Of a DNA stretch of 64,000 nt, positions 1 through 64,000 are shown in pieces. The notes below the pieces were generated by a model. The model saw nothing but the letters and a program-made list of their open reading frames with translations, had not been told where the DNA came from and did not search any database. The stretch spans positions 36,008,488-36,072,487 of the forward strand of contig OZ024882.1 of the NCBI GenBank assembly GCA_964017185.1, written 5' to 3'. The stretch comes from Rugalucina vietnamica (lineage: Eukaryota > Mollusca > Bivalvia > Lucinida > Lucinidae). The first letter of the stretch is position 1; each line of letters begins with the position of its first letter. Made by a program: the position numbers and the translations under genes.

Positions 1-56
1 ATAAAAAAGTGGATTTAAGGGGTATACATTACATGGACATGTTTCTGATGTTTGCA
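1..56 (+). repeat. Right end of a ~260-bp hairpin element, cut by window edge
   Basis: The first bases match the right end of the hairpin-element family seen complete at 21231-21490 and 46351-46617: a stretch derived from 'aaagtgg...aagggggtat' followed by 'acatggacatgttt'. Only the distal part is in the window. It lies just outside the TA-flanked element that starts at 82. Confidence 0.5.
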
Positions 57-250
57 AAAGGGAACTTATAAGACTTACATACGAGGATGGGTCAGAAAGT
101 TCTGTCATAGGTGTTATAACTTTGTTAATTGACATACCTTAATTGAATGGGCTACATTTCTCCTTTATAATGATACCAAAATAATGCACGAAAGAAATGT
201 ATAGTTCGAAATAGACGCCTTGAAAGACACCTGGGGTAAAACCATGGTAC

Positions 251-274
251 GTTTTTTTTTTTTTTTTTTTTTTT
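251..274 (+). repeat. Poly-T tract
   Basis: A run of about 24 T. Other homopolymer runs in the window lie at 14827-14851 (A), 20088-20112 (T), 49445-49467 (T), 37338-37350 (C) and 59820-59832 (G). Confidence 0.9.
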
Positions 275-1157
275 GCGTTTCATGCGTTATGTCTTTATAA
301 CTACCGATCAAAATTCTCCAACTTCATAGTCACTGTAATGAATAATAGTATATTTAGAAAAGCAATCCGTATGCTGACTTTATAATAAAGCGATATATGA
401 CGTCATTAAAATACGTATCCCTAAATAGCATTTCTCGTTCCGCTGAACCATTATGATATACAACTCAAAATTTGATAAGCATCAAGTCTTTATTTTAAAT
501 ACAACACAATGCAAAACACCTCGAGTTTGACCCAAATTTAATGACAATACCCAAGCACCAAAATGTATCATTTGATATTTTTTTAGATAATGCCTTGAAG
601 TTTCTTGCTACAAGAAATTTGAAACAGGAAATGTCCTACCATAGCCCATAGAGTCATCTTTGCATTTTTCTAAAAGTCCTGACATAATGGCATTTTTCTA
701 AAAGTCCACAGGAGCACGAATATTCGTCTTAAAATTGATTTCTGAAGTGCATTCTAACAGATGTGTACAGTGCAGGATAAAAGCATGCTTGTAATGGTCA
801 CGTGGGCCAATTTTCAAAACAACCACTGTTTTTGTCAAAATTCAAATTTCAGAAGAACTGTTCTATGGACTTCGGTAGGACATTTTTTTGTTGCAAATTT
901 CTTTTAGTCGTTAGCTTCTTCAGACATTTTCTAACAAAATGCAAATGAGCATGTCATTCTTGCTATTAGACATTTTTCACTTTTGAACGTAAATGCTGCT
1001 GGCGCTTGCGGTTACGACTTTGTGTGTGATGGGCGACGACTCGTGAGGGCATATTTGACACGAAGGCGAGGGGCGATATGAAGAATTAATTAGTCAAAAC
1101 TACCAACAGTCCACCGGAGGTGTATCAAATGAGACACGCAAAAAACGAAATTGTCCA

Positions 1158-1243
1158 AGACGCCTAGCTGAATAGTTCAGTAGGTAGAGAGTAAGACATA
1201 GAATCGAAAGGTCCTGGGTTCGAGTCCGGGTAGGACAAAAATT
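1158..1243 (+). repeat. tRNA-like sequence in left inverted-repeat arm
   Basis: This contains a B-box-like T-arm (GGTTCGAGTCC) and an upstream A-box-like segment (tagttcagtaggtagagag). The acceptor arms pair poorly and there is no clean cloverleaf, so I read it as a tRNA-derived repeat rather than a working tRNA. An inverted relative sits at 6664-6748 in the other arm of the 82-7578 element. Confidence 0.5.
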
Positions 1244-1611
1244 ATTTTTCCTTTTCTTTGTTTCTTCCTTTTTTCGCACCTGTGACATTTAAGCTTAAAA
1301 ATTAAAAAGAAATAAAAAAAAGGAAAAAAGAAAATAAAATTTTATCTATTGGCAAATGCAAGAATCACAAAATGCAATGCTGCATTTAATACTAAAATCG
1401 TAAGTTTCTGGATTAAACTGTCTAGTGAGAAGGCAGACCGCATGTATAGGTTTTTTTATAGGTCTTGTTGGAAGCCGAGATATTGATCGTCATTAGAAGA
1501 ACGGATCAGCGACCGATCCTAACGTCAACATTTATTTCCTGACTGGCTGGTACAGATAATGTGGATAGGATAAGCTGACCGCCTCTAATGACTAAAAAAA
1601 TACGCAAGCGT

Positions 1612-1850
1612 CCCCCGTGGCCGAGCAGTTCAGAGCGCTGTTTCATAATCTCTTAATCATCTCACCGTTGTGTCTGGTGTGAGTTCGAGACCCACAATGG
1701 CCACATGTGAGACAGGCCAAGTTCTGTTTGCGGGTGTGCCAGGCGGTTTTTCTCGGGGTACTCTCGTTTTCGCCCCACCTACTGTTTGGCGCTTTTCATA
1801 TGAGCTGAAATAATCTTGAAAGGGACGTAAAACTGAATTTTAACAAATAC
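1612..1850 (+). mobile_element. tRNA-derived SINE (Leu-tRNA-like head)
   Basis: The head 'gtggccgagcagttcagagc' followed by 'gtgtgagttcgagacccac' gives A and B boxes of a Leu/Ser-like tRNA with a long variable region. A body typical of molluscan SINEs follows ('acatgtgagacaggccaagt' and onward) with an A/T-rich tail near 1845. A related partial copy lies at about 13430-13560. It has no coding capacity. Confidence 0.6.
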
Positions 1851-1859
1851 ACAAGACAC

Positions 1860-3360
1860 CAAATCAAAAAGTATAGTCACGGTACATGTTCAGATATATG
1901 TGTTTTACGTATTAGATGTAAAACTACAGTTTCACGTGCTATCTCGTGAGCGAACGATGTTTATTTTGTCGATGTCTCGTTTTGAGTCCATTCGACAGTA
2001 GGAAGAGCGATGGGGGCAATACCCTACATGTAGCTACAATATGCCTAGCCACACAACTGTTTTTGTTAATTGTAGACTTTCAACAGTATTTCTGCCATAT
2101 CGAGTGCGATGGTTACGATCGGTAGAAAATTAATTTGGCAAGACATAAGCTTTCGTTCTGATCCTCATTTATTCTGTGTGATAGTATGCGTGTTGTTTCA
2201 CCTGGTTGAATTCAAATAAATAAATTAAAATCAAACTAACACAATTATATTATTTTCATGAGTTTCTAAAGTGTTTCCGTAGAGGACGCATAGTGTTTCA
2301 GTCGCCCCATAGTTTACTTTTGATGTTCGCCATTTTCACATACACGTAGAAGCAATTTTGGACACTACACATTCTGTCAAAGTGCACAAATTATTCATTT
2401 GTTTCACAAATAATGGTGTATACAGTCTTCACATTGACACGTGTTTTCTTAAGATTATTGCCTCGTGCATTGTCCCTTTTAACAGAATGGACGCTGGTCT
2501 TGTTTGGAAAGAGCTAGTAATTTTGTTTTTATGCCTGTTGTTAAATTGCTTGTGATGTGTTGCACCGCCATGTCTCTCCCGCCTGGTGTCTATGTTAGGA
2601 TGGAAAATTTAATTGTATAGATTCTTGGTCATTCTATTGTTATTTGATTACAGATAAGGGTCTCATTGTGCTCATTTCTGATCATAATGATGCGTTTTTA
2701 TACAATTTTCGGCCCGTTCAAGATTATTTTAGTTCATATGAGACGGGTAAATCAGTAACAGGAGGAAAAGAGGAGAACCCTGAGAAAACGAACTTGCACA
2801 CCCACAAGTAGAACTTGGTTTTGTGTCACCCTTGATTGTAAGACTGATCAATTGGGCAGCAACCTAAGGCGAAGAGTTCATTGTCTTGGTGTTGGTAGTT
2901 GCCAAAGCGATATTGCTGCGCTGAAGGTTGTTTTAATCCATTTTATCACATGTTGTGTGATGTTGCATCAATCTTTGTTGTAAGGACTTTGATTGTATCG
3001 CAAGCATATACAATGGTGCTGACACTGATAGACAATGCCCGAATACACATATTCATGTACAGTATACCACGCAGACATTTCACGTGTCCATTTACCGACC
3101 TTTTATACAAACGTACCGCCATTCATGATTCTAATATATATACATGTAACAGGGGAAATTTAATTGTGTTGTGTTTGGCTATTGAAATTTTGTCCTAGGG
3201 CCCATCGACAAAACAAAGATCATATCAAGCCGGATCAGTTATCAAACCACATTGCAGCTTGGAAAGCCGAACGCAGTTGGTGTTAAGGGCATGCGTTCTT
3301 TTGTCCTTTTTTAACATTTAAAAGTACGATTTCTATCATGATAAAGTTTATACTGAACCT
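1860..3360. other. No gene recognised
   Basis: AT-rich sequence inside the 82-7578 element. Short open frames at 2358-2555 and 2899-3198 have no recognisable domain, no splice context and low-complexity composition, and I do not treat them as genes. Confidence 0.6.
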
Positions 3361-3363
3361 ATT

Positions 3364-3540
3364 AAGCAAGCCTCTATGGTGCAGAGGTTATTTCACGTGC
3401 CTTATAAACCAGAGATGGCAGGTTTGATCCGGGTCTTCTTGAGTCTGTCGGATGAGACTATAAACTAAGGTCTCGTTTCCATATGACCTTTGCTGTTGGA
3501 TTAACGCTCAAATCAACAAACCGATTCAATTTATTATTTA
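3364..3540 (+). mobile_element. tRNA-derived SINE, same family as the one at 52957
   Basis: The head 'gcctctatggtgcagaggtt' and the body 'gtcggatgagactataaact' and 'tccatatgacctt' match, with divergence, the SINE at 52957-53105. The B-box region (ggcaggtttgatccgggt) is degenerate, so this is an old copy. Confidence 0.65.
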
Positions 3541-3871
3541 TTTAAATTCAGATTGAGTAAGAAGCTTATGTGCTTATATGCTTGCCCGATTCCGGACGCA
3601 AAGATGGGTCCGAATGAGTAAGGCTGAGAAGGATCAAATGTTGTAGATCTGCCGTCAGCATGTGTAATACATGTGCACTAAAACGGTACCATATATCATG
3701 ACGATATCATTACAAAACCTTATCAAGCAAAATACAGTGTTTTTTCTTTTTTTAAGTTGAAAAAAAAAAAATGAAAATTTTAAATTCAACAGTTTTGATA
3801 TTTTCTTATTTGTTCAAAACATAGATTGTGGATACAAGATAGAACGAATACTCACAATCTATGTTTTCAGA

Positions 3872-4656
3872 AGCATAGACAACCTAAGTTGACCTTGTCT
3901 TATAATAGGTTAATGTAATCCCAGGGTCATATATAGACTTTGTAGATGCTTCATGCCAAGTTTCAAAATCATAGGCCTTTTGGTTATTTTAAAGGTTTTT
4001 CAATTTATAGCCATGGCGGCCATTTTGGTCAAGTTACCTTGACCATTAATACAAACTTTCGTTCCCCTTCCACGAAGTTTGGCTTTGATCGGCCATGCGG
4101 TTGCAGAGAAGATGTTTAAATATTATAGTCATATACATGTATATATCCCCCCAGGCAGGAGCTGACAACCACCCGGGTCTTAATGTTTTCATAAAAATAA
4201 ATCTGCCCATTTGTATTATCATAGCAAGTTTCCACCCATTTAATTACATTTAACTAATTTCCCCATTTAAATGCATGGGCGACCTACATGTAAGTTGATC
4301 TTACCGTAAAATAGGTCAAGGTCATCCCAGCGAAATGATTTATACAAACTTTGTAGTGCTTTTAATATTGTTTGATGCTTCATGCCAAGTTACAAAATCA
4401 TAGGCCTTCTGGTTCTGGAGAAGAAACATTTTAACGGTTTTTGCTATTCATAGCCAAGGCGGCCATCTTGGTCATGTGACCTGGTCCATTTATGCAAATT
4501 TCGTTCCCCCTTCCTAAGAATGCTCCGCAAACAGTTTTAACTTTGATTGGCCAAGCTGTTTCAGAGAACAAGATCATGGTAATTGTTGACAGACGACGAC
4601 GGACGGACGACGGGGCATGGCCATCCTATAAGCTCACTGGGCTCATGTGAGCTAAA
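3872..4656 (+). mobile_element. Pearl/HINE-like element, 5' truncated
   Basis: It contains two diverged core repeats ('ggcggccat.ttggtca.gt.ac', at about 4015 and 4460). A short ACGG-type microsatellite (gacgacgacggacggacgac) follows near 4590. It ends in a small hairpin around 'agctcactgggctcatgtgagct'. The same order of core repeats, ACGG tract and terminal hairpin is seen at 47253-48788. It resembles the pearl elements described in bivalves; the assignment is by architecture only. Confidence 0.6.
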
Positions 4657-5429
4657 ACTAGATATACCCCTGCATACTCAAGTTTTGCTTTATAAAAGCG
4701 TTGTTCAATGGGGTAAACATGTCACGGACATGTTATCCTGATGAGGATAACAGACCATGCTCGATATTACTTAAAATGTGTCAAAACGTTGTAAGGCGTA
4801 GAATAAAAAAAAACTGCACATAAAATTAAAGATCAACTAAATGTTTCAAATCGTAAATCTTGCCATGTTTACATGTAAAAGGAATTCTGTGTGTTCACGA
4901 AAAACATGTGAAATGTAGCAATACAGAACCAATGTACGTATATACATGCACCAGTATGTTGAAAGTCACATGGCGATAACAAATAGTTGATAGTTGTTTT
5001 CCCACCAACAGTTATCGTCATATGCAGACGGGATCTCGGTTTATAGTGTCACCATAAAGCCATGGGCAGCTCAGAATTGAACAAGCGATCCCTAGTTATA
5101 CACACGAGTGTCAAAAAATAGTATTCTGCACTGGAAGCTGTTTTATTCGCGCCAAGCATTTGTAAGGACGCGTAATGTATCTTTAATGGCAATCATGACA
5201 GTTGATGATGCGATTTTGTAAACATGTCGTGTCAAAGGCCACTTCTGGTTCATTGTTCAATTAGAATCAGACAGTTAAACGGGAAGACAACAATAATCAT
5301 TGTTACCATTGCATATGATAACATTGTTTACGATTTATATGTTTAATTGCTGTCTGGATTTCTTTATTTTTGCATTTTACCAATGCATATAGGTTTTAAG
5401 TTTTTATTTATTTTATTTTTTTTTGTTTT

Positions 5430-5606
5430 CTCCCAGTCAACATTTTTTTCAGTCATGTCGGGACGGAGCCAACGCTTCCTGGGTTTAACCAGTTAGTAAG
5501 GAGTTAATGTGTCTTGCTCAAGGACACAACACGGCTGGCGCCTGTGGGGATCGAACCCAGGACCTCTCAGGAGTCAGACGCCCTACCACTACGCCACCGC
5601 GCTCCC
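5430..5606 (-). mobile_element. tRNA-derived SINE
   Basis: On the minus strand the head 'gggagcgcggtggcgtagtg' is followed by 'gagaggtcctgggttcgatc', which supply A and B boxes. The body contains 'gtgtccttgagcaagacaca'. A related minus-strand copy is at 46775-46930. The upstream T-rich stretch (5400-5440) is its tail in that orientation. Confidence 0.65.
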
Positions 5607-5721
5607 TAATAATTTTGTACCAGTCTTATATCAACTACATGTACGTATTTATTCTCGACATGTGATTTTAAGAAGCGACTGACTGAACCACTGCGACATG
5701 AAGTCATCTACGGAACTTGCG

Positions 5722-5730
5722 TGCGTGCGC

Positions 5731-5761
<31 letters not shown>

Positions 5762-5769
5762 TGTGTGTG
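5722..5769 (+). repeat. Compound (CG)n(TG)n microsatellite
   Basis: About 12 alternating CG steps run directly into about 12 TG steps. Alternating purine-pyrimidine tracts of this type can adopt Z-DNA. Confidence 0.9.
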
Positions 5770-6600
5770 CTCGCATAAAGAATATTGTCGTCCTGTTTTA
5801 GGGTAAGCAAGATACGTTATGAAAAAACGAACTGTATGTTTCTCAGTCTATAAACATTCATTTTCTTGAAAATGATACTGTTTTAGTTTGAAGTTTAATT
5901 ATACTCGTATTTATTTGAATTCACCCAGATAAACATCACGCATAGTTCAAGAGAATAAAGGAGGATCAGAAAGAAAGCCTTTGACTTGGAAAAAACATCC
6001 CAAAAATCGTAATTATCGCATTCAAAATGCTGAAATACTGTGGAAGGTCTACAAAACCTCAACTTATTTCTATGTCTATGCAAAATGTAGCTAGGATATC
6101 GCACTTATGACTTGCAGATGATTGTCTAATGGACTCAAAACGAAACATCAACCGTATAAATAACATCAAGATTTCGAGTATCTGTTTGAAGTACATGTAT
6201 AAACATGCCAAAATAAATTATGTTCTCTCACGAGACAGCACGTGGAACTGTAGGTCTTACACCTAATAAATATACATATATCTTTACATGTACACTATAC
6301 AGTGTACTGTTTGAGTTAGTGCCTACGTCCGCGGAAAACATTTTTAAGTCGTTCAGGGTGGCTATCCTTATCCTAGCCACATTATGCCTGTACAAGCCTT
6401 CAGTATATTCATATTTTCATGTCTCCCAGAAAGAAATATTGACGCGAGGATAGATCAGCTCTTATACCAAAAATACGATCGAGCTCCCAATACATACATG
6501 TGGGCTGCCGTCTCAAACTTCAATTCCCTTACGATTTAAGAATTTAATGTAGTAGGGCATTCATGATTCTTGCATTTGCCAAAAATATAATCAGCTGATA
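5770..6600. other. No gene recognised
   Basis: Short frames at 5895-6104 (minus) and 6220-6453 (plus) show no domain and no splice context. I see no repeat family here beyond its position inside the 82-7578 element. Confidence 0.5.
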
Positions 6601-6663
6601 ATATATGTTTTATTTCAAAAGCTTTTTTGTCACAAGAGAGACAAATAAAGAAAAGAAAAAAGT

Positions 6664-6748
6664 GATGCGTTTCTGGACTCGAACCCAGCACCTTTCGCTT
6701 TCAATTCCAAGCACGCTAGCTACTGAGCTACAGAGCTAGACGTCCTAC
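6664..6748 (-). repeat. tRNA-like sequence in right inverted-repeat arm
   Basis: The minus strand reads a D-arm-like 'tgtagctcagtagctagcg' and a T-arm 'gctgggttcgagtccaga'. It is the inverted partner of 1158-1243. It is closer to a true tRNA than its partner but lacks a convincing acceptor stem, so I regard it as a tRNA-derived repeat. Confidence 0.5.
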
Positions 6749-7578
6749 GCTATAGCATTTATTGCATGTCTTATTTAATTCGTCTTCGTCGGGCTATTGG
6801 TAGTTTTGACTAAGTAATTCTTCATATCGTCCCTCGTCTTCGTCTCAAATATGCCCTCACGAGTCGTTCCCCATCACACGGAAAGTCATAACCGCAAGCG
6901 CCAGCAGCAGTTACGTTCAAAAGTGAAAAATGTCTAATTAGGGATTGTCATTAAAAGGTCAAACACGTATTTTACACTATGCTGTATGGAAAATGATACT
7001 TTGATGCTTATCAAATTTTGAGTAGTAAATGGTTGTTTTGTATGAGTTTACTATAGTGCACGATAGGATTACGAGTTTACGATAGAGCACACCAGGATGA
7101 AACAATAAAATGGTCAAATTCATTTTAAGCTTCCTGGTCTACGTGTAGATGTCAGTAAATGTCCTTTGAATTTAAACTGTAATTTAAATGTACATGTAAT
7201 AATTATTTATTTATTATTTGAGACTGTATGTGCAACAATGATTCATTTTGCAATAACAATTAAATTCAGTTGAATTATTTCGATTCTTGCATGATTTATT
7301 CATCTATGTTTGAAAAATACATGAAATATACGGCATTGATTATATTTTTTCGAAGTGTTTTTTCTATTAAGTATTTCATACTTTTCTTTAAACTATGCCA
7401 GTGTGAGAGAGTCACGTCTTTTATAGTGATGTACGAGCGTATTTGATTTCAATAACGAAGAGCCACACAAATTTTAACCAGAAAAAAATGGTCTTTCAGA
7501 TATGGTTCTTTAAAAATAATTTTCAATGTAAGTTATTGAGAAATAAAGGGAGTGACAGAACTTTTTGACCGATCCTCG

Positions 7579-7980
7579 TATGTTGTGTTTTATTCTATTT
7601 TTTGTATTATAGTTAGGCCTCCCTGTCATCAGTTTATCAGTCATGTCAGGACGGATCACTAGCTATGTAGAGACAAAGGCAATGTAGACACAGACAGTTT
7701 AAGAAATAGATCAGCTCTAGCAGTGAATTGTTGAGTAATATATCACTGTTTGGAGGTCAGTTGTAAAGCAGAGCAAATTTGCGTACAACTGACCGACAGT
7801 GTTATTACCTAATTACATCAAAAATTGTATAGAATGGCTATTTGTTATTTTCAATTATTACCTAATTACATAAAAAAAATTGTATAAAAATGGCTATTTG
7901 TTATTTTCATCTATTCCAGTTACTATTGTTAATACTTTGAAACAGAACCAGGCAATAGAAAACTAGAAGGACTTTTCAGA
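7579..7980. other. Spacer with a short direct duplication
   Basis: No gene. At about 7805-7910 a ~58-bp segment starting 'attacctaattacat' and ending 'ggctatttgttattttca' is present twice in tandem with small indels. Confidence 0.7.
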
Positions 7981-7984
7981 GGAA

Positions 7985-8672
7985 AACATATGTCCCTCCT
8001 CTCTGCCCCAACCCACTTTTAATTTTGTAAATTTTTACATGTAACCCTGAAAAATATATACCGACAGACATTTTAAATTAAAACCAAAATATACCAACAG
8101 ACATTTTAAAATATCACATGTTTCAGCTTTCCATATTTATAAAAATTGAAGTTTCACAAAATTTACCCATCTACAATCCCAAACCAATCCTTGCCGGTAT
8201 CAACTAAGATGCAAAGTTTGAAGAAAATCGGTAAAAAAAACTACTCAAGTTAGAGAGAGGAAACGAACAAAATGCAATTTTCCACCTCAATCAAGGGCCA
8301 TAACTCTAAGGTCGTTTGACGAAATTTACCCATCTACAATCCCAAACCACTCCTTGCCGGTATCAACTAATATGCAAAGTTTGAAGAAAATCGGTCAAAA
8401 ACTAATCAAGTTAGAGAGCAGAAACGAATGGAGACACCTGGATTTTCAAACAGTTAATTGACCTTTGTGACCTTGAAAATTAGGTCAATGTCACCGAAAT
8501 CTAATCACTCCATTCGGCTGTCCCAATGAAGTTTCTGTGCCAGTTTGGTTTGGTATAAATCCATCCAGTGGTTCAGGAGATATCGTGCAGACAAAAAGCT
8601 ACGCCGCCAACGCCGGCGGGATCCACACCAAAACAATATGTCCCCCACCACTTCGGAGGTGGGGACATAATT
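7985..8672 (+). mobile_element. Pearl-like element with two ~165-bp core repeats
   Basis: The left end 'acatatgtccctcc' and right end 'ggaggtggggacataatt' are inverted relative to each other. The core unit ('aaatttacccatctacaatc' through 'cgaa') occurs twice, near 8158 and 8321. The right terminus forms the hairpin 'tgtcccccaccacttcggag'. A relative with 'tatgccccc...gggggcata' ends is at 36808-38795. Confidence 0.6.
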
Positions 8673-9150
8673 CTATTGCCTGGCCAGTGATCAGTCTATT
8701 GCCTGGTCATGTGATATGCCATATGACTGCAATGTAACAAGGTAACAAAATGAAATTTTACCAGGCAATAGAAAATTCTGTTGCCTGGTCACATGATAAG
8801 TCGCATGACTATAGATGTAATTAGGTAATAGAACAGTTATTTCAAGCTTAAACAGGCAATAGTGCAAAACATTTTCCCCTCAGTAAAGGTACCGACTTTC
8901 GCTTCCAGTTGCACAGAGCGTGGTGGTATAGCGGTATGCCTGATTTTTCTTTGACGAAGATTATTTGTCACAGAAACTTTGGCAATGAGTTCCCGTTTAC
9001 ACACAGCAAAGATTACTGTGTTAACTGAGGTCACTTACTGAGGAAAAGCTGCACACTCGGCTTACTAGAGAGTGAGATTACGTACATGTACCTGTAAAAT
9101 TGCTTTAAGCCTCCCAGTAATTTATATTTCTGACCTTTCCAATGTAATAT
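8673..9150. other. No gene; small repeats only
   Basis: Repeated 'ttgcctggtca' and 'caggcaatag' words occur between 8656 and 8860. No coding region is supported; the open frames at 8837-9234 on the minus strand run into the MITE at 9151. Confidence 0.5.
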
Positions 9151-9384
9151 GAGCCGCATAATGAGAGAACCGGATTTTGCATATGCGAAAACAAAGGCGT
9201 ATATCAGCTGTGCAGTAACTGCATAGCTGATCAAGGCCTTTGTTTTCGCAGTATTTATAGTTCATTTCCTATTCTACTTATAGCCAATATTTCAAGCCTC
9301 TAGCCTGCTTCTGTGACTGTGCACACCGATTTGTGTCGCACCTGGTCGGAATCCCAAATTGTTGGTTTTCTCATGCAGTGGCTC
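9151..9384 (+). mobile_element. MITE, 'gagccgc' family
   Basis: It starts 'gagccgcataatgag' and ends 'ctcatgcagtggctc', imperfect terminal inverted repeats. The centre carries the inverted pair 'gcgtatatcagctgtgcagt' and 'actgcatagctgatcaagg'. This family is scattered through the window: 11352, 15493, 19728, 29602, 30386, 30658, 46943 and 49621, plus fragments at 34990-35110, 35455-35645, 51880-51945, 55891-55956 and 62530-62580. Confidence 0.8.
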
Positions 9385-9885
9385 ATGTCTATTGTAGTTC
9401 TCATTGTTCAATGTTGTGGTGTTGAATTTTGCACTGTTTGCAGTTTATATGTGTTTACATATAATTTAGTTAGCTCACGCATCTTACAATATGTTTTCTT
9501 TGTGTTTCATAGTACATGTACCTGATTGTCAATTTAGTTTTTTCCCGCCTTGGTTTTCCGTGTTGGAATTTCTTAATAATTGTGCCATTTCCTGATCATT
9601 GCATGTTGTTAATAACACCTGCAAAATTTAGAAATGAATTGACAACTCCTCTGTTTCTGAACAATACTCACTGGCCAGAAAAAGAACAATTGGAGGAAAT
9701 TGTTGATATATTTTGTTAAGTATGAGGATAAAAAATCACTCTATAAAACTTCCAGATCTTGTGATGCTTTATGCCTAATTTGATTACATAATATGCGAAG
9801 CCAAATTTTCACAAAAAGTAGCCGAAATTCGAGTTTCAAAGATTCCCAAAGGAACCTTGGTCATGTGGTTTGTAATTTATTTTTT

Positions 9886-10830
9886 ATCCCACCTGCTTAT
9901 AGCAGGTTGCGAGACAGGAGTCCAAATTTTTGTCTGTTCGTCCGTCTGTATATCCATCCGTGCGTCAATCCATCCATCACGTCGGTGTTTGGTTTGCCCT
10001 GCTCAATCCACTGACTTTGTAAATTTCTCTTCACCTGTGGTAGCTGTGATTGTAAAACCTTGCATAGGTATTGTCCTTGACATACCCATCAATCGACCCA
10101 GCGCCCTTGATATATATTTCATGGTCCAGTGACTGTAAAGTTTTACATCGAAGTTAGGTTTTCCCTGAACCTGTTGTGAAACCTTGAATAGTTATTGTCC
10201 GTGACTTGCCCATCAATCATGCACCTTGACCCGGTGCCTTGACATATTTCACGGTCCAGTGACTGTAAATTTTTACATCAAAGTTAGGTTTTCTCTGCAC
10301 CTGTTATAGCTGTGATAGTGAAACCTTGCATAGTTATTGCCCTTGACATACCCTCCAAGCACGCACCTTGACCCAGTGCCCTTGATCTATATTTCATGGT
10401 CCATTGACTTTCTGAATGTTCACGCCGAAGTAGGGTTTTCTCTTCACCTGTGATAGCTAGGAGTGTGAAACCTTGCAAAGTCACTGTCCTCGACCTACTC
10501 TTCAAACATACCTTGATCAGGTGTCCTTGGCCTATATTTCATGGTCCATTGACATTGTAAGTTTTATGTAGACGTTAGGTTATTCCACCTGTGATAGCTG
10601 TGAGTGTCATACTTTGCCCTTGACATACCCTTTAAGCATGCACATTGACCTGATGCCCTTGACCCATAGTTCATGTTCTGTCGACTTTGTAAATTTTTAA
10701 ACAGAAGTTAGGTTTTCTCTGCACCTGTGAGAGCTATGTGTGTGAAACCTTGCAAGTAGTAACTGTCCTTGACATTCCCTCCAAGCATGCATCTTGACCT
10801 ATTTTTCATGCTTTACTAATATTGCCTGAT
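9886..10830 (+). repeat. Diverged tandem repeats, ~130-147 bp period
   Basis: About six units carry 'aggttttctctgcacctgt' near 10157, 10287, 10434, 10581 and 10711, alternating with 'ccttgacataccc' and 'atttcatggtcca'. The left boundary has a small palindrome (cacctgcttatagcaggt). This is consistent with the core of a pearl-like element. The open frames here follow the repeat and are not genes. Confidence 0.7.
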
Positions 10831-10861
10831 GCAGGTGCGATATCGATCTCCGTGGCATTCT

Positions 10862-11275
10862 TGTGTTTATAATTTATGAAAGTATAAAATTGAAAATTTG
10901 GTGTCTTTATGGGCACAATTTACAAAGGTACATCCCGATTTCCATTCAATGTACATTTTAGAATTTTACAGTACAGTGGTTGTTACAATTCAAAACTAAA
11001 CACGTAAGTGTTATTTTGCAAGAACAATACTTTTACACCAGTATATTTGCACAAAGAAACCTTGCTAGTGGATTGCATGTCTTAAAACAATGGCTTTGTA
11101 TCCTGCCGAAGTGAGGGTTGGCATTTCATACAGTTTAAATTGTAACAACGTCACCATAAAATTCTAAAATGCACAGTGAATGAACATTGGGGTGTAACTT
11201 TGAAAATAGTGCCCATAAAGACGCCAAATTTTCAGCCTTAGTACAAATATAGTCATTCTTTCATAAATCATAAAC
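10862..11275. repeat. Inverted repeat, ~145-bp arms
   Basis: The left arm 10862-11010 contains 'ggtgtctttatgggcac' and 'attttagaattttac'. The right arm 11128-11275 contains the inverted 'gtgcccataaagacgcc' and 'aaaattctaaaatg'. The spacer is about 115 bp. Confidence 0.7.
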
Positions 11276-11351
11276 AAAATTACAAACAGTTTACCATGGG
11301 TCCTTACTTGTATATCAGATTCTTTTTTGTGAAAAAAAGGGCTTCATATAT

Positions 11352-11500
11352 GAGCCACAATGCGAAGTCAGACAAACACTGGCCTGTACAGTCACAGTAG
11401 CAGGCTAGAAGCTTGGAATATCGGATATAAGTAGTAGAGGGATTGTACCATGCAAGTAGCGAAAACAAAGGCAGAAATCCGTTTTCTCGTGACGAGGCTC
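11352..11500 (-). mobile_element. MITE, 'gagccgc' family, short copy
   Basis: It contains 'ggcctgtacagtcacagtag', 'aggctagaagcttgg' and 'gcgaaaacaaaggc', with terminal 'tgagccacaatgcga' and 'cgtgacgaggctca'. The central palindrome is deleted. Confidence 0.7.
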
Positions 11501-13204
11501 ATATTATGTAATCAAATTAAGCATTAAGCATCACAAGATCTGGAAATTATACGAGTATACAACTTAAATATTTACCCTCAAACTTAACAAATTATACTCA
11601 TCAAAAGAGGTTTTGCACCATTTCGATTTTTTTCATATTTTTAAGTGACATTTTAACTAATAAATTTTAAACCTAGCTTTTTGAATTTGCACAGTCTGAG
11701 AGAGTTTTATAATGTGTATGATAAGACCAAAAATCGTTGCGGAAACGATTTTAGGAAAAAATAAAATTCCCATTTTCTGTAAATGCTGAAAATTGGAAAA
11801 TCGAAAAAATTTCACAAAAAATGCCACAGCATTAAGAATACATTTTTGTTTCCAAATTTATGATTAAGCCTAATAAGAGCTTGCGCAGGACAGAGTAGCT
11901 CGCCTGACTTTTGCTTTGCCACTACATCTGTTAAAATCTATGACCCATGACCTTGACCTCAAGGTCACTCAGGTGAATCATGATGGTACAACATAAAACA
12001 TCAGACCAATGCAAAGTAGCAACTTGATCAATCTACATGTTCAAGAGATATAGACTTATAAAAACATTAACCAAAACTTAAACACAAAACTTCCAAGTCT
12101 GTGACCCTGACCTCAAGGTCATCCAGGTGAGTTGTGATGTACAGCATAAAACCTGAGACCAATATCTATCAACATGCAGGTATCAACTTTATCCATCAAC
12201 ATGTTCAAGAGATCAAGACTTTGACCAAAAAATTTAACACAAAATTTCTAAGTCTGTGACCTTGACCTCAAGGTCACCCAGGGTAGGTCATGATGGTACT
12301 GCATAAAACTTCAGACCAATATCTACCAACATGCAAAGTATCAATTTGATCAATCAACATGGTCAAGAGATGTAGACTTACAAAAACTTAAACCAAAAAC
12401 TTAAACACAAAATTTCTAAGTCTGTGGGTCATGATGGTACTGCATAAAACGGCTTCAGACCAATATCTAGCAACATGCAAAGTATCAACTCAATACATCA
12501 ACATGGTCAAGAGATGTAGACTTACAAAAATTTAAATCAAAAACTTAAACACAAAATTTCTAAGTCTGTGGGTCATGATGGTACTGCATAAAACTTCAGA
12601 CCAATATCTAGCCACATGCAAAGTATCAACTCAATACATCAATATGGTCAACAGTAGAAGAAACTTCCCCATTCGGGAATCATTGACCTTTTGTGACCTT
12701 TGTAAGAATGACAGGTAAATGTTACTATAATTAGTAAATTGATACTCGATCGGGAGCTTTTCTGTCATTTTTATTGTACCCTTACAAAACTCAAAAAATG
12801 TGTCACAGTTTTTGTTTAATCAAGATGAAATTTTGCAGGCTTAAAGATGAATGATGTATCTAACTTTCTACCGTGTAGAATGTTTTTATTTTGTTTTGTT
12901 AAAAAGTTATAAAATTATGAAAATATGATTTTTTTCCAATAACTCTGATTCCAGATCGGCAACAGAAATTGTTTACTGACGCCCAATCTGGAGCCATTGA
13001 AAACCAGATGTATTCCTAATTTGGAATCAGTAGTTCCTGATCAGAAACATTTCAGAGTCTGTGTTTTCTGTAAAATTAATATTACCCAACATACTATTTA
13101 AAGGGCAATAATTAAACATTTTGGACTGTTTTTCAACAGTTTCAATGAACTGTTTCATGTTAGCGATAAACTGTTTCATAAGGGTAACAGTTCATCTATT
13201 CATT

Positions 13205-13335
13205 GGGAGCGAGCTGGCCTTGCGGTAGAGTGTCGGACACCGAATCAAGAGGACCCAAGTTTGATCTCCCATTGGGGACGTCGTGTTGTGTCTTTGAATA
13301 AGACACAATAGCTCTCCAGATTACTGCTTGATACA
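13205..13335 (+). mobile_element. tRNA-derived SINE fragment
   Basis: 'gggagcgagctggccttgcg' begins a tRNA-like head, with a weak B box (caagtttgatctccca) and the body word 'tgtctttgaataagacac'. It is related to the SINEs at 5430 and 46775, in the opposite orientation. Confidence 0.5.
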
Positions 13336-15109
13336 CAGGAAAATGTCAGTTTTGTTCTAAAATGTCTGAAAAATATTTGAATGGGACTACTTTAAACCTT
13401 TAAAAAATGCCCCTGCGACCGACTGAGTGTTGGGGGTCGCTGATTTTAATACTTCTTTTAATCATTCGATCATCTCACCACTGTTATCAGTGTGGATTCA
13501 ATCTCCTCACAAGGCACATGTGAGACAAGTCAAGTTCTGCTCGCCCATCACTGCCATCAGGATAACATGTCCGTGTTAAATACACCCACTTATACCCAAC
13601 TTTTATAAAGTGAAACTGGGGTTTACAGGGGTATACCTATTTTTTTTTCTTTGGCTACAAAACATGCATTGTGGGTACTCGTGATCTGTCACCAACCACA
13701 AACACTAGCTGGCAGTCAGACAAAGGGAATGGTATTGGCTGAGTGCTTTGCGAGGCCAACCAATTTGACACTGTTGGGTAACTTCCAGAGGGCCCTACTA
13801 ATCCATTCATATCAATGCAAACACATAGAGATGCCTGCTATTGTAATAAATTTTTAATGAAAGACATTGGTGCTACCAAAGCAGGATTGTTCAAACTGTA
13901 TATTTGTTCCATGGCCACACACGTTGCAATTAAATTTTCTGACCCTGTATTGTCTTTTATTCCATCTAAGAAGGACATAAGAACTTTGTCGCTTCTTAAG
14001 AAAGATGTCTACTTTCAAAGATTTAAGCAAGTCAATGTTTTTGTAGACAGATCCTACTATGGTCCATACTATCTCTCTTTGAATGTTTTTAAAGCTTCCA
14101 AAGGATCAACCCTTTATATTTTTTATTCTATAGTTTATTTCATAATAATTCCCCTTTCTCCTCTACCGAGGGTATAGGCAAGCCTTTTTTTTCCACATGT
14201 GAGCAAGCTACAAATAGAGAAATTATGATAAAATGAATTAAAGTGTATTTTCTAGTGTCTGATAATAGTTTTTCGCAGATATTTTACAACTGTTTCAATA
14301 AAGATTACCGGATAAATATTTTCTTTTACACCTCAGACGCAATCTTCATGGTCAAGTAGAAATTTTCAAAAAGTAAGCATTTTCATGATCATCGATTATC
14401 TCCCTTGACGATGCAAAATCCCTATTCAAATTTCATTTTGGCTATTAACACAACATCATTCTGTTCACAGATTTTCAAATTTTTTGCAGGTTTCTGATCA
14501 GGACAAATTAAGATCAAGATTTCGACAAGAAAATAATTTTCCTATTGCCCTCTACACAAAAATTATCTGCGGAAAATCATTATCAGAGGCAAGTTTTTAG
14601 ACTTGAGCTTTGATATGACTGAATAATTAGGATCATTATGTAACCAAACGAATGACCCATGGTGGTGAAAGAAAACTACTGAGACTTCAGTCAATGAAAT
14701 TGCTGTTGGTTCTGCAAAGTGAAAAAGAAAATACTTTGGTCTACTGTTATCTTATTATACATGTTATAGAAAACAGTTGTATGCACCACGAAACAGGTCT
14801 TCTGTTAAACCTCATGCTCAGATTTGAAAAAAAAAAAAAAAAAAAAAAAAAAGAAAATTGAAATCCTTTAAGCGTACATGTAGTGAACATATTAATATTA
14901 GAGGGTAAGGGCCATACCACAGTTTCAGTGACTAAAGCCTAATCAGTGACGCTGGCAAAATGCCAACCGAGAGAATTACTGTTATTAACTACTACTAAGT
15001 ATACCTTCTACATATGTATTCTTTTATGTTATTATTTTTTTGTCCATGATAATTCATTGACTAGCTAGAGATTCATCATGAGAACCGAACAACTATCTAA
15101 ATGTCTTGA

Positions 15110-15440
15110 ACCACTGCAGAAGCTGAGGATGAGGTTAGATACCTGAAAAATCGATTTAAGCCTGCCAGTAATTTTATATTACTGATCGTTCCAAGGCGAT
15201 ACTTCTGTGGTGGTTCTTTTTGTTTTATTTCTTGGTGTTTATTTTTTTTTTGTGCTGTTTGCGCCTTATGTATCTTATCATATTTTTAGTTAAATTTAGG
15301 TAACTGCTGCTCATTCGGCTTATGATATGTTTTCATGGTATAATTACCTGATTTTTAATTTAGTTTTTTCCCACCTCAATTTATTGGAGTGGGAATCTTT
15401 TTCTGATTGCGCCTTTTCCTGATCGTTGCCTACTTGTACC
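15110..15440 (+). repeat. Dispersed repeat 'family X'
   Basis: It shares long stretches with 45593-45915: 'ccactgcagaagctgaggat', 'ccaaggcgatacttctgt', 'gctgctcattcggctta' and 'tttcctgatcgttgcctact'. Other partial copies are at 9095-9125 with 9540-9610, 19600-19680, 40820-40982 and 41739-41760. It is often next to or interrupted by 'gagccgc' MITEs, so it may be the 5' portion of a longer composite. Confidence 0.65.
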
Positions 15441-15492
15441 TTTCTATGGAACCACCAGTCTGTGATTCTGTAGTTTCGGTAGTCATACATAT

Positions 15493-15726
15493 GAGCCGCC
15501 TCATGGGAAAACCAACAATCTGCATAGGCGAAAACAAAGACGCAGATCAGCTTGGCGGTAACCGCAAAGCTGATCAACGCCTTTGTTTTCGCTACTCGGA
15601 TAGTACAATTCCACCTCTACTTAACTCCAAAATTTCAAGCTTCTAGCCTGCTTCTGTAGCTGTACAGGCCGGTTTGTGTCAGACCTGTTCAGAAACCACA
15701 TTGTTGGTTTTCCCACGAGGCGGCTC
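15493..15726 (+). mobile_element. MITE, 'gagccgc' family, full copy
   Basis: It starts 'gagccgcctcatgggaaaac' and ends 'ttttcccacgaggcggctc', 19-bp near-perfect inverted ends. The internal palindrome is 'gatcagcttggcggt' and 'accgcaaagctgatc'. A good reference copy of the family at ~234 bp. Confidence 0.85.
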
Positions 15727-17310
15727 AATTATATCTGCCCTCATCTATACCACAAATGTTTGTTTTACCGTTGTAGTTATTTAATCAATGCACCCTTTAC
15801 AGTACAACATATTCGTAGAATGCTTGTCATTCATATTTTATCTAGTGGTTCAAGAATAGCTTTTCCGAGGTAACATCGATCAATAATCTTGTTTGACAAT
15901 ATTCCATTCTTGATGCAAACAAGCAGTTCCACATCTTTTTTCCAAAACGACCAGCCATTTTGACTATGGGTAGTGTTTAAAATCATGCACAGGTAAAAAG
16001 AAAACTATGGTCTCATTAAGACACAACCACTGATTCCAAAACAAGATTCAGCAATTAAATATTGTATTCCGATATTCCAAATTTCTGTTATCATTGTTTA
16101 GGATTTTGTTTTAATATTTGAAAAAGCGTGTACACTAATTTATGCATGTGCATTTACATTTATAGCACTAAATCAGCACAGTTTTTCCCAATCCATTTAT
16201 ATCATGTTTTGAGATGGTACACATGCTTAACAAATGAAGCCAATTCAAGGTAATCCACACTATAGTCTGTTGTGTGATCCCGAACAGGATTACAAGTGTT
16301 TTATCATTAAAGTTTGATTCCAGATTGGGCGTCAATGAACGATTTCCGTTGCCGATCTGGAATCAGTGTTATTAGAAAAAAATCATATTTTCATAATTTA
16401 ATAACTTTTTAACAAAACAAAATAAAAAAATTCTACACGGTAGAAAGTTAGATATATCATTCATCTTTAAGCCTGCAAAGTTTCATCTTGATTAAACAAA
16501 AACTGTGACACATTTTTTGCGTTTTGTAAGGGTACTATAAAAATGACAGAAAAGCTCTCGTTCCAGCATCAATTTACTAATTATAGTAACATTTACCTGT
16601 CATGTTGACAAAGGTCACAAAAGGTCACTGATTCCCGAACGGGGGAGTTTCTTCTACTGGTCAAGAGATATAGACTTACAAAAACTTTAACCAAAAACTT
16701 AAACACAAAATTTCTAAGTCCGTGACCTTGACCTCAAGGTCACCCAGGGTGGGTCATGATGGTACTGCGTAAAACTTCAGACCAATATCTAGCAACATGC
16801 AAAGTATCAACTCAATACATCAATATGGTCAAGAGATATAGACTTACAAAAACTTTAACCAAAAACTTATTAAAACACAAAATTTCTAAGTCCGTGACCT
16901 TGACCTCAAGGTCACCCAGAGTGGGTCATGATGGTACTGCGTAAAACTTCAGAACAATATCTAGCAACATGCAAAGTATTAACTCAATCCATCAATATGG
17001 TCGAGATAAAGACTTACAAAAACTTTAACCAAAAACTTATTAAAACACAAAATTTCTAAGTCCGTGACCTTGACCTCAAGGTCACCCAGGGTGGGTCATG
17101 ATGGTACTGCGTAAAACTTCAGACCAATATCTAGCAACATGCAAAGTATCAACTTGATCCATCAACATGGTCAAGAGATATAGACTTATAAAAAACTTTA
17201 ACCGAAAGTGTGACGCGGACGCGGACGTAAACCTAAACGTACACGTACACGTAAACGGGGACGACCGAGGTGACTACAATAGCTCTATGCACTTCGTGTA
17301 GGCGAGCTAA

Positions 17311-18000
17311 AAACAATTAAAAAATCTCAAAATTTTAGTGAAAAATCATTTTTTCACAAAATTGCAATTATTGAGAAAAAATGATAAATATTGGAAAAAA
17401 TGAGTAAAATCAAAATTCATTTCAATTTTGGATCACTATGAGATGTTTTGACACCAAAACCTGCCGCCTGTTTTCTTTCTGTTACAGGCAATCTCATGTC
17501 GAAGATGTTGCATGAGTACTTTTTTGATATGCAGCTTTTTAAAAATTCTGAATTTGGATGGATTGAAAACCAGTACCTCCACTCAAACATTTATGGGTGC
17601 TGCATGCTGTGTTTGAAAGAAAAACAACCCATTTTATTGAAAAGATGAGTTAATAAGCTTTATCTAAGAATTTAAACAAAATCTCAAAAATCATTATTTT
17701 TGGTCAAAAATAGTGTTTTTGTCCAAAAAAAAATCAATTTTTAGTTTTTTGCTTTAACTGATTGCTTTCAGTATCTTGAATGAGGATGTGAAACGAATTC
17801 GGGCTTGGAAGCCCAGAAATAAAGATGTGGGCTTTTTGCTGCATCCCAAATTTTGGTGTTTTCAAAAACATGCATTTTTGCACATTTTTATTTAATCTTT
17901 TTGAGAAAAAATATTGATTTGTTATTCAGGAAGTCCAGCCCTTTAAGATGGTATTAAGTTTTAAAAGTTTATTTGAAAAATATCTTGACTAGACATTATT
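17311..18000. other. No gene recognised
   Basis: A/T-rich sequence with runs of 'aaaaatca' and 'tttttt'. The frame at 17448-17648 has no domain. It belongs to the inner flank of the 11601-18045 element. Confidence 0.5.
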
Positions 18001-18057
18001 TTAAAATGAGAAATTTATTAACTGGTGCAAAACTTCTTTTGAGGAATATATATAAAC

Positions 18058-19200
18058 AAGTAGCCCAAGGGCAATGATCGCTCACCTGAAAGTCAGGAAG
18101 TACAGTCATGTAACAAAACAAAAGTAGTTGGATTTTTTACATGTATTTTTATATGGGCATGGTGGCCATCTGGGTCATGTGACCTGGATTTTTATACAGA
18201 TATTGGTTCCACCTTCCTATAGATGCTTCATATAAAATTTGGCTTTGTTTCAGAGGAGAAGATGTTTGAATATTATGATAATATACATGTACATGTATAT
18301 TGCCTGGGGGTGGGGCAGATAAGCCCTTAGGGTCCATATTTTTCAAAAAAATTTATTAAGTCCTATTGCCCATTTCCTGCAAGGTATTTCCTTTCAATGA
18401 CATTACAACAGGTTTCCCCATTACAATGCATAGGTGGCCTATGTTGTACTTTAGTCATCAATGCTACATGCCAAGTTTCGTTGAAGTCCATCCACTAGTT
18501 CTTGAGAAGAAAAATTTGGAAGGATTTTAGCATATATGGGCATGTCGACCATCTTGGTCATGTGACCTGGATTTTTCATATACACATTGGTTCCCCCTTC
18601 CTATAGATGCTTCATATAAAATTTGGCTTTGATTGGCCAACGGTTTCAGAGGAGAAGAGGTTCGAATAATATGGTAATGTACATGTATATTGCCCCGGAA
18701 CATGGGCAGATGTGCCCCTGGGGTCCATTTTTTTTTCAGAATCATTGATATTCAGTCCTATTGCCCTTTTCCTGCAAGACTTTTCCTTTAAATGACATTT
18801 TAACAGTTTTCCCATTCAAATGCATAGGCAACCTATGTTTACCTTGCCGTAAAATAGGTCAATGTCATCACAGAGTCATGATTTATTTACACTTTAGTCA
18901 TCAATGCTACATGCCAAGTTTTGTTGAAATTGGTCCAATGGTTTCTGAGAAGATTTTTTAAGGGTTTTTACCATATATGGGCATGGTGGCCATCTTGGTC
19001 ATGTGACCTGGAATTTTTATATATACATTGGTTACCCCTTCCTATAGATGCTTCATATAAAATTTGGCTTTGATTGGCCAAGCGGTTTCAGAGAAAAAGT
19101 TCTTTGAAAATGTGAACAGACAGATGCACAGACACACGGACAGACACCAGTTGAGTACCATACTATAAGCTCCCCAATAGCCTTCTGCTCAGGTGAGCTA
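18058..19200 (+). mobile_element. Pearl/HINE-like element, ~430-bp cores
   Basis: The start 'agggcaatgatcgctcacct' and end 'ctgctcaggtgagcta' place 'ctcacct' and 'aggtgag' at opposite ends. Core repeats carry 'gccatcttggtcatgtgacc' near 18167, 18546 and 18988, each followed by 'agatgcttcatataaaattt'. Minus-strand open frames at 18149-18815 merely follow the repeat. It is the same family as 47253-48788. Confidence 0.75.
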
Positions 19201-19727
19201 AAAATTCCTCCAGTTATTCCTTTCTTGCCAGTGATGATTGTTCAAATACATGAAAATTTGTCAATTTATTTCTAAATATTGCAGGGGTATATTAATAACT
19301 GAATGCAGCTGTACTTTCACCTTTTTACCAAATATATACGTTCTATTGTCATTTCACGTATAACATGGTCATTGTCATTTGTCATTTCAGGTATAACATG
19401 GGCTCTGATTCTCAATGGTTGATTGAGGAAGAAAATTGAAGCAATGTCCGGTTCTGCATCAGAGCATCTTAAAAGGTATACAATCATTAAACAACACAGA
19501 ACATACAACAATTGTTTACATTTTTATATACTGTGATGCGGAACCGGAAAATGCTCCAATCAATTTTCTTTTCTCAACCAGAGTGATTGTTTAATAGGCG
19601 TGATTTTAGTTTTCCCTCTTCAATTTTTTAATTTATTTCAGATTGCATCATTTCCTGATCATTGCCTACTTGTACCTTCCTTTGATTATACTATATCTAA
19701 AAGTTTGAATTATGTTATGTAATATTT

Positions 19728-19944
19728 GAGCATGTGCGTGAGAAAACCTACCATTTGGGTTCTGACCAGGTCCGATACATACCAGGCTGTACAGTCACAG
19801 ATGGTTAGAAGCTGGAAATTTTGGATTTAGAAAGTAGAGGAATTGTACTATCCGTGTAGCGAAAACAAAGGCGCTGATCAGCTTCGCAGTTACTGCGAAG
19901 CTGATCTGCACCCTTGTTTTCGCCTATGCAGATTGCTGGAAAAC
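19728..19944 (-). mobile_element. MITE, 'gagccgc' family
   Basis: It carries 'ccaggctgtacagtcacag', 'gcgaaaacaaaggcgctgat' and the palindrome 'cagcttcgcagttactgcga'. The terminal bases are diverged, so the ends are approximate. Confidence 0.75.
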
Positions 19945-20273
19945 TGATCATAATACAAGAAAGAATGTAGATGTTGCACTTTATTGTGTTTTAGTTTTAT
20001 TTAAAGCCCTTCTTAAATGAAATACAGTCACTACATTTTGAACATGTCTACCATATTATAACATAACGTCCCTGGCTTTTATGACAAGTTTTTTTTTTTT
20101 TTTTTTTTTTTCCGAAGTCTTTCATAACAGTGACACAGGATTGACAATTTTCTATTGTAAATTTTAACTGTTTGAAGGCTACATACCCAGAAGACAGCAC
20201 TTGCAGACAAAAAATAGGCACATGGCAGACAGAAAATCAGTACTTTAACCATAGACATTTATAATACACAAAA

Positions 20274-20523
20274 GGGCCCAGTTGTTCAAAATTAACAACA
20301 TCGTTAGTTAACGATTTGGTAAAGTTTCAAATGGCAATATTACAAATACACTGTTATTTTTTGTTGATAAAATGTGAGAATCCTTTGCAGTGCAAAGGAT
20401 TCTCACATTTTATCAACAAAAAATAACAGTGTTTCGGTATTTGCTTATGTAGTCAGCATTTACTTTACGAGTTTATGTCTTAACGATGACGTTAAGGTAA
20501 CAAAGTTTTTAACAACTGGCCCA
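20274..20523. mobile_element. Foldback element with a perfect 83-bp central palindrome
   Basis: The ends 'gggcccagttgttc' and 'aacaactggccca' are inverted. At the centre, 20349-20431 is a perfect palindrome of two 41-base arms around one unpaired G (arm begins cactgttattttttgttgat). The 'gggcccagttgtt' terminus is one I associate with a common animal foldback/MITE family. The open frame at 20374-20622 runs through the palindrome and is not a gene. Confidence 0.8.
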
Positions 20524-20571
20524 GGATGTACTCATTCTCTTAGTGAGCAAAGGAAGATCACAGTGTATTAT

Positions 20572-20839
20572 GAAAACATGCTTATGCAATATACAGAGAT
20601 TTTTTTCAGCAGAAAAATATGAAAATTTCATTAGAAAAACTTTGATATTTTTAAGATTTTTGCTCAAAAAATAGATTGTGGGTACACGTTAGAACTGCCT
20701 AGTGCCTACCAAGGCGGTTCAAACAAGTACCCATAGTCTATGTTTTGCAGCAAAAATAAGAAAAATAATTATACCCCAGTAAACCCCATTTTCACTATAT
20801 AAAAGTGGGATATAAGGGAGTATTCATTGCATGGACATG
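20572..20839. mobile_element. ~260-bp hairpin element
   Basis: It is bounded by 'catgcttatgcaatatacag' and 'attgcatggacatg', with a central inverted pair 'agattgtgggtacacgttag' and 'aacaagtacccatagtct'. Copies of the same family: 21231-21490, 21562-21831, 43736-43952 and 46351-46617. Partial copies are at 1, 4662, 13561, 29295, 36205 and 61800. Confidence 0.75.
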
Positions 20840-21069
20840 AATTCACACGGTATTTGCAGAATGGAATTTCCATACCCATAAAGGCATTTTATGCATTATA
20901 TCAAATAACAGGGAACATCGTTTTTTCAACGCCTATTGCTTCACAGTTGCAATGGCAGTTGGCACAATTAGTCCACAAGTCTAAGGATTAATCCATTCAT
21001 TCAACTGCCATATTCGCAAAACATTAACGGTCCAACAAAAAATACCAAAATCGTGTCATCAACAAAGCA

Positions 21070-21200
21070 CTATGAGTCTTCATAAAACTTTGGAATCTGG
21101 TCCGCAGTAAGAAGAAATCGTTCTACCCCATCTTTTGTGATTGCAGCTAATCGAACCACACCACCGCTGGACCCATCTCTGTTTATAGCTAGCGAAATTG
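21070..21200 (-). CDS. PSMB6: PSMB6 exon 6 (terminal)
   Basis: The acceptor TTTTTTCCAG precedes CAATTTCG. It encodes [14 protein letters not shown] onwards to [10 protein letters not shown] and the TAG stop. It includes the Asp and Ser of the DGSSGG segment that support the catalytic Thr. Confidence 0.95.
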
Positions 21201-24200
21201 CTGGAAAAAAGTGACAAGGTAAACATCAGGAAAACATGTCCGTGCAGTGAATACCCACTCAAACCCCACTTTTATATAGTAAAACTGGGGTATGCTGGCG
21301 TATACCTATTTTTCTTACTTTTGATCTAAAACATAGATTGTGGGTTCTCAATAGAACCACCTCGACAAGGCAGTTCTAACGTGTACCCACAATCTATATT
21401 TTGAGCAAAAATATTATGAATATCAATTTCTAATTTCTAACAAATTTTTTTCCCGCTAAAACTCTCTGTATATTGCATGGACATGTTTTTGTAATAAGTA
21501 AACCTAAGTGAGCAGAGAGTCATGTTGAAGCTCGTGCATTGATAGCCTTCCCATACATTAGGAAAACTTGCCCATGCAATATAGAGAGAATTTTTCTAGT
21601 AGTAAAAACTGAAAATTTCATTGGAAAATTTTTGATGTTTTTAATATTTTTGCTCAAAACATCGATTGTGGGTACACGTTAGAACCGCCTCACCAAGGCG
21701 GTTCTAACAAGTACCCACAATCTATGTTTTGGAGCAAATTACGGAACATAGGTATACCCAGGCAAACTCCAGTTTTGCTATAAATAGTGGGGTATAAGGG
21801 GGTATATATTACATGCACATGTTTTCCTGATGGCTATCAGTTTAAAGGATCTATTTGTTGCTAGAGCTGATTCCTAAATAAGAAAATTCAAGATGGCTAC
21901 CCCATGAATGGCAGGTTTGCTGTAATTTCCTTCTGATAATAAGTCAAATCATTGTGAACAAATGCATGGACCAATCAAAATCCACACTCAGCCAATGAAT
22001 ATTAATGTGGTATAATAAAACTGCTACCACTTCTAAGTGACAAATTCTATTGACACATTCATTTACAGTGAAAATCTTACCATTTGCAATAAATTTAAGA
22101 CATTCATCTTTAGACATTCCAGGTTTATAATTAGCATCAACGTAACCATAGAGATAAGTACTTCCTGATCCACCAATAGCTACAGGCATTCTGGTCCACA
22201 TGCCGCCTAGAGGTATTGTGTACACCTAAAACAGATATGAGAGTCGACATTTTCCTAGTCACTATTATTCTGACTATCACAAAGCAATACTTTGTGCACA
22301 TTTATTTCAGCACTTTTGTTTTTATTATGACCAACATGACTCCAAGCTAAATTCGGAAATTTTCTCGGGACTTTTGTTCCACACATTTTCCATTTCTGAA
22401 TTATTTACGAGGTCTTGTATATTCTTTATGGCTTGTAGGGTTTCTTTATTAGCGAGAATTTTGAATTCATAAGGCAAGAAAAATGCATATTGGTTAAAAT
22501 AAAGTTCTTGCAAAAATTACAAGTTTTTCTTATTTTTTACATGTATCTAATTTTATTTATTGATTTACATGGCCACCTTCCCGTTTATCCAAGCCAGCAA
22601 ACAGTATACCAGCTGATAGATTATCCCGGTTATTGTAACAATAACCTTACCTGGCCACCTTCACATTTATCCCAGCTGGCAACCAGTATACCAGCTGATA
22701 GATTGTCCCGTTTATTGTAACAATAGCCTTACCTGGCCACCTTCTCGTTTATCCCAGCCGGCAACCAGTATACCAGCTGATAGATTGTCCCGGTTATTGT
22801 AACAATTACCTTACCTGGCCACCTTCCCATTTATCCCAGCCAACAACCAGTATACCAGCTGATAGACTGTCCCTGTTATTGTAACAATAGCCTTACCTGG
22901 CCACCTTCTCGTTTATCCCAGCTGGCAACCAGTATACCAGCTGATAGATTGTCCCGGTTATTGTAACAATAGCCTTACCTGGCCACCTTCTCGTTTATCC
23001 CAGCCAGCAACCAGTATACCAGCTGATAGATTGCCCCGGTTATTGTAACAATAGCCTTACCTGGCCACCTTCTCGTTTATCCCAGCTGGCAACCAGTATA
23101 CCAGCTGATAGATTGTCCCTGTTATTGTAACAATAGCCTTACCTGGCCACCTTCCCAGTTATCCCAGCCAGCAACAAGTAAACCAGCTGATAGATTGTCC
23201 CGGTTATTGTAACAATATCCTTACCTAACCACCTTCCCGTTTATCCCAGCCAGCTACCAGTATACCAGCTGATAGATTGTCTCGGTTATTGTATTAATAG
23301 CCTTACCTGGCCACCTTCCCGTTTATCCCAGCCAGCTACCAGTATACCAGCTGATAGATTGCCCCGGTTATTGTAACAATAACCTTACCTGGCCACCTTC
23401 ACGTTTATCCCAGCCAGCAACCAGTATACCAGCTGATAGATTGTCCCTGTTATTGTAACAATAGCCTTACCTGGCCACCTTCCCATTTATCCCAGCCAGC
23501 AACAAGTAAACCAGCTGATAGATTGTCCCGGTTATTGTAACAATTACCTTACCTGGCCACCTTCACATTTATCCCAGCTGGCAACCAGTATACCAGCTGA
23601 TAGATTGTCCCGGTTATTGTAACAATAACCTTACCTGGCCACCTTCACGTTTATCCCACCCGGCAACCAGTATACCAGCTGATAGATTGTCCCAGTTATT
23701 GTAACAATAGCCTTACCTGGCCACCTTCTTGTTTATCCCAGCTGGCAACCAGTATACCAGCTGATAGATTGTCCAGGGATCTCACTAGGATTTTAAAAAC
23801 AGGAGTCCGGGACTCCTGCAAAACAAAAAGTAGGAGTCCCAGACAAAATTTAGGAGTCCCACTATAGAAACTCAATTACAATCCTATTTTTTTTCGACAA
23901 AAAAAATCATAATCATTTCACCTCTTTATAAACAGGGTTTGGGGCTTCCATTTCTTAAGACAAATGTGATATATCTCTGATCAGACGCTGGAGGCGTGAA
24001 ACTTTATAGCATGTCTGATTTGCATTTGGACAACATCGTTAATCTGAGTAATCCTTATCTTGATTGGAGATAATTGATTCTTGGAGCTAATAAACAACAA
24101 AGCCAAGGTAAAGATGGGAATTTTGGGACGTCTCACGGCGAAAAAATCTTGCGTCCCGGGAATCATCTCTTGGCAGAATTATGCGTCCGAGCACGAGTTT

Positions 24201-27200
24201 TCTCGTCCCAGGACGCCGAATCTTGCGTCCTCGAGATCTCTGATTGTCCCGGTTATTGTAACAATAACCTTACCTGGCCACCTTCAAGTTTATCCCAGCT
24301 GGCAACCAGTATACCAGCTGATAGATTGTCCCGGTTATTGTAACAATAGCCTTACCTGGCCACCTTCCCGTTTATCCCAGCCAGCAACCAGTATACCAGC
24401 TGATAGATTGTCCCGGTTATTGTAACAATAGCCTTACCTGGCCACCTTCTCGTTTATCCCAGCCGGCAACCAGTATACCAGCTGATAGATTGTCCCGGTT
24501 ATTGTAACTAGAGGACCATTGGTCCTGTAGCTCACCTGAGAGATTATCACATTGTAAGCTCATGAGATTTAAATTAATTGAGAGTCCACCAATGAAAGTC
24601 TATGCATGAACACTATTGACCCCCGGGGCATGGCCAAATCTGACCCAGGGGCATGACTGGCACAATTTATAATGGGGACTACCAAACATTGCTACATACA
24701 AAATATAGAAGCTCTGGGCCTTTTGGTTTCAGAGAAGAAGTTTTTTTTAGTTTTTCCCATTGTAAGTCTATGGAGACTATCTACCCCCGGGGCGTGGCCA
24801 AATTTGACCCCAGGAGCATGGCTGGCACAATTTATGTAGAGGACCATTAGCCATTGCCACATACAAAATATCAAAGCTGTGTGCCCTGTGGTTTCAGAGA
24901 AGAAGATTTTTGAATTTTTTTCCCATAGCAAGTCTATTGAGACTTTCAACCTGCGGGACCTGGCCAAATTTGACCCCAGGGGCATGAATGGCACAATTTA
25001 TGTAGAGGACCATTAGCCATTGCTACATACCAAATAACAAAGCTGCGGGCCTAGTGGTTTCAGAGAAGAAGATTTTTTTAGTTTTTCCTATTGTAGGTCT
25101 ATGGAGACTATCGACCCCCGGGGCGTGGCCAAATTTGACCCCAGGGACATGATTGGCATAATTTATGTAGAGGACCATTTGCCAATGTCACATACAAAAT
25201 ATCAAAGCTGTGGGCCCTGTGGTTTCAGAGAAGAAGATTTTTGAATTTTTTTCCCATAGTAAGTCTATGGAGACTATCGACCCCCGGGGCGTGGCCAAAT
25301 TTGACCCCAGGGGCATGAATGGCACAATTTATGTAGAGGACCATTAGCCATTGCTACATACCAAATATCAAAGCTGTTGGCCTAGTGGTTTCAGAGAAGA
25401 AGTTTTTTTTAGTTTTTTTCCTATTGTAGGTCTATGGAGTCTATCGACCCCCGGGGCGTAGCCAAAATTGACCCCAGGGGCATGATTGGCACAATTTACG
25501 TAGAGGACCATTAGCCATTGCCACGTACAAAATATCAAAGCTGTGGGCCCTGTGGTTTCAGAGAAGAAGATTTTTTAATTTCTTTTCCCATAGTAAGTCT
25601 ATGGAGACTATCAACCCCCGGGGCGTGGCCAAATTTGACCCCAGGGGCATGAATGGCATAATTTATGTAGAGGACCATTAGCCATTGCTACATACCAAAT
25701 ATCAAAGCTGTGGGCCTAATGGTTTCAGAGAAGAAGATTTTTTTAGTTTTTCCAATTGTAAGTCTATGGAAACTATCCACCCCCGGGGCGTGGCCAAATT
25801 TGACCCCAGGGGCATGGCTGGCACAATTTATGTAGAGGACCATTAGCCATTGCCACATACCAAATATCAAAGCTGTGGGCCCTGTGGTTTCAGAGAAGAA
25901 GATTTTTGAATTTTTTTCCCATAGTAAGTCTATGGAGACTATTGACCCCCGGGGCGTCGCCAAATTTGACCCCAGGGGCATGAATGGCACAATTTATGTA
26001 GAGGACCATTAGCCATTGCTACATACCAAATATCAAAGCTGTGGGCCTAGTGGTTTCAGAGAAGAAGATTTTTTTAGTTTTTCCCATTGTAAGTCTATGG
26101 GACCTATCTGTTGCCATGGAAACCACAATTTTGATACAATCTGCTCCAAAACCTAATGCCATCAATCCCCCAACCCAATTATGGTTCACATTAAATTTGA
26201 TCAAGATCGGCCTACTAGCTTCAGAAATATTCTTCTTTGAAATTGTGGATGGACGACGACGGACGACGACGGACGACGGATGCCTGCCTATCCTATAAGC
26301 TCACCTGTGAGCCTTCGGCTCAGGTGAGCTAACAATAGCCTTACCTGGCCACCTTCTCGTTTATCCCAGCTGGCAACCAGTATACCAGCTGATAGATTGT
26401 CCCGGTTATTGTAACAATAACCTTACCTGGCCACCTTCAAGTTTATCCCAGCTGGCAACCAGTATACCAGCTGATAGATTGTCCCGGTTATTGTAACAAT
26501 AGCCTTACCTGGCCACCTTCCCGTTTATCCCAGCAAGCAACCAGTATACCAGCTGATAGATTGTCCCAGTTATTGTAACAATAGCCTTACCTGGCCACCT
26601 TTCGCTTATCCCAGCCGGCAACCAGTATACCAGCTGATAGATTGTCCCGGTTATTGTAACAATAGCCTTACCTGGCCACCTTCCCGTTTATCCCAGCCAG
26701 CAACCAGTATACCAGCTGATAGATTGTCCCGGTTATTGTAACAATAGCCTTACCTGGCCACCTTCCCGTTTATCCCAGCCGGCAACCAGTATACCAGCTG
26801 ATAGATTGTCCCGGTTATTGTAACAATAGCCTTACCTGGCCACCTTCTCGTTTATCCCAGCCGGCAACCAGTATACCAGCTGATAGATTGTCCCGGTTAT
26901 TGTAACAATAGCCTTACCTGGCCACCTTCTCGTTTATCCCAGCCAGCAACCAGTATACCAGCTGATAGATTGTCCCGGTTATTGTAACAATAGCCTTACC
27001 TGGCCACCTTCTCGTTTATCCCAGCCAGCAACCAGTATACCAGCTGATAGATTGCCCCGGTTATTGTAACAATAGCCTTACCTGGCCACCTTCTCGTTTA
27101 TCCCAGCTGGCAACCAGTATACCAGCTGATAGATTGTCCCTGTTATTGTAACAATAGCCTTACCTGGCCACCTTCCCATTTATCCCAGCCAGCAACAAGT

Positions 27201-30200
27201 AAACCAGCTGATAGATTGTCCCGGTTATTGTAACAATATCCTTACCTAACCACCTTCCCGTTTATCCCAGCCAGCTACCAGTATACCAGCTGATAGATTG
27301 TCTCAGTTATTGTATTAATAGCCTTACCTGGCCACCTTCCCGTTTATCCCAGCTAGCTACCAGTATACCAGCTGATAGATTGCCCCGGTTATTGTAACAA
27401 TAGCCTTACCTGGCCACCTTCCCGTTTATCCCAGCCAGCAACCAGTATACCAGCTGATACATTGTCCCTGTTATTGTAACAATAGCCTTACCTGGCCACC
27501 TTCCCGTTTATCCCAGCCAGCAACAAGTAAACCAGCTGATAGATTGTCCCAGTTATTGTAACAATAGCCTTACCTGGCCACCTTCCCGTTTATCCCAGCC
27601 AGCAACAAGTAAACCAGCTGATAGATTGTCCCGGTTATTGTAACAATAGCCTTACCTGGCCACCTTCCCGTTTATCCCAGCCAGCTACCAGTATACCAGC
27701 TGATAGATTGTCTGGGTTATTGTATTAATAGCCTTACCTGGCCACCTTCCTGTTTATCCCAGCCAGCTACCAGTATACCAGCTGATAGATTGCCCCGGTT
27801 ATTGTAACAATAACCTTACCTGGCCACCTTCACGTTTATCCCTGCCAGCAAGCAGTATACCAGCTGATAGATTGTCCCTGTTATTGTAACAATAGACTTA
27901 CCTGGCCACCTTCCCGTTTATCCCAGCCAGCAACAAGTAAACCAGCTGATAGATTGTCCCGGTTATTGTAACAATAGCCTTACCTGGCCACCTTCCCGTT
28001 TATCCCAGCCAGCTACCAGTATACCAGCTGATAGATTGTCTCGGTTATTGTATTAATAGCCTTACCTGGCCACCTTCCCGTTTATCCCAGCCAGCTACCA
28101 GTATACCAGCTGATAGATTGCCCCGGTTATTGTAACAATAACCTTACCTGGCCACCTTCACGTTTATCCCAGCCAGCAACCAGTATACCAGCTGATAGAT
28201 TGTCCCTGTTATTGTAACAATAGCCTTACCTGGCCACCTTCCCATTTATCCCAGCCAGCAACAAGTAAACCAGCTGATAGATTGTCCCGGTTATTGTAAC
28301 AATTACCTTACCTGGCCACCTTCCCGTTTATCCCAGCCAGCTACCAGTATACCAGCTGATAGATTGCCCCGGTTATTGTAACAATAACCTTACCTGGCCA
28401 CCTTCACGTTTATCCCAGCCAGCAACCAGTATACCAGCTGATAGATTGTCCCGGTTATTGTAACCATAGCCTTACCTTCTCATTTATCCCAGTCGGCAAC
28501 CAGTATACCAGCTGATAGATTGTCCCTATTATTGTAACAATAGCCTTACCTGGCCACCTTCTCATTTATCCCAGCCAGCTACCAGTAAACCAGCTGATAG
28601 ATTGTCCCGGTTATTGTAACAATAGCCTTACCTGGCCACCTTCACGTTTATCCCAGCCGGCAACCAGTATACCAGCTGATAGATTGTCCCAATTATTGAA
28701 ACAAAAGCCTTACCTGGCCACCTTCTCGTTTATCCCAGCCGGCAACCAGTATACCAACTGATAGACTGTCCCGGTTATTGTAACAATAGCCTTACCTGGC
28801 CACCTTCTCGTTTATCCCAGCCAACAACCAGTATACCAGCTGATAGACTGTCCCGGTTATTGTAACAATAGCCTTACCTGGCCACCTTCTCGTTTATCCC
28901 AGCCAACAACCAGTATACCAGCTGATAGACTGTCCCAGTTATTGTAACAATAGCCTTACCTGGCCACCTTCTCGTTTATCCCAGCTGGCAACCAGTATAC
29001 CTGCTGATAGATTGTCCCGGTGATTGTACCAATAGCCTTACCTGGCCACCATCCCATTTATCCCAGCCAGCAACCAGTATACCAGCTGATAGATTGTCAC
29101 AATTATTGTAACAATAGCCTTACCTGGCCACCTTCTCTTTTATCCCAGCCGGCAACCAGTATACCAGCTGACAGATTATCCCGGTTATTGTAACATAGAT
29201 TTCTGAACACACTGGCAGCTGTTTTCACAAGGGGTTCTTCGCCTGTTTCCATTCTGAAACAAACAGATTCAGGCATTACCAAAACAGACTTATGCAATAA
29301 ACAGAGATTTTAACTGGTGTGAAAAATGATAATTTTGAGTTGAAATTTTTTTGCTCAAAACATAGATCCTGGGACAGTACTATGGCGAGCCCTACCTTTA
29401 TATACTGTATTAAAACTGGGATGTACTGGGGTATTTTTTTCTTGTATAGGCTTGTAAGAATGGTTCTGTCCAGACATGACTAAAACATTATTGACTTGGA
29501 TATTAAGCCACTAACAAATCAAACCAAATCATGTATTATCTATGCTGGTGACAGTGAAAACTGACATCGGACAAAGACTGTGCCGCAACATGAGATAAAT
29601 ACGAGCAAACCAACCTTCTGCATATGCGAAAACAAAAGCACAGATCAGATTCGCAGTAACTGCAAAGCTGATCAGTGCCTTTGTTTTCACTACATGAAAA
29701 GTACAATGTCTCTTCTTTTTGAATACAAAAGCCTCTAGCCATCTTCTGTGTATGTACAGGCTGGTTTGTGTAAGGCATGGTCAGATACCACAATGTTGGT
29801 TTTCTCATGATGAACATGTACAGGTCAACCTCATTATAATGCTATCATCCACAGAAACAGACCATATTATAACTTAAGTTCTTCATAACAGACATAATAT
29901 TATAGCAAAATAATAATTTTGGAAGCCATGAGATGGTTGTGTTGTATTGAAAACTGCATTGTAATGAGGCATGTTATAATGAGGTTAAACCATACTATGT
30001 GTAAATCATAACAATTTTGTTATAGTGTAACATTCCAAAATTCTGAAAAACCATCATCTTGAAAGAAATCATTTTAAAAACATGGTAACACAAAGGGAGA
30101 TAAACCACTATAATATTTTTCAGACCTTGACTTGTTCATATATGGATAGCCATTGTATGATCTTAGCACGATCTGGTGTCCCTAACATTAAGAATCTACC

Positions 30201-33200
30201 ACCTTCTGAAAGATGAATCCCTACTCATTTTTGGGGAGAATAACCCCTGAACTAAAGTAAAATGTTTTTAATCACAATAACAATGTTACAAACTAAGGGA
30301 TGGATTTTGCAAACTAAGCAAAGACTGAGTCTAATTCACACCTAGATTTTGAATATTTCTGCAAAGTTATAGCAGAACAAGAAATGAGCTGCCTCGTGGG
30401 AAAACCAACATTGTGGTTTCCAAACAGGTCTGACACAAACCGGCCCGTACAGCTACAGAAGCAGGCTAGAAGCTTGAAATTTCGGATTTAAGTAGAAGAT
30501 GAATTGTACTATCCGAGTAGCGAAAACAAAGGCGCTGATCAGCTTCGCGGTTACCGCGAAGCTGATCTGCGTCTTTGCTTTCGCCTATGCAGATTGTTGG
30601 TTTTCTCAAGTGGCTGCTCAAATCATGTTAATAATTTGGTATCACATTTTATCATTTGAGCCTTAGCATGAGAAAACGAACAGTCTTGGTTTCCGACCAG
30701 GTCTAACACAAACCGGCCTGTACACTCACAGTAAATAGTTTCAGATTTAAGAAGAGGGATTATACTATCCACATAGTAAAAACAAAAGCACTGATCAGCT
30801 ATGCAGTTACTGCACAGCTGATCTGCATCTTTGTTTTTGCAAAAGGCAAAAATCCTGAGGCAGCTCATATATTGGATGATTAAAGGTCATATCTAAAGGT
30901 TTTGATTTTGTTTAACTGAAGTAGACATTGATGAAAGGAACTGATTGCCGAAAACCAAACCAAACTATCATGACTGGTTCCGGAGATAGCTTGATTTGTA
31001 ATCTGGCATTTAATCTCATGAATATTCATTAGTGCCACTATGATGTCATAGAAGCACAGAGGAAATTTTGAATATCATTCAAACAAACAACTGAAACAAA
31101 CAGCTTATCATTTGAAAACAATTACAACTAGAATTGTCAGAGAATCTGACTATAGCCCCGCTTCTCAGCTTTTTTGCAGGGTGAAAAAAACAATGACAAT
31201 CACAAGCTAGATCTCGTCAATATTGATGCACATACAAAATTTGGTCTGATTATGTCAATCCGTTCTCAAGAATAATTAGATATTGAGCGGAAACGAAATT
31301 CTGACCTCAATAAAGGACCATAACTCCGTCAAAATTTTGCGAAAAATGATGGGTAACAATCCCAAGCTAGATCTTGTCAATGATGATGAGCATACAAAAT
31401 CTGGACGGATTTTGTCAATTCGTTCTCAAGATATTGAGCAGAAACAAAATTCTGACGTCAATCAAGGGCTGAAACTTCTTCATAATTTTGCAAAAAATTA
31501 CAGGTAACAATCCCAAGCTAGATCTTGTCAATGTTGATGTGCAGACAAAATTTGGTCAGATTCTGTCAATTCGTTCTCAAGACATTGAGCGGAAACGAAA
31601 TTCTGACGTCAATCAAGGGCCGTAACTCCATCAAAATTTTGCGAAAAATGACGGGTTACGATCCCAAGCTAGATCTTGTCAATGTTGATGTGCATACAAA
31701 ATTTGGTCGTGTTCTGTGAATTCGTTTTCAAGATATTGAGCGGAAACGAAATTCTGAAGACAATCAAGGGCCGTAACTCCGTCAAAATTTTGCGAAAAAT
31801 GAGGGGTAACAATCCCAAGCTAGATCTTGTCAATGTTGATGTGCATACAAAATTTAGTCGGATTCTGTCAATTTGTTCTCAAGATATTGAGCGGAACTAA
31901 AATTCTGACGTCAATCAAGGGCCGTAACTCCGTCAAAGTTTGCGAAAAATGACGGGTAACAATCCCAAGCTACATCTTGTCAACATTGATGCGCATACAA
32001 AATTTGGTCGGATTTTGTCAATTCGTTCTCAAGATATTGAGCAGAAACAAAATTCTGACGTCAATCAAGGGCCGAAACTTCTTCATAATTTTGCGAAAAA
32101 TGACGGGCAACAATCCCAAGCTAGATCTTGTCAATGTTGATGTGCATACAAAATTTGGTCGGATTCTGTCAAATCGTTCTAAAGATATTGAGCGGAAACG
32201 AAATTCTGACGTCAATCAAGGGCCATAACTCCGTCAAAACTTTGCGAAAAATGACAGGTAACAATCCCAAGCTAGATCTTGCCAATGATGATGTGCATAC
32301 AAAATTTAGTTGGATTCTGTCAATTTGTTCTCAAGATATTGAGCGGAAACAAAATTCTGACGTCAATCAAGGGCCGTAACTCTGTCAAAATTTTGAGAAA
32401 AATGACAGGTAACAATCCCAAGCTAAATCTTGTCAATGTTGATGCGCATACAAAATTTGGTCGGATTCTGTCAATTCGTTCTCAAGATATTGAGCGGAAA
32501 CGAAATTCTGACGTCAATCAAGGGCAGTAACTCCGTCAAAATTTTGCGAAAAATGACGGGTAACAATCCCAAGCTAGATCTTGTCAATGTTGGTGTGCAC
32601 ACAAAATTTGGTCAGATTCTGTCAAATCGTTCTCAAGATATTGAGCGGAAACGAAATTTTGGCAATAATGAAGGGTCATCCAAGGGCAATAACTCTTCTG
32701 CAAATTTGGGTAAACTGACATGCATTTATACATAAGTAGATATTGTCAATATTGATGCATATACCAAATTTGGTTTAAGTCTAACAACTGGTTCTCAAGT
32801 TATGTGAGGTAATGGAATGACGGAAGGACGGAATAACAGAACTAGAATTGTCAGAGAATCTGACTATAGCCCCGCTTCTCAGCCTTTGCAGGGTGAAAAA
32901 AACAATGACAGGTAACTATCACAACTAGATCTCGTCAATATTGATGCGCATACAAAATTTGGTCTGATTATGTCAATTTGTTCTCATGATATTGAGCTCA
33001 AACGAAATTCTGACCTCAAAGGCCATAACTCCGTCAAAATTTTGCGAAAAATGACGGGTAACTATTCCAGGCTAGATCTCGTCAATGATGATGTGCATAC
33101 AAAATTTGGACAGATTCTGTCAATTAGTTCTCAAGATATTGAGCGGAAACGAAATTTTGAAGTCAATCAAGGGCCCTAACTCCGTCAAAATTTTGCAAAA

Positions 33201-36200
33201 AATGACGGCTAACAATCCCAAGCTAGATCTTGTCGATGTTGATGTGCATACAAAATTTGGTCAGATTCTGTCAATTTGTTCTCAAGATAGTGAGCGGAAA
33301 CGAAATTCTGACGTCAATCAAGGGCCGTTACTCCATCAAAATTATGCGAAAAATGACAGGTTACAATCCCAAGCTAGATTTTGTCAATGTTGATGTGCAT
33401 ATAAATTTGGTCGGATTCTGTCAATTCGTTCTCAAGATATTGAGCGGAAATGAAATTCTGACGTCAATCAAGGGCCGTAACTCCGTCAAAATTTTGCAAA
33501 AAATGATGGGTAACAATCCTAAGCTAGATCTTGTCAATGTTGACGTGCATACAAAATTTGGTTGGATTCTGTAAATTTGTTCTCAACATATTGAGCGGAA
33601 ATGAAATTCTGACGTTAATCATGGGCCGTAACTCTGTCAAAATTTTGCGAAAAATAACCGGTAACAATCCCAAGCTAGATCTTGTTAATGTTGATGTGCA
33701 TACAAAATTTGGTCGGATTCTGTGAATTCTTTCTCAAGATATTGAGCGGAAAGGAAATTTTGACATCAATCAAGGGCCGTAACTCCGTCAAAATTTTGCA
33801 AAAAATGACAGGTAACGATACCAAGCTAGATCTTGTCAATGTTGATGTGCATACAAAATTAGGTTGGATTCTGTCAATTCCTTCTCAAGCTATTGAGCGG
33901 AAAGGAAATTCTGACGTCAATCAAGGGCCGTAACTCCGTCAAAATTTTGTGAAAAATGACGGGTAACAATCCCAAGCTAGATCTTGTCAATGATGATGTG
34001 CATACAAAATTTGGTTGGATTCTGTCAATTTGTTCTCAAGATATTGAGCGGAAACGAAATTCTGATGTCAATCAAGGGCCGTAACTCCGTCAAAATTTTG
34101 TGAAAAATGACGGGTAACAATCCAAAGCTAGATCTTGTCAATGTTGATGTGCATACAAAATTTGGTCAGATTCTGCCAATTCGTTCTCAAGATATTGAGC
34201 GGAAACGAAATGCTAACGGAATCACGGAATGACGGAACCATGGAATCACGGAACCACGGAAGGACAGGGTGAATCCAGTATAGCCCCACTTTTAGCCCCA
34301 CTTTTTCAAAGCGGGGCTATAATAACGGAATAACAGAATAACGGTATAACGGAACTACGGAAGGACAGGGTGAATCCAGTATAGCCCCCACTTTTTCAAA
34401 GCGGGGCTATAAATAGTAGAAACCATTTACACAGCTTATTGTTTCAGTTTCAAAACTTTTGATGATCTTTTAGGTAAATTATTTTGGCTTTTAATTTTTT
34501 CACCAAGGGAGACCACTCTTACATGAATATACTGTTGTTATTTAAATACGACTCCATATCTTTTGAGCTGATGGGCATATTTGGGTTAAGTTTTTGATAT
34601 ACAAGTCCTAAGAACAAAAGTGATAAGCAGACAAAGAATAAAAAGGTTCCAATAGAACTTTTCTTTATCCCCTTTAACACTGAAGGGTAAAACTTCAGAA
34701 ACAAGTGTGCAGATTCACAATTAATAGATATCACAACCTTACACAGAATTCTATGCATGTAAGTGTTACGTGCAAATTTTCATTACACAGTACCACTCAA
34801 AGAGCAAAATCTGAAAGTTACACCATTTAAACTCTCTTTAAACAATATAAAATTACAGGAAATCACTTAAAATTTAGGACAATTGTATAGCTTTATGTTA
34901 AAATGGTTATTGTTCTTACATAGATGACTATTGTTCCTTGTTATGACATTTATGTACCCTCCCAATTCAAGTTTTTCAATATCGCTTCTGAGGACAATAG
35001 ACCCGTGTAATGAGAAAAAGGGATATTTGCCTATGCGAAAACAAAGGCACAGGTCAGCTGTGCAGTAACCATACAGCTGATCAGCACCATTGTTTTTGCT
35101 TCTTCTTAAAGGGACACTTTTGCTGCCGGGAGGTCAAGAGATTTGTTACCTGTTGAGATTAAAGTGGGCATGACTTGACTACTTGCCCAGGTAACTTTAA
35201 GCCTATTGGAATGCCTGCAAAACTTAATCTGCTGATAAGAGCTGTCAATAATTCCAAAGGTAACTTTCCTCCCTGAAGTATTATCCAATCAGAATTGATT
35301 ATTGCTAGTGATGCTTATTGGACATGTTGGAGAGCTCAGAGAGATGTTGACAGGTCGGACACAAAATGTTGACAGGTCGTTGACAGGTCGGATGTTGACA
35401 GGTCGGACGTTTAGACACAAAAAGTGAGATAAGACACCTAATTCTGCCTTTTGTAGTCCAGGTTCTCCTTTAAATCCAAAATTTCAAGCTTCTAATCTTT
35501 TTCTGTACCGAGGTAAAAGTAGGCAATGATCAGGAAATGGCACAATCAGAAAGAAATTACCACTCCAAAAAAACTGAGGTGTGCATGCTGCTTTGTGTTA
35601 GACCCGGTCGGCAACCCCGAAAACCAATTTTCTTCTGTCACAGCTCAATACTCACGGATAATGTCTGTGCAATAACTCTGTACTATCAATACTTACTTGT
35701 GGAAATTGAGATGGTAATTCACAATGTCGGCCACCGCTTGTGTGTCAGCCGCTGAACCTGACCGACAACAGTAAATATAGTCAGTCACTTTCGTAAGCTT
35801 GTCTGTCACTCGATTGGCAATGTATGCTCTACAAAATTGAAATACAAGAGAATGTGTTTCTGTTTAAAACTTCTGTTATATCAACCACAATACATGATGG
35901 TGATTATAAACATATACAGTCAAACCAAAAATAAGAAAATTATCATTTTTTCCAATTAAAATCAAATTTTCAATTTCTATGAATAAAGAAAATTTCTGTA
36001 TATTGCAAGGATGTTATCGTAAATAAAGAGGAATTACCCTGATGTGGTTCTTGAGTCTGCTCCAATAATGACCCCTCCATCAAATTCAATGGCAGCAATT
36101 GTCGTCTGTAAAGAAAGAAGAAATTCAGCCACTTAATCTCCTTAAACCTGCCAGTATGAAAACAATGTACTTATTTGATGGCTGTAAAAATTTTGTTGGG

Positions 36201-39200
36201 GAAAAATGTATTTTTGCAAAAAAATATTGACTATGTGTGTAGGTAAGAACCACCTCAGCAAGGCCGTTCTAACAAGTACCCACAATTTATTTTCTGGATA
36301 AAAAGGATATTAAGGAAAGTTGTACACCTCGGCATTATGTTTTTTGGCTTGCTGCCAAGGCAGCAAGCCAATATTCAGATGCGATACGGATCTCGATTTC
36401 TATTTATAAAAAGAGGGAATTGTGGGAAGGCTATCCCAGTACGTCATTCCGATACGTCGTCACCGTGTGTGACCCAGTACGTCATTCCGATATTGTGTCA
36501 CCGTATGTGAAAAAAGAGAGTGCATCGTTATGTACTTAAGATTTTGAACCATCATGGAAACATCTCCATGTGGAACTTAACCCCTTCAAACCTATACGCA
36601 ACATAGTCCATACTACATGTATCTCCCTTTGAATTTTCTTTACTGCTTCCAAAGGATCAAACCTTTATATTTTATATATTCTATAGTAAAATTGAGGTTT
36701 GACGGGGTCAAGAGAAAAAATCAATAATTAATGTAATTATGTAATTTAAAAGTCAAAATTGCACAATTCTAACAAAAAACAATATACCTAGAAAATGTGT
36801 TTATGAAACACTATGCCCCCAACTGGTAAGTCACTTTCAAGATGTAAAAATGTCCAAAAAATGACTAAGTTCAAATTGTAAAAAAGTGACAAAAATTAAT
36901 CTGAGGAGTATATCCCAACCACATGCATATCTTCAAAGCATGGTCACAATGTCTGCAAAGTTTCAAAAGTATCGGTATAATATTGTAGGAGGAGTTGCGC
37001 ACACAAGGTACCCTCTATCCATTCACTAAAATGCCCGAAAAAATGACTAAGTTCAAATTGTGAAAAAAATGACAAAAAATAATCCAAGGATTATATCCAA
37101 ACCACATGCATATCTTCAGACCATGACCATAACACATGTAAAGTTTTAAATGAATTGGCATGAAACTGTAGGAGGAGTTGCGCACACAAGGTACCCACTG
37201 CCCATTCACTTTCATTGTGAAAATGCCCGAAAAATGGCTAAGTTCAAATTGCGAAAAAAGTGACAAAAACTAGAAAAAGTGCCTTGAGAGGCACGTATAC
37301 CCCCGGCTGGTAGCACCCTCCAATACCCCCCCATCCCCCCCCCCCCCCCCACCACGGCCCACCACCCAGACATGCTTACTGACACTGATACAATGAACCT
37401 GCATTCCCGAATAAAAGAGAGCAACCTCAACAAGTATTACTTATAAATTTGTATTTTGGGGATGTAGTAGAATGACAGATCTATTTTGGAACAGTATACA
37501 GAACTGACTTGTATACTCAATCTAGGACTTGATCGCGGACATTGAGGGTCAGGTCCTCGATCCTAGATGTAAAGCAGAATGTCATTCTATAATATTTAAA
37601 AAAAAAAAAAAAAGATGTCCTAGATCTTGACTTCTAGCCCCACCCTGGGCACGGACCCTTGAGTCTAATGTCATTAGGAACAAGGCAAACCTTATAGAGT
37701 CCCTTTGGTGCATGTACAAATCATTTCTAAACATGGTGGTAAAGAAAAGTACAGAAAATACAATTTTTAAAGAAGTTCTAGATTTTGACCTCTAGCCCCA
37801 CCCCCCTCACATGAACCCTAGTGTTTGAACCTTACATGGTACCTATGGTCTAAGTATGAATGCTTTCTGACAAGACTTTGTGGATGTCAAGAAAATAGAC
37901 TTACAGAAAATATATCATGGTATTTATCATATTATAAATAAGTCCTAGATTTTGACCTCTAGCCCCACCCCTGGAGAACCGAGCATGAAATATGAATGGA
38001 AACCCTATAGGGTATCTAGGAACTAAATAAGAATACATCCCTATGATTGTTTGTTAAGATATGGACTGAGAGAAGAAACATTAAAATTGTAAATAGCATA
38101 TTTTAAAGGTGACCTAGATTTTGACCTCCAGCCCTACCCCCGGGCAAGGGCCCTGGGATCCGAACTCATGGAAACAAAGCAAACCCTATAGGGTACCTAT
38201 GGTCCAAATATGAATGGTTTCTGACCATTGGTTCATGAGATATACACCTCTAGAGAAACTTTAACCAAAACTTTGACGTAAATTCCACGAACGTTCCGGA
38301 ATTACGAACGAAGAAACGAACTAACTAACTAACTAACTAACTAACATACGAACGGACGAACGGAAAAGCGAAAGCTATATACCCGTCGGCATAAATGCCG
38401 GGGGTATAATAAATCTGAGGATTATATCCAAACCACATGCATATCTTCATAGCATGGTCACAAAATCTGTAAAGTTTCAAGAGAATCGGAATAAGACTGT
38501 AGGAGGAGTTGCGCACACAAGGTACCCACTATCTATTCACTTTATCAAGAATTAAAAAGGGAAATAACTCTCACAGAATGGCCCCTAGCCCCTTAAATTT
38601 ACCTGAAAGAAAAAACACGGGTCCTCTTAATTTTCATATACAAACTACATACCAAATTTCAAGATCCTAGCTCTAATGGTTCCTGACCGAGTGCTCACAT
38701 ATCACAGACAGACAGACTGCACACCACTCAACTCACTGCACGGACAGACCAAAACCAATATGCCCCCTCAACTTCTTCGAAGCTGGGGGCATAATAAACC
38801 ATTATTATATAACTATGAATAGACAGTATTTCAGACAATGCTTTCAGCCCATTGCATATTTTGTCATATTCTATGACCTGGGGTTTTTTCCATTGAATAT
38901 ATGTTACTAAATTTAGAACTCTCTCTCTGTCATTGGAAATGTACATTTATTACTGTCAAGAAGTAATGCCAATGAAGCACAAATGATGTTTATTACTGTT
39001 TAGTTTATTTGAATTTAGACTTAATGTCCCAATGAACATTTTTCAGTCATGTTGGGACTATATGTAAACTGTATACACTAATTCATAGTTATTTTAAAAT
39101 TATGTTTATCATGTTTGTATAAAACGAGTGTTATAATAAAACAATTGTTGACTATTGAGTCATTGAATATTAAGAGATTATTATATGACAATTTTCATAT

Positions 39201-42048
39201 CATACCCCGTATCAACCTGAGACTTCCGTATCAGCCCGAGACTCCCATATCAGCCTGAGGGCCGAAGGCCCGAGGGCTGATATGGGAGTCGAGGGCTGAT
39301 ACGGAAGTCGAGGGTTGATACGGGGTATGATATGAAAATTGCCATATCATGATCTCTTTATCATATATTTTTATTGAAAAAAAAAAAGTGTTTGATACAG
39401 TTCAATGCACAAAATGTTTCCCAACATAATTTCAAGTGGAAAAAAGAAAGAATGAAAAAAAAATTCTGGGGTGTGATATGGGGGTGTGATATGAGTCCAT
39501 ATCTCCCTAGGGAGATATGGATTTTGACAAATTTTGAACTGATACAGCTTTCCCAACATAATTTCAAGTGGAAAAAAGAGAGAATGAAAAAAAATTCTGG
39601 GGTGTGAACCGTGTGATATAGGGGTGTGATATGAGTCCATATCTCCCTAGGGAGATATGAATTTTGACAAATTTTGAACTGATACAGCTTTCGAGATATG
39701 GTGTCCCGATACGTGCATAGGACTTGCGCCTGTATCGCATATGTAAAAAGAACGTATTTTACAGTAAATATATGATAAGATGTGATATCCAACAGAGACT
39801 ACCAATATTGACCTCGGCTTCGCCTTGGTCAATATTGGTAGTCTCTGTTGGATATCACATCATATTCAATGACTCAATAGTCAATAATTGTATATTATTT
39901 TATGATAGGCAAGGTAAATATTTGTAAAATTAAAATTTAGTTCATAAATAGACATTTAATATGTAATTTAAAGAATTTCCCAAGTAATCACAGAGAAGTT
40001 TCCATAATGATTCTTTGAAGCAACTAGCAAGGATTCGGTACACCTTGCTTCAATCTAGGCATTCAAATGCCTTTGTAGTTTCGACAGTAAAATTTTGAAA
40101 AGTCGTGGTTACTGCATGATGATAGGCAATATTGTTGTTTGGATGTTAGCTTTTTTTATAGAAAATGCGGTATGCAAATTATGAGGGCCTAGCAGAGTGA
40201 GTCTTTGCTCCCTGCTCCCTGAAAAAAATTGACCCTTCTCCCCAGCTCCCTGGTTTGTTTTTTTCTCAGCTCCCTGAAAATTTTCTTCTTTTGCTCCCTT
40301 AATCATTCTTTTGCTCCCCAGATCCCTTAGAATATTTGCTAGTGCTCCCCAGCTCCCTGAAAATAAATGGCCATTCTCCCTGAATCTCCGAAACCCCTGG
40401 TAGGACCTCAATTAGTTTGCGCATTTTTGAGACCTCAATTAGTTTGCGCTTTTTTGAGACGTACTCTAATTAACATTTAGGACAGTCTTGTTGGTGCGAA
40501 TAGTGAACATTCAGTCTAGACTGCTTCAATCTGAGTAGTCAAATATCTCTGTAGCTTTATGCCGGCTATACCAAGCATGTGTGAGACGCTGTTTATGGTC
40601 ACAAGCAATAATTGCCCTTTTTCATGAATTGTAAATGGTATATGCAATAATTGCCCTTTTTCATGAATTGTAAATGGTATATGACATTCTATTTTGGTTT
40701 CCAGTAAATACAAAGAAGATACAAAGAATCCGGGTCAACTCTGCTCGGGTCAAGTCGGCCCGGTTCAGCTCGACGGGATCAACTCGGCCTGCTATATTTG
40801 GTATATGGGTATATGGTTGCTGATAGGTAATTTTATATTACACATCGTTCCAAGGCGATATTTCTGTTGTGGTTCTATTTGTTTCTTGTTTTGGAGTCAC
40901 ATTTTTGTGTTGTTTGGACCTTCTGTGCGTTTTCGTATTTTTATTGTTTGGTAACTGAGTGGCCACCTATTGGGAAATGGCTGAGGCTATCCGCACGACG
41001 GTCGTGCCGATAAGCGGCGTTATCCGCACGACGGTCGTGCCGATAAGCGGCGTTATCGGCCCGACCGTCGTGCGGATAGCCAATGCTACAGGTATTGGCT
41101 ATCGGCACGACGGGAGTGTAAGATTTTCTAACAAGCTTACGCATGCATTAAACTATTAATTTGTCATTAAATAAATTAATTATAAGTTTAGCTATTGAAA
41201 TACATTCGAAATTAACATTTTTGTTAATTATGAATAAGAAAACTACTTTGATTTGATTAATTCAGTTAATGTAAACGGAATCACAGTAGATTTCTAACAG
41301 CCAGCGGAGAAAAATATAACCATTGCAAAATTTCTTTAATTGTGTTACTGAAATGTTTCCATACTCCATTGTTAAAATCAAAGGCTGTTTATTCGTTTGG
41401 ATTACCACATTATTTTATTATTTAGGTTTCGATACTCTCATTTACGCATACGCATGACTAATTTTTACAGGTAAATTCACAGGTAAGCCAATTTCAGCAA
41501 AATAACAATTTTGTTAATAATTAAGCAGTAAAAAATCCTGATTGTGTAGGCCTAATATTCTGTTTCAGTTTTGAAGCCAGTGTAATATATTTTTCAACTT
41601 AAAATGTATCCATTTCTAAACATTTTTAACATTTGGATATCGATTTCCCTGTCGTGCGGATAACGCCGCTTATCCGCACGACGGTCGTGCCGATAAGCAG
41701 CGTTATCGGCACGACCGTCGTGCGGATAGCCAGTGTCTTGGGAAATAGCTGCTCACTCTACCTTTCAAAACTGGGCAAGCCTTCCGTTTAAAAGGAAATT
41801 TTATTTGTTGTTTTTTTTCTTGAATGAAATGGTGAAATAATGTCATTTGGCGTGTCACCAGTAAACTATTCAGATTTGAAGTTGAACGCTGCACTGGTGT
41901 GACAGGGGTTCAAGAGAGCGCAAAGTTCCGATCCAAATTTTAGTCTAGTTACCCCAGTTGTTAGTTCTTCAGTTAGCCAATCAGGTCGAGAAAAATCTGA
42001 CGCTTTATCAGCAGAAATTGCCGGCAAAAAATTGCTTGTCATCGCCAT
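21070..42048 (-). CDS. PSMB6: Proteasome subunit beta1 (PSMB6-like), complete, six exons
   Basis: This is the caspase-like catalytic beta1 subunit of the 20S proteasome, an N-terminal threonine hydrolase that cleaves after acidic residues inside the core particle. Exons on the minus strand: 42048-41953, 36105-36038, 35828-35697, 29253-29124, 22225-22081, 21200-21070, joined through GT-AG introns with consistent phases (0, 2, 2, 0, 1). The product has 233 residues (human PSMB6 has 239). A 32-residue propeptide ends Thr-Thr-Gly, then mature Thr1 begins [12 protein letters not shown]17 (in GADSRTT), K33, the GSGS loop and DGSSGG complete the family's catalytic frame. Mature T31 and R45 match constitutive beta1, whereas the immunoproteasome beta1i has V31 and L45 (established knowledge). 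Intron 4 is filled with copies of this gene's own exon 4 end. I saw no clear AATAAA after the stop. Confidence 0.96.
21231..21490. mobile_element. ~260-bp hairpin element in PSMB6 intron 5
   Basis: The ends 'aaacatgtccgtgcagtgaa' and 'attgcatggacatgttttt' are inverted. The inner hairpin pairs 'catagattgtgggttctc' with 'acgtgtacccacaatctat'. A second copy stands 72 bp away in the same intron. Confidence 0.8.
21562..21831. mobile_element. ~260-bp hairpin element in PSMB6 intron 5, second copy
   Basis: The ends are 'aaacttgcccatgcaatata' and 'tattacatgcacatgtttt'. The inner hairpin is nearly perfect: 'gattgtgggtacacgttaga' pairs with 'ctaacaagtacccacaatct' around 'ccgcctcaccaaggcgg'. Confidence 0.8.
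22081..22225 (-). CDS. PSMB6: PSMB6 exon 5
   Basis: Acceptor CTGTTTTAG, donor G/GTAAGA. It encodes [10 protein letters not shown] through [14 protein letters not shown] to CLKFIAN, 145 nt, ending in phase 1. The GSGS loop is the structural element near the active site. Confidence 0.96.
22567..23774 (-). repeat. Exon-derived 82-bp tandem array, block 1 (~14.7 units)
   Basis: Each unit, read on the minus strand, is 72 bp equivalent to the last 24 codons of PSMB6 exon 4 ([13 protein letters not shown]... to ...REGGQ) followed by GTAAGGCTAT, the intron start. The period is 82 bp (for example 22571, 22653, 22735). Copies differ by scattered substitutions, many synonymous relative to the exon. It lies wholly in intron 4, between exon 4 (29124) and exon 5 (22225). 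Confidence 0.95.
23775..24241. mobile_element. hAT-like non-autonomous insertion in the 82-bp array
   Basis: This 467-bp insertion is flanked by the 8-bp duplication GATTGTCC (23767-23774 and 24242-24249), which is part of the array unit. The ends AGGGATCTC and GAGATCTCT are short inverted repeats. An 8-bp target duplication with such ends suggests a hAT-type MITE (established knowledge). Inside, 'aggagtcc' and 'ggactcct' words recur. The minus-strand frame at 23981-24166 is not a gene. Confidence 0.75.
24242..24508 (-). repeat. Exon-derived 82-bp tandem array, block 2 (~3.3 units)
   Basis: The array resumes in the same phase and orientation after the hAT-like insertion, then is broken again by the pearl-like element at 24509. 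Confidence 0.95.
24509..26330 (+). mobile_element. Pearl/HINE-like element with nine ~166-bp core repeats
   Basis: It starts 'tagaggaccattggtcctgt' and 'agctcacctgag', and ends with the hairpin 'agctcacctgtgagcc' and 'ttcggctcaggtgagct'. The core unit carries 'cccccggggcgtggcc', 'aaatttgaccccagg' and 'ggtttcagagaagaag', repeating about every 166 bp from 24600 to 26100. A (GACGACG)n tract at 26251-26280 precedes the 3' hairpin. It is inserted within an 82-bp unit: 'attgtaac' before, 'aacaatagcc' after. Minus-strand frames (24692-24994, 25688-25990, 26019-26204) are repeat translations. Confidence 0.85.
26331..29123 (-). repeat. Exon-derived 82-bp tandem array, block 3 (~34 units), abutting exon 4
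   Basis: This continues without interruption to the real exon 4 donor at 29123. Units group into higher-order patterns: a variant with 'tgtattaatagcc' recurs near 27310, 27722 and 28050 (spacing about 5 and 4 units), followed each time by a 'gattgccccgg' variant. One unit near 28470 lacks 'tggccac'. Read through from exon 4, the first unit gives an in-frame TAA after VRLLLQ, so correct splicing must use the exon-proximal donor. Confidence 0.95.
29124..29253 (-). CDS. PSMB6: PSMB6 exon 4, source of the 82-bp array
   Basis: Acceptor CTGTTTGTTTCAG, donor CAG/GTAAGG. It encodes [20 protein letters not shown] then [18 protein letters not shown] and REGGQ. It can be told from the array copies because it alone has the upstream 58 bp with an acceptor. 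Its own codons (GAT AAT CTG, AAA AGA GAA) differ from the array consensus. Confidence 0.97.
29295..29440. repeat. Partial ~260-bp hairpin element
   Basis: It contains 'ttttgctcaaaacatagat' and 'tatactgtattaaaactggg', diagnostic of the family. The hairpin core is mostly lost. Confidence 0.5.
29602..29811 (+). mobile_element. MITE, 'gagccgc' family, in PSMB6 intron 3
   Basis: It carries 'tctgcatatgcgaaaacaaa', the palindrome 'agattcgcagtaactgcaaa' and a right end near 'ggttttctcatg'. The terminal heptamers are degenerate. Confidence 0.75.
29820..30385. other. No gene recognised (PSMB6 intron 3)
   Basis: AT-rich intronic sequence. 'ctcattataatg' and 'cattataatgagg' form a loose inverted pair (29830 and 29975). 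Confidence 0.5.
30386..30619 (-). mobile_element. MITE, 'gagccgc' family
   Basis: The ends are 'gagctgcctcgtgggaaaac' and 'ttttctcaagtggctgctc'. The central hairpin 'cagcttcgcggttaccgcga' with 'agctgatct' is perfect over about 30 bp. Confidence 0.85.
30658..30866 (-). mobile_element. MITE, 'gagccgc' family, adjacent copy
   Basis: This lies only 38 bp from the previous copy in the same orientation. Ends 'gagccttagcatgagaaaac' and 'cctgaggcagctc', central palindrome 'cagctatgcagttactgcac'. Confidence 0.8.
31127..34412 (+). mobile_element. Pearl-like composite with ~151-bp core repeats
   Basis: Two 5' ends are present ('aactagaattgtcagagaat' with 'tatagccccgcttctcagc' at 31128 and 32840). There are two 3' ends ('ccactttttcaaagcggggc' at about 34300 and 34388), forming 'tatagcccc...ggggctata' inverted termini. 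Roughly 19 core units of 151 bp ('attctgacgtcaatcaaggg', 'aatcccaagctagatcttgt', 'tctcaagatattgagcgga') lie between. A degenerate (ACGGAA)n stretch precedes each 3' end. The series of 60-114-residue open frames here are phase-shifted readings of one repeat and are not genes. Located in PSMB6 intron 3. Confidence 0.8.
34413..34985. other. No gene recognised (PSMB6 intron 3)
   Basis: The minus-strand frame at 34519-34758 has a hydrophobic stretch but no known domain or splice context, and it lies inside the intron. Confidence 0.5.
34990..35110 (+). repeat. MITE fragment, 'gagccgc' family
   Basis: It contains 'gcctatgcgaaaacaaaggc' and 'cagctgtgcagtaac' with 'cagctgatcagca'. A second fragment (35455-35645) with 'aaatttcaagcttctaatct' suggests the copy was split by the 35110-35450 sequence. 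Confidence 0.6.
35697..35828 (-). CDS. PSMB6: PSMB6 exon 3
   Basis: Acceptor TTTTGTAG, donor AA/GTAAGT. It encodes [11 protein letters not shown] through [17 protein letters not shown] to NYHLNFH. It contains catalytic Lys33 and the S1-pocket residues T31 and R45. Confidence 0.97.
36038..36105 (-). CDS. PSMB6: PSMB6 exon 2, begins with catalytic Thr1
   Basis: Acceptor CTTTACAG, donor GG/GTAATT. It encodes [20 protein letters not shown] and TSG. The first codon is the threonine that becomes the active-site N terminus after autocatalytic cleavage. D17 is in this exon. Confidence 0.97.
36205..36305. repeat. Partial ~260-bp hairpin element (PSMB6 intron 1)
   Basis: It carries 'aagaaccacctcagcaaggc' with 'cgttctaacaagtacccaca', the family's hairpin with decayed arms. 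Confidence 0.6.
36808..38795 (+). mobile_element. Pearl-like element with ~182-bp cores, split by another element
   Basis: It starts 'ctatgcccccaactgg' and ends 'cgaagctgggggcataat'. Core units marked by 'ggagttgcgcacacaaggta' occur near 36991, 37172 and 38505. The last is displaced by the 37268-38411 insertion. Related in ends to 7985-8672. Confidence 0.7.
37268..38411 (+). mobile_element. Pearl-like element nested in 36808-38795
   Basis: It starts 'tagaaaaagtgccttgagag' and 'acgtatacccccggctgg', and ends 'catttatgccgacggg' inverted as 'cggcataaatgccgggggta'. Core units carry 'agattttgacctctagcccc' near 37625, 37785, 37950 and 38110. (ACTA)n and ACGAACG tracts (38310-38360) precede the 3' hairpin. 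The deletion copy at 49869-50088 keeps only both ends. Confidence 0.75.
38800..39130. other. No gene recognised (PSMB6 intron 1)
   Basis: AT-rich intron sequence. At 39000-39055 'gacttaatgtcccaatgaac' and 'cagtcatgttgggac' resemble the 3' body of the SINE type at 5430. Confidence 0.4.
39131..39900. mobile_element. Foldback element with two large internal hairpins
   Basis: The outer ends 'aattgttgactattgagtca' (39142) and 'tgactcaatagtcaataatt' (39869) are inverted. The first hairpin is at 39195-39335, with arms running from 'cataccccgtatcaacc' to 'ggttgatacggggtatg'. The second hairpin is at 39786-39858 (gatatccaacagagactacc and its inverse). A ~125-bp unit with 'ggagatatg' and 'ttcccaacataatttcaag' is repeated twice between them. 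The frames at 39361-39832 follow that duplication. Confidence 0.75.
40180..40410 (-). repeat. Degenerate 'gctccctg' repeat
   Basis: About eight 'gctcccc' or 'ctccctgaaa' words occur at irregular spacing, giving the low-complexity frame at 40109-40411 (minus). This looks like a dispersed element rather than coding sequence. Downstream, 40606-40682 is a 39-bp direct duplication ('caataattgccctttttcat' start). Confidence 0.6.
40820..40982 (+). repeat. Family X copy, interrupted by the hairpin cluster
   Basis: It matches 45640-45790 ('ccaaggcgatatttctgt', 'gtaactgagtggccacctat'). The copy resumes at 41739 with 'tgggaaatagctgctcactc'. Confidence 0.65.
40983..41738. mobile_element. Element ended by GC-rich hairpin clusters
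   Basis: At 40985-41115 the palindrome GCACGACGGTCGTGC, or its halves, is repeated with 'cgataagcggcgttatc' linkers. A matching cluster at 41650-41731 closes the element in inverted orientation ('gcggatagccagtg'). The interior (41120-41645) is AT-rich with no frame. The flanks 'tgggaaatggct' (40971-40982) and 'tgggaaatagct' (41739-41750) look like a target duplication with one mismatch, and family X reads through once the element is removed. Confidence 0.75.
41953..42048 (-). CDS. PSMB6: PSMB6 exon 1 (propeptide)
   Basis: It starts at ATG (42048) and encodes [19 protein letters not shown] then [13 protein letters not shown], ending at donor GGG/GTAACT. 'PDW...E.(S/T)TG' matches the end of the animal beta1 propeptide, and the join to TTIAAIEF at exon 2 recreates the Gly-Thr autoprocessing site. 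A second in-frame ATG lies two codons on; I chose the first. No TATA box can be assigned with confidence. Confidence 0.93.
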
Positions 42049-43185
42049 TCTTGTTTCTTATATGGGCTACTTGATTGACATTCTCATGTTAGTGCGGACG
42101 TCAATGTGTAAAATCCGGTACTGGTCGACTGGTCCCGGGTCGTTTCCCACGTGGGTTGTCTCGCCCGTGAGTCGTTTCGCCCTGGGTCGTCATTTCGCCC
42201 CTATTTGGTGAGTCGTTTCGTCCTTATCATTCTACCATGCCCATTCCAGATTGTTATTTGTTATGATGATTATTTCGTTTAGAACTCAGGATATTTCGGC
42301 AAAAATATTTTCAAACAGAAAAGAACAATCAGCCTGCTTAAATAACATACCAAACCGGAACGTCAACGCCAGTGATTTGCGTCATAAATTTATGATATCA
42401 AACGTTACCAAAATTCAACAAAAAATAAATTATGCCGACGAAAAATATTCATCAAATCCAACATGATTTCTCAGTGGAAATAAACACCAAAGCCAAGCAA
42501 ATGCTATAACTGCAAAAGACGGTCACCGTGACCGGCTTATCTCACAGATACCTCAATACAGAGTGAGTAAACATGTACCAGCTTCGGACCCAACTGCTGA
42601 AACTATCATCACTATCCACTGTATCCTCCCCATCAAAGATTTGCCATTCTTTAGGGGAATTTCACCCAAGTCGATTGATTGTTGGAAAATAGGTGCAAGT
42701 ACTGGAGGGTCACTGAAGCGGCTTGCTTCCATAGCATGTATACACCAAAACCGCAGTTCACTTCGTTTTGAATTGCATGACCCAGGTCCTTTTTATAATT
42801 TTTGTTCATCGACGTCTTATTTTTTGCCAGTCTATTACTGGGACTGGTGTTGTGCTGTTTGATAGTCGTTTTAAAAGCGCCCCTCCTTATCTCAACCCAT
42901 TACGAAATCAAGCCCTTACAATATATAAAGGACTAGGGTTGATAAGGCCCCGCATATTTCGCCTCACCTATTGAGAAAAATCCCAAATTCTTATGAAACT
43001 AATAATTTTCTTATTATGCTACAGTCGATGGAAACATGTTTTTCAATTTCCAGCAGGCACCCGGATTTGCCATGGTAACTCGACAAATTCAGGTGAAATG
43101 GCGAATATCATCATTTTCCTGTCATTTTCCAATCTTTGAATGGATATTTAACTCATTTAAGCCTGGCGTCCCTTTTATGGGACAT
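42049..43185. other. Upstream region of PSMB6; no gene recognised
   Basis: Plus-strand frames at 42251-42466 and 42563-42974 have no domain I recognise. At 42120-42230 the word 'gtcgtttcgccc' or variants recurs about four times, a pattern I associate with a dispersed animal repeat. The promoter of PSMB6 should lie within the first few hundred bases. Confidence 0.5.
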
Positions 43186-43187
43186 AG

Positions 43188-43254
43188 GCAAACAGAATAG
43201 CCCCAGATGTGATGCCGCAGAACGCGGCGTCCCATCTGGGGCTATTCTGTTTGC
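43188..43254. repeat. Hairpin, ~23-bp arms
   Basis: 'gcaaacagaatagccccaga' pairs with 'tctggggctattctgtttgc' around a 20-bp loop rich in 'gcgg'. An outer 'ggcgtccc...gggac' pair lies at 43165-43185. Confidence 0.8.
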
Positions 43255-43735
43255 TTAGAGAATTTTCATAAAAAAAATGAATTAAATTTAAAAATAACTC
43301 CTGACACCCCTAAAAATGAACGTGGACTCACCCAATTGATAATGATGGGAGAATCCATTCGTCAAATATGGGTTAAATATTGCACCACCTGAGAACCAAC
43401 ACAAAACTTTGCATAAATCAAGATTTTACATAGATTTACTTAACACTGATGTATGGTGTTGGTTCTCGAGTGGTGTGATATTGTATTTTTATTTAAAGCT
43501 CCACAACTAGCAGAAAAATTGTTTAAAAAATCTTTAAAAATGCATTTTCTCACCTTTGCAGGGTCTCCATGGCAACGGACGACATGTAAACAGATGTTTG
43601 AGCATACATTTTGTTACTATGGCATATCGCCTTTATTATGTGTTTGGAATTTACATTAAATATAGAACTTCATATTTTCATAAAATTTGAGGCCAAAAAA
43701 GCCTCCAGACTTCAGCCCTTTTTCCTTGACTTAAA
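43255..43735. other. No gene recognised
   Basis: The frame at 43453-43659 lacks a domain. 'cactgagaaccaac'-like words at 43387 and 43462 form a loose inverted pair. Confidence 0.4.
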
Positions 43736-43952
43736 AAAAAAATGAGAATTTTCAGTTGAAAAAAAAATCGTATTTTTGCTCGAAACATTGATTTGGGACA
43801 CACGTTGAGAACCTCCTTGCCGAGGCGGTTCTAACGAGTACTGACAATCAATGTTTTGGAAAAAAAAAATACATGTAAACCCCTGTACACACCAGTTTTA
43901 CTTCATAAAAGTGGAGTTCAAGGGGGTATACATTACATGGGCATGTTCTCCT
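43736..43952. mobile_element. ~260-bp hairpin element, left end eroded
   Basis: It contains 'gaacctccttgccgaggcgg' within the family hairpin and ends 'tacattacatgggcatgtt'. Confidence 0.7.
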
Positions 43953-44084
43953 CATCCATAGCCCAGACTATCTTCCGATGATCGTTTAGGCCCGTTAATG
44001 TAAATACATGTGCGTAGATCCACTCGTATTTGTATGCGTTCTTTTCAGTCACATAGACATTGTTTCCTTCTAATTCATATAACA

Positions 44085-44470
44085 GGAGGGCCAATGGTCC
44101 TGTAAGCGCTCACCTGAGATCTAGTATAAATCCAGTTAATTTCTACATATGCCCGTTTCCTGCAAGTTTGCTATATTACATAATTTTCAAACAATTATAT
44201 TCCCAATGCAAATGCTACCAAACTGACCTTGTCGCAAAAGGTCAAGGTCATTTCATTGAAATGCACAGTTTCTAAATCATGATAGGCCTTCTGGTTCTTT
44301 TGAAGAAGATTTTTAAAAGTGTTAACATATACTGTATTGGCATGGCGACAATCTTGATCGTGTAACAGAGACCGTTTATACAAGCTTTGACAGTTCCCTC
44401 TTGCCAAAGAGACACTACACGTTATTGAAGAAGAAGCCATTGAATATGTTTGACGGACGGGTGCCGGAGA
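44085..44470 (+). mobile_element. Pearl/HINE-like fragment
   Basis: It starts 'agggccaatggtcctgtaag' and 'cgctcacctgagatc', as at 47253. It has one core ('catggcgacaatcttgatcg') and a short 'gacggacgg' tract, then is truncated without the terminal hairpin. Confidence 0.7.
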
Positions 44471-44546
44471 ATGGGTATAACTATAATTTATATGAGCATT
44501 CGTGTGGATGGACAAATCGACACGACTTTGTGCTAGCAAGATTTGT

Positions 44547-44552
44547 TTTATT
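44547..44552 (-). promoter_or_regulatory. Candidate polyadenylation signal AATAAA
   Basis: AATAAA on the minus strand begins 5 nt beyond the TAA stop of gene 2 (44558-44560). The position is unusually close to the stop; other AT-rich sites downstream cannot be excluded. Confidence 0.4.
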
Positions 44553-44557
44553 TTAAG

Positions 44558-44848
44558 TTATTTCCTGATATTTTCATATTGTGCCAATGAAACCATTGTT
44601 ATGGCATATGTAAATGCATCGGACGACCAAAACGGAAAGAAATCTCCCGCTTCGCTGTTGAATCCGTCAAACGTCATCGGGGTTTTCATTCCAAAATGAG
44701 GCTGTTTCAACATGGCGGCATACTCCTGGGAAGTCACGTGACCTTGCATCCCCATGATGAATTTCAAACCTGTGGGAAAGTTGTCATCTTTGAAGTGTGT
44801 GCCGTTGAAATATTGGAGTCTGTTCGCAGGGTAGAAGAATGGCATACT
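44558..44848 (-). CDS. Gene 2 terminal exon
   Basis: Acceptor CCTTGTAG before AGTATGCC. It encodes SMPFFYPANRLQYFNGTHF ... DAFTYAITMVSLAQYENIRK and stop TAA. 97 codons including stop, rich in Phe, Tyr and Trp. Confidence 0.88.
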   Translation of the reverse strand, partial: SMPFFYPANRLQYFNGTHFKDDNFPTGLKFIMGMQGHVTSQEYAAMLKQPHFGMKTPMTFDGFNSEAGDFFPFWSSDAFTYAITMVSLAQYENIRK

Positions 44849-47800
44849 CTACAAGGAAAAGTAAATCAAAACATGAAATAATCACACGAATGACATGATT
44901 AATGAGATGTGCAATGCATGTTTTGAAATGGTGTTAAGGAACATTTTTGTATCATTTTCTCGTGTTTCTTTTAATACAAGTTGTGGGTAGCCTTTAAAAT
45001 CTGCCATTTGAATCATCTCGTGGAGCTATCATAATCATTACCCCCAGTGGGCACATGACGTCAAAATGACGTCATATCAACATCGATGCGTCGTCGCATC
45101 GACGTCGATCTGACGTCATGTGCCTGCTGGGAGCTATGTTCTTTCACAGAAGCCCACTATTTTGTTTAGTTTTTACGAGGCCTTCAAGGCAGCCCACTAT
45201 TGTTGTTCAAATATTACGAGACACTCAGTTTCGCTCAGTTGAGACTTTTGATCACACCCCTTGTGTATATTTTATGTTTACATGCATCATGATCGGCCCT
45301 CTTATACACTTACACGCAGTGTCTTCCCGGAACCAGAGAAGAATGTGTTCCAAGGTTTGTATTTCCCAGATAATGTGTTGATAGTCAGCCATTTCACAGC
45401 TTTATTCACTGTCTGTGTAACATTATTTGGGACCCCTGAAAACAAAAGACGTGATTAAGGTATTAGCTAATAAAACTCATTTATTCATTAAAAAGTATGT
45501 TGAGGCGAGGGGAACAACATTGTCTTTAAGTTGAGAACTAAGAAGTATCTTAACCACATTTAACTGGTCTTCTGTATAACTGAACCACTACAGAAGCTGA
45601 GGGTGAGGTTATGGCCATGTAAAATCAATTTAAGCCTTTACTACTGGTATTCCAAGGCGATACTTCTATTGTGGTTCTAATTGATTTACATTTTAGTGTT
45701 GATTTTTGTGCTGTTTTCACCTTATGTGCGTTTTCATATTTCTAATTAAGTTCAGGTAACTGATTGGCCGCTTATTGGGAAATAGCTGCTCACTCGGCTT
45801 ACGATATGTTTTCTTAGTATAAGTACCTTACTGACAAATTAGTTTTCCCCCACCTCACTTTTTGGAGTGCGAATTTTTCTGATTGCGCCATTTCCTGATC
45901 ATTGCCTACTTTTACCTTTCTGTGAAAAGGAACAATTATGTCATTCCGATCCTACAGCTCTGCTTTGTGACGGTAAAACTGTGGACACTAGGCTGCATGT
46001 TGGCAACAGTCCCAAAATTGTCACGAGTTGTTCATGGCGTTATAAATTCTCAAGACTGTCATGCGCTTATACTCGTGCGACGTTCGTGCGATTGTCGCGA
46101 AAGGTTCGCAGTGATTGTAGATTCGACAACATTTCGCTGTAGAAGAATTGCAACGGATTCACGACAGGTTTGCGTCGGGTTCACGAATATTTTAGAACAT
46201 ATTCAAAAACTTAAAGCGACTAGTTCGCGTCACATGCAAATTCTCGCGACGCAAGCACGAACGTCGCACGACGGTTTCGCGACTCAATCGGCAAAACAGT
46301 CGTAAGACTGTCACATGTCGGTAAGATTGTTACGGGATTTAATCATCATAAAAACATGTCCGTGAAATGTATTCCCCCTAATACCCCACTTTTATATAGC
46401 AAAACTGGGGTATGCAGGGGTACACCTATTTTTCTTATTTTTGCTCCAAAACATAGATTATGGGTACTCGTTAGAACCGCCTCGCCGAGGAGGTTCTGAC
46501 GTGTAGGGCCTACCCATAATCTATGTTTTGGAGCAAAATATCAAAAATTTTCAGCTAAAAAAATTCAATTTTTAAAGTTAAAAAAATATCTGTTTATTGC
46601 ATGGGCAAGTTTTCGTAATGATGCCGGATACCTGTTTCCCACACCAGCTGTCCATTATCCCACACTGTCCAGGTATTTATCAAAGCGGCAACAGCAGCAG
46701 CGGTAGTGAAAATCCTGTCCTCAGCTCGATTCTGTATGCAAAGTTTGTGTGTTTGAATAAAGGTTTATTAAACGCCCTAGTCATGTCGGGACAAAGCCAC
46801 CGGTCGCTTCTATCGAGTGAAAGTGCTTGCTCAAGGACACATTTACGATGAGTCGATGACCCAAGTCAGATCGAACGCAGGACCTCTCGTTTCGAAATTC
46901 AACGCACTACCACTAGACCAAGGCACTCCAACTAAACAAAATGAGCCGCCGCATGAGAAAACCAACAATCTGCATAAGCGAAAACAAAGGCGCAGTAACT
47001 GTGAAGCTGATCAGCTAAACTGATATAATACAATTCCTATACTTTCTAAATCAGAAATTTCCAGCCTCTAGCCATCTTCTGTGACTTTACAGCCCGGTTT
47101 GTGTCGGACCTGGTCGGAACTCCAACTTGTTGGTTTTCTCATGCACAGGCTCAATTATTACATAACTTGCAAAACAATAAAATAATACACGTCAGCTTAT
47201 ACAGGGGCACTGTTGTCGAAATTTTGAAATAGCCATTTCGAGAAGAAAAACCAGAGGACCAATGGTCCTGTAAACGCTCACCTGAGATCAGCTGCATATA
47301 CCAATAAACATGTTTGAATATTATGGTATTTAACTCCAGTGCAGGGGCAGATAAGCCCTTGGGCCATTTTCTTTTTTCAGAATCTTCAATATTCTGTCCA
47401 TTTGCCAATTTCCTGTTGGCTTTTTCCTTCAAATGACATTTTAACAGTTTTCCCAATTCAGATGCACAGGCAACCCATGTTGACCTTGCCATAAACTTGG
47501 TCAAGGTCATCACAGGGTCATGATTTATATATACATTGGAGTACTTTAGCCATCGATGCCTCACGCCAAGTTTCCTTGAAATCAGTCTATTGGTTTCAGA
47601 GAAGATGATTTTTGATGGGTTTTTACCATATATGGGCATGGCGGCCATCTTGGTCATGTGACCTAGATTATTTATATACACATTGATTCCCCCATTCTAT
47701 AGATGCTTCACTTAAAATTTGGCTTTGTTTGGCCAAGCGGTTTCAGAGGAGAAGACGTTTGAATATTATGGAAATATACATGTATATTGCCCCGGGGTGG

Positions 47801-48907
47801 GGGCACATGAGCCCCTGGGGTCCAATTTTTTTCAGAATCATTAATATCCAGTCCTACTGCCCATTTCCTGCAAGACTTTCACTTTAAATGACATTTTAAA
47901 AGTTTTCCCCATTCAAATGCATTGGTGACCTATGTTGACCTTCCCGTAAAATAGGTCAAGGTCATCACAGGGTCATGATTTATATACACATTGTAGTGCT
48001 TGAGCCATCGATGCTTCGTGCCAAGTTTCGTTGAAATCGGTCAACCGGTTCTGGAGAAGAAGATTTTTGAATGGTTTTTACCATATATGGGCATGGCGGC
48101 CATCTTGGTCATGTGACCTGGATTTTATTTATACATATTTGTTACCCCTTCCTATTGATGCTTCATATAAAATTTCGCTTTGATTGGCCAAGCGGTTTCA
48201 GAGGAGAAGATGTATGAATATTATGGAGATATACATGTATATTGCCCCGGGGTGGGGGCGGATGAGCCCCTGGTGTCCAATTTTTTTCAGAATCATTAAT
48301 ATTCAGTCCTACTGCTCATTTTCTGCAAGATTTTTCCTTTAAATGACAATTTAACAATTTTTCCCATTCAAATGCATTCGCGACCTATGTTGACCTTGCC
48401 GTAAAATAGGTCAAGGTCATCATAGGGTCATGATTTATATACACATTGTAGTGCTTGAGCCATTAATGCTTCATGCCAAGTTTGGTTGAAATCGGTCCAG
48501 TGGTTCCGGAGAAGAAGATTTTTGAAGGGTTTTTACCATATATGGGCATGGCGGCCATCTTGGTCATGTGACCTGGATTATTTATATACACATTGGTTCC
48601 CCCTTCCCATAGATGCTTCATGTAAAATTTGGCTTTGATTGGCCAAGCGGTTTCAGAGGAGAAGATCTTTGAAAATGGTGGACGACGGACGACGGACGGA
48701 CGACGGACGACGGACGACGGACGGACGGACGACGGAGCATGGGTATACTATAAGCTCACCTTGTGAGCCTGACGGCTCAGGTGAGCTAAAAAACTATCAT
48801 GGTATATTATCCCGTATTTATATCTCCTTAAAAAGTATAAATGGCACATTCCGACTGAAGAGGCCATTTTGAAAATCTAGCCTATGAGCTCTTCCAAAAT
48901 TATCCCT

Positions 48908-48978
<71 letters not shown>

Positions 48979-51900
48979 TAAAAACAACAACAATATTACA
49001 ATAATAATGATCATAATGAGCATGGAGATAACTGCTCTTTCCCTGTTAATATCAACCAAAACCAACAATGGGAAACATAGAGGTGGACAGATTGAAAGGC
49101 AGCATTATGATTTAAATCTAGCAAAACCGCCATAATCAATGCTAGTAGAAAACATTTAATGTTTACCAAAGAACGGTTGAAAATGTCGACATCATCATCG
49201 CCAAGAAAGTTATCAAGGTACATCGATCCGTCGACGTCGGTCTTTGCTGACGTCAGAATATCGTCCGTCATTGTAATGCGAAGCACGGGTCTCAAAATGT
49301 CGTACGCCGTTCTTACAATCTGAAAGTAGGCTACCATTGAAACAATGACGTTATTATACTTCTAAACTAACATGTGTTTTCGCTGTACCGCCAAAACCAA
49401 AGATTTCGACTAGTTTACTAACACTATCTAAAACTAACGGTGATTTTTTTTTTTTTTTTTTTTTTTTGTCAATCAACATTTTAGAATTTTCAAGTGAAAA
49501 TATTTCAATGTAAGACACCATTATTTCAAAAACCGCACTGGTTGTGAAGACTTTACATCGGCATATAGCTTGTACTCAAAATTAATAACGTCACTGTCTT
49601 CAGGGTTATCGCATAAAATTGAGCCGCCGCATGGGAAAACCAACAGTCTGCATAGGCGAAAACAAAGGCACAGATCAGCTTCGCAGTAACTGCGAAGTTG
49701 ATTCGCAACACGGATAGTACATAATAACTTCAAAAATTCCAACCTCTTCTTTGCTCGTACAGCTCAGTTTGTGTCGGACCTGTTCGGAAACCACGCTGTT
49801 GGTTTTCTCGTGTCACATTATTTCAAAAACGCACTGGTTGAGACTTGACATCGCCACAGCTTATACCCAAACTAGAAAAGGTGCCTTGAGAGGCACGCAT
49901 ACCCCCGGCTGGTGGTAATTTCTGATCATTCGTTCATGAGAATGTACACCACTAGAGAAACTTTAACCAAAACTTTGACATAAATTCTACGAACGTTCCG
50001 GAATAACGAACGAACTAACGAACGAACGAACATATGAACGGAAAAGCAAAAGCTATATACCCGTCATGCCGGGGTATAATAACATTATTTCTCAATGAAA
50101 AGAAACATGAAGTAATTGAATATTATAAAGCCATACGATGCCTGTTTGGTGAACAGGGTCGACATTAGCATACCTTATCTAATCTTGGATCTACATTTCG
50201 CTGTTTCTGTCCCGGGAAGTAAAACCTGTTCAGGTACCCGTATGTTCTTGTCACAAACCAGTAAAACAGGTACTTTGATGGGTAATACGTCAAAACTAGG
50301 TCGGGACGTGACGTCAGGTTATTGGCAATTTCGTGGGCAATAAGTGACGTAGTGTTGATATAGATTTGCTGAAAAATATAAATGCAGCATGGCCAGTTTG
50401 GTGTTATGATAATACGAGATGTCTACTGACAGATAAGATGTCTGTCAATAGCAAATTTACCGACTTTTTGCTATTGACTTAATTTCGAACACTCAAGGTT
50501 TGTAAAGAGGGACGTGCATTAACGGGGTTTTGTGGCCCACCCAAAAGCCAAAAAATAAAAGTATCTGTACAACATTTGATCTTACATGTTTTAATAGATG
50601 AATGGTCAAGATGTTGTAATCTAATATTGATTTGACTTTTATGGTTGCTATGGTTACACAAAATGGCCGCCGATACGGGCTAAAGTAGGAAAATCACAAT
50701 TTTGGACCAAAATGTAGAGGTTTAACAGAGAAGTTTACATAGAGCCCAGCGAAATACCAAAAAGATATTTTCATAGAAGATAGTCCGGCAGGAATATGGG
50801 ATATTTTGACTGGACCTGGTAATCAGGTATAAAGTTTTTTTCTTGATGGATTCCTGTACTATAGGCATTGTCTTTCAAGAATCTGACTGATGACACTTTG
50901 TCATCATTGGGGTTTTTGAGAAATTCAAGATGGCGTCCAATATGTCTGCCAAATACAGGGATTTCAACTATAATTTTAGTTATAATGATTTTAAAGTATT
51001 TCTGTGCTTATTTTGTCATCAAATCATGACTGATGATTAAAGGTGAAGCTTCACTCTTTGTAAGAAAGCTGTAAACATCAATCTTTTCAAGATGGCATCC
51101 AAAATGCCCGGCAGAAATATATTTTTCAACCAAATCATTATTCACAATGACCTAAAAGTATTGTTGTATTTATTTTTAATGACATTAATAATGGGGGACA
51201 ATAAAGATGTAGCTTAATTCCTTTTAAGAAAGCTGTTAACATAAGATGTTTCAAGGTGGCATCCAAAATGGCTGCCAGAAATATGCGATTTTTCTTTAGT
51301 TTTCATGTCGGTGCAAAATTGGCAAACAAAGCCTGGGTATGATGATGCCATATATCTTCTAATTCCATTAACAAGTGTTTTGCCTATATTTTAATGAATA
51401 AAAGCTTTGCTGCATCTCAGTATCTAATGAAAAGTACAGATTTAACACAACAGAAGACTATATGTTCATTGTTCTAATATTGTATTACTGAACATGAAAT
51501 GACAAGTCGGGGAATATGATCCACGAATAAATGGCTTTAATGTAATTGTTTATTTAACACAAAGCAGTTATCGTTAGGCAATAACTTCAACAGTAGCATA
51601 AACAGTGTAGCATAAGAAGTTGACACAAAGATTTGTTAGCTTGTATATGTCTGTCCAATTTGATCAGTGTTTGCTTCATATGTGGAAATGATAGTAACAA
51701 TCTACTAAGCACACAGTGGGTACTTATAGGGTTTATAATGTCCAGGTTTCCATATTAATAAGTAATGCTGTGTATGAATTGTTATATTATTGCCAGTCCA
51801 GATGCATTTACTGAAAGTTACAATAAAGGGTCTGGTTTCCTGTCCACTAAGTGGTTTGACTAAAAACTCAACTATAATTGAGCCGCAACGTGAGAAAAAA

Positions 51901-54900
51901 CCAGTCTTCGGGGTTTCCGATGAGGTCTGACACAGAAACAGCTTTAGCTTGTAAATTTGCTATTGCTTTTAACTTAACTTCACGTTGAGGTAAAGAAGAC
52001 TTTACTAGAATAGAACTTCCACCAGAAGCTCTGGCACAATCCCAGTGGATGTGATTGTAAACATTAAAGCCTTTGAAAGTAAAGTTGTCGTCAGTTTTCA
52101 GAAAAGTTTCTTGAAGACAGACGGTCCTAGCAGAGTTAAGTTTAACATCAATTACTCATAACTTGGTTTAATTCCTCGACAATTCCACTGTATACATGTA
52201 ATTCTTTGTTTATTCTTTCCATTAAATAATTTTCAGAGAATTAAGAATTTGACCTTTCTTTATTATAAAAGACAGGAACCTACTTTCAGTATTGGTAATT
52301 CTTGGAAGATGCACTTTGCGAGGACTAGGAGGAGTGATATCCTCTTCCATGCTCTCACCAAGACAGTCATAGTAATTCTCAGATCTAAAGGTGTCTTCAG
52401 CCCCTTTAGGTATTTTCTAGGACAGAAGCTTCTGTTTTTTCTTTTGCTGAGTGAGGTTTTGATGGTGGAAGAGGCTTCCCTCCAGCAGCTGAAGGTTTAC
52501 CACTTGCAGTTAGAGGCTTACCTTCTGCAGTTTTGCTCTACGGAGTGCTTTGCACAGAGGGAGGATTGCCTCCTGCTAGTGCAGGGGATACTTTACCTCC
52601 TGCAGTCTGGTTGGTACCAGAAGGGGCATCGCCTCCTGGATTTTTACGTTTTTTAATCTGAACGTCGTATGTTTCATCAGTTTGCGTCATGGCATCAACT
52701 AGTTTGACTTGTGTGCCAGTACTTTTTATGATGCTGGCGTAGTTCTTGTTTGTCGTGGACGATTGCTGTTCTACAATTTTTCGCGCTTCAATGAAGGGCA
52801 GATTTCTTGTATATTTTATCTTAAGGAGCTCCTTTTCTTTGTGCCAAGTCGGGCAGTCATGTAAAAAAGTTGGGTGTGGGCCACTGCAGTTGACGCACTT
52901 TGCTGCTTTCTCAAAGTTGTGATCATCACTGCAGTGTTTCTCTTCTCCACAGTTTGAGAAGCCTTCGTGGTGCAGTGGTTATGCCACTCGCCTTGTAAAC
53001 CAGGGGTCGCAGGTTCTCCAGTCCGTCGGATGGGACTATAAACCAAGGTCCCGTCTCCATATGACCTTAGTTGTTGGTGAGACGTAAAACCCCAATCAAC
53101 CAACCTCTCCACAGTTTGCACATACCTTTTTCCTAGTACATCTACTTTCATGATGGCCGAAAAACTGGCAATTGTAACATCGTAGAGGATTTGGTACGTA
53201 TACCTCTACGTTCACAGATATATATGCTGCTTTTATTTTCTTTGGCAATATGGGTGTATTGAAAGTCAAAATGTAAGTGTTTGCTCGTTTGAGGACACTG
53301 TTTCTGCGAACGTGAATGTTTCGAATCTCTATGACACCTTGAGTTGTCACCTTGAGACTGCATGACTAAGAAGAGCGATACGTTCGAAGCTGATTGTGAC
53401 GCTGTGTAATGGGCTGTTGAGTTGATGGTTCAGAATCCGAAGATTCATCCGACTCCTCCGCGAATTTCTTACGCTTGAATGAAGTTTGTGACAATTGTTT
53501 ATTCGAATCTCTCATAATTAAATGGATGGATGATTCATCTCAAATGCGCTCCGCCCTCCATTTAGCACTACAAGGGAACACATAAAATGAGTGGCTTTCC
53601 AACTCAAAGAAATACACAGAGATATACTCGTACAATCTTGATGCTTACACGGTTGACCCGTTGAACCGCCGCCTTCTAGGAATGATAAAGATAGAAAGAC
53701 GTTTATGGGCATTTGGTAGGTATCAGGGACGATACTGAAAGACAGGAAGATGAAGCAAAAGGTATTCCTAGGGCTTGGCGCGACAAAGCCGACTGACCAT
53801 ACCCGAGTCCGCATGGCCTCCCGTGTAGCCGAAATCAGGACCAAAGTGATGTGTTGCATGCCGACTATTAACTTCAGCACAGCAGACACACTCAATCACC
53901 AGGATCCCTTAATCCAAACGACACGGGTCGCCAGTCATGGCAAACGCGCCGCTCCTCTATTTGACCAGGTTTAATGGTTCCGCAAGAGGGGGCGACCGGC
54001 CAATTCTAACGCGGGTCTGGCACAGGACGGAGGTTAATCATGTTTTGTTTTTAATCATGCACCTTCTTGGACACAAATTTCTATGTAATGGCTGAGAAGT
54101 ACTTATATCTGATGAGTCCATAATCTCCCTATTGTCAAAACTATTAAACATCACAGACTTTCCACATTATGGCAGCCATCTTGGACATCATCTATGATAA
54201 ACAAATGTTAATGCTAAGACTGTTGAGTTAAAAGCACTACGAGTGAATCCATAATTGCTATGAACAATATCACTGAAAATCAATATTCTGGCAGCCATCT
54301 TTGAAAACTATTGGCAATCAAATAAGAACCATATTGTGGCAGCTATCTTAAACATCGTGATTCAACGACAAATCTGTGAAATTATGACACAGTCAGATAT
54401 GTGAATGTGGACAGTTTTTATAGAAAACAATGTATGCTAAATGCATTGTCAAAACTGTTAAAATTACCGAAAATCGATATTCTGGCAGCCTTCTTGGACA
54501 CCATCTTTGATACACCAGTATATTCAGAATGACTACGGTCAGATAAGTTGCTGTGTGCAATATGTGAAGGAAAAATGCATTTTTGATTCATTTACGGGAC
54601 GAAAAGACCATTATATCAAAGCTTTGAATTTCTGGAAGACCTTTTGGATGCCATCTTGATTTTCTCAAATTCCCCAATGATGACAAGGTGTCATCAGTTG
54701 GATTCTTTGAAGACAATGCCTAACCAACACGAATCAGTAAAGAAAAAAACTTTATACCTCATTACCAGGTCAAATTGATTTCCTGCTGGACTAGTCCGGC
54801 AGGAATATGGGATATTTTGACTGGACCTGGTAATCAGGTATAAAGTTTTTTTCTTGATGGATTCCTGTACTATAGGCATTGTCTTTCAAGAATCTGACTG

Positions 54901-57900
54901 ATGACACTTTGTCATCATTGGGGGTTTTGAGAAATTCAAGATGGCGTCCAATATGTCTGCCAAATACAGGGATTTCAACTATAATTTTAGTTATAATGAT
55001 TTTAAAGTATTTCTGTGCTTATTTTGTCATCAAATCATGACTGATGATTAAAGGTGAAGCTTCACTCTTTGTAAGAAAGCTGTAAACATCAATCTTTTCA
55101 AGATGGCATCCAAAATGCCCGGCAGAAATATATTTTTCAACCAAATCATTATTCACAATGACCTAAAAGTATTGTTGTATTTATTTTTAATGACATTAAT
55201 AATGGGGGACAATAAAGATGTAGCTTAATTCCTTTTAAGAAAGCTGTTAACATAAGATGTTTCAAGGTGGCATCCAAAATGGCTGCCAGAAATATGCGAT
55301 TTTTCTTTAGTTTTCATGTCGGTGCAAAATTGGCAAACAAAGCCTGGGTATGATGATGCCATATATCTTCTAATTCCATTAACAAGTGTTTTGCCTATAT
55401 TTTAATGAATAAAAGCTTTGCTGCATCTCAGTATCTAATGAAAAATACAGATTTAACACAACAGAAGACTATATGTTCATTGTTCTAATATTGTATTACT
55501 GAACATGAAATGACAAGTCGGGGAATATGATCCACGAATAAATGGCTTTAATGTAATTGTTTATTTAACACAAAGCAGTTATCGTTAGGCAATAACTTCA
55601 ACAGTAGCATAAACAGTGTAGCATAAGAAGTTGACACAAAGATTTGTTAGCTTGTATATGTCTGTCCAATTTGATCAGTGTTTGCTTCATATGTGGAAAT
55701 GATAGTAACAATCTACTAAGCACACAGTGGGTACTTATAGGGTTTATAATGTCCAGGTTTCCATATTAATAAGTAATGCTGTGTATGAATTGTTATATTC
55801 TTGCCAGTCCAGATGCATTTACTGAAAGTTACAATAAAGGGTCTGGTTTCCTGTCCACTAAGTGGTTTGACTAAAAACTCAACTATAATTGAGCCGCAAC
55901 GTGAGAAAAAACCAGTCTTCGGGGTTTCCGATGAGGTCTGACACAGAAACAGCTTTAGCTTGTAAATTTGCTATTGCTTTTAACTTAACTTCACGTTGAG
56001 GTAAAGAAGACTTTACTAGAATAGAACTTCCACCAGAAGCTCTGGCACAATCCCAGTGGATGTGATTGTAAACATTAAAGCCTTTGAAAGTAAAGTTGTC
56101 GTCAGTTTTCAGAAAAGTTTCTTGAAGACAGACGGTCCTAGCAGAGTTAAGTTTAACATCAATTACTCATAACTTGGTTTAATTCCTCGACAATTCCACT
56201 GTATACATGTAATTCTTTGTTTATTCTTTCCATTAAATAATTTTCAGAGAATTAAGAATTTGACCTTTCTTTATTATAAAAGACAGGAACCTACTTTCAG
56301 TATTGGTAATTCTTGGAAGATGCACTTTGCGAGGACTAGGAGGAGTGATATCCTCTTCCATGCTCTCACCAAGACAGTCATAGTAATTCTCAGATCTAAA
56401 GGTGTCTTCAGCCCCTTTAGGTATTTTCTAGGACAGAAGCTTCTGTTTTTTCTTTTGCTGAGTGAGGTTTTGATGGTGGAAGAGGCTTCCCTCCAGCAGC
56501 TGAAGGTTTACCACTTGCAGTTAGAGGCTTACCTTCTGCAGTTTTGCTCTACGGAGTGCTTTGCACAGAGGGAGGATTGCCTCCTGCTAGTGCAGGGGAT
56601 ACTTTACCTCCTGCAGTCTGGTTGGTACCAGAAGGGGCATCGCCTCCTGGATTTTTACGTTTTTTAATCTGAACGTCGTATGTTTCATCAGTTTGCGTCA
56701 TGGCATCAACTAGTTTGACTTGTGTGCCAGTACTTTTTATGATGCTGGCGTAGTTCTTGTTTGTCGTGGACGATTGCTGTTCTACAATTTTTCGCGCTTC
56801 AATGAAGGGCAGATTTCTTGTATATTTTATCTTAAGGAGCTCCTTTTCTTTGTGCCAAGTCGGGCAGTCATGTAAAAAAGTTGGGTGTGGGCCACTGCAG
56901 TTGACGCACTTTGCTGCTTTCTCAAAGTTGTGATCATCACTGCAGTGTTTCTCTTCTCCACAGTTTGAGAAGCCTTCGTGGTGCAGTGGTTATGCCACTC
57001 GCCTTGTAAACCAGGGGTCGCAGGTTCTCCAGTCCGTCGGATGGGACTATAAACCAAGGTCCCGTCTCCATATGACCTTAGTTGTTGGTGAGACGTAAAA
57101 CCCCAATCAACCAACCTCTCCACAGTTTGCACATACCTTTTTCCTAGTACATCTACTTTCATGATGGCCGAAAAACTGGCAATTGTAACATCGTAGAGGA
57201 TTTGGTACGTATACCTCTACGTTCACAGATATATATGCTGCTTTTATTTTCTTTGGCAATATGGGTGTATTGAAAGTCAAAATGTAAGTGTTTGCTCGTT
57301 TGAGGACACTGTTTCTGCGAACGTGAATGTTTCGAATCTCTATGACACCTTGAGTTGTCACCTTGAGACTGCATGACTAAGAAGAGCGATACGTTCGAAG
57401 CTGATTGTGACGCTGTGTAATGGGCTGTTGAGTTGATGGTTCAGAATCCGAAGATTCATCCGACTCCTCCGCGAATTTCTTACGCTTGAATGAAGTTTGT
57501 GACAATTGTTTATTCGAATCTCTCATAATTAAATGGATGGATGATTCATCTCAAATGCGCTCCGCCCTCCATTTAGCACTACAAGGGAACACATAAAATG
57601 AGTGGCTTTCCAACTCAAAGAAATACACAGAGATATACTCGTACAATCTTGATGCTTACACGGTTGACCCGTTGAACCGCCGCCTTCTAGGAATGATAAA
57701 GATAGAAAGACGTTTATGGGCATTTGGTAGGTATCAGGGACGATACTGAAAGACAGGAAGATGAAGCAAAAGGTATTCCTAGGGCTTGGCGCGACAAAGC
57801 CGACTGACCATACCCGAGTCCGCATGGCCTCCCGTGTAGCCGAAATCAGGACCAAAGTGATGTGTTGCATGCCGACTATTAACTTCAGCACAGCAGACAC

Positions 57901-60900
57901 ACTCAATCACCAGGATCCCTTAATCCAAACGACACGGGTCGCCAGTCATGGCAAACGCGCCGCTCCTCTATTTGACCAGGTTTAATGGTTCCGCAAGAGG
58001 GGGCGACCGGCCAATTCTAACGCGGGTCTGGCACAGGACGGAGGTTAATCATGTTTTGTTTTTAATCATGCACCTTCTTGGACACAAATTTCTATGTAAT
58101 GGCTGAGAAGTACTTATATCTGATGAGTCCATAATCTCCCTATTGTCAAAACTATTAAACATCACAGACTTTCCACATTATGGCAGCCATCTTGGACATC
58201 ATCTATGATAAACAAATGTTAATGCTAAGACTGTTGAGTTAAAAGCACTACGAGTGAATCCATAATTGCTATGAACAATATCACTGAAAATCAATATTCT
58301 GGCAGCCATCTTTGAAAACTATTGGCAATCAAATAAGAACCATATTGTGGCAGCTATCTTAAACATCGTGATTCAACGACAAATCTGTGAAATTATGACA
58401 CAGTCAGATATGTGAATGTGGACAGTTTTTATAGAAAACAATGTATGCTAAATGCATTGTCAAAACTGTTAAAATTACCGAAAATCGATATTCTGGCAGC
58501 CTTCTTGGACACCATCTTTGATACACCAGTATATTCAGAATGACTACGGTCAGATAAGTTGCTGTGTGCAATATGTGAAGGAAAAATGCATTTTTGATTC
58601 ATTTACGGGACGAAAAGACCATTATATCAAAGCTTTGAATTTCTGGAAGACCTTTTGGATGCCATCTTGATTTTCTCAAATTCCCCAATGATGACAAGGT
58701 GTCATCAGTTGGATTCTTTGAAGACAATGCCTAACCAACACGAATCAGTAAAGAAAAAAACTTTATACCTCATTACCAGGTCAAATTGATTTCCTGCTGG
58801 ACTAAGATTAGTATTATTAAGATGCACAAAATGTGAAAATATCTTTTTGGTATTTAGCTGGGCTCATACCTAATTCTTAAAAAATTGCTCTATAGAATAC
58901 TTGCATTTCACTCAAAGTAAGACACCATTATTATATATAATGCCTTGTGCCAATTAATTCCACCAAGCACCAGAATACATCTTCTGATGGGTGATAAATT
59001 GTTGATTGGGACCCCCGAAATACAATGGGGTTTTTTTTTTTTCAAAGGCGCACTTATTTGTGTTATGAAGAAAAACATGGTTTCCATAGCAACTTGTATT
59101 GTATTGTATATTGTATTTCCAGCCCATTTAGGTTCACCTCACTTTGCTATAAGGCACAAGGTAAAATACAAGTTTTGAATACTACGCAACCATTGACCAA
59201 ATTATTGGTACAGCAAAATATCTCAGAAATATGGGGTTTGATCATGTAGATTCCAAACTACAAACCAGTCACGACATGTGGTTGTGCCAGCTCGGCAACC
59301 ACAACTATGATTTTTGAACATTGGGGTATACCTTCAAAATCATACACTACTTAGTTACTTATTATCCTAGCTTACTGAACATAGTGTCATTTTAAAGCTT
59401 ATGCCTAGGCCTTTCATCCAATTGTAGCTTGTGTAAAAATTCTAATTTACATATTCATCTAATTTGCATTTTCATGAATATTGATAGAATCTTAATAGAA
59501 AATATATAAACACTGACTTCAATAACAAACAGCTATTTTTGCATCATGTCGATAAGCAATACAACTTGACATGCCCTAACATATAGTGAATCTATACATA
59601 AAAATTAGCTCATTTGCATATTTATGACTATTTATAGAAACATAAGAAATTAAGAAAAAAGTCAATGAACATCTTAGATATACTAATTCCAGTCACAAAT
59701 CATCAATGCGGCTTGTTGTTGTCCATTTGTTATACAATTTCACATTTGCAATGGCCCAATATTAAAATGATCTAATTTGCATATTCATGAATATCAAATG
59801 AAAAGACATTTGAAAATGAGGGGGGGGGGGGGAGGGGGATTCAATAAAATCTGTAAATATTCTACCCACCATCACTGTGACATGTTGTCATTTATACGAT
59901 TTGACTGTCCTATCATGCAAAATACTATATGACAAGAATCTAGTTTGCTAACTTTGCATATTCACGGTATCAATTTTCATGAAAAGGATGATACATAGAA
60001 ACAAGAAATTGAGATAGAATTTGAAACAAGCCTTCAGCGTAAATATTTCAACATACTTATTTCAATTTAAAATAATCTTTGTGGCATGTTGTTGTAGGTC
60101 AGTAATATAATTTGACTATTCTTACATACATGGGACCCGTATGAACTTAAACATATTTGCATATTCATGAATATTGATCTGAAAATAAGATATTGAAAGA
60201 AAGTTCAAGAAAGTAAAACCGTAAACATACTTATTTGAGTCAAACACCAGCATTAATGCGATGTGCATGACCTAACATGTAATGGATCATGGATCTATGT
60301 GAAAATTTGCATATTCACAAAGCTATCAACCAGTGGCATCAATCAATCTATCTGTCTATCCATATAAGTCAGAGCTGAGTGATCTTCCCCATGTAATATC
60401 TGTCAAATCCTAGAATTTGCTTCGTTAAAGTTTGAAATTGTGATTAATTTGATTACTTTGGTGAATAATAATTAATAATCATTCATATGCAAATTAGATA
60501 GTTTGCATATTCATGGTATTCAAATTAGATAATTTGCACATCTGATCAGTGAGAAAAGTTTTGTTTGTAACCATTTCTTAGTTAATGCTTGTTAATGCTT
60601 GTTCTATAGCAGACATAAGATGAGTTTAGAGTGTATTGTAGTAAACAGTATTAATTTGGGGATTTTCTCCTGTATTTTCTAACGTTTTCATTAATATTCA
60701 TGGATATGCAAATTAGAAATTTTGCATAGCCAACAATGGCTTAGCATAAAGTTGACTCTGTTTGGCATTGATGGTATTGGACAAGTGCAATATAGGTACA
60801 TTTACGTCTGTAAGGCACCCTAAACATTTTTATTCTGTTCGTCAATTTCTGATACAGCGCTTTGGTTGTCATCGATATTCATGAATATGCAAATTTCATA

Positions 60901-63900
60901 TTTTGCATATTGGATGCAAATTAGATTCAAAAGCTGAGTCGAAGCATTTCTTAATAACAGTAGGTTAACAATGTTAGTATTTGAATACGAGTAATTTCTT
61001 TTTCAACGTATTGGAACTGCAGTATCGGTTGCTATGGAAACCATGAATATATGCATTATCCATATGCACTGTCGTAAAGTTTATATTTTTTCTCTCATTT
61101 TTTACATTAAGGAGGTCCCTTTTACCATAATGCTTCAGTGATGTTCTTTCGGAAGTATGTAACGAAGGTGTAAATATCACAAGCCAATCCGTAAATGGAT
61201 ATGAGTTTCGTCTCTTCTTTTTGTTTTTCATTAATATTCATGAATTTGGAAATGAGACACTTTTCTTTAGGTAATTGAATGACTTGTTCAGAAGTATTAA
61301 TGGCGCCATAGCAACATATAATGCTATGGTTTGAACTGAAATTAATGAAGTTATGAAGTTCTAACAGACTTACATTTTTCCAATAACTTTCAGTGTTTTC
61401 ATTAATATTTATGAATATGAAAGTTTAATATAATTTGCATTATAACACCAATTAATGCAAGGCAGGTGTATAATCTCTAAAGTGATACCAATTTCAGTGG
61501 TCTACAACAAGTAAAAGCTGAGATATGATCAATTTTTCCCATTAGCTGATATATCAATATTGATATTGCTTTGAAGGGTGCATGACCTTTGACCCAAGGT
61601 CATTCCTATAAGAAAGGGCATACACATATTTTATTATTATTTTCATGAAGAGCAATAACTAGGCTATATTTCACATCATCGTCACTCAGTTTAGTTGGGG
61701 GCTATTTTTTGCCCCTAATGCACGTCCCCCTTTATTCAATTTATGAGAAACAAAGATTAATATAGTGCCAACAAAAATTCAGAAAATATTGAACATTTTC
61801 AACTGAAATTTTCAGTTTCAAAGCCGAAAAATATCTCTGTATAATGCATGGACGAGTTTTCGTAATGATAATGTGTCGACCCAACTACCTCCACTCCTTG
61901 CATTACTATTTTATGCTTTGGAAAAGCCCGTGCATATTATAAAATATCAAGCGTTTGATCGTAAATCGTATTTTCATCTTATCGTCAAAACTCAAGACAA
62001 ACGGACGGCTGACAAACCTCGACGTCAGCGTCAATCAATGACGTCGGATGTTCCGTCATGTTTGTGACGGCTGCCACTGTAATACCGTAAATGACGTTAG
62101 CCGCGACCGTCACGTCGACGTTATTGACGTTAAACGGCATCGCTACCCCCTTGTCAAAGACCTGTCTTACTTCGTCATAATCTTGGACCTGAAAGATTTT
62201 CATATCAAGTTTAAGTTATTTTTAAAACAAAAAAAAAAACTTTTTAAAGCGAATGATGAAAGGCTATTGTGCAGCAAAGAGAGTTCTTGAACAAAGTGGA
62301 CAAATTAAAATGGCATCGATGGGAAAGGAGTCTTCTTCTTTTTCTTCTCGTTCTTCTCAAGAAAATAATCTTTGGCAAGAAAAGACCTAAATATGTATGA
62401 AAGAGACGTCTTTTGCAGTGTGACAGAAAGCATGAGAAATATGGTGCATGATTCAACTGACTGAAAGCAAATCCTTAATGTAAAATTATTCATAATTTTT
62501 CGGTGCGATTTGACGCAATATTCTCCCTTTTAAAACCGAAATTTCAAGCTTCCACCTGTCGGACCAGGTCAGAAACACCTTTGACGATTTTCACTATCAT
62601 ATGCAGACTTCTTTTTTAAAACGCTCACCCATGTTGTGACAAGGGCTAGATCCGTTCCTTCTTGATGAGCCTGTTCAATGAAATCACGCATGTAGAAATA
62701 GGTCCGTGTATCGATTGTGTTGATCCGCTCCTCTGATGAAAACGGTCTGCAAAAAACTGGCATAGTCAGTAGCGGACCTGTTTGCGTTCTAAAAGAACTC
62801 ATGGGAAACATATGGGATTCAGTAGTGCGATCATTGCCCTTTCTGGTGTGATAGAGGAAAACGAAAACATGACCAATCAATATACATGCACCTTTATTGA
62901 TGATGAAAAATTTCACAGACAATTTTTGATAATTTTGATATTTTTTCTCATAACATTGATTGTGCGCCTCGCCGGCAAAAAAGCAAGTTTGCACTCTAAC
63001 TTTACCGATGGGAGGATAAAACGCTTAATCAAATCTACTGTTCACTTGGTCAAGTACGTAATTATAAAACAAACCTTCGAAGGCAGAAAGACGTTACCTA
63101 TAGACATATCTTTTCAGACTGTCAAACACTGAGCTCAGGTTAGTATTCTGTGAGTTCCACTGCAGAGTTCGTGCTGGGAAACGCCCACCATGAGCTAGCA
63201 TAGCACCAAGACCAATGTTAACAAAGGTATCATCAAAATCGGGGGGAATTTTGAAGACATTAAGATAGTCATCCCTGAAATAAGTTAAACCAATTTGTGA
63301 CGAACGAATCCGAGATTTTTACACCATGTATTCTAAAAAGAATTAAGTGATACTGATGCACATAAAACATATTCAAAACAAATATACTAGTAACTATACG
63401 TTAAACATGCATAATGAAGATAATAAGACAGTTGTACGGTACCAACACTCATAACGTACGTAGGACAAATTCAGTGGTCTTTACAGTAATGAAACACGTA
63501 GATAAGGTGGACATCATAAAATAATATCAAAGTATATAAATACCTTCTTCGCATCATTGATTCATATATTTTCTCCAAATCATAAAGATGCAAGAACTTA
63601 AGCAATTCCTCGACATCTTTTTCGGGTAAATAATCTGGCAAGTGCATCACGGCTAGCATATTATTCGGAACGCTTTGGTAGTAATCCGCTGTTTCATTAT
63701 AAATCATCGGCCAAAACGTCATTTCCGAGTTCTCATACGGGCGATTTTTGTTACGGTACTTATCCATGATGTCCAAGACTAATTTTAGCTGCAAATCGGA
63801 TGGTTTCGGCGCTTTTCCATATTGATACGCTTCAAGGAGGCATATCGAAACCCAAGACGCCGTAAATGAATTAATGTCAGGGATGCGCAAATCATCTCTC

Positions 63901-64000
63901 AGAAGGGCAAATTTTTCAGATCCGTGAAAGTTAGGTCGGATTTCACTCTTGTAAGTTCCTTTCTGTTTCTCCCAGTTTAATGGCGGCTTGAATGGAGAAT
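44558..64000 (-). CDS. Gene 2: unrecognised multi-exon gene, 5' end beyond window
   Basis: Nine exons on the minus strand: 64000-63544 (open at the edge), 63274-63098, 62746-62629, 62188-62018, 50368-50174, 49319-49167, 46731-46632, 45435-45314, 44848-44558. Every join keeps frame, giving ~593 residues to a TAA. I do not recognise the family. Visible features: eight N-X-S/T sequons, suggesting a secreted or lumenal protein; a DxDDT motif (PDFDDTFVNIG); and recurrent 13-15-residue helical segments (SFTASWVSICLLEAY, DVTVAANVIYGI, IFTTAAAVAALINTW, AFTYAITMVSLAQY). That pattern would suit an alpha/alpha-toroid fold, as in terpenoid cyclase/prenyltransferase relatives; this is inference. No membrane segment is obvious. 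The 11.6-kb intron between exons four and five of this list holds the 4-kb tandem elements, so additional exons there cannot be excluded. Confidence 0.85.
45043..45131. mobile_element. Short hairpin MITE rich in TGACGTCA
   Basis: The ends 'cccagtgggcacatgacgtc' and 'gacgtcatgtgcctgctggg' are inverted. Three ATGACGTCA/TGACGTCA-type palindromes and 'atcgatgcg...cgcatcgac' lie within 89 bp. It sits in the last intron of gene 2. Confidence 0.8.
45314..45435 (-). CDS. Gene 2 penultimate exon
   Basis: Acceptor GTTTTCAG, donor CGT/GTAAGT. It encodes (G)VPNNVTQTVNKAVKWL then TINTLSGKYKPWNTFFSGSG, in phase 1 from the previous exon. Contains the sequon NVT. Confidence 0.88.
45593..45915 (+). repeat. 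Dispersed repeat family X
   Basis: The best partner of 15110-15440: 'ccactacagaagctgagggt', 'ccaaggcgatacttctat', 'tgggaaatagctgctcactc' and 'tttcctgatcattgcctact'. Confidence 0.7.
45990..46320. repeat. CpG-rich repeat segment
   Basis: Contrasting with its AT-rich surroundings, this carries many CG dinucleotides ('gtgcgacgttcgtgcgattg', 'aacgtcgcacgacgg'). 'gacagtcttacgac'-type words at one end and 'aagactgtcatgcg' near the other suggest an inverted organisation. The plus frames at 45867-46305 have no domain. Confidence 0.5.
46351..46617. mobile_element. ~260-bp hairpin element
   Basis: The ends 'aaacatgtccgtgaaatgta' and 'attgcatgggcaagttttcg' are inverted. The inner hairpin 'catagattatgggtactcg' pairs with 'cctacccataatctatg'. 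It stops 15 bp short of the gene 2 exon at 46632. Confidence 0.8.
46632..46731 (-). CDS. Gene 2 exon (100 nt)
   Basis: Acceptor TTTGCATACAG, donor ACAG/GTATCC. It encodes NRAEDRIFTTAAAVAALINT then WTVWDNGQLVWET, and its final G completes the Gly that opens the next exon. It was found by frame: the joins on either side only work with this exon included. Confidence 0.87.
46775..46930 (-). mobile_element. tRNA-derived SINE
   Basis: The minus strand reads 'ggagtgccttggtctagtgg' as head and 'gagaggtcctgcgttcgatc' as B box. The body has 'tgtccttgagcaagcact'. Same family as 5430-5606. Confidence 0.65.
46943..47152 (+). mobile_element. MITE, 'gagccgc' family
   Basis: The ends are 'gagccgccgcatgagaaaac' and 'ttttctcatgcacaggctc'. 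The central palindrome is partly deleted ('ggcgcagtaactgtgaagct'). Confidence 0.85.
47253..48788 (+). mobile_element. Pearl/HINE-like element, three ~450-bp cores
   Basis: It starts 'agaggaccaatggtcctgta' and 'cgctcacctgag'. Cores repeat 'atgggcatggcggccatctt' at 47631, 48089 and 48537. (GACGGACGAC)n runs 48680-48735. It ends with the hairpin 'agctcaccttgtgagcctga' and 'cggctcaggtgagct'. It is the most complete copy of this family in the window. Minus frame 47151-47681 is a repeat reading. Confidence 0.85.
48905..48976 (+). repeat. (AAT)n microsatellite
   Basis: About 22 AAT units, giving a poly-Asn open frame with no biological meaning. It is followed by degenerate 'aacaataaaaacaac'. Confidence 0.95.
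49167..49319 (-). CDS. Gene 2 exon (153 nt)
   Basis: Acceptor CTACTTTCAG, donor TTG/GTAAAC. It encodes IVRTAYDILRPVLRITMTDD then ILTSAKTDVDGSMYLDNFLG and DDDVDIFNRSL. The acidic GDDDVD run is notable. The exon is rich in GACGTC. Confidence 0.87.
49621..49813 (+). mobile_element. MITE, 'gagccgc' family
   Basis: It starts 'gagccgccgcatgggaaaac', central 'cagcttcgcagtaactgcga', right end 'ttggttttctcgtg'. Confidence 0.8.
49869..50088 (+). mobile_element. Pearl-like element, core deleted
   Basis: It retains both ends of the family at 37268-38411: 'tagaaaaggtgccttgagag', 'acgcatacccccggctgg', an ACGAACG tract, and 'ctatatacccgtcatgccgg'. Only a trace of core remains. Confidence 0.8.
50174..50368 (-). 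CDS. Gene 2 exon (195 nt)
   Basis: Acceptor TTTTTCAG, donor AAG/GTATGC, phase 0 at both ends. It encodes QIYINTTSLIAHEIANNLTS through YWFVTRTYGYLNRFYFPGQK to DPRLDK. Sequons NTT and NLT. Confidence 0.87.
50369..50782. other. Left flank of the 4-kb tandem elements
   Basis: Intronic. At 50741-50782, 'gagcccagcgaaatacc' and 'aaaaagatattttca' match, inverted, 58835-58865 beyond the far end of the tandem, so the inverted similarity continues outside the repeated unit. Confidence 0.7.
51880..51945 (+). repeat. MITE fragment inside 4-kb unit
   Basis: 'gagccgcaacgtgagaaaaa' and 'gatgaggtctgacacagaaa' match the 'gagccgc' family. It abuts the truncated endonuclease fragment and is duplicated at 55891-55956. 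Confidence 0.6.
51946..52212 (-). pseudogene. Non-LTR retrotransposon ORF2 endonuclease fragment, copy 1
   Basis: The minus strand, with one frame change, reads IQWNCRGIKPSYE then VCLQETFLKTDDNFTFKGFN and GGSSILVK. These are the N-terminal motifs (WNCRG, LQET, GG.(A/S)ILV) of the apurinic-like endonuclease of Jockey/I-type elements (established knowledge). It has an in-frame stop and ends before any reverse transcriptase domain. The twin is at 55957-56223. Confidence 0.8.
52400..53516 (-). pseudogene. Jockey-like ORF1 (CCHC zinc-knuckle) remnant split by a SINE, copy 1
   Basis: A probable start ATG at 53516 opens an acidic, Ser-rich N terminus ending in a stop near 53373. The frame then resumes as VIEIRNIHVRRNSVLKRANT ... 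NPLRCYNCQFFGHHESRC with CANCGE. After the SINE it continues KHCSDDHNFEKAAKCVNCSG ... PTWHKEKELLKIK ... EARKIV. The three CX2C-type knuckles and 'NPLRC..CQ.FGHH' are characteristic of gag-like ORF1 of Jockey-clade elements. The RRM-like middle region appears deleted. The C-terminal part is Lys/Pro/Gly-rich with stops. The twin is at 56411-57527. Confidence 0.82.
52957..53105 (+). mobile_element. tRNA-derived SINE inserted in ORF1, copy 1
   Basis: The head 'gccttcgtggtgcagtggtt' with B box 'gtcgcaggttctccag' is followed by a body 'gtcggatgggactataaacc' and tail 'ccaatcaaccaacc'. The 13-bp target duplication TCTCCACAGTTTG (52944-52956 and 53106-53118) is perfect, and removing it restores the zinc-knuckle frame. 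The same insertion is in copy 2 (56968-57116), so it predates the 4-kb duplication. Confidence 0.92.
55957..56223 (-). pseudogene. ORF2 endonuclease fragment, copy 2
   Basis: Same content and defects as 51946-52212, shifted by 4011. Confidence 0.8.
56411..57527 (-). pseudogene. Jockey-like ORF1 remnant, copy 2
   Basis: Same content, stops and SINE insertion as 52400-53516. The plus-strand frame of 135 residues at 56260-56667 (and 52249-52656) is antisense to the ORF1 tail and not a gene. Confidence 0.82.
56968..57116 (+). mobile_element. tRNA-derived SINE inserted in ORF1, copy 2
   Basis: Identical in position and target duplication to 52957-53105. Confidence 0.92.
58805..59400. other. Right flank of the 4-kb tandem; no gene
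   Basis: 58830-58865 holds the inverted partner of 50741-50780 (see left flank). Beyond it, AT-rich intron sequence with short frames (58945-59249) lacking any domain. Confidence 0.6.
59420..61450. repeat. Inverted field of octamer-like repeats
   Basis: About eleven diverged units spaced roughly 150-200 bp apart. In the left half (59440-60540) they read 'atttgcatattcatgaatat'. In the right half (60690-61420) they read the inverse, 'atattcatgaatatgcaaat'. The shared core is ATTTGCAT/ATGCAAAT next to the palindrome ATATTCATGAATAT. The change of orientation around 60600 gives a foldback layout of ~2 kb. A poly-G run is at 59820-59832. No coding frame is supported. Confidence 0.75.
61451..62017. 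other. No gene recognised
   Basis: Intron of gene 2. It contains 'gacctttgacccaaggtcat' near 61587, resembling the 3' parts of pearl-like cores, and a partial hairpin element ('atctctgtataatgcatgga') at 61800-61872. Confidence 0.5.
62018..62188 (-). CDS. Gene 2 exon (171 nt)
   Basis: Acceptor ATCTTTCAG, donor GAG/GTTTGT. It encodes VQDYDEVRQVFDKGVAMPFN then VNNVDVTVAANVIYGITVAA and VTNMTEHPTSLIDADVE. Very CpG-rich and full of GACGT words unlike the flanking intron. Sequon NMT. Confidence 0.88.
62629..62746 (-). CDS. Gene 2 exon (118 nt)
   Basis: Acceptor TTTTTTGCAG, donor TGG/GTGAGC. It encodes (R)PFSSEERINTIDTRTYFYM then RDFIEQAHQEGTDLALVTTW. Confidence 0.88.
63098..63274 (-). CDS. Gene 2 exon (177 nt) with DxDDT motif
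   Basis: Acceptor CTTATTTCAG, donor AG/GTAACG. It encodes (R)DDYLNVFKIPPDFDDTFVN then IGLGAMLAHGGRFPARTLQW and NSQNTNLSSVFDSLKRYVY. Asp-Phe-Asp-Asp-Thr matches the DxDD(T) pattern known from class II terpene cyclases, though that may be chance. Confidence 0.88.
63544..64000 (-). CDS. Gene 2 exon running off the window
   Basis: Open to the window edge in the frame SPFKPPLNWEKQKGTYKSEI ... LRIPDINSFTASWVSICLLE ... MTFWPMIYNETADYYQSVPN ... DLEKIYESMMRR; donor AG/GTATTT. At least 457 nt, the largest exon seen. The true start of the gene is further right. Confidence 0.88.

Follow-up and report, generated by a model that had tools for sequence, protein, structure and literature searches.

Minisatellites that span exon-intron boundaries, termed 'mirages', are known from the amphioxus globin genes BflGb6 and BflGb9, and Adh3 is cited along with them (PMC3087553). 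As reported there, mirage units measure 10-160 bp, many of them carry AG/GT splice signals, the centre of an array is homogenised and its edge diverged, and regular splicing is said to be undisturbed (PMC3087553). Instability in length, both from haplotype to haplotype and in somatic tissue, is a further feature of mirages. A related arrangement has been described for intron 18 of human ABCA7, where a VNTR adjoins the exon end and includes the exon 18 donor; its 25-bp unit starts at GT, each unit thus opening with a donor, and use of the donor of the second repeat leaves one unit in the transcript and causes a frameshift, while expansion of the repeat raises exon 19 skipping (PMC5954066). Hence, arrays of donors are not always silent.

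The minisatellite of IFI6 (6-16, G1P3) reportedly has a unit of about 12 bp. It provides multiple donors, and two downstream units are used (PMC4526556). In addition, tandem duplication of AGGT-containing segments has been connected with intron gain, as exemplified by ATP2A1, the potato RdRp and 24-bp repeats in fission yeast (PMC4974935, PMC3443670). The array presented here, for which the initial annotation knew of no described case, was therefore preceded by the amphioxus mirages, the ABCA7 VNTR and the IFI6 donors, as far as these are covered by the sources cited, and adds a long array to a rare class of repeats known before from amphioxus. It is located in a stretch of 64,000 nucleotides from the lucinid bivalve Rugalucina vietnamica, which was analysed as a whole and is referred to as the 64-kb window.

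The minus strand of the window carries an intact six-exon gene for PSMB6 (proteasome beta1) with a coding sequence of 702 nt, corresponding to 233 aa (Table 1). Exon 4 comprises 130 bp and is flanked by introns of 6,443 bp and 6,898 bp, the latter being intron 4, which harbours the array.

Table 1. Positions of PSMB6, the repeat array and its insertions within the window.
Feature	Position	Strand	Remarks
PSMB6 coding part	21070..42048	-	six exons; Pfam PF00227 domain in the protein; 90% to Mya arenaria PSB6-like, the best protein match among the matches listed
PSMB6 exons 1-3	42048-41953, 36105-36038, 35828-35697	-	
PSMB6 exons 4-6	29253-29124, 22225-22081, 21200-21070	-	
PSMB6 exon 4	29124..29253	-	last 72 bp (29195-29124) are the in-phase first repeat copy
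True intron 4 donor and first 10 intron bases, GTAAGGCTAT	29114..29123	-	inside the repeated unit
34 intronic 82-bp units	26335..29113	-	two of deviating length (74 bp and 81 bp)
HINE-like (non-autonomous Helentron-type) insertion, 1,823 bp	24508..26330	-	splits one unit between TT and TT
Remainder of HINE-split unit, two complete units and initial 22 bp of the following unit	24242..24507	-	
Second insertion, ~467 bp	23775..24241	-	8-bp target duplication GGACAATC on both flanks
Remainder of ~467-bp-split unit, 13 units and degenerate terminal unit	22565..23774	-	
Candidate cassette exon, 99 nt	23717..23815	-	in frame, stop-free; prediction only

The repeated unit of about 82 bp is composed of 72 bp (24 codons) from the 3' end of exon 4 followed by GTAAGGCTAT, a structure that had been proposed initially and was borne out by unit-by-unit reading. 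The same reading yielded 52 units in intron 4 in addition to exon 4's own copy, and Tandem Repeats Finder placed 82-bp arrays at 22565-23774, 24242-24508 and 26330-29195. Counted from exon 4, 34 units are followed by one unit split by the HINE-like element, two whole units, one unit interrupted by the ~467-bp element, 13 further units and a single degenerate terminal unit, in which the donor is lost (CAT/GTAAAT). Thus, the earlier figure of about 52 copies stands, whereas the notion that they fill the intron does not, given that the array amounts to ~4.25 kb of the 6,898 bp and is interrupted by two mobile elements.

The first intronic unit follows the copy within exon 4 at exactly 82 bp. Since alignment, as suggested in the initial annotation, found the units to be homologous to exon 4 and to continue its phase, the array originated from the exon 4/intron 4 boundary, and because the end of the exon constitutes the first, in-phase copy, it grew in place. 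A search for GGTGGCCAGGTAAGG allowing at most one mismatch returned 49 occurrences in the window, all of them on the minus strand and either at the end of exon 4 or in intron 4, and none in 100 shuffles. That a genome-wide satellite or an assembly error, instead of in-place growth, explains the array is highly improbable. A satellite is at odds with the exact phase of exon 4 as first copy and with the fact that 72 of the 82 bp are PSMB6's own coding sequence; moreover, the 64-kb window contains no copy of the unit outside this locus on either strand. As to the assembly, a genome draft has been reported in which a mirage was misassembled, and an error may affect the copy number above all, but a mean identity of the units to one another of 93%, together with the exact 82-bp empty sites of the two insertions, is unlike a single unit repeated by an assembler. 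A scan of viral contigs for the 33-bp unit junction gave 0 matches, which says little, and the 151-bp repeats of intron 3 had no match to the exons at E up to 1.

Regarding the mode of amplification, the boundary would have been tandemly duplicated, perhaps aided by a short likeness of exon CTATGTTACAA to GGCTAT early in the intron, and unequal exchange or slippage may then have raised the number of intronic copies to about 52. The far end of the array was considered as a source of the original intron sequence behind the donor and dismissed, because the terminal unit diverges after GTAA and leaves this sequence unreadable there.

Two mobile elements cut the array afterwards. The HINE-like element features 166-bp tandem repeats in its centre as well as 12-bp inverted repeats and the palindrome AGGACC-AAT-GGTCCT before CTAG, the latter two recognised by eye; TT flanks it on both sides, and the rejoined unit measures exactly 82 bp. 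As far as oyster and mite HINEs are described in the sources used, they share with it central repeats of ~166 bp, the TT site, near-terminal inverted repeats and a 3' palindrome. The spacing of the inverted repeats, however, is unlike that given for mite HINEs, the 3' inverted repeat lying ~21 nt from the end of the element versus 38-60 bp in the latter. A HINE-like nature of the element would account for the 166-bp repeats within the array, and an interpretation of this period as 2 x 82 bp was rejected, since the repeats in question sit within the inserted element. The ~467-bp element possesses imperfect terminal inverted repeats (AGAGATCTC / AGGGATCTC). Removal of both insertions leaves exact 82-bp empty sites, and the HINE-like insertion is later than the 82-bp unit and not its origin.

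Variation was assessed in a column-by-column alignment of 48 of the 52 units, which included the HINE-split unit via its longer part and left out the 74-bp, the 81-bp, the ~467-bp-element-split and the terminal unit. Among the 38 distinct exonic changes, 12 are synonymous, with ~9.5 expected without coding constraint; a stop codon is present in five of the 48 units, and eight encode the same peptide as exon 4. Three sites, each of them synonymous, separate exon 4 from all 48 units, which looks as if the exon alone had stayed under constraint (~0.02, obtained post hoc by hand arithmetic from the 48-unit counts). The same three differences led to the rejection of the array as a gene-conversion reservoir that renews exon 4. 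However, the exon-specific base at column 17 also occurs in the terminal unit, and the separation of exon 4 from the array is therefore not absolute. Eleven pairs of units are identical, three of them consecutive, and the first three units have on average 1.67 private variants each, versus 0.33 per unit in the remainder; such block copying and edge effects are typical of minisatellites. At present, the copies would be drifting as non-coding DNA.

Taken together, the array shares with the amphioxus mirages a unit that spans an exon-intron boundary, a location in the parent gene beside the authentic boundary, a unit length (82 bp) inside the reported span of 10-160 bp, frequent splice signals among the units and a homogenised interior, as seen in the identical pairs, with a diverged edge and a degenerate terminal unit. 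As in BflGb9, it is the 3' exon boundary that is duplicated (PMC3087553). Differences concern the copy number, BflGb6 being reported with 6 and 3 units in two haplotypes in contrast to 52 intronic units here, as well as the setting, namely a proteasome subunit of a mollusc, with nested mobile elements and read from one sequence.

The consequences for splicing depend on the copied donors. AG/GTAAG is kept in 51 of the 52 intronic units and 47 of these sites match the true exon 4 donor base for base, so that dozens of added donors are indeed as good as the original, as was claimed at first, with the terminal unit being the exception to the claim of a donor in every unit. The true donor, moreover, is the best U1 match among PSMB6's donors, with energies for all sites computed over 11 bases. 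Its GT is located at 29123 and the AG of the exon 5 acceptor at 22227-22226, and reading past exon 4 into the array encounters TAA after six codons, all in line with the initial annotation. The truncation it foresaw results, by predicted translation, from each of the 51 array donors upon joining to exon 5 and yields 148 aa in every case. In this respect the array differs from IFI6, whose donors are reported to be used with products that differ frame-compatibly. It resembles the ABCA7 VNTR in lying directly at an exon end and including the donor, whereas the ABCA7 unit is not described with exon sequence in the parts of that study drawn upon (PMC5954066). Since 72 of the 82 bp are coding exon, every array donor at PSMB6 has exonic context. 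The unit also repeats AG/GT, but judged from sequence, the 263 AGs of the array are preceded by no more than 10 pyrimidines in 17 positions, as opposed to 12-14 of 17 in the five true acceptors. As in the reported cases of AGGT-mediated intron gain, a duplicated AG/GT segment provides new potential splice sites; there, however, a new intron emerges within an exon, while here an existing boundary is multiplied within an intron, which does not imply a new productive one.

Minigenes whose CAG/guaagu donors are identical, assayed under exon definition in human cells and not in molluscs, used the upstream donor exclusively (PMC9225289). According to the same source, ~60% of alternative 5' splice site events overall favour the downstream donor, as do short-intron settings in general, the upstream preference appearing with near-equal donors (PMC9225289). 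By analogy, PSMB6 would be expected to favour the exon-proximal donor strongly under exon definition. We propose that the gene tolerates the array because exon definition governs the recognition of exon 4, which comprises 130 nt between long introns. The acceptor of exon 4 would pair with the nearest downstream donor at 29123, while the copied donors, save beside the ~467-bp element, would have no good acceptor to pair with. If a more distant donor were used from time to time, at least 82 nt would be added and the early TAA would lead to the 148-aa product, such transcripts probably undergoing nonsense-mediated decay. The array is probably a neutral 'mirage' minisatellite, tolerated via exon definition.

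Alternatively, the array could be put to use, its donors giving regulated unproductive splicing, through either an exon 4 lengthened by at least 82 nt or the skipping of exon 5, to tune the dose of the catalytic subunit. The wide retention of AG/GTAAG and the common stop at 148 aa would suit this, as would the comparable ABCA7 VNTR, for which unit retention and more exon 19 skipping with length are reported (PMC5954066). Furthermore, the strip around the donor (columns 61-77) is somewhat less variable, with changes in 6 of 816 cells versus 146 of 2,928 and 17 of 192 elsewhere, and circular windows as low number 2 of 82 when cells are counted and 5 of 82 when distinct changes are. This signal is weak, however, as these columns were picked post hoc and the bare 9-base donor is unremarkable (10 and 21 of 82 windows as low, respectively); it was consequently discarded as a sign of function and kept as a hint. 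The units otherwise mutate like non-coding DNA, exon definition favours the first among identical donors (PMC9225289), and amphioxus mirages are reported as leaving splicing undisturbed (PMC3087553), which renders a regulatory use unlikely.

The exception beside the ~467-bp element is a candidate cassette exon, the acceptor of which (AG at 23817-23816) stems from the element and the donor (GT at 23716-23715) from the array. Its acceptor at 23815, CAG with 14 of 17 pyrimidines, equals PSMB6's best true acceptors (exons 2 and 6), its donor is identical to that of exon 4, and its 99 nt are in frame 0-0 without a stop. Some PSMB6 transcripts might take it up as a proto-exon, inserting 33 residues that partly repeat the exon 4 peptide, and such a use of mirage units once a suitable acceptor exists is proposed in the amphioxus paper (PMC3087553). 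Still, we consider this improbable. Acceptor-like sites are not rarer in other introns, with 16 in intron 1 and 14 in intron 3 compared to 12 in intron 4, and of the acceptor-donor pairs, counted in introns 1 and 4 with the two of intron 3 excluded, only 1 of 10 in intron 4 and 0 of 4 in intron 1 are in frame and open; chance is therefore a fair explanation of the cassette. In addition, 33 added residues would probably spoil the fold. It is likewise doubtful, if marginally less so, that the locus as a whole represents an exon in the making, in which the array multiplied the strongest donor and the transposon brought the acceptor of a cassette repeating the exon 4 peptide. If true, this would correspond to the mirage-to-exon route proposed for amphioxus, with a transposon-borne acceptor.

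With the neutral minisatellite as the preferred interpretation, exon-boundary minisatellites, reported from amphioxus, are now found in an essential catalytic subunit of a mollusc, at a copy number well above that of the amphioxus globin examples; no priority is claimed. The locus constitutes a natural duplicated-donor experiment, in which more than 50 near-equal 5' splice sites lie downstream of one acceptor and nearly all array donors follow the same 72-nt stretch of exon: exon definition predicts use of the first donor only, whereas an intron-proximity rule predicts the last. The birth of an exon from a tandem repeat combined with a transposon can likewise be tested concretely at this locus.

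The array lies within intron 4 of PSMB6 (proteasome beta1), whose complete coding sequence of 702 nt lies on the minus strand in six exons with GT-AG introns and encodes 233 aa. The protein matches Pfam PF00227, the top match of its exon 4-5 part among solved structures is PSMB6, and in a protein search (best 120 of 4,399) a Mya arenaria PSB6-like protein ranked first at 90% identity, with no identical protein among the matches listed; this ranking points to a probable heterodont bivalve host. Exon 4 is flanked by introns of 6,443 and 6,898 bp, the latter being intron 4.

Window coordinates of the PSMB6 exons
Feature	Position	Strand
PSMB6 exon 1	42048-41953	-
PSMB6 exon 2	36105-36038	-
PSMB6 exon 3	35828-35697	-
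PSMB6 exon 4	29253-29124	-
PSMB6 exon 5	22225-22081	-
PSMB6 exon 6	21200-21070	-

As the initial annotation had estimated, intron 4 contains 52 units of ~82 bp, each made up of the 3'-terminal 72 bp of exon 4 plus GTAAGGCTAT, and the end of exon 4 itself constitutes the first copy, preceding the first intronic unit by one exact period. The proposed homology to exon 4 was upheld by alignment of 48 of the 52 units, on which all identity and substitution counts rest (mean identity 92% to the exon; pairwise mean 93%, range 84-100%), while no copies were found on either strand elsewhere in the 64-kb window. The array is a real, unusually long mirage minisatellite, that is, one whose unit spans an exon-intron boundary; the view that no such case had been described does not hold, this kind being already known from amphioxus (PMC3087553). 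Among partially comparable systems, a 25-bp VNTR of human ABCA7 includes the exon 18 donor and permits retention of one unit independently of repeat length, with exon 19 skipping rising with longer repeats (PMC5954066), and IFI6 carries a minisatellite with multiple donors (PMC4526556). Moreover, tandem duplication of AGGT segments is described as a recognised route of intron gain (PMC4974935, PMC3443670), and in human genes variable repeats that lie at exon-intron boundaries are reported to be capable of forming novel introns (PMC2812944).

Other repeats occur nearby. Intron 3 (31278-34218) holds two stretches of 151-bp tandem repeats, in which no likeness to PSMB6 exons was found, and adjacent introns of this gene thus contain different long tandem arrays. 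In addition, 50781-54791 and 54792-58802 form a head-to-tail duplication (offset 4,011 bp; 3 mismatches in 4,013 bases, all where the comparison ran on), which reflects either a very recent event or misassembly; the two ORFs tried therein gave no Pfam match.

The array contains 51 AG/GTAAG donors, of which 47 read CAGGTAAGG, identical to the true exon 4 donor, two TAGGTAAGG, one AAGGTAAGG and one CAGGTAAGT; no donor survives in the terminal unit. The U1 pairing energy of the true donor is -11.5, versus -6.0 to -8.0 for the other four true donors, and is matched by 48 array sites but nowhere else in the gene; 100 first-order randomisations of the array produced a mean of 1.14 such sites and a maximum of 7. 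When joined to exon 5, all 51 array donors lead to a product that ends at a stop after 142 + 6 residues, which bears out the predicted truncation by a TAA six codons into the unit. Because an exon junction follows this stop, transcripts using array donors would probably be degraded. In human exons between long introns, the upstream of two near-equal donors is reported to be favoured, and in five minigenes with identical CAG/guaagu donors it was used exclusively; the downstream donor is favoured with short introns, and also over all events irrespective of strength (PMC9225289).

In the 17 positions upstream of array AGs there are no more than 10 pyrimidines, versus 12-14 at true acceptors, so that the copied donors would mostly lack an acceptor partner. 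The exception is a ~467-bp insertion flanked by an 8-bp duplication (GGACAATC), a length suggestive of a hAT-type element. It supplies an acceptor at 23815, with an array donor at a distance of 99 nt, and the interval between them is in frame and free of stops. As 1/10 acceptor-donor pairs in intron 4 and 0/4 in intron 1, the two introns counted, share these properties, chance is a fair explanation for this candidate exon.

Distinct exonic changes in the aligned units are distributed as in non-coding DNA (12/38 synonymous, ~9.5 expected); 5/48 units contain a stop codon and 8/48 still encode the exon's peptide. Three sites, all synonymous, separate exon 4 from all 48 units, and at one of them the terminal unit has exon 4's base. 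This is most simply explained by coding constraint persisting on the exon while the array drifted. Against pure drift counts the lower variability of 17 columns around the donor (6/816 cells changed), a strip picked post hoc and equalled by 2/82 circular windows by cells and 5/82 by distinct changes; for the bare donor the figures are 10/82 and 21/82.

Units join at GGCTAT/TGTTACAA, and the corresponding place in the exon reads CTATGTTACAA, a short likeness that may have guided the first duplication of the exon 4/intron 4 boundary. Later exchange may then have copied blocks of units: there are 11 identical pairs, among them the consecutive units 28301, 28219 and 28137, which equal 23542, 23460 and 23378. 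The two insertions would have followed this block copying; rejoining the flanks across either restores exactly 82 bp.

The larger insertion (1,823 bp, at TT) carries 166-bp repeats at its centre, inverted repeats close to either end and a palindrome on the 3' side, agreeing with the features described for HINEs, non-autonomous Helentrons, in PMC7492417 and PMC4067079 except in 3' inverted repeat spacing. Partial likeness to its ends recurs at 19199-19048, 48787-48713 and 47287-47253, as expected of a repeated family. Near both ends (26304 and 24535) it carries donor-like sites reading CAG/GTGAGC, whose U1 pairing (-11.1) is nearly as strong as that of the array donors. The mirage kind is known, the lineage is new relative to PMC3087553, and a candidate exon made by a transposon is the one possible novelty; common elements like the HINE-like one may carry donor sites into introns.
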